Shown here: piece after piece, positions 1 to 64,000 of the stretch
Numbering within the stretch: the stretch's first letter is position 1
Layout of the letters: every line of letters starts with the position of its first letter
Assembly: GCF_900184225.1 (NCBI RefSeq)
Contig: NZ_FXWZ01000003.1
Location: 186,001-250,000 of the forward strand
DNA length: 64,000 nucleotides
Source: Brevibacterium ihuae
Lineage (GTDB): Bacteria; Actinomycetota; Actinomycetes; Actinomycetales; Brevibacteriaceae
Reading direction: 5' to 3'
The notes under the pieces: generated by a model
Told to the model about the DNA's origin: nothing
The model's input: only the letters and a program-made list of their open reading frames with translations
Databases searched by the model: none
Translations under genes and position numbers: made by a program

Positions 1-414
1 CACGGGGCCGAGGTGCGCGTGGACTCCCGCGGGATGTCGCCCGCAGAGGTCGCCGCCGAGGTGGTCCGGGCCGCCGGCGCACCGCCGCAGGTCACCCTCG
101 AGGCACTGGGCCGGGCGGAGACGATGAACGCGGCGCTGCTCTCGCTCGCGCCGCTCGGCCGCCATGTCCAGATCGGCCTGTTCGCCGAGCCGCCGGCTTC
201 GGTGATCGGCCGCGTCATCTCGCACGAGCTCAGCCTCCTCGGGAGCCACGGGATGGCGGCGGCGGACTATCCGGAGCTCCTCAAACTCGTTCGCAGCGGT
301 GCTCTCCGTCCGCAGGATCTCGTCACCCGGACGATCGGTCTCGAGGAGACTCCGGCCGCGCTCCTCGAGATGGATCGCGGGACCCGGCCCGGGATGACGA
401 TCATCCGCCCCTGA
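1..414 (+). CDS. Zinc-type alcohol dehydrogenase family protein, C-terminal part (start outside window)
   Basis: The reading frame is open from the first base and ends in TGA, so only the last 137 residues are present. The visible part looks like the second half of the Rossmann domain and the C-terminal segment of medium-chain dehydrogenases: a segment V-T-L-E-A-L-G-R-A-E-T, then L-A-P-L-G-R-H-V-Q-I-G-L (the strand after the cofactor fold), then E-L-S-L-L-G-S-H-G and a C-terminal stretch ending in R-P-G-M-T-I-I-R-P. The family oxidises alcohols or reduces aldehydes with NAD(P). The substrate and the N-terminal zinc ligands cannot be judged because that half is missing. The family assignment rests on overall pattern only. 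Confidence 0.7.
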   Translation, partial: HGAEVRVDSRGMSPAEVAAEVVRAAGAPPQVTLEALGRAETMNAALLSLAPLGRHVQIGLFAEPPASVIGRVISHELSLLGSHGMAAADYPELLKLVRSGALRPQDLVTRTIGLEETPAALLEMDRGTRPGMTIIRP

Positions 415-626
415 CCTGCGCCGGGGGGTCCCGGGTGGGTCGTGCCGCACGGTCGCCGCTCATCCGTGTCCGGGATCCTCGATCGGTCCGGTGCCGGCCG
501 TGTCCCGCCGGATTCCGACCCGCGGGTAGGTCCGATGGCCCAGAATCCTTCACCCGCGTCCGGTATGACGGTAACGTGCCTTGTGAGAGGGAACGCAACG
601 GTTCCCTGACTACAAGGAGAAGGACC

Positions 627-1703
627 ATGAACTCTCAAGCGATCATCTGGATCGTCGTGGCCATCGTCGTGCTCCTGGCGATCATCGGCATCATCCTGTT
701 CGCGGTGAATTCCTCGAAGAAGAAGAAGGAGCGCGAGCGGATCGAGCAGCAGCGGCGCGACGAGGAGAACCGTCAGCGCGCGGCCGAGCTCCGGCAGGAG
801 AACAAGCAGGCCGACCTCGACGTCCGGCAGCGCGAGCTCGAGGCGGAGAACCGCAAGCTCGAGGCCGAGCGCGCCCGCGTCGACGCCGAGCGCAAGGATC
901 AGGAGATCGCCCGCGAGCAGCAGAAGATCCAGGCCGAGCGCGACCAGCTGCGTGAGCGTCAGGCCGAGGCCGACCGCCTCGATCCCGACGTCGACACCGA
1001 CGGCCGGAACCACGGCCGAGGTGCCGGAGCGGCTGCGGGCGCAGGTGCGGCCGGAGCAGCAGGTGCCGCCGCAGCGCACGGCGGGGATCGCCGCCATGAC
1101 GATCGCGACCACGACGGCGTGCGCGACGATCGGGACGGCTTCCGTGACCGCGACCACGACGGACATCGTGATCGGCACCATGACGGGCACCGCGATCACG
1201 ACCGCGACGGCGTGCGCGATGACCGGGACGGCTATCGCGACGGCGACCACCGCGACAGGGACCACGACGGACACCGGGACGACCGGATCGGCGGTCAGTA
1301 CGACGACCGCGGTGCCGGAACCGCTGCCGGTGCCGGTGCGGCGGGCGCAGGTGCGACGGCCGCCGGATCCCATGATCGCGGACCGGTGCGCGACAACGAT
1401 CCGCGCTTCGACGCCGGTGGTCCGCAGCAGCAGGATCTCGTCGATCAGGGCCGCGGCACCGGTGCGGATCCGCACCACGCCGACCATGACCGACGCGGCT
1501 ACGACGAGCGCGGCCGCGATGGCGGGCAGTTCGATGAGCGCCGCCACGACGACGGCCGACAGGGTCAGGGCTATGACCAGCAGGACTACGACCAGCAGGT
1601 CGATCCCCGCCAGCAGCAGGGCTTCGATCAGCAGCAGGCCTTCGACGAGCACGGCCGACCGATCGACCCCCGCCACGACGGAGGGGTCGACCCGCGCCGC
1701 TGA
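627..1703 (+). CDS. Membrane-anchored coiled-coil protein with acidic DxDG repeats
   Basis: No known family recognised. ATG 627 is chosen because AAGGAG lies at 614-619; a short hairpin (588-607) sits just upstream. The 358-residue protein has one membrane segment (about residues 5-28) followed by K-K-K-K, so by the positive-inside rule the rest is cytoplasmic. Residues 32-118 are a highly charged heptad-like coiled coil rich in E, R and Q. Residues 131-150 are Ala/Gly-rich. Residues 158-220 hold repeated D-x-D-G-x-R-D units resembling calcium-binding acidic repeats. The C-terminus (about 290-350) is rich in Q, D and Y. Low complexity in the second half makes homology searching hard. A long hairpin terminator follows at once, so the gene is probably monocistronic. 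A scaffold or stress-related role is only a guess. Confidence 0.8.
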   Translation: MNSQAIIWIVVAIVVLLAIIGIILFAVNSSKKKKERERIEQQRRDEENRQRAAELRQENKQADLDVRQRELEAENRKLEAERARVDAERKDQEIAREQQKIQAERDQLRERQAEADRLDPDVDTDGRNHGRGAGAAAGAGAAGAAGAAAAHGGDRRHDDRDHDGVRDDRDGFRDRDHDGHRDRHHDGHRDHDRDGVRDDRDGYRDGDHRDRDHDGHRDDRIGGQYDDRGAGTAAGAGAAGAGATAAGSHDRGPVRDNDPRFDAGGPQQQDLVDQGRGTGADPHHADHDRRGYDERGRDGGQFDERRHDDGRQGQGYDQQDYDQQVDPRQQQGFDQQQAFDEHGRPIDPRHDGGVDPRR

Positions 1704-1717
1704 TCTCTGACGGCGAC

Positions 1718-1762
1718 CACGACGAAGCCCCGGGGGATCGGCTCCCCCGGGGCTTCGTCGTG
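1718..1762. terminator. Long hairpin terminator between convergent genes
   Basis: A perfect 20-bp inverted repeat with a 5-base loop (1738-1742). The arms contain GAAGCCCCGGGGGA and its complement. It lies between the stop at 1703 (plus) and the stop at 1797 (minus), so it can serve both genes. There is no clear T-run, which is common in GC-rich actinobacteria. Confidence 0.85.
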
Positions 1763-1796
1763 CGGTGGTGGTCGAGGATCGACCTCCGCCGGATCC

Positions 1797-2489
1797 TCAG
1801 TGATCGACGAGGCGGGCGAGCAGCACCGGCGCGTCCTGCCCCTCCCAGGTCCCGACGAGCCGTCCGAGCACGGTGCCGCTCGGCGCATCGGCATCCATCG
1901 CCGACGGGAAGCGGAGGATCTCGAGATCGGCGTCGCCGGCGCGCACCATCGTCGTGCCGGCCAGGGTCGTCGGGCTCGGGTTGGGGTCGAAGCTCAGGGT
2001 CTCGGCGAGCGGATGTGCGGCCTCGGCGCTGAGATCGTCGGATTCGTCGCGGTCGTTGATCCCGCGCACGGAGGCGATGTCCGTCCGCTCGACCTCGCCG
2101 TCGTCGGTGGACATGAACTCGCGGGCGTTCGTCCCTCCGGCGCGGATCGCGCGCTCGAGCTCACCGAGGAACACCGGGTCGGCGGCGCCGTCGTACACCC
2201 AGCGGGTGCCGAGCACGGAATGATCCATCTCGGTGATGAGGTGGGGGCCGGCGTTCTCGAGCGGCTCCCCGCGATAGGTCACCGGAACCTGGAGGATCTC
2301 CTCCGTGCCGGGCACACGGACGAGGTGGATCTCGATCCCCACCTCGCCGGCGGGGGCGTCGAACCGGTAGCTCGTCACGCGCTCGACCTCGGCCCCGGTG
2401 GCCACGCCGGACCAGGCCTGGCCGGGCAGCCAGGCGGCGATCGCCTCGAGCTTGCCGGGTGAGAGCTCTGCATCGTACAGGTGTGCCAT
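1797..2489 (-). CDS. Maltokinase N-terminal-cap-like (CG0192-type) protein
   Basis: 230 residues. ATG 2489 is supported by AAAGG six bases upstream. The opening M-A-H-L-Y-D-A-E-L-S-P and the central T-S-Y-R-F-D-A-P-A-G-E-V-G-I-E resemble the small actinobacterial family related to the N-terminal cap of maltokinase (Corynebacterium CG0192-like). In maltokinases this cap precedes the kinase domain; here no kinase domain follows, so the protein stands alone. No catalytic residues can be named. Proteins of this type are sometimes encoded near trehalose or glycogen genes, but none are in this window. Function unknown; the family call is from pattern memory. Confidence 0.6.
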   Translation of the reverse strand: MAHLYDAELSPGKLEAIAAWLPGQAWSGVATGAEVERVTSYRFDAPAGEVGIEIHLVRVPGTEEILQVPVTYRGEPLENAGPHLITEMDHSVLGTRWVYDGAADPVFLGELERAIRAGGTNAREFMSTDDGEVERTDIASVRGINDRDESDDLSAEAAHPLAETLSFDPNPSPTTLAGTTMVRAGDADLEILRFPSAMDADAPSGTVLGRLVGTWEGQDAPVLLARLVDH

Positions 2490-2575
2490 GTCATCCCTTT
2501 CGATTGCGGATCAGCTGTGCCCGCCGTCCGTGTTCGGGCCGAACGGATCGGCCATGGCCGCGACCGGCGGGTGAT

Positions 2576-3361
2576 TCAGGCCTTGCGGGTGCCCGGCTGC
2601 CAGGCGCCGTCATCGACGGAGTAGTCGGCGAAGATCGCCGGCGTCTCGGCCTTCATGATCTCGGCGACCTTCCCGAACACGAGCCGGATCTCCTCCTCGG
2701 CACCGGGCGCGGTGCGCATCTCGACGACGTGGCGCAGTGAGCGGAGGTTGGCGGTGTAGACGATGCCGGTGCCCAGTCCCTCGGGGGCGAAGCGCCGCAT
2801 GAACGACGTCATGTGCTTCTTGTGGGTGAAGTCCGTGCCCGCCTCGTCGAGGCCGAAGTGCTCGGTCATCCACTTCTGGTGCTCCTCGAGGGTGTCGAGG
2901 ACCGCGAGGCTGCGCTCCATGAGCTCCTCGTCCTCGCGCGCCCACTCGGGGAACCAGAACGGGATCTCGGTGAGGCGGACGTAGCGGAGGGACTCCTGCG
3001 AGTAGGCGCAGCCGGCGCGGTGACGGATGAGCTCGTGGGTGAGCACGCGCGACACGTTGTGGAGGACGAAGGTGTAGTTCGCGTGCTCGAGCACGGAGCC
3101 GTGCTGCGAGGACACGACGTTGCCGAGGTAGGCCGCGGAATCGGTGCGCACCCGGGACACGTTGGGGTTGAGTCCCGGCTCCCACGAGCGGTAGCACATG
3201 CGACCGGCGAACTCGAGGAGGTCCTCCCCGTCGGGGCTGTCGGCGGCCTCGACGCGCTCGGCCCAGGACAGGCCGCCGACGTCGCCGAGGTACTTCTTCA
3301 TCGCGTCCCAGTCGATCGACGGGCGGGCCAGAAGTTCGACGGTCGGTTCTACGTGGCGCAC
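2576..3361 (-). CDS. thyX: Flavin-dependent thymidylate synthase
   Basis: ThyX makes dTMP from dUMP with methylene-tetrahydrofolate, FAD and NADPH as a cytoplasmic tetramer. The GTG at 3361 is preferred over upstream codons because AGAGG lies six bases before it, giving 261 residues. Family marks: Q-H-G-S-V-L-E-H-A-N-Y-T-F (86-98), R-H-R at 113-115 followed by A-G-C-A-Y-S-Q-E-S, and L-R-S-L-R-H-V-V-E-M-R-T near the C-terminus for nucleotide binding. The ThyX signature is normally RHR-X7-S; here the serine that aligns best (S124) is eight residues away, a one-residue insertion. Flanked by gaps on both sides, so probably its own unit. No thyA is seen in the window. Confidence 0.93.
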   Translation of the reverse strand: MRHVEPTVELLARPSIDWDAMKKYLGDVGGLSWAERVEAADSPDGEDLLEFAGRMCYRSWEPGLNPNVSRVRTDSAAYLGNVVSSQHGSVLEHANYTFVLHNVSRVLTHELIRHRAGCAYSQESLRYVRLTEIPFWFPEWAREDEELMERSLAVLDTLEEHQKWMTEHFGLDEAGTDFTHKKHMTSFMRRFAPEGLGTGIVYTANLRSLRHVVEMRTAPGAEEEIRLVFGKVAEIMKAETPAIFADYSVDDGAWQPGTRKA

Positions 3362-3570
3362 GGTGGTCCTCTTTCTCAGGTGTGGTGCCCGGTGAACGGG
3401 TCCCAGGGCGGCGGGCCGCCTCGACGGCACGGCGCTCGGCGGCACCGCATCGGATCCAGCCTAGTCGGTCGACCGGCGAAGTGCAGGAGGGTGTTCGGGT
3501 GCGGTTCGGACGGTGTTCGGATTGCGATTTCCTGCGGTTTCGTTCTCAGGAACCTTCGGAAATTGCGGTC

Positions 3571-4644
3571 TCAGGGGACGCGGTGGGTCCAGGCCTCGGT
3601 GCCGAACTTCGTCGCGACGAGTTCCTCGGCCCGTGCGAGCTCCTCCTCGGTGAGCGCCCCGGTCGCCGCCCCGTAGCGGGCGGTGAACGTGTCGATCATC
3701 GTGCTGATGATCTCCTGGCGGCTCGCCCCGGTCTGCCGGCGCAGCGGATCGACGCGCTTCTTGGCGCTCCGCACGCCCTTGTCGGAGATCTTCGCCTCGC
3801 CGATCCGGAGCACCTCGACCATCGTGTCCGCATCGATGTCGTAGCTCAGAGTCGCGTGATGGAGCAGGGTGCCGGAGGTGAGGCGGCGCTGAGCGGCCCC
3901 GCCGATCTTGCCGTCGGTCGAGGTGATGTCGTTGATCGGGACGTACCACGCGTTCACCCCGAGGTCGCCGAGCGCGGCGATGACCCAGCGGTCGAGGAAC
4001 GCGTAGGACTTGGCGTAGTCGAGACCGGCGATGATCGAGTCGGGGACGTACATCGAGTAGGTGACGCAGTTGCCGCCCTCCATGAACATCGCGCCGCCGC
4101 CGGAGATCCGGCGGATGACGTCGACCGCGTGCTCCGCCACGCCCTCGGGTCGCAGCTCGTTGACGTAGGACTGGAACGAGCCGATGACGGTCGCCCGGTC
4201 CTCCCACTCCCAGAACCGGAGCGTGGGCCGCCGGCGGCCGGCGTCGACCTCGGTGAGGAGGACCTCGTCGAGCGCGACATTCATCCGGCTCGGCAGCACC
4301 GGGCCGTGGACGACCTCCCAGTCGAAGTCGGAGAAGTTCGTGGCCTTCGTCACCGCGCGCCGCACGACCGTCGCGATGTCGGCGGTGGAGAACCCGTGCA
4401 TGTGGAGACCGCTGCCGTAGCGCTCGAGGGCGGCGTCGAGGCGCCGGACGAGGCTCGCGGAGTCGTCCCGCACCGAGGCGCCGACGAGGGAGGGGGCGAG
4501 GTCGAAGTACGCCTCCTCGGGCTCGAGGAAGAAGTCCCCGGAGATCGTCACCCCGGTGATCGTGCTCCCGTCCGTCTCGACATCAGCGACGACGAGCTTG
4601 CCGCCGGTGACCTTGTGCTCCGCATGGAGGTGCTCGACTGTCAT
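3571..4644 (-). CDS. Lipoate-protein ligase family protein with permuted accessory domain
   Basis: LplA-type enzymes activate lipoate (or octanoate) with ATP and attach it to lysines of 2-oxoacid dehydrogenase E2 and GcvH proteins. The catalytic domain is residues 105-340, with R-R-I-S-G-G-G-A (178-185) and K-I-G-G-A-A-Q-R-R (246-254) forming the lipoyl-AMP site. Residues 9-75 (V-T-G-G-K-L-V-V then I-S-G-D-F-F-L) match the small accessory domain that in E. coli LplA is C-terminal, so the domain order is swapped. I recall this order in other actinobacteria. The start is supported by a -10-like TAGCGT (4651-4656) six bases before the ATG, a leaderless arrangement. 357 residues. Confidence 0.88.
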   Translation of the reverse strand: MTVEHLHAEHKVTGGKLVVADVETDGSTITGVTISGDFFLEPEEAYFDLAPSLVGASVRDDSASLVRRLDAALERYGSGLHMHGFSTADIATVVRRAVTKATNFSDFDWEVVHGPVLPSRMNVALDEVLLTEVDAGRRRPTLRFWEWEDRATVIGSFQSYVNELRPEGVAEHAVDVIRRISGGGAMFMEGGNCVTYSMYVPDSIIAGLDYAKSYAFLDRWVIAALGDLGVNAWYVPINDITSTDGKIGGAAQRRLTSGTLLHHATLSYDIDADTMVEVLRIGEAKISDKGVRSAKKRVDPLRRQTGASRQEIISTMIDTFTARYGAATGALTEEELARAEELVATKFGTEAWTHRVP

Positions 4645-4694
4645 GCCTCCACGCTACTCCCTGCGGCGCACCGCCGACGCGGGTGTGCGGGACG

Positions 4695-6167
4695 TCACTC
4701 GAGCTCCTGGCCGGTGGTCTCGTGCGTCGCGAACGCCATGACGAGGGCGGCGAGGACCACGAACGCACCGGTGATGACGAAGGTCCACGTGAGGCCCAGG
4801 TAGGGCCACATGAGGCTGCCGAAGACCACCGGCGCCACGCCGGTCGCCACACGCGAGGCGGCCGAGGCCCAGCCGAACCCGGAGCCGCGCAGACGGGTGG
4901 GGTAGAGCTCGGAGACGTAGGTGTAGAGCGCCGGGATCGCCATCTGGATGAAGAATCCGAAGGCGAGGATGGAGAACTTCGCCGCAGCGTTGAGCTCGGC
5001 GCCGGAGGAGTCGAGCGCGATTGCGAAGCCGACGAGGGCGACCGCCGCGATGGCCGAGGTCGTGCCGAGCATCCACTTGCGGCCGGTGAGCTCGACGAGG
5101 AGCGCGCACAGCACGACGCCCGCGATCCCGATCGCCGTCATCTGCCCGGTGACGATGAACGCCGCCTGGTCGCCGAGGCCCTGCTCGCGGAGGATCTTCG
5201 GCAGCCAGGTGAGCGCGGCGTAGTAGAGGACGAGCACCGCGACGAAGAGCAGCCAGGCGGTGAAGGTGATGCGGACGGAGTAGCGCCACAGCTCAGCGAT
5301 CTGCCCGGTCAGGGCGGACACGCGGCCGAGGAATCCTCGCCGGCGGACACCGACCCCCGCCTCGACCGCGGTGGTGCCGGGGGTTCCGGAGGACGTCGCA
5401 CTCGCGCCGGACCCCGCAGCGGCGGCCGCCGGTCCGAGGCCCTCGTAGTGCCATTCGGTGATGTCGGCGCCGGTGCGGGCGACGAGGCGGCGGAGGATCG
5501 CATCGGCCTTGTCGTACTGCCCCGCTGAGATGAGGTACATCGGCGATTCGGGGATGAAGATCCGCACGAACACGATGAGCAGGGCGGGCAGCACCATGAC
5601 GAGCATGATGAGTCGCCAGTCGCCGAAGTCGAGCAGCCAGGCGGAGACGAAGGCGCACAGGGTGACGCCGATCGGCCACCACCCGTCCATCGCGGTGAGC
5701 ACGCGGCCGCGGTGCTTGGCGGGGGTGAACTCGCCGACGAGGGCGTAGTCGACGGGGATGCAGCCGCCGAGGCCGAAGCCGGCGAAGAACCGGAAGATGC
5801 AGAACAGCAGGATGTTCGGGGCGAAGGCGCCGAGCACGGTGAACAGGGAGAACACGAGGAGGGTGAGGGTGAAGGCGGTCTTGCGGCCGACCCGGTCCGA
5901 CATCCCGCCCCATACGACGGCGCCGGTGGCCATACCGATGAGGTTCGCGGTGGCGATCCAGGCGGCCTGGCCGAGCGTGAGGTCCCAGTGGTCGCTCAGC
6001 AGCGGGATGAGGAAGCCGTTGAGGGCGACGTCCCAGGCATCGAACATGAAGCCGAGGCCGCCGATGAGGAAGATCGCGCCCTGGGTGTTCCACTTCCAGG
6101 GCAGGACGGCGACGACTTCGTCGGCGCGCAGCGCGGCCTGGCGCGCGGGTGCATTGGTCTGAGGCAT
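4695..6167 (-). CDS. MFS transporter
   Basis: 490 residues with twelve predicted membrane segments and the loop 2-3 signature G-G-M-S-D-R-V-G-R-K-T (about 87-97). The opening W-K-W-N-T-Q-G-A-I-F-L-I and G-F-M-F-D-A-W-D-V-A-L place it near the sugar/organic-acid porters. The central cytoplasmic loop (about 235-275) is long and Ala/Gly/Ser/Thr-rich. Substrate cannot be told from sequence. The ATG at 6167 is preceded at exactly six bases by TACGCT (6174-6179), a leaderless-type promoter. It ends 50 bases before the lipoate ligase start on the same strand, so the two could be co-transcribed, although the ligase also has its own -10. Confidence 0.88.
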   Translation of the reverse strand: MPQTNAPARQAALRADEVVAVLPWKWNTQGAIFLIGGLGFMFDAWDVALNGFLIPLLSDHWDLTLGQAAWIATANLIGMATGAVVWGGMSDRVGRKTAFTLTLLVFSLFTVLGAFAPNILLFCIFRFFAGFGLGGCIPVDYALVGEFTPAKHRGRVLTAMDGWWPIGVTLCAFVSAWLLDFGDWRLIMLVMVLPALLIVFVRIFIPESPMYLISAGQYDKADAILRRLVARTGADITEWHYEGLGPAAAAAGSGASATSSGTPGTTAVEAGVGVRRRGFLGRVSALTGQIAELWRYSVRITFTAWLLFVAVLVLYYAALTWLPKILREQGLGDQAAFIVTGQMTAIGIAGVVLCALLVELTGRKWMLGTTSAIAAVALVGFAIALDSSGAELNAAAKFSILAFGFFIQMAIPALYTYVSELYPTRLRGSGFGWASAASRVATGVAPVVFGSLMWPYLGLTWTFVITGAFVVLAALVMAFATHETTGQELE

Positions 6168-6276
6168 GGGGGTAGCGTACTCCCTTTTTAGCAGAAATGC
6201 GCAATAGGCTCGCGGGTCGGGCGCGGGACGTGCGGGATCGCCCGCTCCGCAGCGCGGGCGACAGCCACGGACGCGC

Positions 6277-6315
6277 CGATCCCCCGGCCCCGCAGGTGCG
6301 GGATCCGGGGGATCG
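6277..6315. terminator. Hairpin terminator downstream of ilvE
   Basis: Inverted repeat CGATCCCCCGG...CCGGGGGATCG, with an inner smaller stem, in the 179-base gap between the ilvE stop (6347) and the MFS start (6167). It would stop ilvE transcripts before they enter the transporter gene. Confidence 0.75.
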
Positions 6316-6346
6316 GACGCGCGTCACGCGCGGGCCGGGGAACCGC

Positions 6347-7438
6347 TCAGGCGAGCCGGACCATCCAGTTGTTGGTGTCCTCGACCCGGCCGTACTGGAT
6401 GCCGAGGAGCGTCTCGCGGAGCTGCATCGACTTCTCGCCGGGCTCCTCGCTCTGCTCGATCGTGAAGCCCTCGCTCTTGAGCCGGCCGATGGGGGTGATG
6501 ACGGCCGCGGTGCCGCACGCGAACGCCTCGACGATCTCTCCGGACGCCGCGCCCTCGCGCCATTCGTCGACGGTGATCGGTCGCTCCTCGGGGGTGAGCC
6601 CGACCTGCGGAGCGAGCTCGATGAGCGAACGGCGGGTGACACCGTCGAGGATCGAGTCGCCGAGGTTCGGGGTGAGGAGCTTCCCATCCTTCGTCACGAG
6701 CATGAGGTTCATGCCGCCGAGCTCCTCGAGGTACTTCCCCTCGGCCGCGTCGGTGAACAGCACCTGCGCGCAGCCGTTCTCCGCGGCCTGGTCGCCGGCG
6801 GCGAGCGAGGCGGCGTAGTTGCCGCCGCACTTGGCGAAGCCGGTGCCGCCGTGGCTGGCGCGCTTGAGGTTCGGGGAGAGCCAGATCGACACCGGCTTCA
6901 CGCCGCCTGGGAAGTAGGCGCCGGCGGGGCTGGCGATGACGTAGTAGTCGACCTCGTGGCTCGAGCGGACCCCGAGGAAGGTCTCCGAGGCGATCATGAA
7001 CGGGCGCAGGTAGAGGCTGCACTCATCGAGCTCGTTCTTCGGGGTCGGGACCCACGCGGCGTCCTGCTCGACGAGAGCCTTGATGGAGCCGACGAAGGCC
7101 TCCTCGTCGATCTGCGGCAGTGCGAGGCGCTCGGCGGAGATGTTGATGCGGGCGGCGTTCTTCTCCGGACGGAAGGTCCAGATCGAGCCGTCGGCGTGCC
7201 GGTAGGCCTTGAGCCCCTCGAAGATCTCCTGCCCGTAGTGGAAGACCGCCGCCGCCGGGTCGAGGACGAGCGGGCCGTAGGGCTTGACGCTGCGGGCGTG
7301 CCAGCCCTGCTCACGGGTGAAGCGCACATGCGCCATGTGATCGGTGAAGTGGTTGCCGAATCCGGGATCGGCCTTGATCGCCTCGCGGACGCTCTCAGCG
7401 GTGGGCTGCGCATTCTTGAGGAGCTGGAAATCGGTCAT
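6347..7438 (-). CDS. ilvE: Branched-chain amino acid aminotransferase
   Basis: PLP fold-type IV enzyme that makes valine, leucine and isoleucine from their 2-keto acids with glutamate. ATG 7438 (M-T-D-F-Q-L-L) is chosen over an upstream in-frame codon because the residues before it are R/P/T-rich and unlike the family; a weak AGAGAAG precedes it. 363 residues, normal length. Seen: F-H-Y-G-Q-E-I-F-E-G-L-K-A-Y (67-80), F-A-K-C-G-G-N-Y-A with the PLP lysine at 203, and G-T-A-A-V-I-T-P-I-G near the C-terminus for phosphate binding. It catalyses the last step of the pathway whose other genes (ilvBN, ilvC, ilvD, leuB) lie downstream in the window. A 13-base palindrome (7528-7540) lies about 90 bases upstream. 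Confidence 0.96.
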   Translation of the reverse strand: MTDFQLLKNAQPTAESVREAIKADPGFGNHFTDHMAHVRFTREQGWHARSVKPYGPLVLDPAAAVFHYGQEIFEGLKAYRHADGSIWTFRPEKNAARINISAERLALPQIDEEAFVGSIKALVEQDAAWVPTPKNELDECSLYLRPFMIASETFLGVRSSHEVDYYVIASPAGAYFPGGVKPVSIWLSPNLKRASHGGTGFAKCGGNYAASLAAGDQAAENGCAQVLFTDAAEGKYLEELGGMNLMLVTKDGKLLTPNLGDSILDGVTRRSLIELAPQVGLTPEERPITVDEWREGAASGEIVEAFACGTAAVITPIGRLKSEGFTIEQSEEPGEKSMQLRETLLGIQYGRVEDTNNWMVRLA

Positions 7439-7527
7439 GGGAACAGGCTTCTCTTCTCTGGGTCGGATCGGTGTTCGGGTGCCGCGCGCTCGAGCACCGG
7501 CAGTACGGTGAGCGCCCGGCAGCGTGT

Positions 7528-7540
7528 CGTGTGCCACACG
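7528..7540. promoter_or_regulatory. Small palindrome upstream of ilvE
   Basis: CGTGTG-C-CACACG is a perfect inverted repeat about 90 bases before the ilvE start. It could be an operator, but only one copy is seen and no regulator is adjacent. Confidence 0.3.
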
Positions 7541-7613
7541 TTAGTCGACTGCCCACGATACGGACAGTCTGCCGCGGGGTCACCTCTGCGGGAGGCGGGT
7601 TCGCGACGGCCTC

Positions 7614-7689
7614 GGGTCGAGCTCGAGGTGGCGACGGCCGGGCTAGCGGTGCCCTCGGGTCGGGGTCGAGCTCGAGGTGGCGACGGCCG
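7614..7689. repeat. Two identical 27-bp direct repeats plus a partial third
   Basis: The 27-base unit beginning GGGTCGAGCTCGAGG is at 7614-7640 and again, identical, at 7663-7689; a partial copy starts at 7691. It lies in the 708-base non-coding spacer between ilvE and leuB. No gene is credible in this spacer on either strand. Confidence 0.75.
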
Positions 7690-7820
7690 TGGGTCGAGCT
7701 CGTGGCGGGTCCGCCGAGGTCGAGCTGCCGGTGGCATCCTCGAGCATCGGGTGCCGGTCGGGACACCTCTCGGGCGGACAGCGACCTCGTCAGGCACGGC
7801 CCCGCTGTAGCGGTGCACCA

Positions 7821-7972
7821 CCCGCAATCCGGTTCGATGCCGCCGTTCCGAACCGGAGCCGCCATTCCGAACCGGAGCCGACGTTCCGATTCGGTGCTGA
7901 CGTTTCGATGCGGTGCGGTTTCGGATCGCGATCCGCACTCGTTCGGGACATCAGCGGACGATCGGAACATCA
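7821..7972. repeat. Degenerate 19-bp tandem array
   Basis: Four clear units of 19 bases (7840-7858, 7859-7877, 7878-7896, 7897-7915) share the core TTCCGAACCGG or a near variant. The first two differ at only two positions. Weaker units in the same 19-base register continue on both sides (7821-7839, 7916-7934, 7935-7953, 7954-7972), and the last two share ACATCA ends. Since 19 is not a multiple of three, coding repeats are unlikely. Confidence 0.75.
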
Positions 7973-8146
7973 GCATGCGATCGATCCCTCGGTGCGAGGC
8001 GGACCGCCGGAGCTGCACCGCGCGGTCGAGCAGACCGGCCCGCCGGCGCCGAGGTTCCGACGGGCCCGGTGCCGATCGCGCCGCCGACCTCGGCGGGCGA
8101 GCGACTCGCACCCCTCGCGCTCGGCGGATCGATCGGCGACGTCGGG

Positions 8147-9187
8147 TCAGCCGATGCGGGCAGCGATGGCGTCGCCCACCTCGGCAGTCGTGCGCTTCGC
8201 GTGCCCGCGCTCGGCGAGGTCCGCCTCGACCGCGGCCTGGATGGTCTTCGCGACGACGTCGAGGCCGAGCGAGTCGGCCATGAGCGCCGCGGAGAGGATG
8301 GTGGCCGTCGGGTCAGCGATGCCCTGGCCTGCGATGTCGGGGGCGGAGCCGTGGATCGGCTCGAACAGGCTGGGCGCGGTGCCGTCGACGTTGAGGTTCG
8401 CCGAGGCGGCGAGCCCGATACCGCCGGTGACCGCCGCGGCGAGGTCGGTGAGGATGTCGCCGAACAGGTTGTCGGTGACGATGACGTCGTACCGGCTCGG
8501 GTCCGTGACCATGTAGATCGTGCAGGCGTCGGTGTGCTCGTAGTTCACCGCGACATCGGGGTAGTCCGCCGCGACGTGCTCGACAACGCGACGCCACAGG
8601 TGGCCGGCGTGGACCATGACGTTGTGCTTGTGGACGTAGGTGAGCTTCTGCCGCCGGCTCTGCGCCTTCTCGAAAGCGAATCGCACGGTGCGCTCGATGC
8701 CGTGCCACGTGTTCACCGAGACCTCGGTGGCGACCTCGTACGGGGTGTCCGTCCGCAGGCTGCCGCCCTGCCCGGTGTAGGAGCCCTCGGTGCCCTCACG
8801 GACGACGACGAAGTCGATCTCTCCGGGGTTCGCCAGCGGCGAGGTGGCGCCGGCGAAGAACTTCGAGGGGCGCATGTTCACCGCATGCTCGAGGCCGAAG
8901 CGCATCTTGAGGATGATCCCGCGCTCGAGCACGCCCGAGGGCACGCTCGGATCGCCGCACGCGCCGAAGTAGATCGCGTCATGGGTCCGGAGATCCTCGA
9001 GCTCGGCGTCGGTGAGGGTCTCCCCGGTCGCGTGCCAGCGCTGCGCGGAGGCCTCGAAGGTCGTGGTGTCAAGCTCGACCGGATCCCCGCTCGCGTCGAT
9101 CGCGCGCTGGAGGACCTTGAGGCCCTCGGGGATGACTTCGGTTCCGATGCCGTCGCCGGGCATCACGGCGATCTTGAAAGTGGTCAT
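8147..9187 (-). CDS. leuB: 3-isopropylmalate dehydrogenase
   Basis: Third step of leucine synthesis: oxidative decarboxylation of 3-isopropylmalate with NAD and Mg2+ or Mn2+. 346 residues, full length. Seen: the N-terminal M-P-G-D-G-I-G-T-E-V, Y-T-G-Q-G-G-S near the active site, Y-V-H-K-H-N-V-M with the conserved Lys, V-T-D-N-L-F-G-D-I-L-T-D-L with the metal-binding Asp residues, and E-P-I-H-G-S-A-P-D-I-A-G-Q-G-I-A-D-P in the NAD-binding loop. TAGACT (9194-9199) lies exactly six bases before the ATG, so the message is probably leaderless and cannot carry a leader-peptide attenuator. Stands alone between two long spacers; leuA and leuCD are not in the window. Confidence 0.96.
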   Translation of the reverse strand: MTTFKIAVMPGDGIGTEVIPEGLKVLQRAIDASGDPVELDTTTFEASAQRWHATGETLTDAELEDLRTHDAIYFGACGDPSVPSGVLERGIILKMRFGLEHAVNMRPSKFFAGATSPLANPGEIDFVVVREGTEGSYTGQGGSLRTDTPYEVATEVSVNTWHGIERTVRFAFEKAQSRRQKLTYVHKHNVMVHAGHLWRRVVEHVAADYPDVAVNYEHTDACTIYMVTDPSRYDVIVTDNLFGDILTDLAAAVTGGIGLAASANLNVDGTAPSLFEPIHGSAPDIAGQGIADPTATILSAALMADSLGLDVVAKTIQAAVEADLAERGHAKRTTAEVGDAIAARIG

Positions 9188-9358
9188 GGGAGCAGTCTAC
9201 GAGTCGTCTCACCATTCGGGGGATCGTCTTGGATTCTGGAATGCCGAAGCGGGAGGTGCGCCCGGCCGGCTCGCGGACTGCCCTTCGCCGAATGGCATGC
9301 GGCGGCACGGGCGGGTCCCGGTCGGTGCGGAGGGAGAAGGGGCAGATGCGGCCGCGTG

Positions 9359-9394
9359 CGGTTCGGTCGGGCCCGCGCGGTTCGGTCGGGCCCG
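9359..9394. repeat. 17-bp direct repeat with 19-bp period
   Basis: CGGTTCGGTCGGGCCCG occurs at 9359-9375 and 9378-9394, in the spacer between the divergent leuB and CitE-like genes. The 19-base period equals that of the array at 7821-7972, though the sequence differs. Confidence 0.6.
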
Positions 9395-9475
9395 GTACCG
9401 GCGGCCGCCGAGCGACACCGGGGCGGCGCGGCAGGAGTCGTCCGGAGGTCCCGGACCGACCGTAGACTGGAGATC

Positions 9476-10390
9476 ATGCAGCCCACACCCTCCGCCGACT
9501 CCGGACACCCTGCCGACCCCTCCCGCTCCGCGGAATCGCACGCCCGATCAATCCGCAACGAGCGCGCCGCCGCACTGCCGGCGAAGCTCTCGCGCTCGTG
9601 GCTGCTCGTCAACGCCGACCGGCCGGAGACCTTCGAGGACGGCCAGGCCTCCGAGGCCGACTCCGTGATCTTCGACCTCGAGGCCCCGGTGCCCGAGGAC
9701 GGCAAGGGTGCGGCGCGGGACAACGTCGTCCGAGCGCTCGAGGCCGGGATGTCGGCGTGGGTGCGCGTCAACGGCATCACCACCGATCACTGGGCCGACG
9801 ACCTCGACGCCGTCAAGGCGCTGCCGGGGCTGCGCGGCATCATGCTGCCGAACACCGAGCACCCCGAACAGGTCACCTACACCTCGATGCGCGCCGGTGC
9901 CGGTCTGCCGGTGCTCGCACTCCTCGAGACCGCCCGCGGCATCGAGAACGCCACCCGGATCGCCGAGGCCCCCGGCACCTTCCGCCTGGCGCTCGGCACC
10001 AACGACTTCCGCAAGGACACCGGGGTGGCCGATGACCCGGTGGCGCTTGCCTACGCGCGGTCGCGCCTCGTCGTGGCCACCCGCGTGGGCGGGCTGCCGG
10101 GAGCGATCGACGGGCCGTCGGCGGCCGGGGCGCCGCCGGAGCGGGTCATCGAGGACTGCAGCTGGACGATGAAGATGGGCATGGCAGGCAAGCTCGTGCT
10201 CGACACCGAGCAGATCGACATCCTCAACACCGAGCTCTCCCCGAGCGAGGACGACCGCCGCTGGGCCCGCGACATGCTCGACAAGGCCGAGGACGGCGCG
10301 TCGATGACCGATGGCTCGTACCTGCCGCGGCTCGCTCGGGCGAAGAAGATCGCGCAGCTCTCCGACTCGTACGGCCTCTGGAACGCCTGA
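9476..10390 (+). CDS. HpcH/HpaI aldolase / citrate lyase beta-like (CitE-like) protein
   Basis: TIM-barrel CitE-like proteins cleave or form C-C bonds of acyl-CoA thioesters, for example citramalyl- or malyl-CoA, using Mg2+. 304 residues. Seen: V-I-F-D-L-E-A (64-70), V-R-V-N-G (97-101) with a conserved Arg, the L-L-E-T-A-R-G motif with metal-binding Glu151, and G-T-N-D-F-R-K-D with Asp177. The N-terminal 35 residues are Pro/Ser-rich and not part of the barrel. ATG 9476 sits seven bases after TAGACT (9463-9468), suggesting a leaderless transcript. It is divergent from leuB with 288 bases between. The substrate is not determinable from sequence. Confidence 0.85.
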   Translation: MQPTPSADSGHPADPSRSAESHARSIRNERAAALPAKLSRSWLLVNADRPETFEDGQASEADSVIFDLEAPVPEDGKGAARDNVVRALEAGMSAWVRVNGITTDHWADDLDAVKALPGLRGIMLPNTEHPEQVTYTSMRAGAGLPVLALLETARGIENATRIAEAPGTFRLALGTNDFRKDTGVADDPVALAYARSRLVVATRVGGLPGAIDGPSAAGAPPERVIEDCSWTMKMGMAGKLVLDTEQIDILNTELSPSEDDRRWARDMLDKAEDGASMTDGSYLPRLARAKKIAQLSDSYGLWNA

Positions 10391-10403
10391 GTCACCGTCA
10401 CCT

Positions 10404-10515
10404 CGGCGGGAGTACCCACCCGCTTTCCACCGGGCCGGGCACTCCCACCCATCGTTCGTCCGGGCGGGCGCTCCCCACCCGCCTCCCGCCAGGGCGGACG
10501 CTCCCACCGCCAGAG
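10404..10515. repeat. 30-bp degenerate tandem repeat
   Basis: Three full units of 30 bases (10404-10433, 10434-10463, 10464-10493) and part of a fourth, each with a GGCGGGNGCTCCCACCC-like core. It starts 13 bases after the CitE-like stop codon. Part of a 1,120-base non-coding spacer (10391-11510). Confidence 0.6.
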
Positions 10516-10612
10516 CTGGCACTCCCTCTCGCACCCGAACCCGACCCCGAACCGGCGATCACTCCGCGGTCCAGGTCCTGATCACCAGCGAGAAACGTCC
10601 CACCCCACTTGC

Positions 10613-10668
10613 TCACCTGCGACAAGGTCCCGGTTTCCGCGTGATTCCGGGACATCTGTCGCAGGTGA
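10613..10668. repeat. Imperfect 56-bp palindrome, family C
   Basis: Left arm TCACCTGCGACAAGGTCCCGG pairs with a right arm CCGGGACATCTGTCGCAGGTGA, with a small bulge. The same core (GGGACATCTNCCGCANGTGAA) recurs at 12707-12733 and 12741-12763 on the other side of the DUF559 gene. Confidence 0.7.
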
Positions 10669-10768
10669 ACAGTGTGCATGCATGTCTCCGACCGCCCATC
10701 CGGTTCCTGGCGGCTCGCACGCTGCGCCAGCGTGCACCTCTCGCCGGATCGCCGCCCGTCCTCCGCGG

Positions 10769-11009
10769 TCCGCTGGCCGACTGACCGCATCGTCTTTCGC
10801 TATCCCGTTCGGCGGGCGACCGCACCATCCCCCGCTTCCCGCTGGGTGGATGAGCGCACCATCTCCCACTGCCCGCCCGGTGGATGCGCGCTCCGTCCTC
10901 CGCTGTCCCGCTCGCTGAGTAACGGCGCCTTCCTCCGCGATCCCGCTCCGTGGACGAGCGTCCCGTCCCCTGCGGTCCCACTCTGTGGATCGTCGGCGGA
11001 TCCTCCCCA
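10769..11009. repeat. 34-35 bp degenerate tandem array, about 7 units
   Basis: Units begin with a TCCCG-like core at 10769, 10803, 10837, 10871, 10906, 10941 and 10976, followed by a GTGGA-like block and a C-rich tail. The spacing changes between 34 and 35 bases, which breaks any reading frame, so this is non-coding. No gene is supported in the rest of 11010-11510 either. Confidence 0.65.
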
Positions 11010-11510
11010 TGCCGCCTCGAGCTCGTACTCATCGTCCCTCGGAGACGGTCGACTGGTCTCATGTCCCTGACGCCCCGCACCGCGCCCCGGCCTCGACGGC
11101 TCCCCACGCTCCCCCGCATCGTCGGCAACCATCCAGCCGCAGCACGTGTCGTCACCGCTGTCGTCCCATCTGCCTCACGCTCCTCGAACCGCTCACGCGC
11201 ATCTCTTCGCGAGTGCTCTCACAACCCGCCGAGGGACCCGAACTGTTCGAGCGCGGGGCTGCCGCCCCTCCCCTTCGAGCGCGCTGCCGCCGTCCGCCAC
11301 AGGTGACACGAATCATCGAGAACTCAGCAGCCCGTCTCCTCGAACGGCGCACCCCACGGGCTTGCTGTCCCCTGTCATACCACCGTCCCGTGTCAGCCCA
11401 CCGTCACCGGTCGTCCCACCGTTCGCGAGCTGTCGGCCGGTTCCGATGGGCCGATCCGGCCCACATGGGACGCACACGACCGACGACCGCCCCGCAGGAG
11501 GGATGAGTCC

Positions 11511-12635
11511 ATGACTGCCAGGAGTGCGAACAGCGGAGGGATTCCCAGGAGCACCTCGAGAAGTGTGGCCACCATGACGACCGGAACCACGGGGAGTGCC
11601 ACAACCATCGGGCCGAACGGGATCTCCACGACAGCTGGGAACGGTGACGTCTCCACGGCATCCGAGGACACCACGAGTTCCAGGCTCAAGAGGAATGACC
11701 GACGGCACCATCCGGTACCGGACCGGCTCATCCGCGTCCCTCACCTCGGTTCGACCCGTGCACTCCGCGGCACCGGAGTGAGTCACCGTACCCTCGACGA
11801 GCAGAAGCGCGTCTCCAGAATCCACCACGGGGTCTATGGGCCCACCGGTGACGGGGAGACGCTGTGGGCCCCCGGCTGGGCAGATGAAGCGTGGATCGAC
11901 CTCTACACCCGGGCTCGAGCACTGCAGCTGATCCGACCCGATGCGGTGATCTCCGGGACAAGTGCAGCCCGCCTCCTCGGCTGGCCGGTTCCGCGGGACC
12001 GCGGAAATGAGGTTCTCACCGTCACGACCGAGCCCGCCACCGCCCGGGTCGAGCGCCCCGGCGTCCGGACGCGCGTCTCCGAACGATGTACCACACGGCA
12101 GTACTACGGCGTGACGGTGAACTCACGGCACTGGATCCTCGCCGAACTCGCACGCGACCTCGGTGTCGCCGAGCTCACCGCCGTCGTCGATACCATCGTG
12201 GGAACCTGGCACGGTCCTCCCGAGACCGACCTCGATACCCTGCGGACGGTGATGGGCGCGGTCGGTCGCTTCGTCGGCGCGCCTCGGATGCGGGCGGCCC
12301 TCACCGCGGCGCGGGAGGACGTCGACTCACCCCGGGAGACGCGGCTGCGCCTGAGCATCGTCGCCGCGGGCCTTCCGGAACCCGAAGTGCACCCGACGAT
12401 CCCGGTCGGCGGGTACGCGGTGCATCCGGACCTCGGATATCCGGACCTGCGCATCGCGATCGAGTACGAGGGCGACGAGCACCGGACCGATCCCCAACGG
12501 TGGGCGCAGGACATCGAGCGCTACGAGATCCTGCAGCAGCTCGGCTGGATCGTACTCCGCGTGACCGCCCGCACCTCGATGCCGCGCTTCCTCGAGCGGC
12601 TGCGCGTGCATCTCGCGACGGCGTCCGCCACCTGA
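11511..12635 (+). CDS. DUF559-type (PD-(D/E)xK, Vsr-like) endonuclease-domain protein
   Basis: 374 residues. ATG 11511 has a strong GGAGGG eight bases upstream. Residues 1-65 are Ser/Thr/Gly-rich and probably disordered. Residues 70-160 (D-R-L-I-R-V-P-H-L, then I-H-H-G-V-Y-G-P, then I-S-G-T-S-A-A-R-L-L-G-W) resemble the wHTH/AbiEi-like region that precedes DUF559 domains in actinobacteria. The C-terminal domain has E276, then H-P-D-L-G-Y-P-D-L (Asp312) and A-I-E-Y-E-G-D-E-H (E318, E320, H324), matching the Vsr-like nuclease core. These proteins are common and variable in actinobacteria and no activity is established. It is bracketed by family C palindromes and preceded by tandem arrays, which suggests an accessory insertion between core biosynthetic genes. 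Confidence 0.82.
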   Translation: MTARSANSGGIPRSTSRSVATMTTGTTGSATTIGPNGISTTAGNGDVSTASEDTTSSRLKRNDRRHHPVPDRLIRVPHLGSTRALRGTGVSHRTLDEQKRVSRIHHGVYGPTGDGETLWAPGWADEAWIDLYTRARALQLIRPDAVISGTSAARLLGWPVPRDRGNEVLTVTTEPATARVERPGVRTRVSERCTTRQYYGVTVNSRHWILAELARDLGVAELTAVVDTIVGTWHGPPETDLDTLRTVMGAVGRFVGAPRMRAALTAAREDVDSPRETRLRLSIVAAGLPEPEVHPTIPVGGYAVHPDLGYPDLRIAIEYEGDEHRTDPQRWAQDIERYEILQQLGWIVLRVTARTSMPRFLERLRVHLATASAT

Positions 12636-12674
12636 GCCGGGCCTCTCACCCTCGGTGGACGCCCGGTCCACGGC

Positions 12675-12763
12675 TTCACGTGCGGAAGATGTCCCGGATC
12701 CAGCGTGGATCCGGGACATCTTCCGCAAGTGAACGGCCCAGGGGACATCTGCCGCAGGTGAAC
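12675..12763. repeat. 59-bp palindrome, family C, plus an extra half-copy
   Basis: Arms 12675-12701 and 12707-12733 are 27 bases each with one mismatch and a five-base loop. A further half copy is at 12741-12763. The array lies between the stops of the convergent DUF559 gene and serA, so it may also terminate transcription. Confidence 0.8.
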
Positions 12764-12801
12764 GACCGACACCGCAGGGGCAGCGCCGGGTACCCGGGGG
12801 C

Positions 12802-14394
12802 TCAGTCCTCGGTCAGGGTCACCGCGGTGAACTGCGAGGCGCCGACGGCGCCGGCGAGGGCGGAGACGACCTCGGGCGTGACTGCGGAATCCACCGACAT
12901 CACCGACAGCGCCTCGCCGTCGTCCTCGGCCGGGGACACCTGCATGCCGGCGATGTTGACCTCATTGCGCCCGAGCGCCTGGCCGAGCTGGCCGATAACC
13001 CCGGGGCGGTCCTCGTACTTGAAGATCAGCAGGTGGTCGGTGAGCGAGATCTCGAGCTCGTAGCCGTCGACCCCGGTGAGCTTCTGCACGAGCTTGGGGC
13101 CGGTGACGGTGCCGGACACCGACACCTGGCGGCCCGAGGCGGTCGTCGCCACGATCGTCGTGACGTTCCGGAACGACTCGGCGTAGGGGTCGGTGACGAG
13201 CTCGAGGGTCATCCCCCGCTCCTCGGCGAGCACCGGGGCGTTGACGTAGGACACCGGGCGCGACACGTAGTCGCGGAACAGGCCCTTGAGGGCGGACAGC
13301 TGGAGGACGGACACGTCCTTGTCGGCGATCTCGCCGCGCACCTCGAAGCGGAAGTGGCTGATCGGCTCCTCGGCGAGCGCGGCGACGACGCGGCCGAGCT
13401 TCTCCGCGAGCGGGATGCCGGGCCGGACATCGGCGTGGATCGCACCACCGGTGACGTTGACGGCGTCGGGCACGAGCTCGCCGGCCAGCGCGAGGCGCAC
13501 GGACTTCGCGACCGCCACGCCGGCCTTCTCCTGGGCCTCGTCGGTCGAGGCGCCGAGGTGCGGGGTGACGTTGACGGCGTCCTGCTCCATGAGCCGGGAG
13601 TGCTCCGGCGGCTCCTGGCTCCACACGTCGATCCCGGCTCCGCCCACGCGGCCGGCGTCGACCGCCTCGGCGAGCGCCTCCTCGTCGATGATGCCGCCGC
13701 GCGCGACGTTGACGATGCGGACGCCGGGCTTGACCTTCTCGAACGCGGCGCGCCCGATCATCCCCACGGTCTCCGGGGTCTTGGGCATGTGGACGGTGAT
13801 GAAGTCCGACGCCGCGAGGAGCTCGTCGAGGCTCATCACCTCGACGCCCATCTGGGCGGCGCGCGACTGGGAGATGTAAGGGTCGTAGCCGACGATCCTC
13901 ATCCCGAACGACTTCGCGCGCTCGGCGACGAGCCCGCCGATCCGGCCGAGGCCGACGATGCCGAGGGTCTTCTCGTAGAGCTCGACGCCGGTGAGCTTGG
14001 AGCGGTTCCACTCCCCCGCCTTGAGCGAGGTGTTGCCGGCGCCGAAGTACCGCGCCGAGGCGAGCAGGTGGGTGAGAGTGAGCTCGGCGGCGGAGATGAT
14101 GTTCGAGGTCGGCGCGTTGACCACCATGACCCCGGCCTGGGTGGCGGCGGGCACGTCGACGTTGTCGAGGCCCACTCCGGCGCGCGCGATGACCTTGAGG
14201 TTCCGGGCCGCGGCGATGGCCTCGGCATCGACCTGGGTGGCCGAGCGGATGAGGATCGCGTCGACGTCGGCGATCGCGGGGAGCAGCTCGGAGCGATCCG
14301 CTCCGCTGCACTTCCGGATCTCGAATTCGGGGCCGAGCGCCTCGATGGTGGCCGGTGACAGGTTCTCGGCGATGAGCACGACGGGCTTGCTCAC
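12802..14394 (-). CDS. serA: D-3-phosphoglycerate dehydrogenase
   Basis: First step of serine synthesis: 3-phosphoglycerate to 3-phosphohydroxypyruvate with NAD. GTG 14394 is chosen because AGGAGG sits six bases upstream and the product then begins V-S-K-P-V-V-L-I-A-E like its family. 530 residues, the long (type 1, actinobacterial) form: substrate domain at both ends of an NAD domain (G-I-V-G-L-G-R-I-G at 145-153), N-V-A-R-G-G-I-I-D with the catalytic Arg, then an intervening allosteric-substrate-binding domain (about 315-450) and a C-terminal ACT domain (about 455-530) that in relatives binds serine. A CRP/GlxR-like site and TACGAT -10 lie upstream. It feeds serine to the CysE/CysK pair encoded 24 kb away. 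Confidence 0.95.
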   Translation of the reverse strand: MSKPVVLIAENLSPATIEALGPEFEIRKCSGADRSELLPAIADVDAILIRSATQVDAEAIAAARNLKVIARAGVGLDNVDVPAATQAGVMVVNAPTSNIISAAELTLTHLLASARYFGAGNTSLKAGEWNRSKLTGVELYEKTLGIVGLGRIGGLVAERAKSFGMRIVGYDPYISQSRAAQMGVEVMSLDELLAASDFITVHMPKTPETVGMIGRAAFEKVKPGVRIVNVARGGIIDEEALAEAVDAGRVGGAGIDVWSQEPPEHSRLMEQDAVNVTPHLGASTDEAQEKAGVAVAKSVRLALAGELVPDAVNVTGGAIHADVRPGIPLAEKLGRVVAALAEEPISHFRFEVRGEIADKDVSVLQLSALKGLFRDYVSRPVSYVNAPVLAEERGMTLELVTDPYAESFRNVTTIVATTASGRQVSVSGTVTGPKLVQKLTGVDGYELEISLTDHLLIFKYEDRPGVIGQLGQALGRNEVNIAGMQVSPAEDDGEALSVMSVDSAVTPEVVSALAGAVGASQFTAVTLTED

Positions 14395-14512
14395 AGGGTT
14401 CCTCCTACGGATGCGCGCACGGGTGCGGCGACGGTGGGTGTCGGGCCATGGCACGGGTGCACGGCGCGGTTCGGCGGCTGCTGGGCAGCCGCCCGATGAC
14501 GGGATCGGCACC

Positions 14513-14545
14513 ATCGTATCGACCGCTTGTGAAGCCTTTCACAAG
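14513..14545 (-). promoter_or_regulatory. serA promoter with CRP/GlxR-like operator
   Basis: A 20-base palindrome CTTGTGAA-GCCT-TTCACAAG (14526-14545) contains TGTGA-N6-TCACA, the classic consensus of CRP-family regulators including actinobacterial GlxR. Read toward serA, it is followed eight bases later by a -10-like TACGAT (14513-14518). The site therefore overlaps the -35 position, which would suit repression or class II activation. Confidence 0.6.
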
Positions 14546-14644
14546 GGGGTCACATCGTGAACAGCACGCTTCCCGCGACCGGCCGCCGCATCACATCCGG
14601 CCCGACCGTCGATACCCCGGCGAGCGCCGCGACAGCAGCGGAAC

Positions 14645-14965
14645 TCAGCTCCGCGACTCCTCGCGCCGGAGACGCAGCGCCCTCGGCACGAGGACTGCCC
14701 CACCGTGCAGCGCGGCCACGATGCCGACGGCTGCGGATGCATAGGGCAGGAATGCGAAGATGCCCGGGAGATCCCGGAGCACGAGCAGCGGGATGACCGC
14801 GACTCCGATGCCGAACACGATCTGCAGGACGCCCATGACGAGTAGCCGCTGCCAGCCGTCGGACGCGACACGGCCGTCGGACGCAACACGGCCGCCCGGA
14901 GCCTCACGGCCGTCGGTACCTCTGCCTCGCTGCGCAGGATCCTCGCTGATGTTCCGATGAGCCAT
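14645..14965 (-). CDS. Small two-TM membrane protein of unknown function
   Basis: 106 residues. GGAGGAGCGGAG lies just before the ATG. A polar N-terminus (1-40) with a repeated R-V-A-S-D-G motif is followed by two hydrophobic segments, about 41-63 (L-L-V-M-G-V-L-Q-I-V-F-G-I-G) and 70-95, and a basic C-terminus (R-R-E-E-S-R-S). It starts 20 bases after the acetyltransferase stop on the same strand and probably shares its transcript. I do not recognise the family. Confidence 0.6.
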   Translation of the reverse strand: MAHRNISEDPAQRGRGTDGREAPGGRVASDGRVASDGWQRLLVMGVLQIVFGIGVAVIPLLVLRDLPGIFAFLPYASAAVGIVAALHGGAVLVPRALRLRREESRS

Positions 14966-14985
14966 GCTCCGCTCCTCCGACCCGC

Positions 14986-16272
14986 TCAGAAGTCGTTGGG
15001 CGAGTACGGTGCCCGCTCGAGGGCGAACATCGACCGCGCCCGCAGCGCCGCTCCCTCGGTGTGCTGCGTGATCCGGCCCGCCCGGGCGAGGATCACCGGG
15101 TCCGCACCGCCGAGGTAGATCGACCCGAGCTCCGACACGCCGAGCTCGAGGTCGACCGGGACCGAGGCGCTCACGCGCTCGACCTCGGCATCCGCGCCGT
15201 CGGCCGTGATCCGGTAGGTGCCCTCGGCGAGGTGCATGGGGTCGACGACCGAGATGACGAGCTGACCGGGCACCTCCCACGGGCGGGCCTCGAGCGCGGC
15301 CACGACGTCGAGCATCCGCAGCCACACGCCGTCGTGCTGACCGACGGTCTTCGCGCGGCGCGGATCGGTGAGCAGCCACGGCAGCGGGGAGTTCTGGGCC
15401 GCGTAGCCGAACTTCACCGTCGTCACGAGATCGACCGCACCGAGGAAGGCCCACAGTGCGGAGTACGCCGCGTCGGACACTGCGACGAAATCGCGGAGCT
15501 CGATCGTCCCGGTCGAGTACTCCTCCCCGTGGAAGCGGTAGCTCACGTAGCCGTCGGGCTCGCCGTGCTCGTCGTAGTGGAGGGCGGCGCGCACCGCTCG
15601 GTCCTCGTCGCCGGTGCGCGGATCGACCGACCCGGCGGCGACATCGGTGTAGAGCTGCTGGCGCTCGATCGCCCCGGGCGAGGACCGGAGGAAGCGGTCG
15701 TAGATCGCCGGCGCCAGCTCGGCGAGGGCGGAGGCCTCGCACATCTCGACGCGACGGTCGGCCTCGGCGGCGAGCGCGAAGCCGGGAGACGTGTCGACCT
15801 CGACCTCGGTGAACCAGGTCGCCGTGCCGAAGCCGAAGCGCGTGTAGATGCCGCCCTCGGTGGCGGTGAGCGCGGCGAAGGGGTAGCCGTCGGCCTTCGC
15901 CTGGGTGAGGTCGGCGGTCATGAGGGACCGCAGGAGTCCGCGGCGCCGGTGCGTCGGCCGGACCGTGATCCAGGTGATGAGGTGGGCGGGGACGAGGCGG
16001 CCGCCGCCGACGTTGACCCGCTTCTCGAAGTGCGCGAAGGTCGCGACCGGGATCTCGGCGCTGAGCGCATGGGCCGGAGCCTTGTCGGCGTAGACCGCGG
16101 TGAGCGTCCGCCCGTCGGCGATGGAGTTCTCCACCCGCCGGACGAGCCCGTCGTCGGTGGGGCGCTTGCCGTGGAAGCCGGCGATCACCGCCTGCATGTA
16201 CTGGTCGGTGGCCCGGTCGGGAGCGCCGTCGGTCAGGGCCGGGGAGAATGTCTCGAAACGATACTCAGTCAC
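14986..16272 (-). CDS. Eis-like GNAT N-acetyltransferase
   Basis: Eis-type enzymes are large hexameric GNAT proteins; mycobacterial Eis acetylates aminoglycosides and protein lysines. 428 residues, close to the family length. The N-terminal GNAT domain has V-R-P-T-H-R-R-R-G-L-L-R-S-L-M (about 107-121), the acetyl-CoA pyrophosphate loop. A second degenerate GNAT domain and a C-terminal SCP2-like domain follow. The protein ends in Phe; in Eis the C-terminal Phe carboxylate takes part in catalysis, and its conservation here supports activity. The GTG start (16272) has TAGTGT (16279-16284) exactly six bases upstream, a leaderless promoter. Substrate is unknown. Confidence 0.88.
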   Translation of the reverse strand: MTEYRFETFSPALTDGAPDRATDQYMQAVIAGFHGKRPTDDGLVRRVENSIADGRTLTAVYADKAPAHALSAEIPVATFAHFEKRVNVGGGRLVPAHLITWITVRPTHRRRGLLRSLMTADLTQAKADGYPFAALTATEGGIYTRFGFGTATWFTEVEVDTSPGFALAAEADRRVEMCEASALAELAPAIYDRFLRSSPGAIERQQLYTDVAAGSVDPRTGDEDRAVRAALHYDEHGEPDGYVSYRFHGEEYSTGTIELRDFVAVSDAAYSALWAFLGAVDLVTTVKFGYAAQNSPLPWLLTDPRRAKTVGQHDGVWLRMLDVVAALEARPWEVPGQLVISVVDPMHLAEGTYRITADGADAEVERVSASVPVDLELGVSELGSIYLGGADPVILARAGRITQHTEGAALRARSMFALERAPYSPNDF

Positions 16273-16431
16273 GCGCCCACACTATCCGATGGGCGCCGGC
16301 GCGGTGATGGACCCCGCACGACGCGGCGCCCTGCAGACGCTGTCCCCGCCCCCGGTGCGGGTGTCCGATCGCCGGTCGGGTCCGGTCCCGGAGCGCCGAG
16401 GAGCCCTGCGGCTGCCCGGACGCGAGCCGCC

Positions 16432-17245
16432 TCAGCGCTCCCGGGTGGGCGGGTGCATCCACCGCTCGGCATCCTCGGGTCGCGCACCGAGCCGGGCGAT
16501 CCGGTCGATCCGGCGGGCGAGCCCGGTGTCGAGTCCGCGCATGAGACCGGCCTTGACCCACAGTCCGGAGTACAAGGAGGACCGCCCCGGCGAGTGCGCA
16601 CCAGTGCGCCGCCGGGACGCCGCGCAGGCCGTTCTCGGCGGTCGTGCCGATGAGCATGAACCCGAACCCGATCGCCGTCCAGAAGCTCGCGATGCTCATC
16701 GTGGTGGTGAACGTCCGCCGCGGACCCGCATCGAGGTCGCTCAGGGACGTCCCGGATCCGCCGCCCGAGAACGGCGGTGTGAGCGCGGACCAGAGGTCGA
16801 GGATCCAATGGCCGAGGAAGGCCGCGATCATCTGGATGCGGCTGAGCACCCGGATCGGCGGCAGCCGGTCGTCCCGGTCGTGGAGCGCGCGATCACGCCG
16901 CAGGCAGTCGGCGACGACCTGCGGCGGGGGCGCCGCGACACCGCGGTCGACCGTTCCCAGGCGGTGCCGGAGGGCGCCGAGCCGACCGAGGTGGACGCCG
17001 AGCCACACGAGCAGGATTCCGCTGAGACCGGCGGTGGCCCAGGCGACGCCCTCCCCCTCCCCGGTGGTGTCACCGAGCGGCAGCGCCCAGGAGACGATGA
17101 GGAGCACGGGCACCGCGACGACGGCGAGGAGGCCGAACCCGAATCCGGTCCACGGGAAGATCCGCGCCGGCACGGCGAAGCGGGCACCGTCCCGGGTTGC
17201 GTCGAGCGGGACGAGGAGGTGGGGTCGCGGGTGCGGATGGCTCAT
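16432..17245 (-). CDS. Four-TM membrane protein with an apparent frameshift
   Basis: Unknown family. From ATG 17245 the frame encodes hydrophobic segments near residues 28-52, 66-88, 178-200 and 208-225, with a charged loop D-R-A-L-H-D-R-D-D-R between. Near 16576 the frame stops making sense: it turns into R/P/A-rich text and would run on to 16265, overlapping the acetyltransferase start. A shift of one base there gives L-Y-S-G-L-W-V-K-A-G-L-M-R-G-L-D, which completes the fourth membrane segment and ends with W-M-H-P-P-T-R-E-R and a stop at 16432. So either a sequencing error or a true frameshift is present. TACGCT (17252-17257) lies six bases before the ATG. Confidence 0.65.
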
Positions 17246-17429
17246 GCTCCGAGCGTACCGAGCCGCGGCCCGCGCTCACCGGCGGCCGGGGATTCGATGT
17301 CGCGTCCGCCGGTGGCGGTCCTGACACCGCGCATCCCCGGGTCACGGCACAGGGGCGGGCGCTGGGAGGGAACATGACCCCTGCCGAGGACTGCGCGTGC
17401 GCGCGGGCGGGGTCGCCGCCCGGAGCGCA

Positions 17430-21030
<3,601 letters not shown>

Positions 21031-21071
21031 GACTCCTTCATCGTGTTCTCAACTGGCCCCCGCATGAGAAA

Positions 21072-21099
21072 CGCCCCTGTCCGGTTTCCGGGAGGGGCG
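21072..21099 (-). terminator. Attenuator hairpin of the ilvB leader
   Basis: On the minus strand a GC-rich stem (CGCCCCTCCCGG, loop AAA, CCGGACAGGGGCG, with one bulge) is followed by TTTCTC. It lies between the leader peptide stop (21124) and ilvB (21030), the position of a transcription attenuator. Confidence 0.7.
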
Positions 21100-21123
21100 C
21101 GCGGGACGTCGTCTGAGCGACAG

Positions 21124-21171
21124 CTACGGGTTCACCGCGCGCTGTGTAATGACGACGACAAGGTTCTGCAT
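21124..21171 (-). CDS. ilvL: ilvB leader peptide
   Basis: 15 codons, M-Q-N-L-V-V-V-I-T-Q-R-A-V-N-P, then TAG. Five of residues 4-8 are branched-chain amino acids (Leu, three Val, Ile), the hallmark of a leader peptide that senses charged Leu/Val/Ile tRNA. Stalling at these codons would change pairing of the downstream RNA and prevent the 21072-21099 hairpin from forming. There is no ribosome binding site; a TACTGT -10 is exactly six bases before the ATG, so the leader peptide itself appears to be translated from a leaderless message. Leaders with similar runs are known upstream of ilvB in corynebacteria and streptomycetes. Confidence 0.85.
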   Translation of the reverse strand: MQNLVVVITQRAVNP

Positions 21172-21177
21172 GTGCCC

Positions 21178-21183
21178 ACAGTA
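21178..21183 (-). promoter_or_regulatory. -10 element of the ilvL-ilvBN transcript
   Basis: TACTGT on the minus strand, six bases before the leader peptide ATG. It matches the TANNNT-N6-start pattern of many genes in this window. Confidence 0.6.
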
Positions 21184-21345
21184 CCCGCGCACCGGTCCCC
21201 CGTGTCAAATGGCGGCGCCCGCATCTCGATCATCGAGACGGCTGTCCCGCGCGTCGGGCCGCCGGGCGATGCGGGCAGGGCGGCCGGCTTCTGCCCCTCC
21301 GCGCCGCGCGACAGGCCCCCGGGTCCCGGAGTAGGCTGGTCTGCC

Positions 21346-23094
21346 GTGCGCCCCCTCCTCCGCTTCTGGCCGGACATCCGGCGGAAGCTCCACGTCTACC
21401 TCACGATCATCGGGCTGACCTTCGCCGCGAACGCGATCTCGCTGCTGGTGCCCGCGCTCATGGGGCGCATCGTCGACGGTCCGATCGCCGACCGCGACCT
21501 TTCCGCGCTGTGGCTCCCGATCGCCGGCGTGCTCGCGATCGGCGTCATCGAGGCGGTGGCGCTGTGGGGACGCCGGATGATCGCCGCGAAGGTCGTCTCG
21601 CAGTGGGAGATCACGTGGCGCGCCCGGATCTACGACCGGCTCCAGTACCTGTCGATCGGTGTCCACGGGTCGTGGGAGTCCGGCCAGCTGCTGTCCCGGG
21701 CCATCAACGACATGACCCAGCTGCGCCGCTTCTTCGCCTTCGGCGCGCCGTTCATCGTCTCCACCCCGTTCGTCATCGCCGTCGGCATCATCGTCCTCAC
21801 GGTCATGGAGCCCGCGTTCGGGCTCATCGCGGTGCTCATGGCGATCCCCATGCTGCTCGGCGTCATCGCCTTCAACGCGCGCTACCAGCTCGCCTCCCGC
21901 GAGGCGCAGGACACCATGGGCGTGATCTCCACCCAGGTCGAGGAGTCCGTCCAGGGCATCCGGGTGATCAAGGCCTTCGGCCGCGCGCCGTGGGTCACCG
22001 AGCGGTTCGAGGCGATCTCCGAGCACCTCCGCACGATCGAGGTCCGCAAGGCGTTCCTCGATTCGTGGATGTGGGCGGGCACGATGACGCTGCCGCGCCT
22101 CGCGATGGCCGCGGTGGTCGCGGTCGGCGCCTGGGGCGTGCTCGCCGGCTGGACCACGGTGGGCACCGTGGTGGCCGGGGTGACCCTGATGATGGTGCTC
22201 CGCATCCCGGTGGAGATGCTCGGCTTCCTCCTGTCCGACGCGATCATGTCCGTCACGGCCGCCGCCCGGTACTGGGAGGTCATGGACACCGCTCTCGACA
22301 TCACCGACGCCGACGGCGGGATCGACGACGCGCCCCGCACCGAGGAGCGCGCCGGGGTGCTCGAGTTCGACGCGGTCGACTTCCGGTTCCCCGATGCATC
22401 CCACGACCTGCTGCGTGCGGTGTCGCTGCGGATCGAACCGGGTGAGACCGTCGCCCTCGTCGGCGCCACGGGCTCGGGCAAGACCGCGCTCGCCTCCCTC
22501 GTCCCCCGGCTCTACGACGTCACCGGCGGGGCGATCCGGGTCGACGGCACCGATGTCCGCGGGATCCCGCTCAACGAGCTCCGCCGGCTCGTGTCGGTGA
22601 GCTTCGAGGAGCCGATCCTGTTCTCCGCCTCCGTCGCCGAGAACGTCCGGATGGGATCGCCCGGCGCGACCGACGCCGAGGTCCGGGAGGCCCTCGGGAT
22701 CGCGCAGGCCGCCGATTTCGTCCGCGCCCTGCCGGCCGGCCTCGACACCGAGGTGGGCGAGCAGGGGCTGTCCCTGTCCGGCGGCCAGCGCCAGCGCCTC
22801 GCGCTCGCCCGCGCGGTCATCGGCCGGCCGCGGATCCTCGTCCTCGACGATCCGCTGTCCGCCGTCGACGTCGACACCGAGGAGCGGGTGCAGCGCACCC
22901 TGCGCACGGTGCTCGACGCCTCGACGACCCTGATCATCGCCCACCGGCCCTCGACCACCGCGCTCGCCGACCGCGTCGCGGTCCTCGACGGAGGACGGAT
23001 CGCCGCCCTCGGCCCGCACGACGAGCTCCTGCGGACGAGTGCGCTCTACCGCGACCTCATGGGCGCCTCGGCCGCGCAGGAGGCGGAGCGATGA
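21346..23094 (+). CDS. ABC exporter half-transporter, subunit 1 (degenerate ATPase site)
   Basis: Type IV ABC exporter half: six membrane segments (about residues 15-290) followed by an ATPase domain. GTG 21346 is chosen because TAGGCT lies eight bases before it (leaderless type) and the protein then starts V-R-P-L-L-R-F-W-P-D-I-R just before the first membrane segment. 582 residues. Walker A G-A-T-G-S-G-K-T, signature L-S-G-G-Q, Walker B L-V-L-D-D-P, H-loop A-H-R-P-S-T. The residue after the Walker B Asp is Asp instead of the catalytic Glu, the mark of a degenerate site in heterodimeric exporters such as TM287/288. The stop overlaps the next gene by four bases, so the two halves are made together. 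Substrate unknown; divergent from ilvL. Confidence 0.92.
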   Translation: MRPLLRFWPDIRRKLHVYLTIIGLTFAANAISLLVPALMGRIVDGPIADRDLSALWLPIAGVLAIGVIEAVALWGRRMIAAKVVSQWEITWRARIYDRLQYLSIGVHGSWESGQLLSRAINDMTQLRRFFAFGAPFIVSTPFVIAVGIIVLTVMEPAFGLIAVLMAIPMLLGVIAFNARYQLASREAQDTMGVISTQVEESVQGIRVIKAFGRAPWVTERFEAISEHLRTIEVRKAFLDSWMWAGTMTLPRLAMAAVVAVGAWGVLAGWTTVGTVVAGVTLMMVLRIPVEMLGFLLSDAIMSVTAAARYWEVMDTALDITDADGGIDDAPRTEERAGVLEFDAVDFRFPDASHDLLRAVSLRIEPGETVALVGATGSGKTALASLVPRLYDVTGGAIRVDGTDVRGIPLNELRRLVSVSFEEPILFSASVAENVRMGSPGATDAEVREALGIAQAADFVRALPAGLDTEVGEQGLSLSGGQRQRLALARAVIGRPRILVLDDPLSAVDVDTEERVQRTLRTVLDASTTLIIAHRPSTTALADRVAVLDGGRIAALGPHDELLRTSALYRDLMGASAAQEAER

Positions 23095-24965
23095 GCCCCC
23101 GTCACGCCGGCCGGCCCGAGGACGCCGAGGTCGAGGAGCTGCCGCCGGACATCGCCCGGCGCGCCCGCCGTCTGCTCGCCTCCCTCGCCCGCCCCTACCG
23201 CGGCGGGATCATCGCCTTCGCCGTCATCGTGTCGGTGACGATCCTCGCCTCGGTGCTCGACCCGGTGTTCGTCGCACTCGCCCTCGACTCCGGTCTGCCG
23301 CAGGCGGTCGACGGCGACCCGGGCGCCCTGCTCGGGGCGATCCTCGGCTTCATCGGCGTCACGCTCGTCGGCGGCATCGGGATGTGGGCGGCCAACCGGC
23401 TCATCGGCGTCCTCGCGCAGCGGATCATGTTCGACCTGCGCACCCGCCTCTTCGTCCACACCCAGCGCCTCGACCTCGGCTACCACGAGAAGTCGACCAC
23501 GGGGCGGCTCGTGTCGCGCCAGACCTCGGACATGGAATCGGTCCAGCAGTTCCTCGGCAACTCGCTCATGGACGCGCTGTCCGCGCTCGGGCAGATGTCC
23601 CTCATCGCGCTCATCCTCCTCGTGCTCGACTGGCAGCTCGCGCTCGTCGTGTTCGCCGGGTTCATCCCGCTCGTGTTCACCACACGCGCCGCCCAGCGCT
23701 CCCAGCGCGCGGCCTTCCGCCGCACCCGGACCTCGATCGCCAAGGTCATCGTCCATTTCGTCGAGACCATGGGCGGCATCCGCGCAGTGCAGGCCTTCCG
23801 CCGCCAGCCCCACGGCCGGCGGCGGCTCGAGAGCGAGGACGAGCGGTACCGCGACGCCAACACCCGGGCCCTGCGCGGCGTCGCCTGGTTCGCCGGGTCG
23901 ACCCGCCTCATCGGCAACGTCACGCAGGCGGCGGTGATGGCGGTCGGCGCATGGTTCGTCATCGAGGACTGGACGCAGATCGGCGTCCTCGCCGCGTTCG
24001 TGCTCTACCTGCGCCGGTTCTACGGTCCTCTCGACGAGCTCGTCCAGACGTTCAACCTCTACCAGTCGGCGTCGGCCGCGCTCGAGAAGATCGCCGCGGT
24101 CCTCGACACCGAGCCCGCCGTCGTCGAGCCGCGCGCGCCCGCCGAGCTGCCGGCGCACCGCGACGACGCACCGGCCGGCGCGCAGTCCGGTGCACAGCCC
24201 GTTTCACAGCCTGCAGCGCGCGCGGCGACCGGCCGGGAGGTGGTGTTCGACGGCGTGCGGTTCGCCTACCCCGGCGGACCCGACATCCTCCCGACCTTCG
24301 ATCTCACCCTCGATGCGGGCCGGATCGTCGCGCTCGTCGGCGCGACGGGCGCGGGCAAGTCGACGCTCGTCAAGCTCGTCACCCGGTTCTACGATCCGAG
24401 CGCGGGGTCCATCCGGCTCGACGGGATCGACCTGCGCGCACTGGCCGATGGGGACCTCCGGCGATCCGTCGTCATGGTGACCCAGGAGTCCTTCCTCATG
24501 AGCGGCACGATCGCGGACAACATCCGGATCGGGCGCCCGGACGCCTCCGATGCCGAGGTCGCCGCCGCGGGCCGGGCGGTCGGTCTCGACACCTACGTGT
24601 CCCGCCTCCCCGACGGCTACGACACGGACGTGCGCACCCGCGGCGGGCGGCTGAGCTCGGGCCAGCGGCAGCTCGTGTCCTTCGCCCGGGTCTTCCTCGC
24701 CGACCCCGACGTCGTCGTGCTCGACGAGGCCACCGCGCACCTCGACATCCCCTCGGAGCGCCTCGTGCAGCGTGCGCTCGAGACCGTGCTCGCCGGTCGG
24801 ACCGCGATCATCATCGCCCACCGGCTGTCGACGGTGGAGATCGCCGACCGGGTGCTCGTCATGGACGCCGGCCGGATCATCGAGGACGGGGAGCCGGCCG
24901 CGCTCATCGCCGGGACCGGCCGTTTCGCAGAGCTCCACCGGGCCTGGCGGGACTCGCTCGTCTGA
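23091..24965 (+). CDS. ABC exporter half-transporter, subunit 2 (canonical ATPase site)
   Basis: 624 residues, partner of the preceding half. Membrane domain about 30-330, then an Ala/Pro-rich linker (about 345-380) and the ATPase domain: Walker A G-A-T-G-A-G-K-S-T, Q-loop V-T-Q-E-S-F, signature L-S-S-G-Q, Walker B V-V-L-D-E-A-T-A-H-L-D with the catalytic Glu, and H-loop A-H-R-L-S-T. With subunit 1 it should form one active and one weak ATP site. The ATG overlaps the previous stop (ATGA). Such pairs export drugs, lipids or peptides; which of these cannot be told here. Confidence 0.93.
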   Translation: MSPRHAGRPEDAEVEELPPDIARRARRLLASLARPYRGGIIAFAVIVSVTILASVLDPVFVALALDSGLPQAVDGDPGALLGAILGFIGVTLVGGIGMWAANRLIGVLAQRIMFDLRTRLFVHTQRLDLGYHEKSTTGRLVSRQTSDMESVQQFLGNSLMDALSALGQMSLIALILLVLDWQLALVVFAGFIPLVFTTRAAQRSQRAAFRRTRTSIAKVIVHFVETMGGIRAVQAFRRQPHGRRRLESEDERYRDANTRALRGVAWFAGSTRLIGNVTQAAVMAVGAWFVIEDWTQIGVLAAFVLYLRRFYGPLDELVQTFNLYQSASAALEKIAAVLDTEPAVVEPRAPAELPAHRDDAPAGAQSGAQPVSQPAARAATGREVVFDGVRFAYPGGPDILPTFDLTLDAGRIVALVGATGAGKSTLVKLVTRFYDPSAGSIRLDGIDLRALADGDLRRSVVMVTQESFLMSGTIADNIRIGRPDASDAEVAAAGRAVGLDTYVSRLPDGYDTDVRTRGGRLSSGQRQLVSFARVFLADPDVVVLDEATAHLDIPSERLVQRALETVLAGRTAIIIAHRLSTVEIADRVLVMDAGRIIEDGEPAALIAGTGRFAELHRAWRDSLV

Positions 24966-24984
24966 GGTCGCCGCCGTTGCCGCT

Positions 24985-26182
24985 TCAGGCCTCTGCGGTG
25001 GAGATCTCGAACCGTCCCTCGAGGGCGAGATGCACCGGGCACCGGTCCGCGATGCGGAGCAGGGAGCGGCGCTGGTCCGCGCTCAGCGCCGCGTCGAAGT
25101 CGACCGTCCGGGCGATCCGGGTGATCCGGTCGCCGTCGCGCTCGATCTGCCGGAAGGTGAGGTCGACGCGCGTGTCGCCGAGAGCGTACCCCTTGCGCCG
25201 GGCGTATATCCCCATCGTCATCGAAGTGCAGGCGCCGAGCGCGGAGAGCAGCAGGTCGAAGGGGTTGGGGCCGGCATCCTCTCCCCCGGCCACCGAATCC
25301 GGCTCGTCGGCGATCCAGGTGTGCGAATGCGTCTCGAGCACGGTGCCGAAGTCGGTGCGGCCGTCGGGCCGGGCGAGCACCCGGCCGGGGGCGAGGTCGG
25401 CATGGGGCGCCCGGGCATCGTCCGGGGCGTCGATGTAGCGTGCCGCCCAGGCCGCGATGACGCCGGCGGCATAGGCGCCCTGTCCGGGGCCGGTGAGCAG
25501 GTGATCCGCCCCGTCGAGGGCGATGAAGCTCTTGGGCTGGTGGGCCGCGCGGTAGATCGCCTGCGCGTTGTAGACGTCGACGATCTCGTCGCTCGGCGAG
25601 TGGAGGAGGAGCAGCGGCGTGCGCAGCGCCTCGATCCGCTTCGTCTGCTCGACGCTGCAGATGTCGTCGAGGAGCGCCTCCCCGATGACCACCGGACGGC
25701 CGCCGATCATCACCTCGGCCGAGCCCTCCCGCCGGATGTCGTCGATCGCGGATTCGAAGAGGCCTGTGACGTGGCCGGGGTCGAAGGGGGCGGCGATCGT
25801 CGCGACGGCGGCGAGCCCGTCGATCTCCGGAGCGACGGACAGCACCGCGGCCCCGCCGAGGGAATGGCCGATGAGCAGGCGGGGACGCATGGTTCTCGCC
25901 GAGCCAGTCGATGACCTCGCGGAGATCCTCACGGTCGGAGGAGAACGTCGAGTCCGCGAAGTCCCCCTCCGAGCCGCCGAGGCCGGCGAAGTCGAACCGG
26001 AGCACCGCGTAGCCCTCGTCGGTGAGCGCGCGCGAGACGCGCGAGGCTGCGGGCGACTTCGCCGAGCACGTGAAGCAGTGGGCGAACACCGCATAGGCGA
26101 GCGGGGTGCCCTCGGGCAGGTCGAGGAAGCCGCGGAGCTCCGTCCCGCGGGAGGACGTGATGCTGATCTCTTCGGTCGTCAT
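24985..26182 (-). pseudogene. Alpha/beta hydrolase-OsmC fusion protein, apparent frameshift
   Basis: From ATG 26182 the frame reads M-T-T-E-E-I-S-I-T-S-S-R-G and on to I-D-W-L-G-E-N-H, a normal hydrolase N-terminus. At about 25885-25888 it shifts: the next frame continues R-P-R-L-L-I-G-H-S-L-G-G-A with the nucleophile elbow. One extra base (or two missing) explains it. The rest has the hydrolase Asp (S-D-E-I-V-D) and His (G-A-D-H-L-L), then an OsmC domain with two redox Cys (L-G-A-C-T-S-M and D-R-C-P-V-H). OsmC domains reduce organic hydroperoxides; this fusion is a known two-domain family. If the shift is real the gene is broken; if it is a read error the protein would be about 400 residues and intact. 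Confidence 0.8.
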
Positions 26183-26381
26183 GGATCCCTCTCACCTCGA
26201 TGTCGTTCGACGCGCGGCGCCGGTCGGATGGACGCGCTCACCGGGATCGGTCGTTGCCCGACGCGGTCGAGGCATGGCACCGGTCCATCGCGCGCCCGAG
26301 GAGAACGGTACCCGCTCCGCCCGCACGCCGTGCTGGTGGTCCCGACGAGGCCTGACGTCCCCCGCCCCCTCCCCCACCTCC

Positions 26382-26441
26382 ATCGAGTGGTCGTGTTCGG
26401 TCGGATACTCGCGAGTATTCGACCGAACACGACCACTCGAT
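26382..26441. repeat. 60-bp palindrome, family A, copy 1
   Basis: Two 29-base arms starting ATCGAGTGGTCGTGTTCGGT around a central GC, with one mismatch. It lies between the divergent hydrolase-OsmC gene and the Xre gene, and is followed by a fragment of the C39-like peptidase gene. Confidence 0.9.
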
Positions 26442-26443
26442 GC

Positions 26444-26504
26444 GTCAGCGTGGCCAGCGGACGCCCTCCGGAGTCCGGGGCGCGGGGTCGTGGACGCGGA
26501 CGTC
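26444..26504 (-). pseudogene. 3-prime fragment of the C39-like peptidase gene
   Basis: Minus-strand reading gives D-V-R-V-H-D-P-A-P-R-T-P-E-G-V-R-W-P-R-stop. The intact gene has the same start (D-V-R-V-H-D-P-A-A-R-T-P-E-D-V-R) and the same end (V-R-W-P-R-stop), but 26 more codons between. The fragment therefore carries an in-frame 78-base deletion between GCGGAC microhomologies (27704 and 27782 in the intact copy). As in the intact gene, the palindrome follows two bases after the stop codon. Confidence 0.85.
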
Positions 26505-26512
26505 ACACAATG

Positions 26513-26576
26513 TGTCAAAGATGCTTGACATTGGAAGTCAAGGATGTTTGACTCGAGGTGTCAAGAATACTTCACA
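26513..26576. promoter_or_regulatory. Three tandem palindromic operators upstream of the Xre gene
   Basis: Three 18-base inverted repeats at 26513-26530 (TGTCAAAGATGCTTGACA), 26536-26553 (AGTCAAGGATGTTTGACT) and 26559-26576 (TGTCAAGAATACTTCACA), each separated by five bases, so a 23-base period. They end 29 bases before the Xre start codon and are much more AT-rich than the surroundings. Autoregulation by the Xre protein is the simplest reading. Confidence 0.75.
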
Positions 26577-26605
26577 TCGACAGCGATCACCGGAACGGAG
26601 GACGG

Positions 26606-26815
26606 ATGCCCGAGCTCGACGTCGGCGAGGTCACCCTCAAGGACCGCCGCAAGCACGCCGGACTCACCCAGGCACAGCTCGCCGGGCTCGTCGAGGTTTC
26701 CCGCCAGACGATCATCGCGATCGAGCGCGGCGATTACTCACCGAGCGTCTACCTGGCCCTGCGGATCGCCCGCAGCCTCGATACCACCGTCGAGGAGCTG
26801 TTCCCCCTCGACTGA
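26606..26815 (+). CDS. Small Xre-family HTH transcriptional regulator
   Basis: 69 residues, essentially one DNA-binding domain: L-K-D-R-R-K-H-A-G-L-T-Q-A-Q-L-A-G-L-V-E (10-29) with the helix-turn-helix, V-S-R-Q-T-I-I-A-I-E-R-G (30-41), then Y-S-P-S-V-Y-L-A-L-R-I-A and an E-E-L-F-P end typical of the YgzD-like small regulators. GGAGG lies a few bases before ATG 26606. Its operators are probably the three palindromes directly upstream. The membrane protein gene that follows (246 bases on) is its likely partner; small Xre plus multi-TM pairs are common in Gram-positives. Confidence 0.88.
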   Translation: MPELDVGEVTLKDRRKHAGLTQAQLAGLVEVSRQTIIAIERGDYSPSVYLALRIARSLDTTVEELFPLD

Positions 26816-27061
26816 TCCCTGCGGTCCTGCCGGGCCGCCGTCGCACTCGAACTGCAGACGGCGTCGACTCCGCACCGGGCCACCGCCTCGGGACCGGCCC
26901 CGCACGAGCTGACCACCTCGGGACCGGAGCCGAACCGCAAGCAGTCCGGTCGCACACCACGGGCCGCCCCGGCCCCGCACGACGAGCAGTTCCGGCGCCA
27001 CCTCGGAGGTCCCGCGTCGGACGACTCACCTCCTCCACAGCACATCACGAAAGGACTCGCC

Positions 27062-27610
27062 ATGACTGCCCCGCACGACTCCTCCCGCTTCGCCGGATTC
27101 GCCGACTCGATCAGCGGCGTCGACGACCCCTCGATGGGCGATGAGCGCGAGCAGATCATCATCCTCCGCGCCTACACCTTCGGCACCATCGTGGCGACGT
27201 ACGCCGCGTTCGCCGTCGGAATCGTCCTCGCCCTCATCGGCGTCGGCGCGTGGTCGGCACTCGTCGTCGTCACCGCTGGAGTCTCCGGGTGGGCGGTCCT
27301 GTGGTACTGCGCGCAGCACGGCATCGACCTCGCCGCCATGACCGAGCACGCAGGAGCGCGGCGGAAGGCGCTGACCTATGGATCGATCACCGTGCTCATT
27401 GCGATCTGGCTCGCCGCGTTCCTGTTCCACGCGATCACCGGCTCCCCGCTCATCCCGGTCGAACTCGGCTTCCCGGGCGGCGGCGACGGCATCGCGACGG
27501 CACTGGGCGCCCTCGTCGGCGGTGCCGTGGGGGTCGGGGCCGTGGTCCTCGCGCTCAAGCTGCTGAGCCGCAGGGCGAGCCGCGACGACGATGCCCCCGA
27601 CGAGGCCTGA
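27062..27610 (+). CDS. Four-TM membrane protein paired with the Xre regulator
   Basis: 182 residues, AAAGGA seven bases before the ATG. A polar start (1-35, ending D-E-R-E-Q-I-I-I-L-R) is followed by four hydrophobic segments: about 37-60, 64-85, 103-125 and 145-168, and a charged tail D-D-D-A-P-D-E-A. It follows the Xre gene on the same strand. No family recognised and no catalytic motif. A perfect 60-base palindrome lies 18 bases after its stop and separates it from the convergent peptidase gene. Confidence 0.75.
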   Translation: MTAPHDSSRFAGFADSISGVDDPSMGDEREQIIILRAYTFGTIVATYAAFAVGIVLALIGVGAWSALVVVTAGVSGWAVLWYCAQHGIDLAAMTEHAGARRKALTYGSITVLIAIWLAAFLFHAITGSPLIPVELGFPGGGDGIATALGALVGGAVGVGAVVLALKLLSRRASRDDDAPDEA

Positions 27611-27628
27611 CCCCGCATCCCTACCACC

Positions 27629-27688
27629 ATCGAGTGGTCGTGTTCGGTCGAATACTCGCGAGTATTCGACCGAACACGACCACTCGAT
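27629..27688. repeat. 60-bp palindrome, family A, copy 2 (perfect)
   Basis: Perfect 30-base inverted repeat centred on CGCG, between the convergent membrane-protein and peptidase stops. In RNA it would form a 29-30 bp hairpin and could terminate both genes. Confidence 0.93.
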
Positions 27689-27691
27689 ACG

Positions 27692-29095
27692 TCAGCGTGG
27701 CCAGCGGACCCGGTAGATCAGCCCGCCGCTGCCCTCGTGGGACAGCCAGGCTCGCTCGAAGGCGGCGCGCGGGTAGATCCGGCGGACGTCCTCCGGAGTC
27801 CTGGCCGCGGGGTCGTGGACGCGGACGTCGCCGTCGGCGGTGAGGCCGGAGACGACGAGGAGGTGGCCTCCCGTCTCGTAGCCGGCCTCGGGCAGTTCCT
27901 CCGCGTCGAACATCACCGAGGCGATGAACGGCTCCCCGGCGGCGAGGAGCTCCTCCCCCGCGCGGAGGTCCGGAAGCGTGTCGAGGAAGGCATCGAATCC
28001 GAGGGCGGCCGCCCACGCGGTGTTGAAGGCCCAGTTCCCGGCGCCGTCATAGGCCGCGTCCCAGACCCCGCGCAGGGCGGTGCGAACCGCGGGCGAGGCG
28101 CCCTCGGTGAGCGGGCCGTCGTCCTCGACCCGCCCAGCGACGGAGGACGCCGCGTCGTCACCCGGGCAGCCCCGGTCACCGGATCGAGCCGTGCCCGAGG
28201 TGCCCGCACACCCCGTCCCGTCCGCACCTCTCGACGGGGCGTCGACCGTCGCCGGAGTCCCCGGCACCACCGGATCCGCGCGTCCACCACGATGGTCGAG
28301 GAAGTCGAGGAGCATCGTGAGCGAGGTCGGCGAACACCACACGTCTCCCCCGCCGTAGCCGGGCAGCTCGCCCTGCCGGCGTTGGGAGATCGGCGGCAGG
28401 AGCAGCTCGATGTCGATGCCACCCGGAGCCGAGGGGACGATGTCCGCCCGTCGGGGCGCCGGACCTCGGGTGAGGACGGAGATCCGTTCGAGCACGGGGA
28501 GCTCCCCCGATGGCCCGGGATGGAGGAGCGCTTCGACCTCGAACACGTCCGCCGCTCCGCCGAGCGCCGAGGCGTCGACCCGCACGGTGTCCGCCTCGAC
28601 CGTGATCCCGTGCACCGCCTGCCCGGGCACTGTGGTCGACCGGAATTCCGGATCGGTCGACCAGCGGGCGACCACCGCCCGGTCCGACCATCCTGCGGCC
28701 GACGCGCCGCCGGTACCCCTGCCCGCATCTGCGCTCGGGGTCGCACCGTCGTCCACGGCGGGCCCGGACGAAGAGATGCCGGAACCTTCCTGCCCAGCCG
28801 GAAGGGTTTCGGAGTTCTTCTGCCCGGTCGCAGGGGTGTCGGACTCCTTCTCCCCCGTCGGTGCAGCGCCGGAGCTTCCCGGGGCAGCGACACCGCCGGC
28901 GCGACCGGTACCGCTGCTCCGGCCGACCCGGATCCGCACCTCGATCGAGGTCCCGGCCGGGGTGCGGGCGGTCCACGTGGGGATCGCCTCGCTGAATGCG
29001 GCGACGTGCACCGATGGGGCCTCCCACCGATGCACGCCGTGGTCCTCTGCGCGGATCCGTCCGCGCACGTGCGTCACCGTCATCCCGGCCGTCAC
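27692..29095 (-). CDS. C39-like (papain-fold) peptidase family protein
   Basis: 467 residues; GTG 29095 is the longest start, ATG 29083 (M-T-V-T-H-V-R-G) is the alternative, and neither has a clear ribosome site. The first 200 residues hold a carbohydrate-recognition-like beta region split by a Gly/Ser/Thr/Ala-rich insert (about 65-130). The peptidase domain carries G-G-D-V-W-C-S-P-T-S-L-T-M-L-L-D with the candidate nucleophile Cys, E-T-G-G-H-L-L-V-V-S-G-L with the His, and V-R-V-H-D-P-A-A with the Asp. A second low-complexity insert (about 285-335) splits the domain. Related proteins occur in many actinobacteria without a known substrate. No signal peptide, so probably cytoplasmic. The gene is flanked by palindromes on both sides. 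Confidence 0.8.
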   Translation of the reverse strand: MTAGMTVTHVRGRIRAEDHGVHRWEAPSVHVAAFSEAIPTWTARTPAGTSIEVRIRVGRSSGTGRAGGVAAPGSSGAAPTGEKESDTPATGQKNSETLPAGQEGSGISSSGPAVDDGATPSADAGRGTGGASAAGWSDRAVVARWSTDPEFRSTTVPGQAVHGITVEADTVRVDASALGGAADVFEVEALLHPGPSGELPVLERISVLTRGPAPRRADIVPSAPGGIDIELLLPPISQRRQGELPGYGGGDVWCSPTSLTMLLDFLDHRGGRADPVVPGTPATVDAPSRGADGTGCAGTSGTARSGDRGCPGDDAASSVAGRVEDDGPLTEGASPAVRTALRGVWDAAYDGAGNWAFNTAWAAALGFDAFLDTLPDLRAGEELLAAGEPFIASVMFDAEELPEAGYETGGHLLVVSGLTADGDVRVHDPAARTPEDVRRIYPRAAFERAWLSHEGSGGLIYRVRWPR

Positions 29096-29100
29096 ACCAC

Positions 29101-29158
29101 TCGAGTGGTCATGTTCGGTCGGATACTCGGGAGTATTCGACCGAACATGACCACTCGA
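29101..29158. repeat. 58-bp palindrome, family A, copy 3
   Basis: Arms of 28 bases with one mismatch around a central GG; it begins TCGAGTGGTCATGTTCGGTC, with A where the other copies have G (and the matching change in the other arm). It lies between the ilvD stop (29177) and the peptidase start, and would terminate ilvD transcripts. Confidence 0.9.
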
Positions 29159-29176
29159 GGGTGTCCTGGGAGAGTC

Positions 29177-30895
29177 TCAGTCCGTCGTCACCGCGCCGGA
29201 GGACGCCGAGCCGACGAGCTTCGCGTACTTGCCGAGGGTGCCGGTGAGGCGGTGGTTCTCCGGCACGGTCCACGACTTCCGCCGCTCGGCGAGCACGTCC
29301 TCCGCGACGTCGAGCTCGATCGTCCGGGCGGCGATGTCGACCCGGATCCGGTCGCCGTCCTCGACGAGAGCGATCGGCCCGCCGTCGACCGCCTCGGGGG
29401 CGACGTGGCCGATGCACAGACCCGTGGAGCCGCCGGAGAACCGGCCGTCGGTGATGAGGAGGACGTCCTTGCCGATGCCGGCGCCCTTGATCGCGCCGGT
29501 GATCGCGAGCATCTCGCGCATGCCGGGGCCGCCCTTGGGACCTTCGTAGCGGATGACGACGACGTCGCCGGGCTTGAGCTCCCCGCCGAGCACCGCGTCC
29601 ATCGCCGGCTGCTCCTGGTCGAACACCCGCGCCGTGCCCTCGAAGACATCGGCGTCGAAGCCGGCGGACTTGACGACCGCACCCTCCGGGGCGAGCGAGC
29701 CGTGGAGCACGGTGAGCCCGCCGGTGGCGTGGATCGGGTTGTCGAGCGCGCGGAGGATCTTGCCATCGGGGTCCGGCGGGTTGATCGACGCGAGGTTCTC
29801 CGCGACGGTCTTGCCCGTCACGGTGAGGCAGTCGCCGTTGAGCAGACCGGCGTCGAGGAGCGCCTTCATCACCACCGGCACGCCGCCGATCTTGAACACG
29901 TCGTTCATCACGTAGTCGCCGAACGGCTTGACGTTGCCGAGGTGCGGGACCCGGTCGCCCACCCGGTTGAAGTCCTCGAGGGTGAGCTCAACCTCGGCCT
30001 CGTGGGCGATCGCCATGAGGTGGAGGACGGCGTTCGTCGAGCCGCCGAACGCCATGACGACGGCGATCGCGTTGAGGAGCGAGTCGCGGGTGATGATGTC
30101 GCGGGCGGTGATGCCCTGCTTGAGGAGGTTGACCACGGCCTCGCCGGACTGGCGGGCGAAGAGCGTGCGGTTGCGGTGGATCGCCGGGGGCGCGGCCGAG
30201 CCCGGCAGGGACATGCCCATCGCCTCGGCGGCCGAGGCCATGGTGTTCGCGGTGTACATGCCGCCGCAGGCGCCCTCGCCCGGGCACACAGCGCGCTCGA
30301 TCGCGTCGACGTCGGCCTCGGTCATCTTGCCGGCGCGGCAGGCGCCGACCGCCTCGAAGGCGTCGATGAGCGTGACCTCCTTCTCCGTGCCGTCGGAGAG
30401 CTTCGCGGTGCCGGGCATGATCGAGCCGTTGTAGAGGAACACGCTCGACAGGCCGAGGCGCGCGGCGGCCATGAGCATGCCGGGGATCGACTTGTCGCAG
30501 CCGGCGAGGAGCACGGAGCCGTCGAGCCGCTCGGCGTTCATCACGGTCTCCACGGAGTCGGTGATGATCTCGCGCGAGACGAGCGAGTAGTGCATGCCCT
30601 CGTGTCCCATCGAGATGCCGTCGGACACCGAGATCGTCCCGAACTCGAGGGGGTAGCCGCCGGCGTTGTGCACGCCCTCCTTGGCGAAGCCGGCGAGCTT
30701 CTCGAGCGTGAGGTTGCACGGCGTGATCTCGTTCCACGACGAGGCGACGCCGATCTGCGGCTTGACCCAGTCGCCGTCGTCCATGCCGACCGCGCGGAGC
30801 ATTCCGCGCGCGGCCGCCTTCTCGAGTCCGTCGGTCACATCGCGGGACCGGGGTTTGATATCGACACCGGGCTTGACATCCGTTTGTTCGCTCAT
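29177..30895 (-). CDS. ilvD: Dihydroxy-acid dehydratase
   Basis: Dehydrates 2,3-dihydroxyisovalerate and the isoleucine analogue to 2-keto acids; an Fe-S enzyme of the IlvD/Edd family. 572 residues. Seen: [13 protein letters not shown] (cluster Cys), [10 protein letters not shown] (second Cys), and [18 protein letters not shown] (third Cys). The pattern with all three Cys suggests a [2Fe-2S] type, as in mycobacterial IlvD. G-R-F-S-G-G-S near the C-terminus is the conserved active-site Ser loop. TAGACT (30902-30907) lies exactly six bases before the ATG, so a leaderless message. Confidence 0.97.
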
Positions 30896-31042
30896 GCTCG
30901 CAGTCTAGATCCGGGGGTCGGGTTTGTCGCCGGTCCGTCACATCCTGGACGCCCGGACAGCGCCCGCCGAGGCCTCCCCGCGCTGCCCGGGCCTCCCTTG
31001 CCGAATCGTCCTCGACAGGGCGGGTTGGATAGGATTCTCCCC

Positions 31043-31060
31043 ATGGTGATCCCTTCATGA
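31043..31060 (+). CDS. Putative five-codon leaderless upstream ORF
   Basis: ATG-GTG-ATC-CCT-TCA-TGA. TAGGAT (31030-31035) is seven bases before this ATG, so the message probably starts here. Its TGA overlaps the ATG of the CNNM gene (ATGA at 31057-31060). The CNNM gene has no convincing ribosome site, so terminating ribosomes may re-initiate on it. This is inferred from spacing alone. Confidence 0.5.
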   Translation: MVIPS

Positions 31061-32544
31061 CGGCCGCCTGGCTGCTGCTCCTCGCCGTCGTCGCACTCAT
31101 CCTCGCCAACGCCCTCTTCGTCGCGGTCGAGTTCGCATTCCTCACCGTCAACAAGAACGAGGTCCGGCGCGCCGCGTCCGACGGCGACCGGACGATGCAG
31201 GCGGTGTCCGATTCGCTGTCGAAGACTTCGAGCAACCTCTCCGGGGCCCAGCTCGGCATCACGGTGACGAGCCTCGTCGTCGGCTTCCTCACCGGACCCT
31301 CGCTCGGCGTCCTCCTCGCCGAGGGGCTCGGCTGGACGGGCATGTCCCCCGCCGCCGCGACCGGTATCGCGACCACCGCGGCCTTCGTCATCGCGACCTT
31401 CAGCCAGATGGTGTTCGGTGAGCTCGTCCCGAAGAACTGGGCGATCGCCGAACCCGCCCTCGTGTCCCGCCTCGTCGTGTTCCCGCAGAAGGTCTTCATG
31501 GCGATCTTCGGTTGGCTCGTGTGGGTCCTCAACTCCGCGGCCAACGTCGTGCTCCGGCTCCTCGGCTTCACCCCCGAGGAGGAGGTCGCGAGCGCGCGCA
31601 CCGCTCAGGAGCTCCGCGCGGTCGTGTCGCAGTCGGGCCAGCAGGGCACCCTCGACCGCACCACCGCCGAGCTCGCCGCCCGCTCCATCGAGTTCGGCCA
31701 GCGCACCGCCGCCGACGTCATGCAGCCCCGGCCCCAGGTGACCTTCCTCGACGAGCACTCCGCGCAGGACCTCCTCGATCTCGTCGCCGCCACCGGCCAC
31801 TCCCGCTTCCCGGTCACCGGGGACGGCGTCGACGACATCGTCGGGGTCGTCCACTTCAAGCACGCCCTCGCCGTCCCCCACGAGCAGCGCGTCACCACCC
31901 CGGTGCGCGATCTCGTCGTCGACGTCCCCCACGTCGTCGAATCGATGACCCTCGACCCGCTCCTCGCCGAGCTCCGGGAGCCCGGCCTCCAGCTCGCGAT
32001 CGTCGTCGACGAGTACGGCGGCACGGCGGGCATCGTCACGCTCGAGGACCTGCTCGAGGAGATCGTCGGCGAGATCGACGACGAACAGGACCCCGGCGAG
32101 GACAAGCACGAGCGCCTCGCCGACGGCGGGATCGCCGTGTCCGGGCTGCTCCGACCCGACGAGCTCGGCGAGATCCTCGACCTCCGGCTGCCCGAGGGCG
32201 AGGAGTCGGACACCCTCGGCGGACTCATCGCGGAGATCCTCAACCAGATGCCCGAGCCCGGTGACCGGATCGAGCTCGACGGGAAGGACCTCTCGGACAC
32301 CGATGAGGACGACCTGCCGACGCCGGCCCGCATCGCCCTCGCCGTGGAGACCATGGACGGCCAGCGGGTCGGTCGCATCATCGTCCACCGCATCGCCCTC
32401 AACCCGGAGGACGATGCCGAGCCGGACAGTGACCGTGCCGACACCCCGGAACCGCCGGAGGGCCGTGCGGGCGACGATCGGGTGACGGCCTCCCCCGGTG
32501 AGCACACCGGATCCACCGCCGCCACGGAAGGAGAACGCTCATGA
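31057..32544 (+). CDS. CNNM/CBS-domain membrane protein with CorC_HlyC domain
   Basis: 495 residues. The N-terminal DUF21/CNNM domain has three to four membrane segments (about 1-25, 60-85, 95-125, 140-165) including F-V-A-V-E-F-A-F and F-G-E-L-V-P-K-N-W-A. Two CBS domains follow (about 215-340, with V-V-D-E-Y-G-G-T-A-G-I-V-T-L-E-D-L-L-E-E-I between them and the next part) and then a CorC_HlyC domain (about 350-450), with a disordered acidic tail. CNNM/CorC proteins act in Mg2+ (or Co2+) efflux. It overlaps the next gene by four bases; the pair is one unit, ending at the 33621-33654 terminator. Confidence 0.9.
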   Translation: MTAAWLLLLAVVALILANALFVAVEFAFLTVNKNEVRRAASDGDRTMQAVSDSLSKTSSNLSGAQLGITVTSLVVGFLTGPSLGVLLAEGLGWTGMSPAAATGIATTAAFVIATFSQMVFGELVPKNWAIAEPALVSRLVVFPQKVFMAIFGWLVWVLNSAANVVLRLLGFTPEEEVASARTAQELRAVVSQSGQQGTLDRTTAELAARSIEFGQRTAADVMQPRPQVTFLDEHSAQDLLDLVAATGHSRFPVTGDGVDDIVGVVHFKHALAVPHEQRVTTPVRDLVVDVPHVVESMTLDPLLAELREPGLQLAIVVDEYGGTAGIVTLEDLLEEIVGEIDDEQDPGEDKHERLADGGIAVSGLLRPDELGEILDLRLPEGEESDTLGGLIAEILNQMPEPGDRIELDGKDLSDTDEDDLPTPARIALAVETMDGQRVGRIIVHRIALNPEDDAEPDSDRADTPEPPEGRAGDDRVTASPGEHTGSTAATEGERS

Positions 32545-33590
32545 GCGACGGCGTCGCGATCCTCGTCCTCGTCCTGCTGCTCGCTGGCAACGCCTTCTTC
32601 GTCGGCGCCGAGTTCGCCATGGTGTCCGCGCGCCGCGATCAGATCGAGCCGCGGGCCACCGAGGGCGGCACCGCCGCGCGCTGGACGCTGCGCGGCATCA
32701 CGGACGTCTCGGTCTCGCTCGCAGCCACCCAGCTCGGCATCACCGCGTGCTCGCTGCTCATCGGCGCGGTCGGCGAACCGGCGATCGCCCACCTCATCGA
32801 GGGTCCGCTCGAGTCGTGGGGCGTGCCCGGCGGGCTCGTCCATCCGATCGCGCTCGTCATCGCGCTCCTCATCGTCACCTTCCTCCACATGGTGCTCGGC
32901 GAGATGGTGCCGAAGAACATGGCGATCGCGAAGCCCGCGGCATCCGCCCTCCTGCTCGGCCCGGTCCTGCGGGTGTTCGTCGTCGTGTTCCGCCCCTTCA
33001 TCTGGCTCATGAACACCGCCGCGAACCTCGTCGTCAAGCACGTGCTCCGCGCGGAGCCGAAGGACGAGGTGTCCTCCTCCTTCACCTCGGCCGAAGTGCT
33101 CGAGTTCGTCACCGAGTCCGGGCGCGAGGGCCTGTTGGACAGCGAGGAGATCCGGCTGCTCACCGGTGCGCTCAAGTTCGAGGAGCTCACCGCCTCCGAC
33201 GTCGCGCTCCGACCCGGCACGGTGCGCACGATCGCACGGACCGCGACCGTCGCCGAGGTCGAGGAGCTGTGCGCCGACACCGGGTTCTCACGGTTCCCCG
33301 TCACCGACGACGCCGGCGGACTCGCCGGCTACGTCCATGCCAAGGACCTGCTCGGCCTGCCCGCCGAGAAGCGCGGGGAGCCGATCCCCGCCGAGGCCGT
33401 CCGCGAGCTCGCCTCGGTCCCCGCGGACGCGAAGCTCCGGCGGGTGATGATGACGATGCAGCGGACGAACTCCCACATGGCGATCATCGACGGCGGTCCC
33501 CGCTCGGCCGACGAGGTCTCGGTCATCGCCCTCGAGGACGTCCTCGAGAAGCTCGTCGGCGAGGTGCGGGACGCCACCAGCCCGGTCTGA
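32541..33590 (+). CDS. Second CNNM/CBS-domain membrane protein, short form
   Basis: 349 residues, a paralogue of the preceding protein: V-G-A-E-F-A-M-V-S-A-R-R at about 14-25, V-L-G-E-M-V-P-K-N-M-A-I-A at 116-128, three to four membrane segments, then two CBS domains (about 205-340). It lacks the CorC_HlyC domain. The ATG overlaps the upstream stop (ATGA). Tandem long plus short CNNM genes are common in actinobacteria; the two may form a heterodimer, since CNNM domains dimerise in known structures. Confidence 0.9.
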   Translation: MSDGVAILVLVLLLAGNAFFVGAEFAMVSARRDQIEPRATEGGTAARWTLRGITDVSVSLAATQLGITACSLLIGAVGEPAIAHLIEGPLESWGVPGGLVHPIALVIALLIVTFLHMVLGEMVPKNMAIAKPAASALLLGPVLRVFVVVFRPFIWLMNTAANLVVKHVLRAEPKDEVSSSFTSAEVLEFVTESGREGLLDSEEIRLLTGALKFEELTASDVALRPGTVRTIARTATVAEVEELCADTGFSRFPVTDDAGGLAGYVHAKDLLGLPAEKRGEPIPAEAVRELASVPADAKLRRVMMTMQRTNSHMAIIDGGPRSADEVSVIALEDVLEKLVGEVRDATSPV

Positions 33591-33620
33591 GACCGGGGCT
33601 CGAGCACGGTTCCGACGCTC

Positions 33621-33654
33621 AAGGGGGCCGGGTGCAGCTGCACCCGGCCCCCTT
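33621..33654. terminator. Bidirectional terminator between convergent genes
   Basis: A perfect 34-base palindrome (AAGGGGGCCGGGTGCAG and its complement) between the CNNM stop (33590) and the dehydrogenase stop (33674). It ends in CTT, with an A-pair on the other side, so it works for either strand. Confidence 0.88.
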
Positions 33655-33673
33655 CAGCAGGTCTCCCCGCCGA

Positions 33674-34627
33674 TCACTCCTCGACGATGTTGAGGAGATC
33701 CTGACCGGACTGGATGCGGAGGAGCTGCTCGGCGAGCAGGGCCTCGATGCGCGGGACGAACGCCGTCGTGTCGCCGCCGACGTGCGGGGTGAGGAGGGTG
33801 TTGGGCGTCCCCCACAGCGGGTGGTTCTCCGGCAGCGGCTCGGGGTCGACGACGTCGAGTGCGGCGTGCAGACGGCCGGACCGGAGCTCCTCGACGAGGG
33901 CGTCGGTGTCGATCACCGGGCCGCGCGCGACATTGACGACGAGCGCGTTGTCGGGCAGCTGGGCGAGGAACTCCGCATCGACGAGGTGATGCGTGGAATC
34001 GGTGAGCGGTGTGATGAGGATGACGACCTCGGCGTGCGGGAGGAGCTTCGGCAGCTCGTCGGCGCCGTGCACCCGTCCGTGGTCGTCGGTCCGGGCGCGG
34101 GACCCGACCCGGGTGATCTCGACCTCGAACGGCTCGAGCCGCCGGCAGATCTCGGTGCCGATGCCGCCCACCCCGACGATGAGCACGCGGCGGTCGGCGA
34201 GCGAGCGACGCCGCCGGTGGTTCCACGTCCGCGACACCATGTCGCGCGCGGCGTCGTCGATGCCGCGCAGGCTGCCGAGGGTGAGCGCGACCGCCATCTC
34301 CGCGGTCGCCGCGGCGTGCACGCCCGAGGCGGTGGCGATCCGCGCGCGGCCGCCCAGCCGGTCGGCGACGATGTCGTAGCCGGTGGTCTGGAGCTGGATG
34401 AGCTCGAGGTTGGGCAGCTCGTCGAGGAGCGCGGCAGTGGGACTCGCATCGAGATAGGGCAGGACGATCGCGTCGATCGAGTCCCTGCTCACTCCGGGGT
34501 CCCGGTGCTCCGCGGACCACACGACGAGCTTGAGATCGGCATGCTGATGATCGGGGATCCGCGCGTCCACGTGATCGCGCAGCTCGGCGTCCGGAAAGGC
34601 GATGGTGCGGATGTCGTGAGTCGTCAT
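33674..34627 (-). CDS. D-isomer-specific 2-hydroxyacid dehydrogenase
   Basis: 317 residues. NAD domain G-V-G-G-I-G-T-E-I-C-R-R-L in the middle, then N-V-A-R-G-P-V-I-D with the catalytic Arg, E-P-L-P-E-N-H-P-L-W with the Glu, and L-T-P-H-V-G-G with the catalytic His. The family oxidises or reduces D-2-hydroxy acids; the substrate is not evident, and glyoxylate/hydroxypyruvate reductase is one possibility. ATG 34627 is chosen because residues upstream are Pro/Arg-rich. A weak CACAAT lies six bases before it. It is 67 bases from the MarR gene stop on the same strand. Confidence 0.9.
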   Translation of the reverse strand: MTTHDIRTIAFPDAELRDHVDARIPDHQHADLKLVVWSAEHRDPGVSRDSIDAIVLPYLDASPTAALLDELPNLELIQLQTTGYDIVADRLGGRARIATASGVHAAATAEMAVALTLGSLRGIDDAARDMVSRTWNHRRRRSLADRRVLIVGVGGIGTEICRRLEPFEVEITRVGSRARTDDHGRVHGADELPKLLPHAEVVILITPLTDSTHHLVDAEFLAQLPDNALVVNVARGPVIDTDALVEELRSGRLHAALDVVDPEPLPENHPLWGTPNTLLTPHVGGDTTAFVPRIEALLAEQLLRIQSGQDLLNIVEE

Positions 34628-34694
34628 GCCCTCATTGTGGCAGACCGCACCGCAACCGGACGGGCCGTCGCGACGCCTGGCCGCGGCCGCCGGT

Positions 34695-35174
34695 TCACGG
34701 CAGCCGCGCGGCGATCGAGCGGCTGATCCGCAGGAGGTGCTCGGCGTCGCCGGGTGCAAGCGCCTTCTCGAAGTGCTCGGCGATGTGGGCGCGGTGGATC
34801 CGGCCGGCCGCGCGGAACTCGTCCCAGCCGGCGTCGGTGAGCGTGATGAGGTGAGCGCGGCCGTCCTGCGGGCACGCGCTCTTGACGACCCAGCCCTTCT
34901 TCTCGAGGAGCCCGATCCGGTACGTGAGCCGGGGGGCGGAGAACACGAGGCGCTCGGCGAGCACGCTCATCCGCAGGGTGCGGGCGGGCGCCTCGACGAG
35001 GAGGAGCAGGAGGTTGTAGTCGCTCAGGCCGAAGCCCACCTCCCGGCGGAGCTCGGCGTCGAGCAGACCGACGAGCCGCTGGGACGTCTCGAAGTGGCTC
35101 CGCCAGGCGTCGAGCACGCTCGCCTCCGCGAGCAGGTTCGGCCGGGTGGCCTCAGGTGCCGAGGAGCTGGTCAA
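34695..35174 (-). CDS. MarR-family transcriptional regulator
   Basis: 159 residues. The winged HTH spans about residues 45-115: L-S-D-Y-N-L-L-L-L-L-V-E, R-M-S-V-L-A-E-R-L-V-F-S-A-P-R-L-T-Y-R-I (recognition helix), and the wing D-G-R-A-H-L-I-T-L-T. Dimerising helices are at each end. It is the last gene of an operon with the flavin reductase (23-base overlap) and the LLM monooxygenase. MarR proteins in such settings sense small aromatic or oxidising compounds. Two palindromes upstream of the operon (36992-37025) are its likely operators. Confidence 0.9.
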   Translation of the reverse strand: MTSSSAPEATRPNLLAEASVLDAWRSHFETSQRLVGLLDAELRREVGFGLSDYNLLLLLVEAPARTLRMSVLAERLVFSAPRLTYRIGLLEKKGWVVKSACPQDGRAHLITLTDAGWDEFRAAGRIHRAHIAEHFEKALAPGDAEHLLRISRSIAARLP

Positions 35175-35772
35175 AGGGGGTCACCGCCTCGGGGTCGAGG
35201 TCGTCGAACACGCTCCGGGTCTCCGCCGGCTGGGCGGCGACGAGCTCGGCGAGCTCCTCGGCGACGGCGCGGACCCGGCCGCCCATCCCGGACACCGCCT
35301 CGGGCGCTCCCCAGTCGTCGGTCGCGGCGAACACCGAGGTCGGGACCGCGAGCCCCTTGAGGTAGGCGACGAGCGGCCGGAGCTGCGCGTCGATGACGAG
35401 CGAGTGCCGGGAGGTGCCTCCGGTGGCGGCGAGCGCGACGGGGATGCCGCGCAGTCCCGCGTCGGGGAACAGCTGCCAGAACAGGGACACGAGGCCGAGC
35501 GGGGCGGCGTTGTAGACCGGGGTGACGATGACGAGGCCGTGCGCGGTGCGGATCCGCTCGAACGCGGATTCGAGCGCCTCGGAGGCGATGCCGGTGAGCG
35601 TCATGTCGACGAGGTCGTGCGCGAGCGGACGGAGCTCGATGATCTCGATCTCCGCCTCGGCGCCGACCGGCCGCAGCTGCTCGCGGACCGCGGCGAGGAT
35701 GCGCTCGGCGAGCGCGGTCGAGTTCGACGGGTCACCCGTGCCGCCGGAGACGGCGACGATGCGGTACGTCAT
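35152..35772 (-). CDS. NADPH-dependent FMN reductase, partner of the LLM monooxygenase
   Basis: 206 residues, flavodoxin-like. I-V-A-V-S-G-G-T-G-D-P-S-N-S-T-A (5-20) is the FMN phosphate loop, and T-P-V-Y-N-A-A-P-L-G-L (84-94) lies at the flavin ring. It resembles the CE1759-type reductases that are encoded beside CE1758-type LLM monooxygenases. It would supply reduced FMN to the monooxygenase, whose stop overlaps its start by four bases (ATGA). That coupling argues for a working two-component system. Confidence 0.88.
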   Translation of the reverse strand: MTYRIVAVSGGTGDPSNSTALAERILAAVREQLRPVGAEAEIEIIELRPLAHDLVDMTLTGIASEALESAFERIRTAHGLVIVTPVYNAAPLGLVSLFWQLFPDAGLRGIPVALAATGGTSRHSLVIDAQLRPLVAYLKGLAVPTSVFAATDDWGAPEAVSGMGGRVRAVAEELAELVAAQPAETRSVFDDLDPEAVTPFDQLLGT

Positions 35773-36953
35773 CGCGCACCCCCTGCGGTCGCGGATTCGG
35801 TCTCGCGCTCGGCGCGCGCGGCCCGGTCGCGGTAGGCCTGCGATTCGGGACCGCCGCCGGCCACCGGGTCCTCGCCCGCCCGGTGGCGCTCGACGAGCCA
35901 TGCGTGGGTCGGGGCGTCGGGGACGTCGGCCGGGCGTGCGGCGTCCATCTCCCTGCGGAGCACCGGGAGCACCTCGGCGCCGAAGATGTCCATCTGCTCG
36001 AGCACGGTGTCGGTCGGCAGACCGGCGTGGTCGATGAGGAACATCAGGCGCTGGTAGTCGCCGGCCCAGTCGCGCATCGAGAGGTAGCGCTCGATGACCT
36101 GCTGGGGGCTGCCGACGGTGAGCGGGGTCTGCGCGGTGAAGTCCTCGAGGCTCGGACCGTGGCCGTAGACCGGGGCGTTGTCGAAGTACGGGCGGAACTG
36201 CGTGACGGCGTCCTGCGAGTTCTTCGCCATGAACACCTGCCCGCCGAGGCCGACGAAGGCCTGGTCGGCGCGACCGTGGCCGTAGTACTCGTACCGCTGG
36301 CGATAGAGCTTGACCATGCGCGCGGTGTGCGAGGCCGGCCAGAAGATGTTGTTGTGGAAGAACCCGTCGCCGTAGTAGGCGGCCTGCTCGGCGATCTCGG
36401 GGCTGCGGATCGAGCCGTGCCACACGAAGGGCGGCACTTCGTCGAGCGGGAAAGGCGTCACGGTGAACCCGTTGAGCGGGGTGCGGAGGTTGCCCTCCCA
36501 GTCGACGTTCTTCTCCCGCCACAGGCGGTAGAGGAGGTTGTAGTTCTCGATCGCGAGCGGGATGCCCTGCCGGATGTCCTTGCCGAACCACGGGTAGACC
36601 GGGCCGGTGTTGCCGCGGCCCATGGTGAGCGAGACGCGGCCCCCGGACAGGTGCTGGAGGTAGCCGTAGTCCTCGGCGAGCCGGGCGGGGTCGTTCGTCG
36701 TGATGAGCGTCGTCGCCGTCGAGAGGCGCAGCGTCGAGGTGGTGGCGGCGACGTGGGCGAGCAGGACCGCCGGGTTGGCCGGGGCGACGAAGGGCGGGTT
36801 GTGGTGCTCGCCGGTGGCGAACACGTCGAAGCCGACCTCCTCGGCCTTCTGGGCGATCCGCAGGGTGGACTGCAGCCGCTCGTGCTCCGTGGGGGTGGTT
36901 CCGGTCGTGGGATCGGTGGTGACATCGCCGATCGTGAAGACGCCGATTTCCAT
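35769..36953 (-). CDS. LLM-class flavin-dependent monooxygenase
   Basis: 394 residues; luciferase-like monooxygenase TIM barrel: M-E-I-G-V-F-T-I-G-D at the start, A-T-G-E-H-H-N-P-P-F-V-A with the conserved His pair, R-V-S-L-T-M-G-R-G-N-T-G-P (the flavin loop), and G-S-P-Q-Q-V-I-E-R-Y-L. ATG 36953 is chosen over an upstream codon because AAGGAG lies six bases before it. It needs reduced FMN from the adjacent reductase and O2, probably oxidising an organic compound; the substrate is unknown. First gene of the operon controlled from 36992-37025. Confidence 0.9.
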   Translation of the reverse strand: MEIGVFTIGDVTTDPTTGTTPTEHERLQSTLRIAQKAEEVGFDVFATGEHHNPPFVAPANPAVLLAHVAATTSTLRLSTATTLITTNDPARLAEDYGYLQHLSGGRVSLTMGRGNTGPVYPWFGKDIRQGIPLAIENYNLLYRLWREKNVDWEGNLRTPLNGFTVTPFPLDEVPPFVWHGSIRSPEIAEQAAYYGDGFFHNNIFWPASHTARMVKLYRQRYEYYGHGRADQAFVGLGGQVFMAKNSQDAVTQFRPYFDNAPVYGHGPSLEDFTAQTPLTVGSPQQVIERYLSMRDWAGDYQRLMFLIDHAGLPTDTVLEQMDIFGAEVLPVLRREMDAARPADVPDAPTHAWLVERHRAGEDPVAGGGPESQAYRDRAARAERETESATAGGAR

Positions 36954-36991
36954 GATGCTCCTTCGTGCTCGACTGCGCACCGAGCTCTTTT

Positions 36992-37025
36992 GTTGAACTC
37001 TCAACTACTTGGTTAAAAGTTTAAC
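36992..37025. promoter_or_regulatory. Pair of palindromes upstream of the LLM operon
   Basis: GTTGA-ACTC-TCAAC (36992-37005) and GTTAAA-AG-TTTAAC (37012-37025), 14 bases each with centres 20 bases apart, two helical turns. They lie 39-72 bases before the LLM start codon in a short AT-rich stretch. Both fit MarR-type operators (TTGA/TCAA half-sites); the MarR gene closing the operon is the obvious candidate regulator. Confidence 0.7.
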
Positions 37026-37172
37026 ACATTGACCGGCGCAGGTATTCCCGGCGGCGTTCGGCGGGGGAAGGCACAGCGGTCAGAGCAGGACGGTTGAAGT
37101 GGGATGGGCGGAGTGGGCGTGGGTGGGGCCGGTGCGGTGAGCGAGCGTCATGGAACGGGATGTCCTCACCCG

Positions 37173-37232
37173 ACTGCGCGGCATCTTTCGATCTGCGCGC
37201 AATTGCGCGTGGATCGAAAGATACCGCGCAGT
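37173..37232. repeat. 60-bp palindrome, family B
   Basis: 30-base arms (ACTGCGCGGCATCTTTCGAT... and its complement) with three mismatches around AATT. It lies in the 355-base spacer between the LLM operon and the methyltransferase. Same length as family A but different sequence; single copy here. Apart from this and the operators, I see nothing in the spacer. Confidence 0.85.
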
Positions 37233-37308
37233 ACGCACGGCGCCGGCGAGGGCCGAGACGCCGGTTCTCCCCCTCGGGCGCCTACCCTCGCCTCCCGGAG
37301 GCTCCGGC

Positions 37309-38082
37309 TCACACCCGGCCGAGGCGCCCGCGGAGCGGCCAGCGGAACGTGTGCCTGCGGGCCGGGTCGCCCCAGAGGGCACGGAGGTCGGCGGCGAAGG
37401 CGGCGAACACGTCGTCCCGGCCGGCCTCGGCGGCGGCGTGCACCGCCGTCCACGTCGACACGTAGCCGAGGAAGTCGTCGAGCGCGAGATCGCGGACGAT
37501 GGCGAGGTCCGACATCGGGAGCTCGGGGAACGGGAAGGCGAGGGTCGCGTAGCCCGCGTCGACGTGACGGCGCTCCGGCGGCCAGAACGGACCGATCCCC
37601 TCCGTGTAGAAGCGATCGAACATGGGAGCGAACTCCGGCGGCGTCTCGATCACGCCGTAGCTCACGAGGGCGAGGACGGCGTGCGGTGCCGCGACCCGCC
37701 TGACCTCGGAGTAGAAGGCGTCGAGATCGAACCAGTGAGCGGCCTGCGCGGCGGCGACGAGGTGGACGGAGGCATCCGCGGCGGGCAGCGCCTCGGCGGG
37801 CGCTCGGACATAGGTGATGCGCGGGTGCGCGGTGGCGCGGGACAGCTGATCGGCGCTCGGGTCGGCGCCGATGACACGGGTGAAGTGCTCCGCGAGGCCG
37901 CGCGTCAGCTGTCCGGTCCCGCAGCCGACGTCGAGAGCGCAGAGCTCCGCGTCGTCCGCAGAGCCGGAGGCGGCAACAGACCGGCGAGCCGCCTCCGCGA
38001 GGTGGGCGGCGAGCTCCGGAGGGTACGAAGGCCGGAACCGAGCGTAGCGCTCGGCTCCGGCCTCGAACCGGTTCCGGGTCAT
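37309..38082 (-). CDS. Class I SAM-dependent methyltransferase
   Basis: 257 residues. Motif I L-D-V-G-C-G-T-G-Q-L-T-R-G-L (about 50-63) binds SAM; motif II I-G-A-D-P-S-A-D-Q-L; and A-A-Q-A-A-H-W-F-D resembles the Methyltransf_11 proteins related to UbiE/trans-aconitate methyltransferases. The opening R-F-E-A-G-A-E-R-Y-A-R-F-R-P-S-Y-P fits the same group. Substrate unknown. 37 bases separate it from cysE on the same strand, so it may be read through from the cysE-cysK operon. Confidence 0.88.
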   Translation of the reverse strand: MTRNRFEAGAERYARFRPSYPPELAAHLAEAARRSVAASGSADDAELCALDVGCGTGQLTRGLAEHFTRVIGADPSADQLSRATAHPRITYVRAPAEALPAADASVHLVAAAQAAHWFDLDAFYSEVRRVAAPHAVLALVSYGVIETPPEFAPMFDRFYTEGIGPFWPPERRHVDAGYATLAFPFPELPMSDLAIVRDLALDDFLGYVSTWTAVHAAAEAGRDDVFAAFAADLRALWGDPARRHTFRWPLRGRLGRV

Positions 38083-38119
38083 GAGCGGGCCACCCGGCCC
38101 GTCCGCTGCGGCATCCGGA

Positions 38120-38776
38120 TCAGATCCAGATCGCCGGGTCGACGAGCTCGAACTCGCCGCCGTGGGGCCGGGTCACCCCGGCCGGCTGCTTGATCGTCGC
38201 CGGCACGCCGACGGCGATCGAGTTCGGCGGGACGTCCTTGACGACCACCGCGTTCGCACCGACGGACGAGCCGTCACCCACCGTCACCGGGCCGATGACC
38301 TTGGCGCCGGCCCCGACGAGCACGTCGTTGCCGAGAGTCGGATGGCGCTTCTCCTGCTCCATCGAGGTCCCGCCGAGCGTGACCTGCTGGTAGAGCATGA
38401 CGTCGTCGCCGATCTCCGCGGTCTCGCCGACGACGATGCCGTTGGCGTGGTCGATGAAGAAGCGGCGGCCGATCGTCGCGCCCGGATGGATCTCCACCCC
38501 GGTGAGGGTGCGCACGACCTGCGAGAGCAGACGTGCGGGGACCTTGCCGGAGGGGTGCTGCCACAGCTTGTGGAGACCGCGGTGCGCCCAGATCGCATGG
38601 AGACCCGGATAGCTGATGAGGGTGACGAGATCGCTGTGCACCGCCGGGTCACGGCGTCGGGCGTTGTCGAGATCCTCGCGCACGGTGGCCCGCACCGCGG
38701 GGCGCGTTGCGGCGAAGGCCGCGGCCACGGCGGCGGTGCCGACGGTGCCGACGGCGATCCTGGTCAGGAGAGACAT
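38120..38776 (-). CDS. cysE: Serine O-acetyltransferase
   Basis: Makes O-acetylserine from serine and acetyl-CoA, the substrate of the adjacent cysteine synthase. 218 residues. The left-handed beta-helix is clear: G-V-E-I-H-P-G-A-T-I-G-R-R-F-F-I-D-H (93-110) with the catalytic His, G-I-V-V-G-E-T-A-E-I-G-D-D-V, V-T-L-G-G-T, and V-L-V-G-A-G-A-K-V-I-G. The C-terminus ends in Ile, as required for docking into CysK in the cysteine synthase complex. An N-terminal hydrophobic helix (about 4-22) is unusual but seen in related proteins. It starts five bases after the cysK stop. Confidence 0.95.
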   Translation of the reverse strand: MSLLTRIAVGTVGTAAVAAAFAATRPAVRATVREDLDNARRRDPAVHSDLVTLISYPGLHAIWAHRGLHKLWQHPSGKVPARLLSQVVRTLTGVEIHPGATIGRRFFIDHANGIVVGETAEIGDDVMLYQQVTLGGTSMEQEKRHPTLGNDVLVGAGAKVIGPVTVGDGSSVGANAVVVKDVPPNSIAVGVPATIKQPAGVTRPHGGEFELVDPAIWI

Positions 38777-38781
38777 CGTCC

Positions 38782-39711
38782 TCAGTCCATGTACTCGGAG
38801 AACAGCGGGGTGGTGAGGTAGCGCTCGCCGAAGCTCGGGATGATCACCACGACGCGCTTGCCCTGGAACTCGGGACGGGAGGCGACCTTCTCCGCGGCGG
38901 TGACGGCGGCGCCGGAGGAGATGCCCACGAGGAGGCCCTCCTCGGTGGCGACCTGGCGGGCCTTGGCGAAGGCGTCGTCGTTCGACACCGCGATGACCTC
39001 GTCGTAGACCTCGGTGTCGAGGATGTCGGGGACGAAGTTCGCGCCGATCCCCTGGATCATGTGCGGACCTGCCTGACCGGTGCTCAGCAGGGCGGAGGCC
39101 TCCGGCTCGACGGCGACGATGTGGATGTTCGGGTTCCTCTCCTTGAGGAGGCGGCCCGCACCGGTGATGGTGCCGCCGGTGCCGATGCCGGACACGAAGA
39201 CGTCGACCTGGCCGTCGGTGTCGGCGAGGATCTCCTCACCGGTGGTCTCGCGGTGGACCTGCGGGTTGGCGGCGTTGGAGAACTGGCGGACGAGCACGGC
39301 CTCGTCGGCGGAGCCGATCTCCTCGGCCTTGGCGACGGCGCCCTTCATGCCCTCGGCCTTGGGGGTGAGGACGAGCTCGGCGCCGAATGCGCGGAGCAGC
39401 GCGCGGCGCTCCTTCGACATCGACTCCGGCATGGTGAGGACGACGCGGTAGCCGCGGGAGGCGCCGATCATCGCGAGCGCGATGCCGGTGTTGCCCGAGG
39501 TCGCCTCGACGATGGTGCCGCCGGGCTTGAGGTCGCCCGAGGCCTCGGCGGCGTCGATCATCGCGACGCCGATCCGGTCCTTGACCGAGTTCGCCGGGTT
39601 GTAGAACTCGAGCTTGCCGACGATCTCGGCACCGGTCCGCTCGCTCGCGCGGCCGAGCTTGACCAGCGGGGTCCGTCCGACGAGCTCGGAGACGTTGTTG
39701 TAGATCTTCAA
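38782..39711 (-). CDS. cysK: O-acetylserine sulfhydrylase (cysteine synthase)
   Basis: PLP fold-type II enzyme forming cysteine from O-acetylserine and sulfide. TTG 39711 is chosen as start ([10 protein letters not shown]) because GGAAGGA lies six bases before it and the family starts here. 309 residues. [11 protein letters not shown] with the PLP Lys, [11 protein letters not shown] (substrate Thr-Ser-Gly-Asn loop), and the phosphate loop [10 protein letters not shown]. First gene of a cysK-cysE operon. The 329-base upstream region shows no recognisable riboswitch. Confidence 0.95.
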
Positions 39712-40040
39712 GGCGTGTCCTTCCGTTCGCACACAGGGGGTGGGTGACCGCTGCGCGAGGAGCTCGGACCTGGGTATGGGAGGGCCGTGCTCTTCGCCCA
39801 CACACCAGCCAATGGCTTCAGCTGCTGGATCCCGGCGGCGCCGCTGCGGGCACGCCGGGCTCGGTGATCTTCGTCGTCGTCAACGACGGTCGTGAGGCCA
39901 TTATTCCATCGTCGCAGGCCGGGGGCCCACCGGGTCCGACACCCGGGACCAGCACCCCGGCGGTCACCCGAAGACGGACCGCCGACGGGCGGGCGGAGCG
40001 CAGAGGTGAGGTGAGCCCGGCTCGGCTAGAATCCGGGACC
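39712..40040. other. Intergenic spacer between divergent cysK and def
   Basis: No credible gene. It holds the def -10 (TAGAAT at 40027-40032) and the cysK ribosome site. I looked for SAM riboswitch or T-box features on the minus strand and saw none. Confidence 0.5.
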
Positions 40041-40616
40041 ATGGCCATTCATCCCATCGTCGTCTACACCGAGCCCGTGCTCCACCGCCGGGCCGAGCCC
40101 GTCACCGACTTCGGCGAGGAGCTGCAGACGCTCATCGCCGACATGTTCGAGACCCTCGCCGCCTCGAAGGGGGTGGGCCTCGCAGCCCCGCAGATCGGCG
40201 TCGGGAAACAGGTGTTCGTCTATGACGCCGACGACGAGGCCGCCGGGATCCGGCGGCGCGGCGTGTTCGTCAACCCGGTCCTCGTCGCCTCGAAGATCGA
40301 GGACTCCCGTCCGGACCCCGACGCCGATTCCGAGGGGTGCCTGTCGGTCCCGGGCCTCGACTTCCCGCTCAAGCGGGCGCACCGGGTGACGGTCTCGGGA
40401 AGGGATGAGGCCGGTGAGCCGATCAGCCTCGCCGTCGAGGGCTGGTTCGCCCGGATCATGCAGCACGAGTTCGACCATCTCCAGGGAACGCTCTACGTCG
40501 ACCGGCTCGATGCCCGCTGGTCGAAGAAGTGGAAGCGCGCCCGGAAGGAGTACGGGTACGACGAGGAAGGGATCTCCTGGCTGCCGGGGACCGACCCGGA
40601 TCCGTTCGGCCACTGA
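40041..40616 (+). CDS. def: Peptide deformylase
   Basis: Removes the formyl group from nascent proteins. 191 residues. The three motifs are all present: G-V-G-L-A-A-P-Q-I-G (44-53), E-G-C-L-S-V-P (99-105) with metal ligand Cys100, and Q-H-E-F-D-H-L-Q-G (141-149) with His142, Glu143 and His146. The insert between the first two motifs (about 62-95) is longer than in the E. coli enzyme, as in other actinobacterial forms. TAGAAT lies eight bases before ATG 40041, a probable leaderless start. The stop region is duplicated: GATCCGTTCGG-CACTGAG recurs at 40622-40640. Confidence 0.95.
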   Translation: MAIHPIVVYTEPVLHRRAEPVTDFGEELQTLIADMFETLAASKGVGLAAPQIGVGKQVFVYDADDEAAGIRRRGVFVNPVLVASKIEDSRPDPDADSEGCLSVPGLDFPLKRAHRVTVSGRDEAGEPISLAVEGWFARIMQHEFDHLQGTLYVDRLDARWSKKWKRARKEYGYDEEGISWLPGTDPDPFGH

Positions 40617-40684
40617 GCCCCGATCCGTTCGGGCACTGAGACCCACGGCGCGCTCCGGGCGAGGACGCACCGCCCCGCGGACGC

Positions 40685-41860
40685 TCAGTCGCGGCGGTGC
40701 GCGTGGAGGTCGCGGCTCTGCCGGCGGAGCTCCGCTTCGAGATCGAACACCGGTTCCCCGCCCGGTTCGAGCGCGGCGCGCGCCTCCGGTGCGGACGATC
40801 CGCCGGACTCCCCCGCCGGGGTACCGGCCGCAGCGGAGCCGTCCCGCTGCGCCTGGGCGAGCCGGCGGTCGAGGTCGTCGAGATCGTCGAACTCCTCCGC
40901 CGTCTCCTCGAGCTCGGCGAGGAGCCCCTTGATGACGTCCGCGTGCGATTCCGCCTCGATGTTGAGCTCCCGGAAGCGCCAGTCGGCGGACTCGTCGTCG
41001 GCGGTGCGGGAGAGCACGTCGAGCACCCGGTCGCCGAGCACCTTGGACTGCTCGGTGTGGGCGAGAACGGTGAGCTGCCGGTCGAGATCGAGGAGGTGCT
41101 CGTAGTACTCGTGCATCGCAACGACGCGGTCGGCCATCGAGCGGAACGCGGTCGCGAGCTTGGAGAGATAGGTGTCGATCCGCGCGCTCGTCTGCGGTTC
41201 GCGCACGGACTCGAGCTCGCTGCGGAGCTCGACGAGCTCCTGCAGCCGGGTGCCGATCGAGGCGACGGCATGATCGAGGTCGACGCGCGCCACGTGGTCC
41301 TGCAGGATCGGATGGGTCCAGGCCCGGGTCTGCGCGATCCGCCGGGCGGTGACGACCGCGAGGTGGAAGAGGCGCTGCTCGTCGGTGTCCTGGCCGGAGG
41401 TCAGACCCGGGATCCAGCCGAGGTCCGAGGGGGTGATCCAGCGCGCGGCGGCCGCCGACTCCTTGTCCTTGCGCGACAGGCGGCGGGGATCCCGGCGGTA
41501 CTTGAGTCCGGTCCAGCCCGCGGTCACCGCGGTGACCGCGCCGAAGACACCGGTGGCGACGATGCCGGTGGCGACGATGTCACCGGCGAGCGCGAAGATC
41601 GCGGTGGGCACTGCGGCGAGACCGGTCGCGGTGAGGCCGGCCCCTGCGGTGGTGCGGTAGACGAAGTTCGAGCGGATGATGTTGCGGCTCATCGCCGGTG
41701 ACACGAAGACCGGGGCCGGGGAGCCCGCCGACGTCCGATAGCCGCGTGCCTTCCACGTGCCCATGACGCTCGGGGACACGCTGTCGGGCACGAGGATCCG
41801 ATACACCGGCGGGGTCGTTCCGCACTCCTCGCGCCACAGCGACTTCCAGGTTCTCGTCAC
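40685..41860 (-). CDS. Membrane protein with long coiled-coil domain, unknown function
   Basis: 391 residues, no family recognised. Residues about 60-120 contain two hydrophobic segments (T-T-A-G-A-G-L-T-A-T-G-L-A-A-V and A-G-D-I-V-A-T-G-I-V-A-T-G-V-F). After a basic stretch (K-Y-R-R-D-P-R-R-L-S-R-K-D-K), residues 150-345 are helical and charged with heptad patterning. The tail (345-391) is Ala/Gly/Pro/Glu-rich. It is convergent with def, 68 bases away. A role as a membrane-anchored cytoplasmic scaffold is possible but unsupported by motif. Confidence 0.7.
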   Translation of the reverse strand: MTRTWKSLWREECGTTPPVYRILVPDSVSPSVMGTWKARGYRTSAGSPAPVFVSPAMSRNIIRSNFVYRTTAGAGLTATGLAAVPTAIFALAGDIVATGIVATGVFGAVTAVTAGWTGLKYRRDPRRLSRKDKESAAAARWITPSDLGWIPGLTSGQDTDEQRLFHLAVVTARRIAQTRAWTHPILQDHVARVDLDHAVASIGTRLQELVELRSELESVREPQTSARIDTYLSKLATAFRSMADRVVAMHEYYEHLLDLDRQLTVLAHTEQSKVLGDRVLDVLSRTADDESADWRFRELNIEAESHADVIKGLLAELEETAEEFDDLDDLDRRLAQAQRDGSAAAGTPAGESGGSSAPEARAALEPGGEPVFDLEAELRRQSRDLHAHRRD

Positions 41861-41951
41861 GGTCCACCTTCCGTCCTCGCAGCGACTGTCCGATCCGTGG
41901 GATCCAGTGTAGGCCGATGAACTGGACCATCTCTGAGTATTCGGGCGACAG

Positions 41952-42005
41952 CACGGCTCCCGAGGCGAAGTCGGGGGATATCCCCACCCCTCCTCGGGAG
42001 CCGTG
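41952..42005. terminator. Hairpin between gatB and the coiled-coil protein gene
   Basis: CACGGCTCCCGAGG at 41952-41965 pairs with CCTCGGGAGCCGTG at 41992-42005, enclosing a smaller GGGGATATCCCC stem. It lies 96 bases after the gatB stop on the minus strand, so it should terminate gatCAB. Confidence 0.75.
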
Positions 42006-42100
42006 GCGTGCCGCTGCGAGCCGGCGACCGGTCGCGTGCGGAGTCGCGCGGCCGCGGGCCGGTCGACGCGTCGGCCGCGGGCGGGCCGCCGGCCGACGCG

Positions 42101-43582
42101 TCAGCCGCCGATCTTTGCCATGATCATCTCGCGCGCCTTCCCGGCATCGGCCTGGCCGCGGGTGGCCTTCATGATCGGGCCCATGAGGGCGCCGATCGCC
42201 TGCATCTTGCCGCCCCTGATCTTCTCGACGACGTCGGGGTTGTCCGCGATCGCCTGGTCGACCGCCGCTTCGAGCGCTCCGGTGTCCTCGACGATCTCGA
42301 GTCCGCGGGCGGACATCACCTCGGCCGGGGAACCCTCGCCGGCGGCGACCCCGCCGAGCACCTTCCGGGCGAGCTTGTCGTTGAGCTTCCCGGCGTCGAC
42401 GAGCCCGGTGAGCTCGGCGACCTGGACCGGGGTGGCGATCCGGGTGGGCTCGACGTCGTCCTGCTTGGCGAGGCGGGCGATCTCGCCGGTCCACCACTTG
42501 CGCGCGGCGGCCGGGGAGGCGCCGGCGGCCACCGTCTCCTCGATCGGGTCGAGCAGGCCGGCGTTGATGACATCGCGCATCTCGAGCTCGGAGAAGCCCC
42601 ACTCCCTCAAGAGCCGACGGCGCCGCTGCGCGGGCAGCTCGGGCAGAGTGCTGCGGATCTCCTCGACCCAGTCGCGCGCGGGCTCGACGGGCACGAGGTC
42701 GGGCTCAGGGAAGTACCGGTAGTCATCGGCGTCGGACTTCACGCGGCCCGAGGAGGTCTCCCCGGTGTCCTCGTGGAAGTGCCGGGTCTCCTGGAGAACC
42801 GACCCGCCGGCCTCGAGGATCTCGGCCTGCCGGGTGATCTCGAAGCGGACGGCCCGCTCGATCGACCGGAACGAGTTGACGTTCTTCGTCTCCGTCCGGG
42901 TGCCGAGCGGAGCATCGGGCGAGGGACGCAGCGACACGTTGACGTCGGCGCGCACATTGCCCTGCTCCATCCGCGCCTCGGACACGCCGAGCGCCTTGAA
43001 GATGTCGCGGAGGGTGCGGACGTAGGCCGAGGCGACCTCGGGAGCGCGCTCCCCGGTGCCGGTGATGGGGTGGGTGACGATCTCGACGAGCGGCACCCCG
43101 GCCCGGTTGTAGTCGACGAGGGAGTGCTGGGCGCCGTGGATCCGGCCGGCCGAACCGCCGACGTGGGTGTTCTTGCCGGCGTCCTCCTCCATGTGCGCGC
43201 GCTCGATGGGCACGGTGACGAGCTCGCCGTCGGCGAGCTCGACCTCGACCTCGCCGTCGAACGCGATCGGCTCGTCGTACTGGGAGGTCTGGAAGTTCTT
43301 CGGCACGTCCGGGTAGAAGTAGTTCTTCCGGGCGAAGCGGCACGATTCGGCGATCTCGCAGCCGAGCGCGAGGCCGATCCTCACCGCGTACTCCACCGCC
43401 CGGCCGTTGACCGCCGGCAGCGCTCCGGGCAGGCCGAGGGACACCGGGGTGACGTTGGTGTTCGGTCCCCCGCCGAAGGTGTTGGGGGCGGCGTCGAACA
43501 TCTTGGTCGCGGTGCCGAGCTCGACGTGGACCTCGATGCCGATGACCGGATCGTATTTCGCGATTGCGTCTGCGTACTTCAT
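42101..43582 (-). CDS. gatB: Aspartyl/glutamyl-tRNA(Asn/Gln) amidotransferase subunit B
   Basis: Kinase-like and tRNA-binding subunit of GatCAB, which converts mischarged Glu-tRNA(Gln) or Asp-tRNA(Asn) to the amide form. ATG 43582 has GAGG six bases upstream; an upstream in-frame GTG (43594) is less likely. 493 residues: G-I-E-V-H-V-E-L (19-26) at the catalytic cradle, [14 protein letters not shown], and the C-terminal YqeY-like tail domain ending [12 protein letters not shown]. Eight bases after the gatA stop; the operon is gatC-gatA-gatB. Confidence 0.96.
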
Positions 43583-43590
43583 CGTGTTCC

Positions 43591-45108
43591 TCACAGTTCC
43601 GGTGCCTGCGCGAGCAGAGTGTGGCCGCGGGCGGAGTCGAGGGCGGATTCGAGAGCGGCGCCGATCCGGTAGAGGCGGACGTCCTCGTGGGCGGGGGCGA
43701 GGAGCTGGAACCCCACGGGCAGGCCGTCGGAGAGCCCGGCGGGCAGCGACATCCCCGGGATGCCGGCGAGGTTCGCCGGGATCGTCGCGACGTCGCCGAG
43801 GTAGAGCGCCATGGGGTCGGGGCTCTTCTCCGCGCCGAACCCGAACGCCGTGGTCGGGGCCGTGGGCGAGACGAGCACATCGGCCTGCTCGAACGCGGCG
43901 GCGAAGTCGCGCTGTACGAGCGTGCGGACCTTCTGCGCCGAGCCGTAGTAGGCGTCGTAGTAGCCCGCCGACAGCGCGTAGGTGCCGAGGATGATGCGGC
44001 GCTTGACCTCCGCCCCGAACCCGGCCGCACGGGTGGCGGCCATGACGGTCTCGGCGGTGACCGGACCGGCGTCCGGCTCGACGCGCAGGCCGAAGCGCAT
44101 GCCGTCGTAGCGGGCGAGGTTCGAGGACACCTCCGAGGGCATGATGAGGTAGTACGCGTCGAGGGCGTAGCCGATCGACGGGCAGTCGACCTCGACGATC
44201 TCGGCGCCCTGGGATGCGGCGAGGTCGAGGGCGGCGCGGAACTCGGCGCTCACTCCCTCCTGGTAGCCGTCGCCGGCGAGCTGCCGGATGACGCCGAGGC
44301 GCACGCCGGAGAGCGCACCGCCGGAGGCTCCCTGCTGAGCGGCGCCGAGGAAGTCGGGCACGTCGCCGGGCAGCGACGTCGAGTCGTGCGGGTCGTGGCC
44401 GGCGAGGATCTGGTGGAGGGCGGCCGCGTCGGCGACGGTGCGCGCGACGGGGCCCACCTGGTCGAGGCTCGAGGCCATCGCGATGACGCCGTAGCGGGAG
44501 ACCGAGCCGTAGGTCGGCTTGACGCCCACGGTGCCGGTGAAGGCGGCGGGCTGCCGGACGGACCCGCCGGTGTCGGTGCCGACGGAGAACGGGGTCTCGA
44601 AGGCGGCGACGGAGGCCGCGGCACCGCCGGAGGAGCCGCCCGGCACCTTGGTGGTGTCCCAGGGGTTCGTCGTGTTGCCGAAGGCCGAGTGCTCCGTCGA
44701 GGAGCCCATGGCGAACTCGTCGAGGTTGGTCTTGCCGAGGAGCGGGAGTCCGGCCTCCTTCGTCCGGCGGTAGACCGTGCCGTCGTAGGGCGGCACCCAG
44801 TCAGCGAGGATCTTCGACCCGGCGGTCGTCGTGATCCCGGAGGTGACGACGAGGTCCTTGTGGGTGACCGGGACCCCCGCGAACGGGTGGAGGTCCTCGC
44901 CGGCCGCCCGCTTGCGGTCGACCTCGGCGGCGGTCGCCAGCGCCACGTCGCCGGTGACGGTGATGAAGGAGTGGACGGTCCCCTCGACCTGCTCGATGCG
45001 GTCGAGGTGGGCGCGGGTGACCTCGGTCGAGGAGAACTCGCCGGCGCGGAGGCCGGCGGCGAGCTCGACGGCGGTGCGGCGCGTGAGGTCGGCGGTGGTG
45101 TCGGCCAT
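43591..45108 (-). CDS. gatA: Aspartyl/glutamyl-tRNA amidotransferase subunit A
   Basis: Amidase subunit that frees ammonia from glutamine for GatB. 505 residues, amidase-signature family with the Ser-cisSer-Lys triad: the Lys in [10 protein letters not shown], and the two Ser in [13 protein letters not shown] and [11 protein letters not shown]. Starts one base after the gatC stop. Confidence 0.96.
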
Positions 45109-45109
45109 G

Positions 45110-45415
45110 TCAGTCCTCCCCGAGGATCTGAGGGACGAGGAACTTCGCGTCCTGCGACTCCGGTGCTCCGGACAGCGCCTGCTCGTTCGTCAGGGTCTCC
45201 CCGACGACGTCCTCGCGGAGGACGTTGGACAGCGCGATGGGGTGGGACGTGGCCGGGACCTCGGGGGTGGCGACCTCGGACACGCGGGCCACGTGGGTGA
45301 GGATCGAGTTGAGGTCGCCGGCCATGCGCGTGAGCTCGTCCTCGCTCATCGCGATCCGGGAGAGATCGGCCAGGTGGGCGACCTCCGCGGAAGTGAGAGC
45401 GGACTTCTCCGACAT
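45110..45415 (-). CDS. gatC: Aspartyl/glutamyl-tRNA amidotransferase subunit C
   Basis: Small subunit that holds GatA and GatB together. 101 residues; ATG 45415 (M-S-E-K-S-A-L-T) is preferred because AAAGG lies six bases before it, while a GTG two codons earlier would overlap that ribosome site. Typical features: [17 protein letters not shown] (12-28), and L-R-E-D-V-V-G-E-T near residue 67. First gene of the operon. Confidence 0.95.
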
Positions 45416-45604
45416 CTGCACCCTTTCGTTGACGTGTGATCTACGGGGACGAGTCTAGTGGTTCCCGCGCGGCCGGTTCCGCCGTCCCCGCACGGGGTGC
45501 CGGAGCCGCCGGGGCCGATGGCCCGCGGACGGTCGGCGGGAACGGTCGGGTGTGTGTCAGCAGAGACGGACGGCCGGGCGCATGTCAGCGGGAACGGCCG
45601 GGCG

Positions 45605-46210
45605 TCAGCGGGGACGGCGCACGAAGGGCAGGGCACCGGGGAGCATCGCGACCTTCCCCTGACCTGCCCTCACGGCGCAGACGATCGATCCGATGACGTG
45701 ATAGATGCCGATCACCGACCAGGTGACCATGGCGACCCCGATGGGGAAGAACTGTCCGTTGTACTGCGGCTCGTCGCCCAGGAGGTAGAGCAGGAGGATG
45801 TGCACGCCCACGAGCACGAGCGTGTAGAGGCCGAAGCTGATCGACCAGTTGAGGGCGTTCCGGGTGTTGAGCCGGGCGGTCAGCGAGTCGCGCGCGTGGG
45901 TGTTGTGCACGATCGCCGTGGCGATGATGCCGAAGATGTTGCCGAGGATGAAGAAGCCGAACAGGCTGATGAGGCCGAGCCACCACCCGAGCGCCCCGGT
46001 CCTCCCCGATGCGTGCCCGGCCGGATGCTGCACTCCCCCTGCGGGCGGGCCCGCCGCGGGGTGGGCCGGCCACCCGCTGCCGGGCTGCGCCGCTGTGGGA
46101 TCGGGCTGACCCGCTGTGGGGTTCGCCGGCCACCCGCTGCCAGAGGACGGCGGATGGGGGGCGGGAGCGCCCGGAGCAGGGCGACCGTGCGGCTGCTGGG
46201 GATCGTTCAT
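45605..46210 (-). CDS. DUF4870-like membrane protein with Pro/Gly-rich N-terminus
   Basis: 201 residues. Residues 1-70 are Pro/Gly/Ala-rich with a repeated G-S-G-W-P-A-x-P unit, probably disordered. Residues about 72-180 contain three hydrophobic segments with L-N-T-R-N-A-L-N-W-S-I-S-F-G (the DUF4870 signature region with conserved Asn/Gln and Trp) and I-G-I-Y-H-V-I-G-S-I-V-C-A-V-R-A. Function of the family is unknown. Stands between gatC and ligA on the same strand with gaps of about 190 and 75 bases. Confidence 0.8.
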   Translation of the reverse strand: MNDPQQPHGRPAPGAPAPHPPSSGSGWPANPTAGQPDPTAAQPGSGWPAHPAAGPPAGGVQHPAGHASGRTGALGWWLGLISLFGFFILGNIFGIIATAIVHNTHARDSLTARLNTRNALNWSISFGLYTLVLVGVHILLLYLLGDEPQYNGQFFPIGVAMVTWSVIGIYHVIGSIVCAVRAGQGKVAMLPGALPFVRRPR

Positions 46211-46285
46211 CGTGGTTCCGTTCTCATGCTTCGTGCGCGTCCCCGGGGGTGCGACGTCGTCCGCACCAGTGTGCCGGAACACGGG

Positions 46286-48709
<2,424 letters not shown>

Positions 48710-49771
48710 TCACGACTCCTCCGCGAGCGCGTCGGCGAGCCGGGCCGCGAGCGCGGTGTTCCCGAGCGCGGTCCGCACCGAGGCGTCGGCCGGGAGCAGC
48801 GGCGGGAGTCCGACCGGCAGCTCCCACCCGGTGAGGATACCGAACCCGGCCAGGGTCGACCGGCTCATCCCGATGCGCTCCCACGGTTCGGCGAGCGCGC
48901 CCACCCACTGCGTGACCGCGTCCGGCCGCTGTCCGGCGCGGGCGGGCAGGCGCAGCCATACCTCGGTCCCGGTGTCGACGGCTTCGGCGACCTCCTCCCA
49001 CCCGCGGTCGCCGAGCGATTCGAGCGGGACGCTCAACGCCCTCGCCCCGGCGTCGGCGAGGAGGCGCCGGTGGGGGACGGCCGCGCCGCGGATCCGCACG
49101 TGGCCGAGCGCCGGCAGACCGAGGATCGTGTCCGGACCGGTCCGGCGGAGGAGCGCGGCGAGCACCGCGGTGACCGTCTGCTCGGCGAGCGCCGGCAGGG
49201 TGCGGAATCCCGAGACCGTGGGCACCGCTCCGCTGAGGATCGCGTCGAGGGACGGCTCCCACAGCCGGACCCGCGGCCGGGCCCCGAGCAGCCGCTCGCA
49301 GCGGTCGAGCTCCGCGGCGATTCCGGCGGCGTAGTCCGCGGCGACGTCGCGCACCGCTCCGCGGTCGCCGAGCACCGGCGCGCCGCTCGGCAGGCTGAGC
49401 GCCCGGATCAGCGTCCACGGACCCGGCAGCGTCACCAGCGTGCGACCGGCGTACCCCTCGCCGTACTCCCCGAGGGCGTCGAGGGTGCGGCCGAACCGCG
49501 AATCCTCGACCCGCTGGTCCCGTCCCTCGCCGCGGCTCAGGCGCCAGCCGAAGGAGCCGAGGTCGACGGGCAGTTCGGCGAGCAGGCGCACCGCGGCCCC
49601 GATCCCGTCGACGGCCCATCGGGTGCCGCCCTGCGCCGGGACACCGGTGTGCGCGATCGCCGGATAGCCGGCGGCGAGGTCCTCGAACACCGCCGAGGTG
49701 CCCTCCCGGGGGTCCTCTCCCGGCCACACCCCGGTGGTCGAGAAGGAGCGCTGGGCGGAATCGCGGCTCAT
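48710..49771 (-). CDS. Cobalamin-independent methionine synthase-like (MetE-fold) protein, probably non-catalytic
   Basis: 353 residues. Position between ligA and mnmA matches a conserved actinobacterial gene often named methionine synthase-like (as Rv3015c in M. tuberculosis). Recognisable: F-S-T-T-G-V-W-P-G-E-D-P near the start, T-L-P-G-P-W-T-L, and L-W-E-P-S-L. The zinc-binding Cys and His of true MetE (H-x-C, and a C-terminal Cys) are not present; the only visible Cys (E-L-D-R-C-E) is not placed as a ligand. So methionine synthase activity is unlikely. The ATG overlaps the stop of the S9 peptidase gene (ATGA). Confidence 0.7.
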   Translation of the reverse strand: MSRDSAQRSFSTTGVWPGEDPREGTSAVFEDLAAGYPAIAHTGVPAQGGTRWAVDGIGAAVRLLAELPVDLGSFGWRLSRGEGRDQRVEDSRFGRTLDALGEYGEGYAGRTLVTLPGPWTLIRALSLPSGAPVLGDRGAVRDVAADYAAGIAAELDRCERLLGARPRVRLWEPSLDAILSGAVPTVSGFRTLPALAEQTVTAVLAALLRRTGPDTILGLPALGHVRIRGAAVPHRRLLADAGARALSVPLESLGDRGWEEVAEAVDTGTEVWLRLPARAGQRPDAVTQWVGALAEPWERIGMSRSTLAGFGILTGWELPVGLPPLLPADASVRTALGNTALAARLADALAEES

Positions 49772-51735
49772 CGGCCGCGTCCGCGGAGGATGACCCGGCG
49801 GATGCCCGGGGTGTCGAAGCCCATGATGCGGCCGTAGAAGCCGAGCTCGGTCTCGAGAGAGTCGATGAGGGTCTCCGTCCGGACGAAGCCGTGCGATTCG
49901 CGCGGGTAGATCTTCGCGACGTAGGGCAGGTCGAGCCGTTCGAGGGCGGCGACGAGCCGGTCCGTCTGGCTCTGCGGCACCACCGGGTCGAGCTCGCCGT
50001 GGAACACCGCCACGGGGGCGGACAGGGCGTCGAGCCGGTTGAGCGGAGCGCGCTCCTCGTAGATCGCCGCGGACTCCGGCAGCGGACCGACGAGCGTGCC
50101 GATGTAGTGCGATTCGAAGTCGTGGGTCTCGGTGACGAACCGGGTGAGCTCCGCGACCCCGTAGTACGAGGTCCCGCACGCGAAGTCGCTCGTCGTGGTG
50201 AGCGCATTGAGGACGGTCCACCCGCCGGCGGAGCCGCCGCTGATCGCGAACCGGTCCGCGTCGGCCTCACCGGCGGCGGCGAGGCCGCGGAGCACGGTCA
50301 CGGTGTCCGCGACGTCGACGATCCCCCACTGCCCGCGCAGCCGGTCGCGATAGGCGCGCCCGTACCCGGTGGAGCCGCCGTAGTTGACGTCGACGACGCC
50401 GATCCCGCGCGAGGTGAAGTAGGCGTGGTGGGCCGAGACCATGGGCACCGCCTGGCCGGTGGGCCCGCCGTGGACGAAGGCGACATATGGGGGCGCCTCG
50501 CCGGCGGGTCCGGAGAAGCGGGGGCTGCGCGGCGGATACACGACGGCCGGGATCCCGTCGAACTCCCGCAGCTCGGCGTTCGGGTAGTGGTCGACGTGGG
50601 CGAGGCGCGAGTTCGACAGCGCCACCGGCAGGAGCTCGCGGGAGGCGAGGTCGAAGGTGTAGAGCCCGTTCACGCGCTGCGCGCTGCCGCCGATGAGGAG
50701 GGCCGTCCCGGCCCGGTAGTCCTGGATCGAGAAGCTCGTCAGCCCGCAGTCGAGGAGCCGGTGCTCGCCGGTATGGACGTCGGCCCACACGAGGGACGAC
50801 GTCCCGTACCGGCTCTCCGCGAGGATCCGGTTGCCGCGCTCCACCGGAAGGTGCCAGCGGTCGCCGAGCGACCACAGCGGACCGCCGATCTCCCCGTCGG
50901 TACGCAGCAGCGACACCTCCTCGGCCGGGCCGACCCCGGCCTCGCCCCGGCTGCGGGCGAGGAAGGCGGGGACGTCGAGGCGGTAGAGCTCCCACCAGCC
51001 GGTCCGGTCGGCGCTGACGACGAGCGTCGTGCTGCCGAGCCATTCCGGCTGCAGCACCGACTCCTCGCTCCGTCCGAAGATCGCGACGGCCGGCCCGACC
51101 GGGCGCCCCTCGGTGAGCTCCTGGACGAACACCCGGGTCTCGTCCCAGGGCATGTGCGGGTGGTCCCAGCCGATGAAGGACAGGAAGCGGCCGTCCGGGG
51201 AGATCCGCGGCCACGCGAGGAAGTGGGGCCCCTGCGCGAGCGTGACCGGCCCGCCGTCCTCGACCGGCGCGACGATGGAGCGCTGCACCCTGCCGGGATC
51301 GCGATGACTCTCCCGGACGGCGAGCAGCCGGCCGCCGGTGTGCACGAGATCGCCGTAGCGCACGGCCGACCGGGACGCCGGGGTGAGCGGGACGGGCCGG
51401 GCGTCCGGGTCCCGGGTGTCGAGGCCGTGGATGCGCTGATCGGTCGCGTTGACGAAATAGAGCATGCCCGAGCCGGGGTCGATCTCCCAGGCCCCGCCCC
51501 CGTACTCGTGGACGCGGCTGCGGGCGTTGTAGCCGCACGGGAGGACGAGCGCGTCGTCGTCGAACCGACCGGTGCGGGACACGAAGATCCCCGTCCGCCC
51601 CTCCTCGGAGGACAGACGCCGGGAGTACCAGACCGCGTCGCCGACGAACCGGGCGCGCTGGATCGGTTCGGACCCCGCGGCCACGTGCGCGGCGGTGATC
51701 GGGGACTCCCAGGATCCGAACGGTGCGGTGCTCAT
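49768..51735 (-). CDS. Prolyl oligopeptidase family (S9) serine peptidase
   Basis: 655 residues. The N-terminal part (about 40-380) has beta-propeller-like repeats; the C-terminal part is an alpha/beta hydrolase with G-G-S-A-G-G-W-T (nucleophile Ser), H-G-E-L-D-P-V-V-P-Q (Asp) and E-S-H-G-F (His), matching S9 acylaminoacyl-peptidase types. V-D-V-N-Y-G-G-S-T-G-Y-G-R is the oxyanion segment. No signal peptide, so cytoplasmic. TACTGT (51742-51747) is exactly six bases before the ATG, so a leaderless promoter starts within the mnmA-S9-MetE-like-ligA row. Confidence 0.9.
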   Translation of the reverse strand: MSTAPFGSWESPITAAHVAAGSEPIQRARFVGDAVWYSRRLSSEEGRTGIFVSRTGRFDDDALVLPCGYNARSRVHEYGGGAWEIDPGSGMLYFVNATDQRIHGLDTRDPDARPVPLTPASRSAVRYGDLVHTGGRLLAVRESHRDPGRVQRSIVAPVEDGGPVTLAQGPHFLAWPRISPDGRFLSFIGWDHPHMPWDETRVFVQELTEGRPVGPAVAIFGRSEESVLQPEWLGSTTLVVSADRTGWWELYRLDVPAFLARSRGEAGVGPAEEVSLLRTDGEIGGPLWSLGDRWHLPVERGNRILAESRYGTSSLVWADVHTGEHRLLDCGLTSFSIQDYRAGTALLIGGSAQRVNGLYTFDLASRELLPVALSNSRLAHVDHYPNAELREFDGIPAVVYPPRSPRFSGPAGEAPPYVAFVHGGPTGQAVPMVSAHHAYFTSRGIGVVDVNYGGSTGYGRAYRDRLRGQWGIVDVADTVTVLRGLAAAGEADADRFAISGGSAGGWTVLNALTTTSDFACGTSYYGVAELTRFVTETHDFESHYIGTLVGPLPESAAIYEERAPLNRLDALSAPVAVFHGELDPVVPQSQTDRLVAALERLDLPYVAKIYPRESHGFVRTETLIDSLETELGFYGRIMGFDTPGIRRVILRGRGR

Positions 51736-51812
51736 GGTTCCACAGTAGCGAGTGGAACGGACACCGGTCCGCCGCCCCCGCCCCACTGCGGCACGGCAGG
51801 AGCGGCGGCCCG

Positions 51813-53003
51813 TCAGACCGCGGCGGCGCTCCGGTGGGTGCGGTCGATCGTCGACTGGCCGAGCACCCGGGAGCCGCGGTAGATCACCATGGTCTGTCCC
51901 GGGGCGACCCCGGACAGGGGCAGCGCGGTGGCGACGTGCATGAGCCGGCCGGGCGGCCGGGAGCGGGGCGGAGTGATGCCCTCGGGATCGGTCGCCTCGG
52001 CGTCCTCCGCCTCGGCGATGTGCTCGCCGAGCCACATCCGGGCCGGCACCGGGTCGGCGTGGGCGCGGATCTGCACCTCGCAGTCGATCGCGGCGGACTC
52101 CGCATAGCCGACGTCGGCCGGCGGCGCCCCGCACCACGAGGTGCGGATCCCGTCGAGGCGGTCGACGGACAGCGCCTTCCGCGGCCCCACGGTCACGGTG
52201 TTCTCGCGCGGATCGACCGCGAGGACGTAGCGCGGCTTCCCGTCGTCCGCCGGGCGCTCGATGCGGAGGCCCCGGCGCTGGCCGACGGTGTACGTCATCG
52301 CGCCCTCGTGCTCACCGAGCACGTGCCCGTCGGCGTCGGTGATGAGGCCGGGGCGCATGGGGATCTTGTCGGACAGCCATGCCTTCGTGTCCCCGTCGGG
52401 GATGAAGCAGATGTCGTAGGAGTCGGGCTTGTCGGCGACCGGGAAGCCGCGCTCGCGGGCCTCCGCGCGGACCTCGGCCTTCGACGCCGACGCCCCGATC
52501 GGGAACAGGCAGTGCCGCAGCTGCTCCTGGGTGAGCACCCCGAGCACGTAGGACTGGTCCTTGTTGAGGTCGAGCCCGCGGTGGAGCTCGGGCTCGCCGT
52601 CGCCGTCCCGGGCGATCTCCGCGTAGTGGCCGGTGGCCACCGCGTCGAAGCCGAGCGCGATCGCCCGGTCGAGGAGCGCGGCGAACTTGATCTTCTCGTT
52701 GCACCGCATGCACGGGTTCGGGGTGCGCCCCTGGGAGTACTCCGCGACGAAGTCGTCGACGACATCGGCCTTGAACCGCTCGGAGAAGTCCCAGACGTAG
52801 AACGGGATGCCGAGCATGCCCGCCACCCGGTGGGCGTCCCGGGAGTCCTCGATCGTGCAGCAGCCGCGCGAACCGGTGCGCAGGGTACCGGGCATGCGCG
52901 AGAGCGCCAGGTGGACGCCGACGACCTCGTGCCCGGCGTCGACGGCGCGCGCTGCGGCGACGGCGGAGTCGACTCCCCCGGACATCGCGGCGAGGACCCT
53001 CAT
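51813..53003 (-). CDS. mnmA: tRNA-specific 2-thiouridylase
   Basis: Thiolates U34 of tRNA(Lys/Glu/Gln) with sulfur from a cysteine desulfurase. 396 residues. PP-loop S-G-G-V-D-S-A (8-14), the active-site Cys in N-P-C-M-R-C-N, G-H-Y-A-E-I, and the second catalytic Cys in Y-D-I-C-F-I-P. A segment [12 protein letters not shown] near the C-terminus (about 330-345) is an acidic insertion not typical of the family. Its start overlaps the desulfurase stop by four bases, so donor and acceptor are co-expressed. Confidence 0.96.
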
Positions 53004-54202
53004 GACTGCACGCCCGTCTCCGCGGGTCGCTCCCCCGAGGCCATACCGGCCCGGCGGGCGCGCGCGACGACGTCCGGGACCGCGGCGAGGAGTCGGTCGA
53101 CGTCGTCCTCAGTGGTCTCCGGGCCCAGGGTGAAGCGCTGGCAGGCGCGCGCGGTCGCCTCGTCCCGCCCGCAGGCGAGCAGGACCTCCGAGGGCCGGGA
53201 CACGCCTGCCGAGCACGCCGAACCGGCCGAGGTCGCGAAGCCGGCGGCGTCGAAGCCGAAGATCAGTGTGTCGCCCTCGCAGCCGGGGAACACCATGTGG
53301 ACGTTGTTCGGCAGCCGCCCGTCGCCGCGCGGACCGGAGAGCTCCGCGTCCGGGACGGCGGACTCGATCCCGGCGATGAGCCGGTCGCGCAGCTCCGCGA
53401 GGCGCCCGGCCCGCGCCGGGAGGTCGGCGGTCGCGTCCCGCGCGGCCGCTGCGAAGGCGACGGCGCCGGCGACGTCGAGGGTCCCGGAGCGAACGGAGCG
53501 CTCCTGCCCGCCGCCGTGGAGCTCCGGCTCGGGTGCGAGGTCCCGGCTGAGCACGAGAGCGCCGATCCCCCCCGGACCGCCGATCTTGTGGGCGGTCACC
53601 GTCATCGCGTCGACGCCGAGCGCAGCGAAATCGAGCGGCAGCTGCCCGAACGCCTGGACCGCATCGGTATGGACGGGCACGCCGCGGGCGTGGGCGAGGT
53701 CGACGATCTCGGCGATCGGCTGCACCGTGCCGATCTCGTTGTTCGCAGTCATCACCGACACGAGGGCGGTGCGCCCCGGGTCGCTCGCGAGCGCGGTCTC
53801 GAACGCGGCGAGGTCGAGGCGCCCCTCGGCATCGACCGGCACCCGGACGACCTCGGCGCCGAGACGGGTGAGCGAGTCGGCGGCCTCGGCGACCGCCGGG
53901 TGCTCGATCGTCGAGATGAGGATGCGCGGGCGCGGGGCGTCGGCGCCGCGCAGCCGCCACAGGCCCTTGATCGCGAGGTTGTCCGCCTCGGTGCCGCCGG
54001 AGGTGAGGACGACCTCGGCGGGCGAGGTCGCGCCGACGGCCCGGGCGATGTCCTCGCGGGCGGACTCGAGCCGCATCCGGGCGGCCTGGCCCTCGGCATG
54101 GAGCGACGACGGGTTCGCGACCCGTTCGAGCTCTGCGGTGTAGGCCGCGAGCACCGACGGCGTCATGGGCGAGGTGGCGGCATGATCGAAATAGGTGCGC
54201 AC
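53000..54202 (-). CDS. Cysteine desulfurase
   Basis: PLP enzyme releasing sulfur from cysteine as an enzyme-bound persulfide. GTG 54202 starts [12 protein letters not shown], where the family starts; an adjacent GTG (54205) cannot be excluded. 400 residues. [11 protein letters not shown] (substrate and PLP), [10 protein letters not shown] (PLP Lys), and [14 protein letters not shown] with the reactive Cys. The position beside mnmA points to tRNA thiolation; iron-sulfur use is also possible. Confidence 0.95.
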
Positions 54203-54314
54203 CACCCTGATTCTACGCCGGTGGCAGGGAGAGTCCACCGCCCCGGCACCCGCCCCGCGTCCACGTTCCGGCCCGGTGCCATGCGCCGCCCGGGTCGGTC
54301 GTACAGTACCCCTC

Positions 54315-55652
54315 ATGACCTCCAGCCCCGCGCAGACGACCTCGCCTGCCCCGCGCTCGGCCGTGCGCCGCGTCGCGCTCGCCTCCGGCATCGGCAACGC
54401 GATCGAGCTCTACGACTTCATCATCTACGGCCTCGCCTCGGCGATCGTCTTCAACCAGGTGTTCTTCGTCACCGAGGATCCGCTCGTCGGCACGCTCATC
54501 GCCTTCCTCACCATGGGCGCCGGGTTCCTCTCCCGGCCGCTCGGCGGGCTCGTGTTCGGCCACTTCGGCGATCGGCTGGGCCGGAAGTCGATGCTCGTCA
54601 TCACCCTCACCGCCACCGGCGTGTGCACCTTCCTCATCGGACTCGTGCCGCCGACGGAGCAGGTGGGCCTCATCGCTCCGTTCCTCGTCCTCGCGCTGCG
54701 CCTGCTCCAGGGCTTCTTCATGGGCGGCGAGCAGGGAGGGGCGTTCGTCATGGTGACCGAGCACGCCCCGCACGGCACGAAGTCCTTCTACGGCGGCTGG
54801 GCCACCGGCGGCTCCCCGCTCGGCTCGATCCTCGGCACGCTCGCGTTCACGCTCGCCGCCTCGGCCACCGGGGACGCGTTCCTCGACTGGGGCTGGCGGC
54901 TGCCGTTCTTCGCGTCGGCGCTCCTCGTGCTCGTCGGCCTCTACATCCGCCTGCGGCTCGACGAATCCCCGGAGTTCACCGCCCTCGAGCGCTCCGATGC
55001 GACCGCCGCGGCCCCGCTCGTCGAGGTCATGCGCACCGCTGGCCTGTTCGTCCTCGCCGGCCTGCTCCTCAATATGGGCTTCAATCTCACGATCTTCATC
55101 GTCAACACCTTCTCGATGGCGTTCGGCACCGAGGCGCTCGGGATGGAGCGCTCGACGATCCTCACCGCCGGCCTCATCGGCTCCGCGGTCCACCTCGTCA
55201 CGTGCCTGACTGCGGCGTATCTCGGCGACCGGATCGGGATGACGAAGGTCATGACGGTCGGCGCCGGTCTCCTCATCCTCTGGGCGTTCCCGTTCTTCTG
55301 GTTCTTCTCCTCCGGCACCGCCCTCGGCGCGACGATCGCGATCGTCGGCGGCTATGCGGCGGCCGGCGTGCTCTGGGGGCCGATGGCCTACTGGTTCACC
55401 GCGCTCTTCGCACCGCGCTTCCGCTACTCCGGAGTGTCGGTGTCGTTCCAGGTGGGCGCCGTGCTCGGCGGAGGGCTCTCGCCCACGGTGTCGACGTGGC
55501 TGCTCCGCACCTTCGACGGCGCGACTTGGCCGATCTCGGTGTACCTCGTCGGCGGCGGGGTGCTCGCGCTCATCGGCCTCGCCCTCGGCAGACAGCGCAT
55601 CGCGCGGGCGCAGCAGGGGGACCAGCCGCCTACCGCGCCCGCGCGATCCTGA
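54315..55652 (+). CDS. MFS transporter, metabolite:H+ symporter (MHS) type
   Basis: 445 residues, twelve membrane segments. G-I-G-N-A-I-E-L-Y-D-F-I-I-Y-G (about 24-38) and G-H-F-G-D-R-L-G-R-K-S-M-L are the MHS (proline/betaine, shikimate, citrate type) signatures, and G-G-E-Q-G-G-A is the conserved segment in helix 4. The TACAGT element (54302-54307) seven bases before ATG 54315 indicates leaderless transcription. It diverges from the cysteine desulfurase and converges on the binding-protein gene. Substrate unknown. Confidence 0.9.
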   Translation: MTSSPAQTTSPAPRSAVRRVALASGIGNAIELYDFIIYGLASAIVFNQVFFVTEDPLVGTLIAFLTMGAGFLSRPLGGLVFGHFGDRLGRKSMLVITLTATGVCTFLIGLVPPTEQVGLIAPFLVLALRLLQGFFMGGEQGGAFVMVTEHAPHGTKSFYGGWATGGSPLGSILGTLAFTLAASATGDAFLDWGWRLPFFASALLVLVGLYIRLRLDESPEFTALERSDATAAAPLVEVMRTAGLFVLAGLLLNMGFNLTIFIVNTFSMAFGTEALGMERSTILTAGLIGSAVHLVTCLTAAYLGDRIGMTKVMTVGAGLLILWAFPFFWFFSSGTALGATIAIVGGYAAAGVLWGPMAYWFTALFAPRFRYSGVSVSFQVGAVLGGGLSPTVSTWLLRTFDGATWPISVYLVGGGVLALIGLALGRQRIARAQQGDQPPTAPARS

Positions 55653-55671
55653 GACCGGTGGGGCCGCTCGC

Positions 55672-56574
55672 TCAGTAGTCCTCGGTCGCGGGCTGCTCCA
55701 CCCCGGAGCTGTCCCCGAGCGTGTGCTCGAAGGCCTCGACCCAGGTGCCGTCCTCCCGCGCCTGCTCGAGGATCTCGTTGATCGCGGTCCGCAGCTCCTT
55801 CTCGTCCTTGGGCATCCCGATGCCGTAGGGCTCCTCAGAGAACGGCTCGCCGACGACGCGCATCTCGTCCCCGTACTGCGCGGCGTACCCGCGGAGGATC
55901 GAGTCGTCGGTGGTCACCGCGTCGACATTGCCCGCCTGCAGGTCGTTGATGCACTTGGGGTAGGCGTCGTAGGTGACGAGATCGGCCTCGGGGTAGTCCG
56001 TCTCGATGCGCATCGCCGTCGTCGAGGCGTCCGCCGAGCACACCGTGGTGCCGGCGAGGTCGTCGGGCCCGTTGATCTCCGAGTCCGCGAGCACGAGGAG
56101 ATCCTGACCGGCCATGTAGTACGGCCCGGCGAAGTCGATGACCTGCTTGCGCTCGTCGTTGATCGTGTAGCTCGCGACGACGAGGTCGACGGTCCGCTGC
56201 TGGAGGAAGGGCTCGCGGTTCGGCGTCACGGTCTCGATGAACTCGATGTCCTCGGGGGCGAATCCGATGCCGGCGGCGACGAGCTTCGCGATCTCGACGT
56301 CGAAGCCCTCGGGGATGTCCGAGCCGACCTCGACGTTCGCCAGCCCCGGCTGGTCGTACTTGACGCCGATCCGCAGGGTGCCGCGCTCGTTCGCCTCCGA
56401 CCAGGTCGGCGACCCCTCGAGCGCGAAGTCCTCGGCGACCGTGTACTCCGGCGCCTCCGCTCCGCCCTCGGACCCGCCCGACTCCCCGCCGCCGGGGGTG
56501 CCCGACTGACCGCACCCGGCGAGTGCGAGCGCGCCGGTCGCGGCGAGCGCCGCCATCCATCGTGTCCTGGCCAT
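55672..56574 (-). CDS. Glutamate-type ABC transporter substrate-binding lipoprotein, orphan
   Basis: 300 residues. A signal peptide with lipobox L-A-L-A-G-C (Cys21) and a Gly/Ser-rich linker (23-42) is followed by an SBP_bac_3 domain: R-I-G-V-K-Y-D-Q-P-G-L-A (substrate entry), G-F-D-V-E-I-A-K-L-V-A, and Q-A-G-N-V-D-A-V-T-T-D-D. These resemble GluB-type glutamate-binding lipoproteins of corynebacteria. No permease or ATPase gene is adjacent, so the partner is elsewhere or the protein acts as a sensor. Ends 20 bases from the convergent MHS transporter. Confidence 0.9.
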   Translation of the reverse strand: MARTRWMAALAATGALALAGCGQSGTPGGGESGGSEGGAEAPEYTVAEDFALEGSPTWSEANERGTLRIGVKYDQPGLANVEVGSDIPEGFDVEIAKLVAAGIGFAPEDIEFIETVTPNREPFLQQRTVDLVVASYTINDERKQVIDFAGPYYMAGQDLLVLADSEINGPDDLAGTTVCSADASTTAMRIETDYPEADLVTYDAYPKCINDLQAGNVDAVTTDDSILRGYAAQYGDEMRVVGEPFSEEPYGIGMPKDEKELRTAINEILEQAREDGTWVEAFEHTLGDSSGVEQPATEDY

Positions 56575-56768
56575 GTCGTCTCCTGTGGTCCGTGCCGGGT
56601 CCGTCCCGGTCCGCGTGCTGATCCGGATGCGCCGCGCGGGCCGTTCCGAGCGCGCGGGACGGCACATCTGCCAGCAGTGTGACATCCGGCACACCCGGTT
56701 GCCGTCGCGTCGCCGGGATCGTTGTCCCTTCGTGATGAGGCCGGTTCCGGCCTCGCTACACTGTTCGG

Positions 56769-57119
56769 GTGCTCACCGCCCTGACCTTCGTCCTCTTCGC
56801 CTATTCCGCCGTGCTCACCGTCTGGGGGCTCGTCCTCGCGATCCGCAACACCGCCGCGGGTCCGTGGCTCCTCGGAGCGACCGCCGGGATGCTCGCCCTC
56901 CTCGTCGTCCAGCTCATCGTGTCGATCGTCCTTTGGGGGCGCTCAGCGGACACCGACCCGCTGCTGTTCTTCGGCTATCTCCTCACCGCGATGCTGCTCG
57001 TGCCGCTCGCCGGGTTCTGGGCCTTCGCCGAGCTCAGCCGCTGGGGTCCGGCGGTGGTCGCCGCCGCGGGGATCACCGTGTTCGTCATGATCGAGAGGAT
57101 GGATCAGATTTGGCTGTGA
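56769..57119 (+). CDS. Small multi-TM membrane protein
   Basis: 116 residues, four hydrophobic segments with little between, few charged residues. GTG 56769 is six bases after TACACT (56757-56762), so leaderless; a hairpin GAGGCCGG-TT-CCGGCCTC (56737-56754) sits just upstream. It overlaps the next gene (GTGA). I do not recognise the family. Confidence 0.75.
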   Translation: MLTALTFVLFAYSAVLTVWGLVLAIRNTAAGPWLLGATAGMLALLVVQLIVSIVLWGRSADTDPLLFFGYLLTAMLLVPLAGFWAFAELSRWGPAVVAAAGITVFVMIERMDQIWL

Positions 57120-57550
57120 ACCCCGGTTACTCCGCCATGCACTCCGGCCCGGGGCGCGCGCTCACCGCCGTCTACGGGGTGTTCGCGCTCGCCGCGAGCG
57201 CCCGGGCCGGCTACCAGATCATCCGCGAGTTCGACGACGCCCCGCTCGCCTACACCCTGTCCGCGGTCGCCGCCGGCGTCTACATCATCGCGACGATCTG
57301 CCTCGTCATCGGCAATCGCACGACCCATCGGATCGCTGTCGTGTCGTGCCTCATCGAGCTCGTCGGCGTGCTCGTCGTCGGCATTCTCAGCCTCACCCAC
57401 CCGGAGGTGTTCGGCGCGCCGAGTGTGTGGTCGGGCTTCGGGATCGGCTACGGCTTCATCCCGCTCGTCCTCCCGGTCGTGGGCCTGTGGTGGCTCCGGC
57501 GGGTCGGCAGGGCCGTGCGTCCGTCGGCGGGCGCGAGCCCTCACGGCTGA
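57116..57550 (+). CDS. Four-TM membrane protein
   Basis: 144 residues; start GTG 57116 overlaps the previous stop, an in-frame TTG two codons earlier is an alternative. Hydrophobic segments about 15-35, 45-68, 76-98 and 105-125, with a basic C-terminus. Probably works with the preceding protein, since the two are translationally coupled. It ends 38 bases from the convergent polytopic lipoprotein gene. Confidence 0.75.
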   Translation: MNPGYSAMHSGPGRALTAVYGVFALAASARAGYQIIREFDDAPLAYTLSAVAAGVYIIATICLVIGNRTTHRIAVVSCLIELVGVLVVGILSLTHPEVFGAPSVWSGFGIGYGFIPLVLPVVGLWWLRRVGRAVRPSAGASPHG

Positions 57551-57587
57551 CGGGCACGAGCACCGCTCCGTCAGCCGCGAACCGGCA

Positions 57588-59300
57588 TCACTCCTCGGTC
57601 GTCTGCGAGGACAGGAGGAACCAGTCGGAGCCGTAGACCGTGTTCTCCGCACCGGCGCTCGTGAGCATGTAGGGCACGGAGGCCTCGATCTGCACCGCGT
57701 TGCCTTCGCCTTCGCTAGTCATCACGGCCTCGACCGCGGTCCCCATGTCGATGGAGAAGTCCTCGGGCACGGAGAGGGCGATGGTGCACCGCGCCTCGCC
57801 GAACGACACCGCGCCGACCTCGGTCTCGAGCGCGTACCCCGACAGCGGTGCGCCGGTGTACGGCTCGCACGTCACGGTGACGTCCTCGAAGGCGTTGTCG
57901 CCGTCGGTGAACTGGTCGACGTACTCCCGGAACCCGCTGAAGGCCTCGGTCGGGTAGGTGAGCTCGACGGGGCTCTCGGGCAGCTCACCGGTCTCGAGGA
58001 AGCCGTCGAGCTGGGTCGCGGCCGCCGCGGCGACGTCCTGGTGGGCGTCCGGAGCCACCGGCACGGCACCGTCGCCGGCGGCGAGCAGGGTCGGCACCGC
58101 GTCGCGCGGGACGAACAGTGACTGCGCGACCTTCCACTCCTGGCTCGCCGATTCGCGGGTGACGAGCATCGCCTGCACCGAGTCGCCCTCTCCGGGGTCC
58201 CCGAACCCGATGAACCACATCGGGTACTCGGAGAACATCGGACCGCCGGCCACGACCTCGGTGAAGTTCACCGCCGAGAGCGTCTGCTCATCGGCGCGGG
58301 CGATGAGCACCTCGGCACGCGTCCGGTCGAGCAGCGGTCCGGTCTGGATGAGGTCGAGCGTCTCGAGCTCGCCGTCGAGTGCGGCGTCGAGCGATTCGGT
58401 GTAGTCCGTCATGAATCGGCCGGCGTCGCCGTCCCGGAGCGCCGGTCGTTCGTAGGGGGTGAGCTCCACGGTGGCCGGCTGCGCGATCGGCAGCGCAGTG
58501 CAGCCGGACAGCGCGAGCGCCATCGCCGAGGCGCCGGCGAGGACACCGCTGCGCCGGCCGAGCACGCCGCCGCGGGAGCGGTCGGCGACGCCTGCCCGGG
58601 TGCGGCGAGGCGACCCGGCCGTCCGGGCGGCCCGGTCGGTCGTCCCGTTCGTGCGGCGCCCGGTGCGCTTCCCGCGGGGGAACTTGGACGGCGGGCGCAG
58701 TCGCGAGTTCCACCACCGGAGGAGGAGGAACGCGGCGAGCCCGAGGGCGGCCACGGCGAGGGCGAAGCCGAGGAAGCTGAACCCGAACACCCCGTGGGCG
58801 TCCATCGCGAGGGTGACGCGCACCCCGTCGAGAGTGCCCTCCGGGTCGGCCGGGGCGACGACGACGACCTGCGGTTCGGCATCGAGGTCGAACCGGTGGG
58901 TCACCGTGGCGCCGGAGTCGGAGGCGGTCCACCAGTCGCGGGTCGGCGCAGCGGTCACCGGGTGCGGCTCCCCCGGCACGAGCCTGTGCTCGGGCACTCC
59001 CGGGAAGTCGACCCGGGTGATCGTCTCGTGGGCGACCCCGGTGAGGTAGTTCTCGACGTCGACCCCGCTCGCGGTGCCGATGAACAGCTCCTCGTCGCCG
59101 TCCGCGGTGATCGAGGCGGTCGTCCCGGAGAAGGGCACGAGCTGCTCGTCGAGGACGACGGCGTAGGCGCCGTCGGCGACGGTGAAGGTCTCGGCCTCGG
59201 TGACGTCGTCGGCTCCGACCACGGTGACCGCCGACACCGCGAGCGCGGCGGCGGCGAGGCCGATGATCGCGCAGAGGACCGCGAGGATGATCCGGAACAT
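57588..59300 (-). CDS. Polytopic membrane protein with internal lipobox (pro-lipoprotein fusion), paralogue 1
   Basis: 570 residues, no known family. ATG 59300 has GAGGA four bases upstream. One membrane helix (5-28), an extracytoplasmic beta-rich domain (30-168), a second helix (172-195), then a strongly basic linker (200-250, with K-F-P-R-G-K-R-T-G-R-R) ending in G-R-R-S-G-V-L-A-G-A-S-A-M-A-L-A-L-S-G-C: a perfect lipoprotein signal with Cys267. A 300-residue lipoprotein-like domain follows. Signal peptidase II could cut within the protein and release a lipoprotein. The gene lies eight bases after the CnoX-like stop and the same design recurs in the third gene of the operon. Confidence 0.7.
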   Translation of the reverse strand: MFRIILAVLCAIIGLAAAALAVSAVTVVGADDVTEAETFTVADGAYAVVLDEQLVPFSGTTASITADGDEELFIGTASGVDVENYLTGVAHETITRVDFPGVPEHRLVPGEPHPVTAAPTRDWWTASDSGATVTHRFDLDAEPQVVVVAPADPEGTLDGVRVTLAMDAHGVFGFSFLGFALAVAALGLAAFLLLRWWNSRLRPPSKFPRGKRTGRRTNGTTDRAARTAGSPRRTRAGVADRSRGGVLGRRSGVLAGASAMALALSGCTALPIAQPATVELTPYERPALRDGDAGRFMTDYTESLDAALDGELETLDLIQTGPLLDRTRAEVLIARADEQTLSAVNFTEVVAGGPMFSEYPMWFIGFGDPGEGDSVQAMLVTRESASQEWKVAQSLFVPRDAVPTLLAAGDGAVPVAPDAHQDVAAAAATQLDGFLETGELPESPVELTYPTEAFSGFREYVDQFTDGDNAFEDVTVTCEPYTGAPLSGYALETEVGAVSFGEARCTIALSVPEDFSIDMGTAVEAVMTSEGEGNAVQIEASVPYMLTSAGAENTVYGSDWFLLSSQTTEE

Positions 59301-59308
59301 CCGGTCCT

Positions 59309-60268
59309 CTAGAACAGTGCCCGCATGAGGCGGGCACGGGCCTTGACGACGCGCGGATCGGTCGAGCCGACGACCTCGAACAGCTCGAGGAGCCGCACCC
59401 GCACCGCTTCCCTCTCCTCCCCGGCGCTCGTCGTGAGCACGGTGAGGAGACGGGAGAAGGCGTCGTCGACGTGGCCCCCGGCGAGGTCGAGGTCGGCGCA
59501 GTCGAGCGCGGCCTCGACGGAGCGCGGTTCGGCGGCTGCCCGCTCGCGGACCGCCTGCGCATCGAGGTCGCGCGTGCGTCGGAGGAGGCCAACGCGCGCG
59601 AGCCCGACGGCTGCGTCGGCGTCGGCCGGCGCCTCGGCGAGCGCCCGGCGGTAGACCTCGGCCGCGGTCTCGAGATCGCCGGCCTCGAGGGCGGCGAGCG
59701 CCTCCGGGTGAGCGGGAGCCGGCTCCGGGGCGGCCTGCCCGGCGGGCACCGCGATCTTCGTCATGCCGGACTGCGCGGCGGCCTGGAGGAGCTGATCGAA
59801 CACCTGGCGGACCTGCGGCTCCGGCTGGGCGCCCTGGAACAGCGGGACGGGCTGGCCCTGGATGATCGCGACGACGGTCGGGATGGACTGGACCTGGAAC
59901 ATCTGCTGGATGCGCGGGTTCGCGTCGACGTCGACCTTGGCGAGCACGACCCGGCCCCCGAGGTCGGCGACGACCCGGTCGAGCACCGGGGAGAGCTGCT
60001 TGCACGGGCCGCACCACTCGGCCCAGAGGTCGACGACGACGGGGACGTCCTTCGACAGCAGGATGACGTCGTTGAACGTCTCCTCGTTCGCGTCGAACAC
60101 GAGTGCGGGCACCTCGACCGCGTTGTCCGGCAGGGCGCCCGCGCCCTGGCCCGGCGCCGCCTCGGCCTGCGGTGCGGGCTCGCGCCGGGAGCGGACGGCG
60201 GACAGGTCGAGGCCCTGCTCGCCGTCGGCGGACGGCTGCGGATGCGTGGGCTGCGGCGGGTGCGTCAC
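59309..60268 (-). CDS. Thioredoxin/TPR co-chaperone (CnoX/YbbN-like)
   Basis: 319 residues. GTG 60268 has AAAGGA six bases before it. A Pro/Gln-rich N-terminus (1-55), then a thioredoxin domain with W-A-E-W-C-G-P-C-K (82-90; Cys86 and Cys89), I-P-T-V-V-A-I (cis-Pro loop) and a helical TPR-like tail with L-E-A-G-D-L-E-T-A-A-E-V-Y-R-R-A. CnoX proteins protect and hand over substrates to chaperonins under oxidative stress; E. coli CnoX lacks the second Cys of the CxxC, so redox activity may differ here. The neighbouring polytopic proteins suggest an extra, envelope-linked role. Confidence 0.88.
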   Translation of the reverse strand: MTHPPQPTHPQPSADGEQGLDLSAVRSRREPAPQAEAAPGQGAGALPDNAVEVPALVFDANEETFNDVILLSKDVPVVVDLWAEWCGPCKQLSPVLDRVVADLGGRVVLAKVDVDANPRIQQMFQVQSIPTVVAIIQGQPVPLFQGAQPEPQVRQVFDQLLQAAAQSGMTKIAVPAGQAAPEPAPAHPEALAALEAGDLETAAEVYRRALAEAPADADAAVGLARVGLLRRTRDLDAQAVRERAAAEPRSVEAALDCADLDLAGGHVDDAFSRLLTVLTTSAGEEREAVRVRLLELFEVVGSTDPRVVKARARLMRALF

Positions 60269-60308
60269 GGGGTGTCCTTTCGGTGGATCGGGTGCGTTCG
60301 GCGGGTCG

Positions 60309-61949
60309 TCAGCCGAGCTCGGCGTCGGCGAGCACGTCGGACACACCGACGAGGGCGATCTCGCCGTCCTCACCGGCCGGGACGGTGAAGGAGACGACCT
60401 GGAGGTTCTTCGTCACGAGGTCCCGGCTCGTCGAGCTGTCGCCGACGACCGAGGCCTGCGGCTCGGGGATCGTCAGCGTGCCCGTCCGACCCTCGACGGA
60501 CTCCGGGGCGATCGTCGTGGTGACCTCGATGAGGCCGGTGACGACCGCACCGCCGTCGGCGGTCTGCTGGGCGACGAGCTGGGTGCCCTCAGCGGGCGCG
60601 TACTCGAACTCGATGGTGCCGTTGCCCTCCGCGAGCGCCTCGCGCTGCGACTCCTGGGCGCGGGTGACCTGCTGGCGGAACGCGTCCTCGGTGAAGTCGC
60701 CGGCGAAGCGGGAGTCGGCGCCGTGCTGGAGGACGTCGGCGTAGTGGCCCAGAGTGTCCTCGGGGGTCTTCCGCAGTCCGCTCTCGTCGGGAGCGAGGAG
60801 CGGGGAGCCCTGTCGGGAGTCGTTGATCTCCGGGATCGCAGCGCCGGGCAGCAGGATGCTCTGCGACCACAGGCGGTAGTCAGCGCGCGCGTTCTCCTGC
60901 GCGAGGACGAGGAGCTGGGACTGGCCCGATTCGCTGTCGGAGGCGATCGCGCTCGTCACCCGGGGCCACTGGTCGGTCGCCGAGGTGAAGTTCACGACGA
61001 TGTCGTCGGCGGCGACCGCCGGCGGCAGCGCGTAGTCCTCGGACTCCTCCTTGACGGCATAGGCCGAGGTCCGCTGCTCGAGGAAGGGGCCCGTCGCGCG
61101 GGCGCCGAGCGCCCCGCCGTGGAGCTGCTCGTCGGCGGCCTGGACCGAGCGCGCGATCTCGCCGACGATCCGCTCGAGCTGGGCATCGGTGACGACCGCA
61201 GGCGCGGACGCGGGCGGATCGGACGGCTCGGGGCTCGGCAGCTCAGCCGGTCCGCCGCAGCCGGCGAGCGCGATGACGGGCACGATCGCGAAGGCGGCAC
61301 CGGTCTCGGCGAGCTTCCGACGCCGCTCCTGCCGGGCGGCGCGGCGCTGCCTCTCCTTCTGCGCCCGGCGGTAGTCCATGAACCCGAGGACGAGGCCGAG
61401 GGCAACGAGGATGCCACCGATGAGCATGAGCGGCAGCGCCCACGGGGTGTCGGCCTGGTTCGGCCAGCGGATCTCGACCGCGGACGCGGCCGGCGCCTCG
61501 CCGTCGGAGGCGATGAGGAACGCGGTGCGGGCCGGCTCGGAGTCCCACTCGAGGACCACCTCGCCCTCGCCCTCCGTCTGCGCCTCGAACAGGTCGCCGC
61601 CGCGGGGATCCGCGGTCTCGCCGTCGCCCTCGGCCTTCTCCACCGCGAGCGTCGACTCGTCGGCGAGGCCGGTGATGCGCGAGTGCGTCGTCGTCCCCAC
61701 CCACATGTCGATGTTCTCCGCCGAGGCCTGCGACACGGTGAGCTCGCCCTCGCCCTCGACGGTGAGGGTGGCCGGGGTGTCGTGGAGATTGAGCACGCCG
61801 GGCTCGATGACGAGCAGCGTGCCCGGGTCGTCGAGGGTCGCGGACGCGGTGATCGACTCCTCGGGAGCCCAGATCGTCTGCTGCAGGACCCCGATCGCAC
61901 CGACGATCAGTCCGGCGACGATGAGCAGCCCGGAGACAAGGTAGCGCAC
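60309..61949 (-). CDS. Polytopic membrane protein with internal lipobox (pro-lipoprotein fusion), paralogue 2
   Basis: 546 residues, same plan as paralogue 1. GTG 61949 has AAGGGAA before it. First helix 4-22, an extracytoplasmic beta-rich domain (25-165), second helix 170-190, then a basic stretch (194-213) and a signal-like hydrophobic segment ending A-L-A-G-C (Cys231), followed by a Pro/Ser linker and a 300-residue domain resembling lipoprotein substrate domains. Both paralogues share short patterns (for example a T-A-S/T-T segment near the first domain), so an old duplication is likely. First gene of the three-gene unit with the CnoX-like protein in the middle. Confidence 0.7.
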   Translation of the reverse strand: MRYLVSGLLIVAGLIVGAIGVLQQTIWAPEESITASATLDDPGTLLVIEPGVLNLHDTPATLTVEGEGELTVSQASAENIDMWVGTTTHSRITGLADESTLAVEKAEGDGETADPRGGDLFEAQTEGEGEVVLEWDSEPARTAFLIASDGEAPAASAVEIRWPNQADTPWALPLMLIGGILVALGLVLGFMDYRRAQKERQRRAARQERRRKLAETGAAFAIVPVIALAGCGGPAELPSPEPSDPPASAPAVVTDAQLERIVGEIARSVQAADEQLHGGALGARATGPFLEQRTSAYAVKEESEDYALPPAVAADDIVVNFTSATDQWPRVTSAIASDSESGQSQLLVLAQENARADYRLWSQSILLPGAAIPEINDSRQGSPLLAPDESGLRKTPEDTLGHYADVLQHGADSRFAGDFTEDAFRQQVTRAQESQREALAEGNGTIEFEYAPAEGTQLVAQQTADGGAVVTGLIEVTTTIAPESVEGRTGTLTIPEPQASVVGDSSTSRDLVTKNLQVVSFTVPAGEDGEIALVGVSDVLADAELG

Positions 61950-62161
61950 GCGATTCCCTTCGTCGTTCCCGCGCCGGGCGGTCGCCGCGGGCGCAGGGTT
62001 CAGTCTAGTCGACCCGGTGCCGATCATCGCGGTTCACGGCACGGGAGGACAGCGGACGACGGTACCGGCCCAAGCTGAGGATCCTATGAAGGGGCCGGTG
62101 GCGCGTCTCACACCGCAGGCGCGGTCCGCTCCGCGCGGTCCATCCGACGTAGGATCGATCC

Positions 62162-62767
62162 GTGGCTAAGGACAGAATCGTATGGATCGACTGTGAGATG
62201 ACCGGCCTCGAGGTCGGCACCGATGAGCTCATCGAGGTCGCCTGTCTGGTGACGGACTTCGACCTCGCGATCGTCGACGAGGGGGTCGATGTCGTCATCC
62301 GACCCTCGCAGCGCGCGCTGGAGAACATGAACGCGTTCGTCACCGGCATGCACACGACGTCCGGGCTGCTCCCCCTGCTCGACGACGGAGCCACCGTGGA
62401 CGAGGCGCAGGATGCGGTCCTCGACTACATCCGGTCGCACGTCAAGGAGCCCGGGAAGGCGCCGCTCGGCGGCAACTCGGTAGGCACCGACAAGGCGTTC
62501 CTCGCCGCCCAGATGCCCGCGCTCGTCGACCACCTCCACTACCGGATCATCGACGTGTCCTCGATCAAGGAGCTCGCGAAGCGCTGGTTCCCCAAGGCCT
62601 ACTTCAACGCGCCGCCCAAGACCGGCGGCCACCGCGCCCTCGGCGATATCCGGGACTCGATCACCGAGCTCGCGTACTACCGGAGCATCGTGTTCCGCAC
62701 CGAGGGGCCGTCGAGCGACGAAGCCGCCGCGGCCGCCCGGGCGATCGCGCCTACCGACGCTCGGTGA
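62162..62767 (+). CDS. orn: Oligoribonuclease
   Basis: 3-to-5 exonuclease that finishes RNA decay and degrades short RNA such as pGpG. 201 residues, DEDDh family: W-I-D-C-E-M-T-G-L-E with Asp10 and Glu12, G-T-D-K-A-F-L with Asp110, and G-G-H-R-A-L-G-D-I with His157 and Asp162. GTG 62162 lies six bases after TAGGAT (62150-62155), so the message is leaderless. Convergent overlap of 17 bases with the next gene. Confidence 0.95.
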   Translation: MAKDRIVWIDCEMTGLEVGTDELIEVACLVTDFDLAIVDEGVDVVIRPSQRALENMNAFVTGMHTTSGLLPLLDDGATVDEAQDAVLDYIRSHVKEPGKAPLGGNSVGTDKAFLAAQMPALVDHLHYRIIDVSSIKELAKRWFPKAYFNAPPKTGGHRALGDIRDSITELAYYRSIVFRTEGPSSDEAAAAARAIAPTDAR

Positions 62768-63689
62768 GCCCGGAGCCGGCGGAGAACAGCTTCTGCGGGA
62801 ACGCCCCCTGAGCGACGAGGATCTTCGCGAAGTCCTTCGCCTGCCCGTCGAGCTCGCTCAGCGCCTCGTCGGACAGGGCCGACCACGAGAGGGTGACGGA
62901 GTCGTCGGTCGCCTGCTCGATGTCCTCGCGCAGCGCCGCCGCCCGCTCGGTGATCTGCGCGTCGTCGCCGGCCCCAGTGACGAGGCCGCGCTCGCGGAGC
63001 GAGGTCACGGCCCCGTCCCATTCCTCGTCGGACCAGCCGCGGCTCTTCCGGGCCGCGGACGGGCGGAACGAGGTGCCGGTGAGGCAGTGGAGGACCACGG
63101 CCTCGAGACCGGACAGATCATGGGTGAGCAGCGCTCCGATGTGCCCGTCGCCGCGGTACTCCCGCAGCAGCGTCGCCGCGACCCAGAGGTCCATGAGCGG
63201 CTGGAGCCCGGGGTCCGCGGTGGGAACGCCGGCGGCGAGCGCCTCCTGGTGGGCGGCGAAGAGCGTCCGGCCGTCGGGCAGGAGCGCACCGAGCACCGGC
63301 TGCAGGGAGTCGACGAGGTGCCGCGCGAGCGCCGGGAGCTCCGCGGAGTGCCCGCCCCCGGCGTCCGGCCCGAAGGACTCGGCGAGGAACGTCTCGACCC
63401 CTGAGAGGCGCGCGGCGTGGACGGTCTCCGGTGCCGCGGCGTCCCAGCAGTCCGGGACGAACTTCCGGATGGCGGCGGGGTTGAAGCTGTAGAAGGTCGC
63501 CGCGACCACCGAGGCCGGCACCCGTCCGAGCGGAGCCGCCCGGCCGGCGAAGTAGATCGCCGAGGGGTGCGTCACCCCGGTGCCCGCGATCGCCTCGGCG
63601 ACCGGGCGGGCGAAGTAGGTGGCCGAATGGACGGATTCGAGGCGCTTCGTCAGGCGCCGGATGAGTTCACGACGATGTGCATCAACCAT
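62751..63689 (-). CDS. SCO6745-like (HTH_67) family protein
   Basis: 312 residues. Resembles the actinobacterial SCO6745 family: H-S-A-T-Y-F-A-R-P-V-A-E-A-I-A-G-T-G-V near residues 21-39, A-P-L-G-R-V-P-A-S-V-V-A-A-T-F-Y-S-F-N-P (51-70), and W-V-A-A-T-L-L-R-E-Y-R-G-D-G-H (about 168-182), followed by a wHTH-like C-terminal part with S-R-G-W-S-D-E-E-W. Function unknown; possibly a sensor or regulator. TAGGGT (63696-63701) lies six bases before the ATG, a leaderless start. Ends in a convergent overlap with orn. Confidence 0.82.
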   Translation of the reverse strand: MVDAHRRELIRRLTKRLESVHSATYFARPVAEAIAGTGVTHPSAIYFAGRAAPLGRVPASVVAATFYSFNPAAIRKFVPDCWDAAAPETVHAARLSGVETFLAESFGPDAGGGHSAELPALARHLVDSLQPVLGALLPDGRTLFAAHQEALAAGVPTADPGLQPLMDLWVAATLLREYRGDGHIGALLTHDLSGLEAVVLHCLTGTSFRPSAARKSRGWSDEEWDGAVTSLRERGLVTGAGDDAQITERAAALREDIEQATDDSVTLSWSALSDEALSELDGQAKDFAKILVAQGAFPQKLFSAGSGLTERR

Positions 63690-63874
63690 GGCCCCACCCT
63701 ACCGAGGTGTGACCGCCGTCACCAGGGCGCTTGCCGGGGATCCGTCCGCCGCCGGGGCGTGCCGCAGGCGATCGCCCGCTCGCGGTCCCCGGAGAACTGA
63801 TCGTACAGAGAGATTTCACCTGTTCGGCACGAGCGCGCCACCGTCCGCACCGCCGACGGTCCGATGCTGTGTCC

Positions 63875-64000
63875 ATGACCGTCCTGCCCCCCCGCACCCG
63901 GACCGGATTCCCCGCCGCACCCAGCACGCAGGCGGGTCCCGCCGACCTGGAGATCCCGCTCGGACGCCGCAGCCGCCTCTATCGTGCGTTCGAGATCCTG
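63875..64000 (+). CDS. N-terminal fragment of an unknown protein
   Basis: 42 codons to the window edge from ATG 63875: M-T-V-L-P-P-R-T-R-T-G, then D-L-E-I-P-L-G-R-R-S-R-L-Y-R-A-F-E-I-L. The end may run into a membrane segment, as in some glycosyltransferases or polymer synthases, but there is too little to name it. TCGTACAG-like promoter sequence lies about 75 bases upstream. Confidence 0.5.
   Translation, partial: MTVLPPRTRTGFPAAPSTQAGPADLEIPLGRRSRLYRAFEIL

Follow-up and report, generated by a model that had tools for sequence, protein, structure and literature searches.

A direct repeat around a resident Xre/membrane-protein gene pair in Brevibacterium ihuae and a dispersed family of 58-bp hairpins

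The Xre/membrane-protein locus and its flanking repeat

The window, by which we mean the whole 64,000-nucleotide stretch of Brevibacterium ihuae DNA that was analysed, contains a short Xre regulator gene, a gene for a putative membrane protein and, convergent with the latter, a C39-type peptidase gene. The segment in which the two convergent genes meet recurs upstream of the regulator, and palindromes of one family lie at three places. Among the relatives searched, the best match to the locus was in Brevibacterium sp. CS2 (genome G003, locus L013, NZ_CP040020.1; hereafter CS2). The features are:

26341..26504, no strand: left copy of the duplicated segment, made up of the membrane-protein gene end (26341-26356), a C-rich spacer, a palindrome and the peptidase end with a 78-base internal deletion; absent in CS2
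26383..26440, no strand: left copy of the 58-bp hairpin, within palindrome 26381-26442 (30 of 31 pairs)
26505..26605, plus strand: region upstream of Xre with TTGAC/TGTCAA repeats, a putative operator; conserved in CS2 from GTGTCAA (26512) onward
26606..26815, plus strand: resident Xre/HTH_3 regulator, 69 aa; Pfam HTH_3, 1.9e-14; 97% identical in CS2
27062..27610, plus strand: 182-aa putative membrane protein, named so in the first-pass annotation; no Pfam family above cut-off and no NCBIfam match
27596..27829, no strand: right (source) copy, made up of the membrane-protein gene end, a palindrome and the last codons of the peptidase; both genes syntenic in CS2
27630..27687, no strand: 58-bp hairpin in the gap between the membrane-protein and peptidase genes, which converge; perfect palindrome 27629-27688
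27692..29095, minus strand: Peptidase_C39_2 gene; Pfam, 5.7e-12
29101..29158, no strand: a 58-bp hairpin, the third of this family; palindrome 29100-29159, between the ilvD stop and the peptidase start

The first-pass annotation had reported a direct repeat on either side of the Xre/membrane-protein pair, and the repeat is real. Positions 26382-26462 and 27629-27709 are identical at 79 of 81 bases, and 26457-26504 and 27782-27829 at 45 of 48, which makes five differences in 129 positions across two ungapped blocks, the C-rich spacer being left uncounted. The similarity of the left and right copies exceeds chance: the two matches that make up the repeat (98 nt and 51 nt) are 93% and 92% identical, and the other direct-repeat families of at least 45 nt in the window are 62-86% identical, the best being a 58-nt pair at 1100/1193 (86%). 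The reported in-frame deletion of 78 bases at GCGGAC motifs was also borne out, as the offset between block starts is 1247 in the first block and 1325 in the second, and the left copy, read by eye on the minus strand, still encodes VRWPR and a stop.

The limits of the repeat had to be redrawn, since the left copy starts at 26341 and not at 26382 as first reported. It begins in the end of the membrane-protein gene, passes through the palindrome and stops in peptidase sequence. The 16 bases CCCGACGAGGCCTGAC, with which the coding sequence of the membrane-protein gene ends, stop included, are present at both 26341-26356 and 27596-27611. A C-rich spacer comes next, and its length in the two copies differs by 8 bases. 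The 3' ends of two convergent genes, together with the palindrome between them, form one duplicated block. Conservation with CS2 begins at GTGTCAA (26512), about 7 bases beyond the end of the left copy.

A resident gene pair

CS2 agrees with B. ihuae in gene order and orientation (hydrolase / Xre / membrane protein / peptidase / ilvD); the main neighbouring blocks are 82-87% identical and the membrane-protein gene 75%. The CS2 locus has no left copy, no flanking repeat and none of the three palindromes. When the left copy was removed in silico, the upstream regions aligned with CS2 up to and through the GTGTCAA block. Since CS2 carries the pair at the same site with neither repeat nor palindrome, the left copy appears to be the newcomer and the Xre pair the resident, although with one close relative compared, CS2 may instead have lost the left copy and the hairpins. 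Peptidase matches were found in five of 57 genus genomes, namely the B. ihuae genome (G000), CS2, G018, G036 and G069, and only in the first two does the pair adjoin the peptidase. The two lie about 7.6 kb apart in G036, and neither G018 nor G069 matched the 182-aa protein.

Integrative elements that use gene 3' ends leave att repeats, that is, direct repeats of the gene 3' end around other genes. The locus had been read in this way, as a passive 1.1-kb Xre/membrane cassette inserted at the peptidase 3' end by an integrase acting in trans, and it does resemble such elements in that the pair is flanked by direct repeats of a gene 3' end and the peptidase stop is kept in the left copy. However, the reading is now hardly credible. 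CS2 has the pair at the same site without repeats, and no relative with this site but without the Xre pair was found among the 57 genus genomes. The repeat also takes in the end of the membrane-protein gene, one of the pair itself, and this is unexpected for an att core in the peptidase gene. The pair is moreover conserved: the 182-aa protein is present in 44 of the 57 genus genomes, and the same 44 have an adjoining strong Xre match (at least 65 bits; coordinates compared by eye). No integrase lies within the cassette, as the Xre protein matches HTH families and the 182-aa protein has no significant family. Carriage on plasmids was considered and rejected as well, since 72,556 plasmid records matched 26300-27900 only in stretches of the peptidase gene, in two records.

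Most likely, a short stretch around a self-complementary 58-base hairpin was duplicated locally, giving the apparent footprint of a mobile element. The duplication half of the earlier interpretation thus survives, and its second suggestion, a tandem duplication, comes close to the reading that the evidence favours; the integrative half does not. This removes a false mobile-element call, and indicates that a hairpin repeat combined with a local duplication can be mistaken for a cassette between att sites.

A dispersed family of 58-bp hairpins

The family pattern is GAGTGGTC-N38-GACCACTC, 58 bp in all. Twelve copies with exact 8-base tips, all of this same total length, are present in the B. ihuae genome, eleven on contig C3 and one on contig C2 (reversed control, 0); ten of the twelve have exact 10-base tips, and one additional variant lies at C3:1556k. 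The first-pass annotation had missed the leftward extension of the repeat, the palindrome at 29100-29159 and nine further genomic copies with the same 8-base tips. Three of the thirteen copies (C3:341k, 782k and 1707k) have counterparts in CS2, where the 341k and 782k hairpins have changed arms that mostly still pair and the 1707k hairpin is identical. Seven have no CS2 counterpart, these being the three in the window and those at 990k, 1315k, 1429k (where only the left flank aligns with CS2) and 1556k. The copy at C3:1557k is ambiguous, because a degenerate hairpin occupies the same intergenic region of CS2, and the copies at C3:1462k and C2:1073k were left out of the comparison.

Outside this genome the family is sporadic in its exact form, as the 10-base-tip pattern matched one of 198 sampled genomes of the order, the B. 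ihuae genome itself (control, 0). Apart from its matches there, a half-site pattern gave single weak matches in G062 and in G034 and none in CS2, against three control matches elsewhere. A loose pattern gave 18 forward matches in seven genomes of the genus other than B. ihuae and CS2, against seven control matches in four, and such counts do not establish the family in the rest of the genus. The contig scan returned at least 120 stretches. Among the 80 matches listed, 53 were from Frigoribacterium, 10 from Microbacterium resistens and 17 from others that include Leifsonia, CS2 and a Propionibacterium MAG; three loci from non-actinobacterial MAGs (L133, L154 and L155) look like chance tandem motifs. 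Frigoribacterium faeni NBRC 103066 has at least 25 copies in the listed contigs.

Several other identities for the repeats were tried and set aside. They do not behave as single motifs of the uptake-signal kind, since pairs account for 186 of the 214 TCGAGTGGTC sites of the loci retrieved, although those loci had been chosen for pairs. No viral contig matched, a weak argument against carriage by phage because an arbitrary control pattern also matched no viral contig. An Rfam scan of 24000-39000 for a known RNA family gave five matches up to E 1, all below the gathering score.

Covariation was assessed in 35 hand-chosen sequences (12 from B. ihuae, two from CS2 and 21 of the 71 others, out of 85 distinct 58-bp sequences in total). 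In this set 94.5% of cells pair, 192 cells are changed on both sides compared with 68.4±5.9 in shuffles, and the covariation score is 0.540 compared with 0.141 when shuffled. Two of five covariation measures were weak: the number of both-side-change pairs was reached by 57 of 500 shuffles, and that of further pair types by 8 of 500. In all 71 database sequences, pairs 11-24 were above independence, 21-24 only slightly; columns 25-28 were near expectation and the innermost column was above it (38 versus 26.5). The invariant tips are uninformative, since they were fixed by the search. We read the structure as a putative stem of about 24 bp with a loop of about 10 nt, and the B. ihuae copies pair almost to the hairpin centre. 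The covariation is strong in a family of sporadic occurrence, and either selection on the fold or replication errors that correct the palindrome can produce it.

The hairpins tend to follow stop codons, with positions assigned by a simple codon-based gene caller of our own. Among 72 Frigoribacterium hairpins, all distinct with their flanks and in non-overlapping loci (at least two pairs being orthologues between strains), 31 were convergent, 29 tandem, two divergent, five inside called genes and five at locus edges. For the 62 intergenic copies, intergenic length predicts 16 convergent, 28 tandem and 18 divergent positions, and the probability of two or fewer divergent copies is 2e-7 if copies are independent. 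The distance to the stop codon was at most 109 bases in 48 of 60 cases. The Microbacterium resistens hairpins were convergent in three cases, tandem in five and at edges in two, and those of B. ihuae convergent in seven, tandem in three and divergent in two (expected 1.7, 7.5 and 2.8). A position after a stop codon was found for 60 of 62 copies in Frigoribacterium, eight of eight in M. resistens and 10 of 12 in B. ihuae, one of the last being 521 bases away.

Such positions recall intrinsic, including bidirectional, terminators, which are also strong hairpins soon after stop codons and often between convergent genes. Intrinsic terminators differ in that the hairpins described here lack a T-run and are dispersed repeats with a common stem base; no T-run followed the hairpins of the window (24500-31500) or the other B. 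ihuae copies, and a terminator scan of 24500-31500 detected none of the hairpins there. T-run terminators are regarded as scarce in GC-rich bacteria, and hairpins of this kind could be transcript-end elements of such genomes. Judging from position and covariation, the hairpins may fold at the RNA level and serve either as bidirectional terminators or to stabilise transcript ends. However, a bias towards 3' ends is equally seen in REP elements, which need not be terminators. Most likely, the present repeats are REP-like dispersed hairpins that act at transcript ends.

The likeness to REP, BIME and REPIN elements mobilised by RAYTs lies in short, dispersed intergenic palindromes that are amplified by lineage and lie near gene 3' ends. 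REPs, as described in the accessible text of PMC3733652, are 20-40 bp long with stems of 5-13 bp, and most have an unpaired GTAG or CGTC tag; the present hairpins differ in being 58 bp, with a predicted stem of about 24 bp and no unpaired tag seen. By eye, CGTC often lies across the stem base, and in many cases it pairs with a GACG at the opposite end. The same text reports untagged REP-like repeats in Mycobacterium tuberculosis, Deinococcus radiodurans, Bordetellae, Brucellae and Cyanobacteria, which by description resemble the present family as dispersed palindromes apparently without a terminal tag, and names among them no family with these stem bases. Its main text does not mention actinobacteria, Arthrobacter, Clavibacter, Kocuria or Microbacteri-. 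The accessible part of PMC12306157 names species of Arthrobacter, Acidipropionibacterium and Acidimicrobium in a table, and does not mention Brevibacterium, Microbacterium or Frigoribacterium. Among the papers listed on bacterial palindromes, REP elements and terminators we saw no description of the 58-bp family, which does not prove it unpublished.

The hairpins might themselves be transposable units, MITE- or REPIN-like, in which case the left copy would be a transposition that dragged its flanks along. Consistent with this, seven of the thirteen B. ihuae copies are lineage-specific when compared with CS2, and pairs from different loci of this genome share little flank (score at most 10). 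However, the Y1 (TnpA_REP) transposase PF01797, expected of RAYT-type REPs, was absent from all five carrier genomes, the control being positive in 5 of 14, and no target duplication was seen by eye, making a transposition improbable. Of 22 hairpin pairs within a locus, four share flanks at a score of at least 20 (two in L128, one in L099 and the pair in this window) and six at a score of at least 15 (in L128, L099, L085 and this window). Every one of these pairs is in direct orientation. The 4509 pairs from different loci include two with a score of at least 20, each joining two Frigoribacterium strains, and one more, inside the Propionibacterium MAG, that reaches 15. This difference suggests that dispersal moves the hairpin alone and that local duplication carries the flanks.

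Route of the duplication and further hairpin families

Taken as a whole, the locus is very probably best explained by local duplication of a hairpin-containing segment, the hairpins being REP-like 3'-end elements. The repeat, the gene order, the absence in CS2 and the five differences are observed, and from them we infer a route. In this lineage, the gap separating the two convergent genes, membrane-protein and peptidase, would first have gained a dispersed 58-bp hairpin. A second copy of this hairpin, together with the 3' ends of both genes, would later have been placed just upstream of the putative Xre operator, about 1.25 kb to the left and in direct orientation. With five differences in 129 positions between the copies, against 82-87% identity of the neighbouring blocks to CS2, the duplication would postdate the split from CS2 if rates were similar. 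The left hairpin holds one of the two divergent positions among the 12 B. ihuae copies, which fits its arrival by duplication.

Two routes fit, and the junctions carry nothing that separates them. The chances stand about even that the unit of Xre gene, membrane-protein gene and peptidase end was duplicated in tandem and that the first unit was then lost except for its tail. Somewhat less probably, a replication fork stalled at the palindrome with its 30-bp arms, copied the flanks by template switching, jumped 78 bases at GCGGAC and inserted the short piece upstream of Xre. A single event of this kind would account for a copy centred on the hairpin, for a jump that falls on a 6-base match and for the fact that no other DNA is duplicated. 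Local hairpin copies with common flanks also recur in Frigoribacterium. However, the centring is partly a matter of ascertainment, because duplicates found through the hairpin necessarily contain it, the junction is not diagnostic, and the 78-base deletion could be a separate, later event.

Two other palindromes of the window belong to families of their own. The palindrome at 12675-12733 represents a third family, with 33 half-sites in the genome (control, 1) and background counts in CS2 (5; control, 7) and Frigoribacterium faeni (6; control, 5). The palindrome at 37173-37232 represents a second family, with 24 half-sites in the genome compared with two in CS2 (control, 0). Sixteen of its stretches in the B. 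ihuae genome were read, of which 11 have a palindrome and five do not. The repeated geometry across families is the part that deserves further work. It might point to an actinobacterial class of dispersed hairpins of nearly fixed length (58-60 bp), with family-specific stem bases, a covarying inner stem, no RAYT and an undescribed route of copying or processing, of which flank-bearing local copies such as 26341-26504 would be the footprint; we consider such a class unlikely. All 11 palindromes of the second family are exactly 58 bp, from CTGCG to CGCAG, in a search that allowed 54-62, and their covariation lies mainly at two columns.

Further dispersed hairpin families

A second family of dispersed hairpins was represented in the window and in loci L196-L198 and L200-L206.

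37173-37232: member of the second hairpin family, pattern CTGCGCGG...CCGCGCAG

Eleven copies were found among the 16 stretches of the B. ihuae genome read; every one was 58 bp long, and across them two inner columns changed jointly on both arms.

A third family comprised a hairpin and half-sites.

12675-12733, 10650 and 12743: third dispersed hairpin/half-site family, pattern ACCTGCGG(C/A)AGATGTCC

Its half-sites numbered 33 in the B. ihuae genome compared to 1 for the control pattern, and in the half-site search of the close relative Brevibacterium sp. CS2 the count was at background.

In Frigoribacterium faeni (L128, 4000-5000), three hairpins of the first, 58-bp family have common flanks in direct orientation inside ~720 bases, surrounded by G-rich repeated DNA.

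Peptidase gene neighbours

In two genus genomes with the peptidase gene, G018 and G036, an ABC transporter pair adjoins it and no ilvD match was found within the peptidase stretches (L014, L015); thus the gene's neighbours vary within the genus.

Hydrolase and Xre genes compared with CS2

24985-26182, minus strand: hydrolase/OsmC gene, apparent frameshift at 25870-25895

By eye, this site differs in length from CS2 by 2 bases; the apparent frameshift would reflect a pseudogene or a sequencing error.

The Xre and membrane-protein genes are separated by 246 bases (26816-27061) holding imperfect 30-base repeats, whereas at the CS2 counterpart the stop and start codons overlap, as judged by eye. 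The CS2 membrane-protein homologue (L013, 7225-7773) contains one in-frame TGA.
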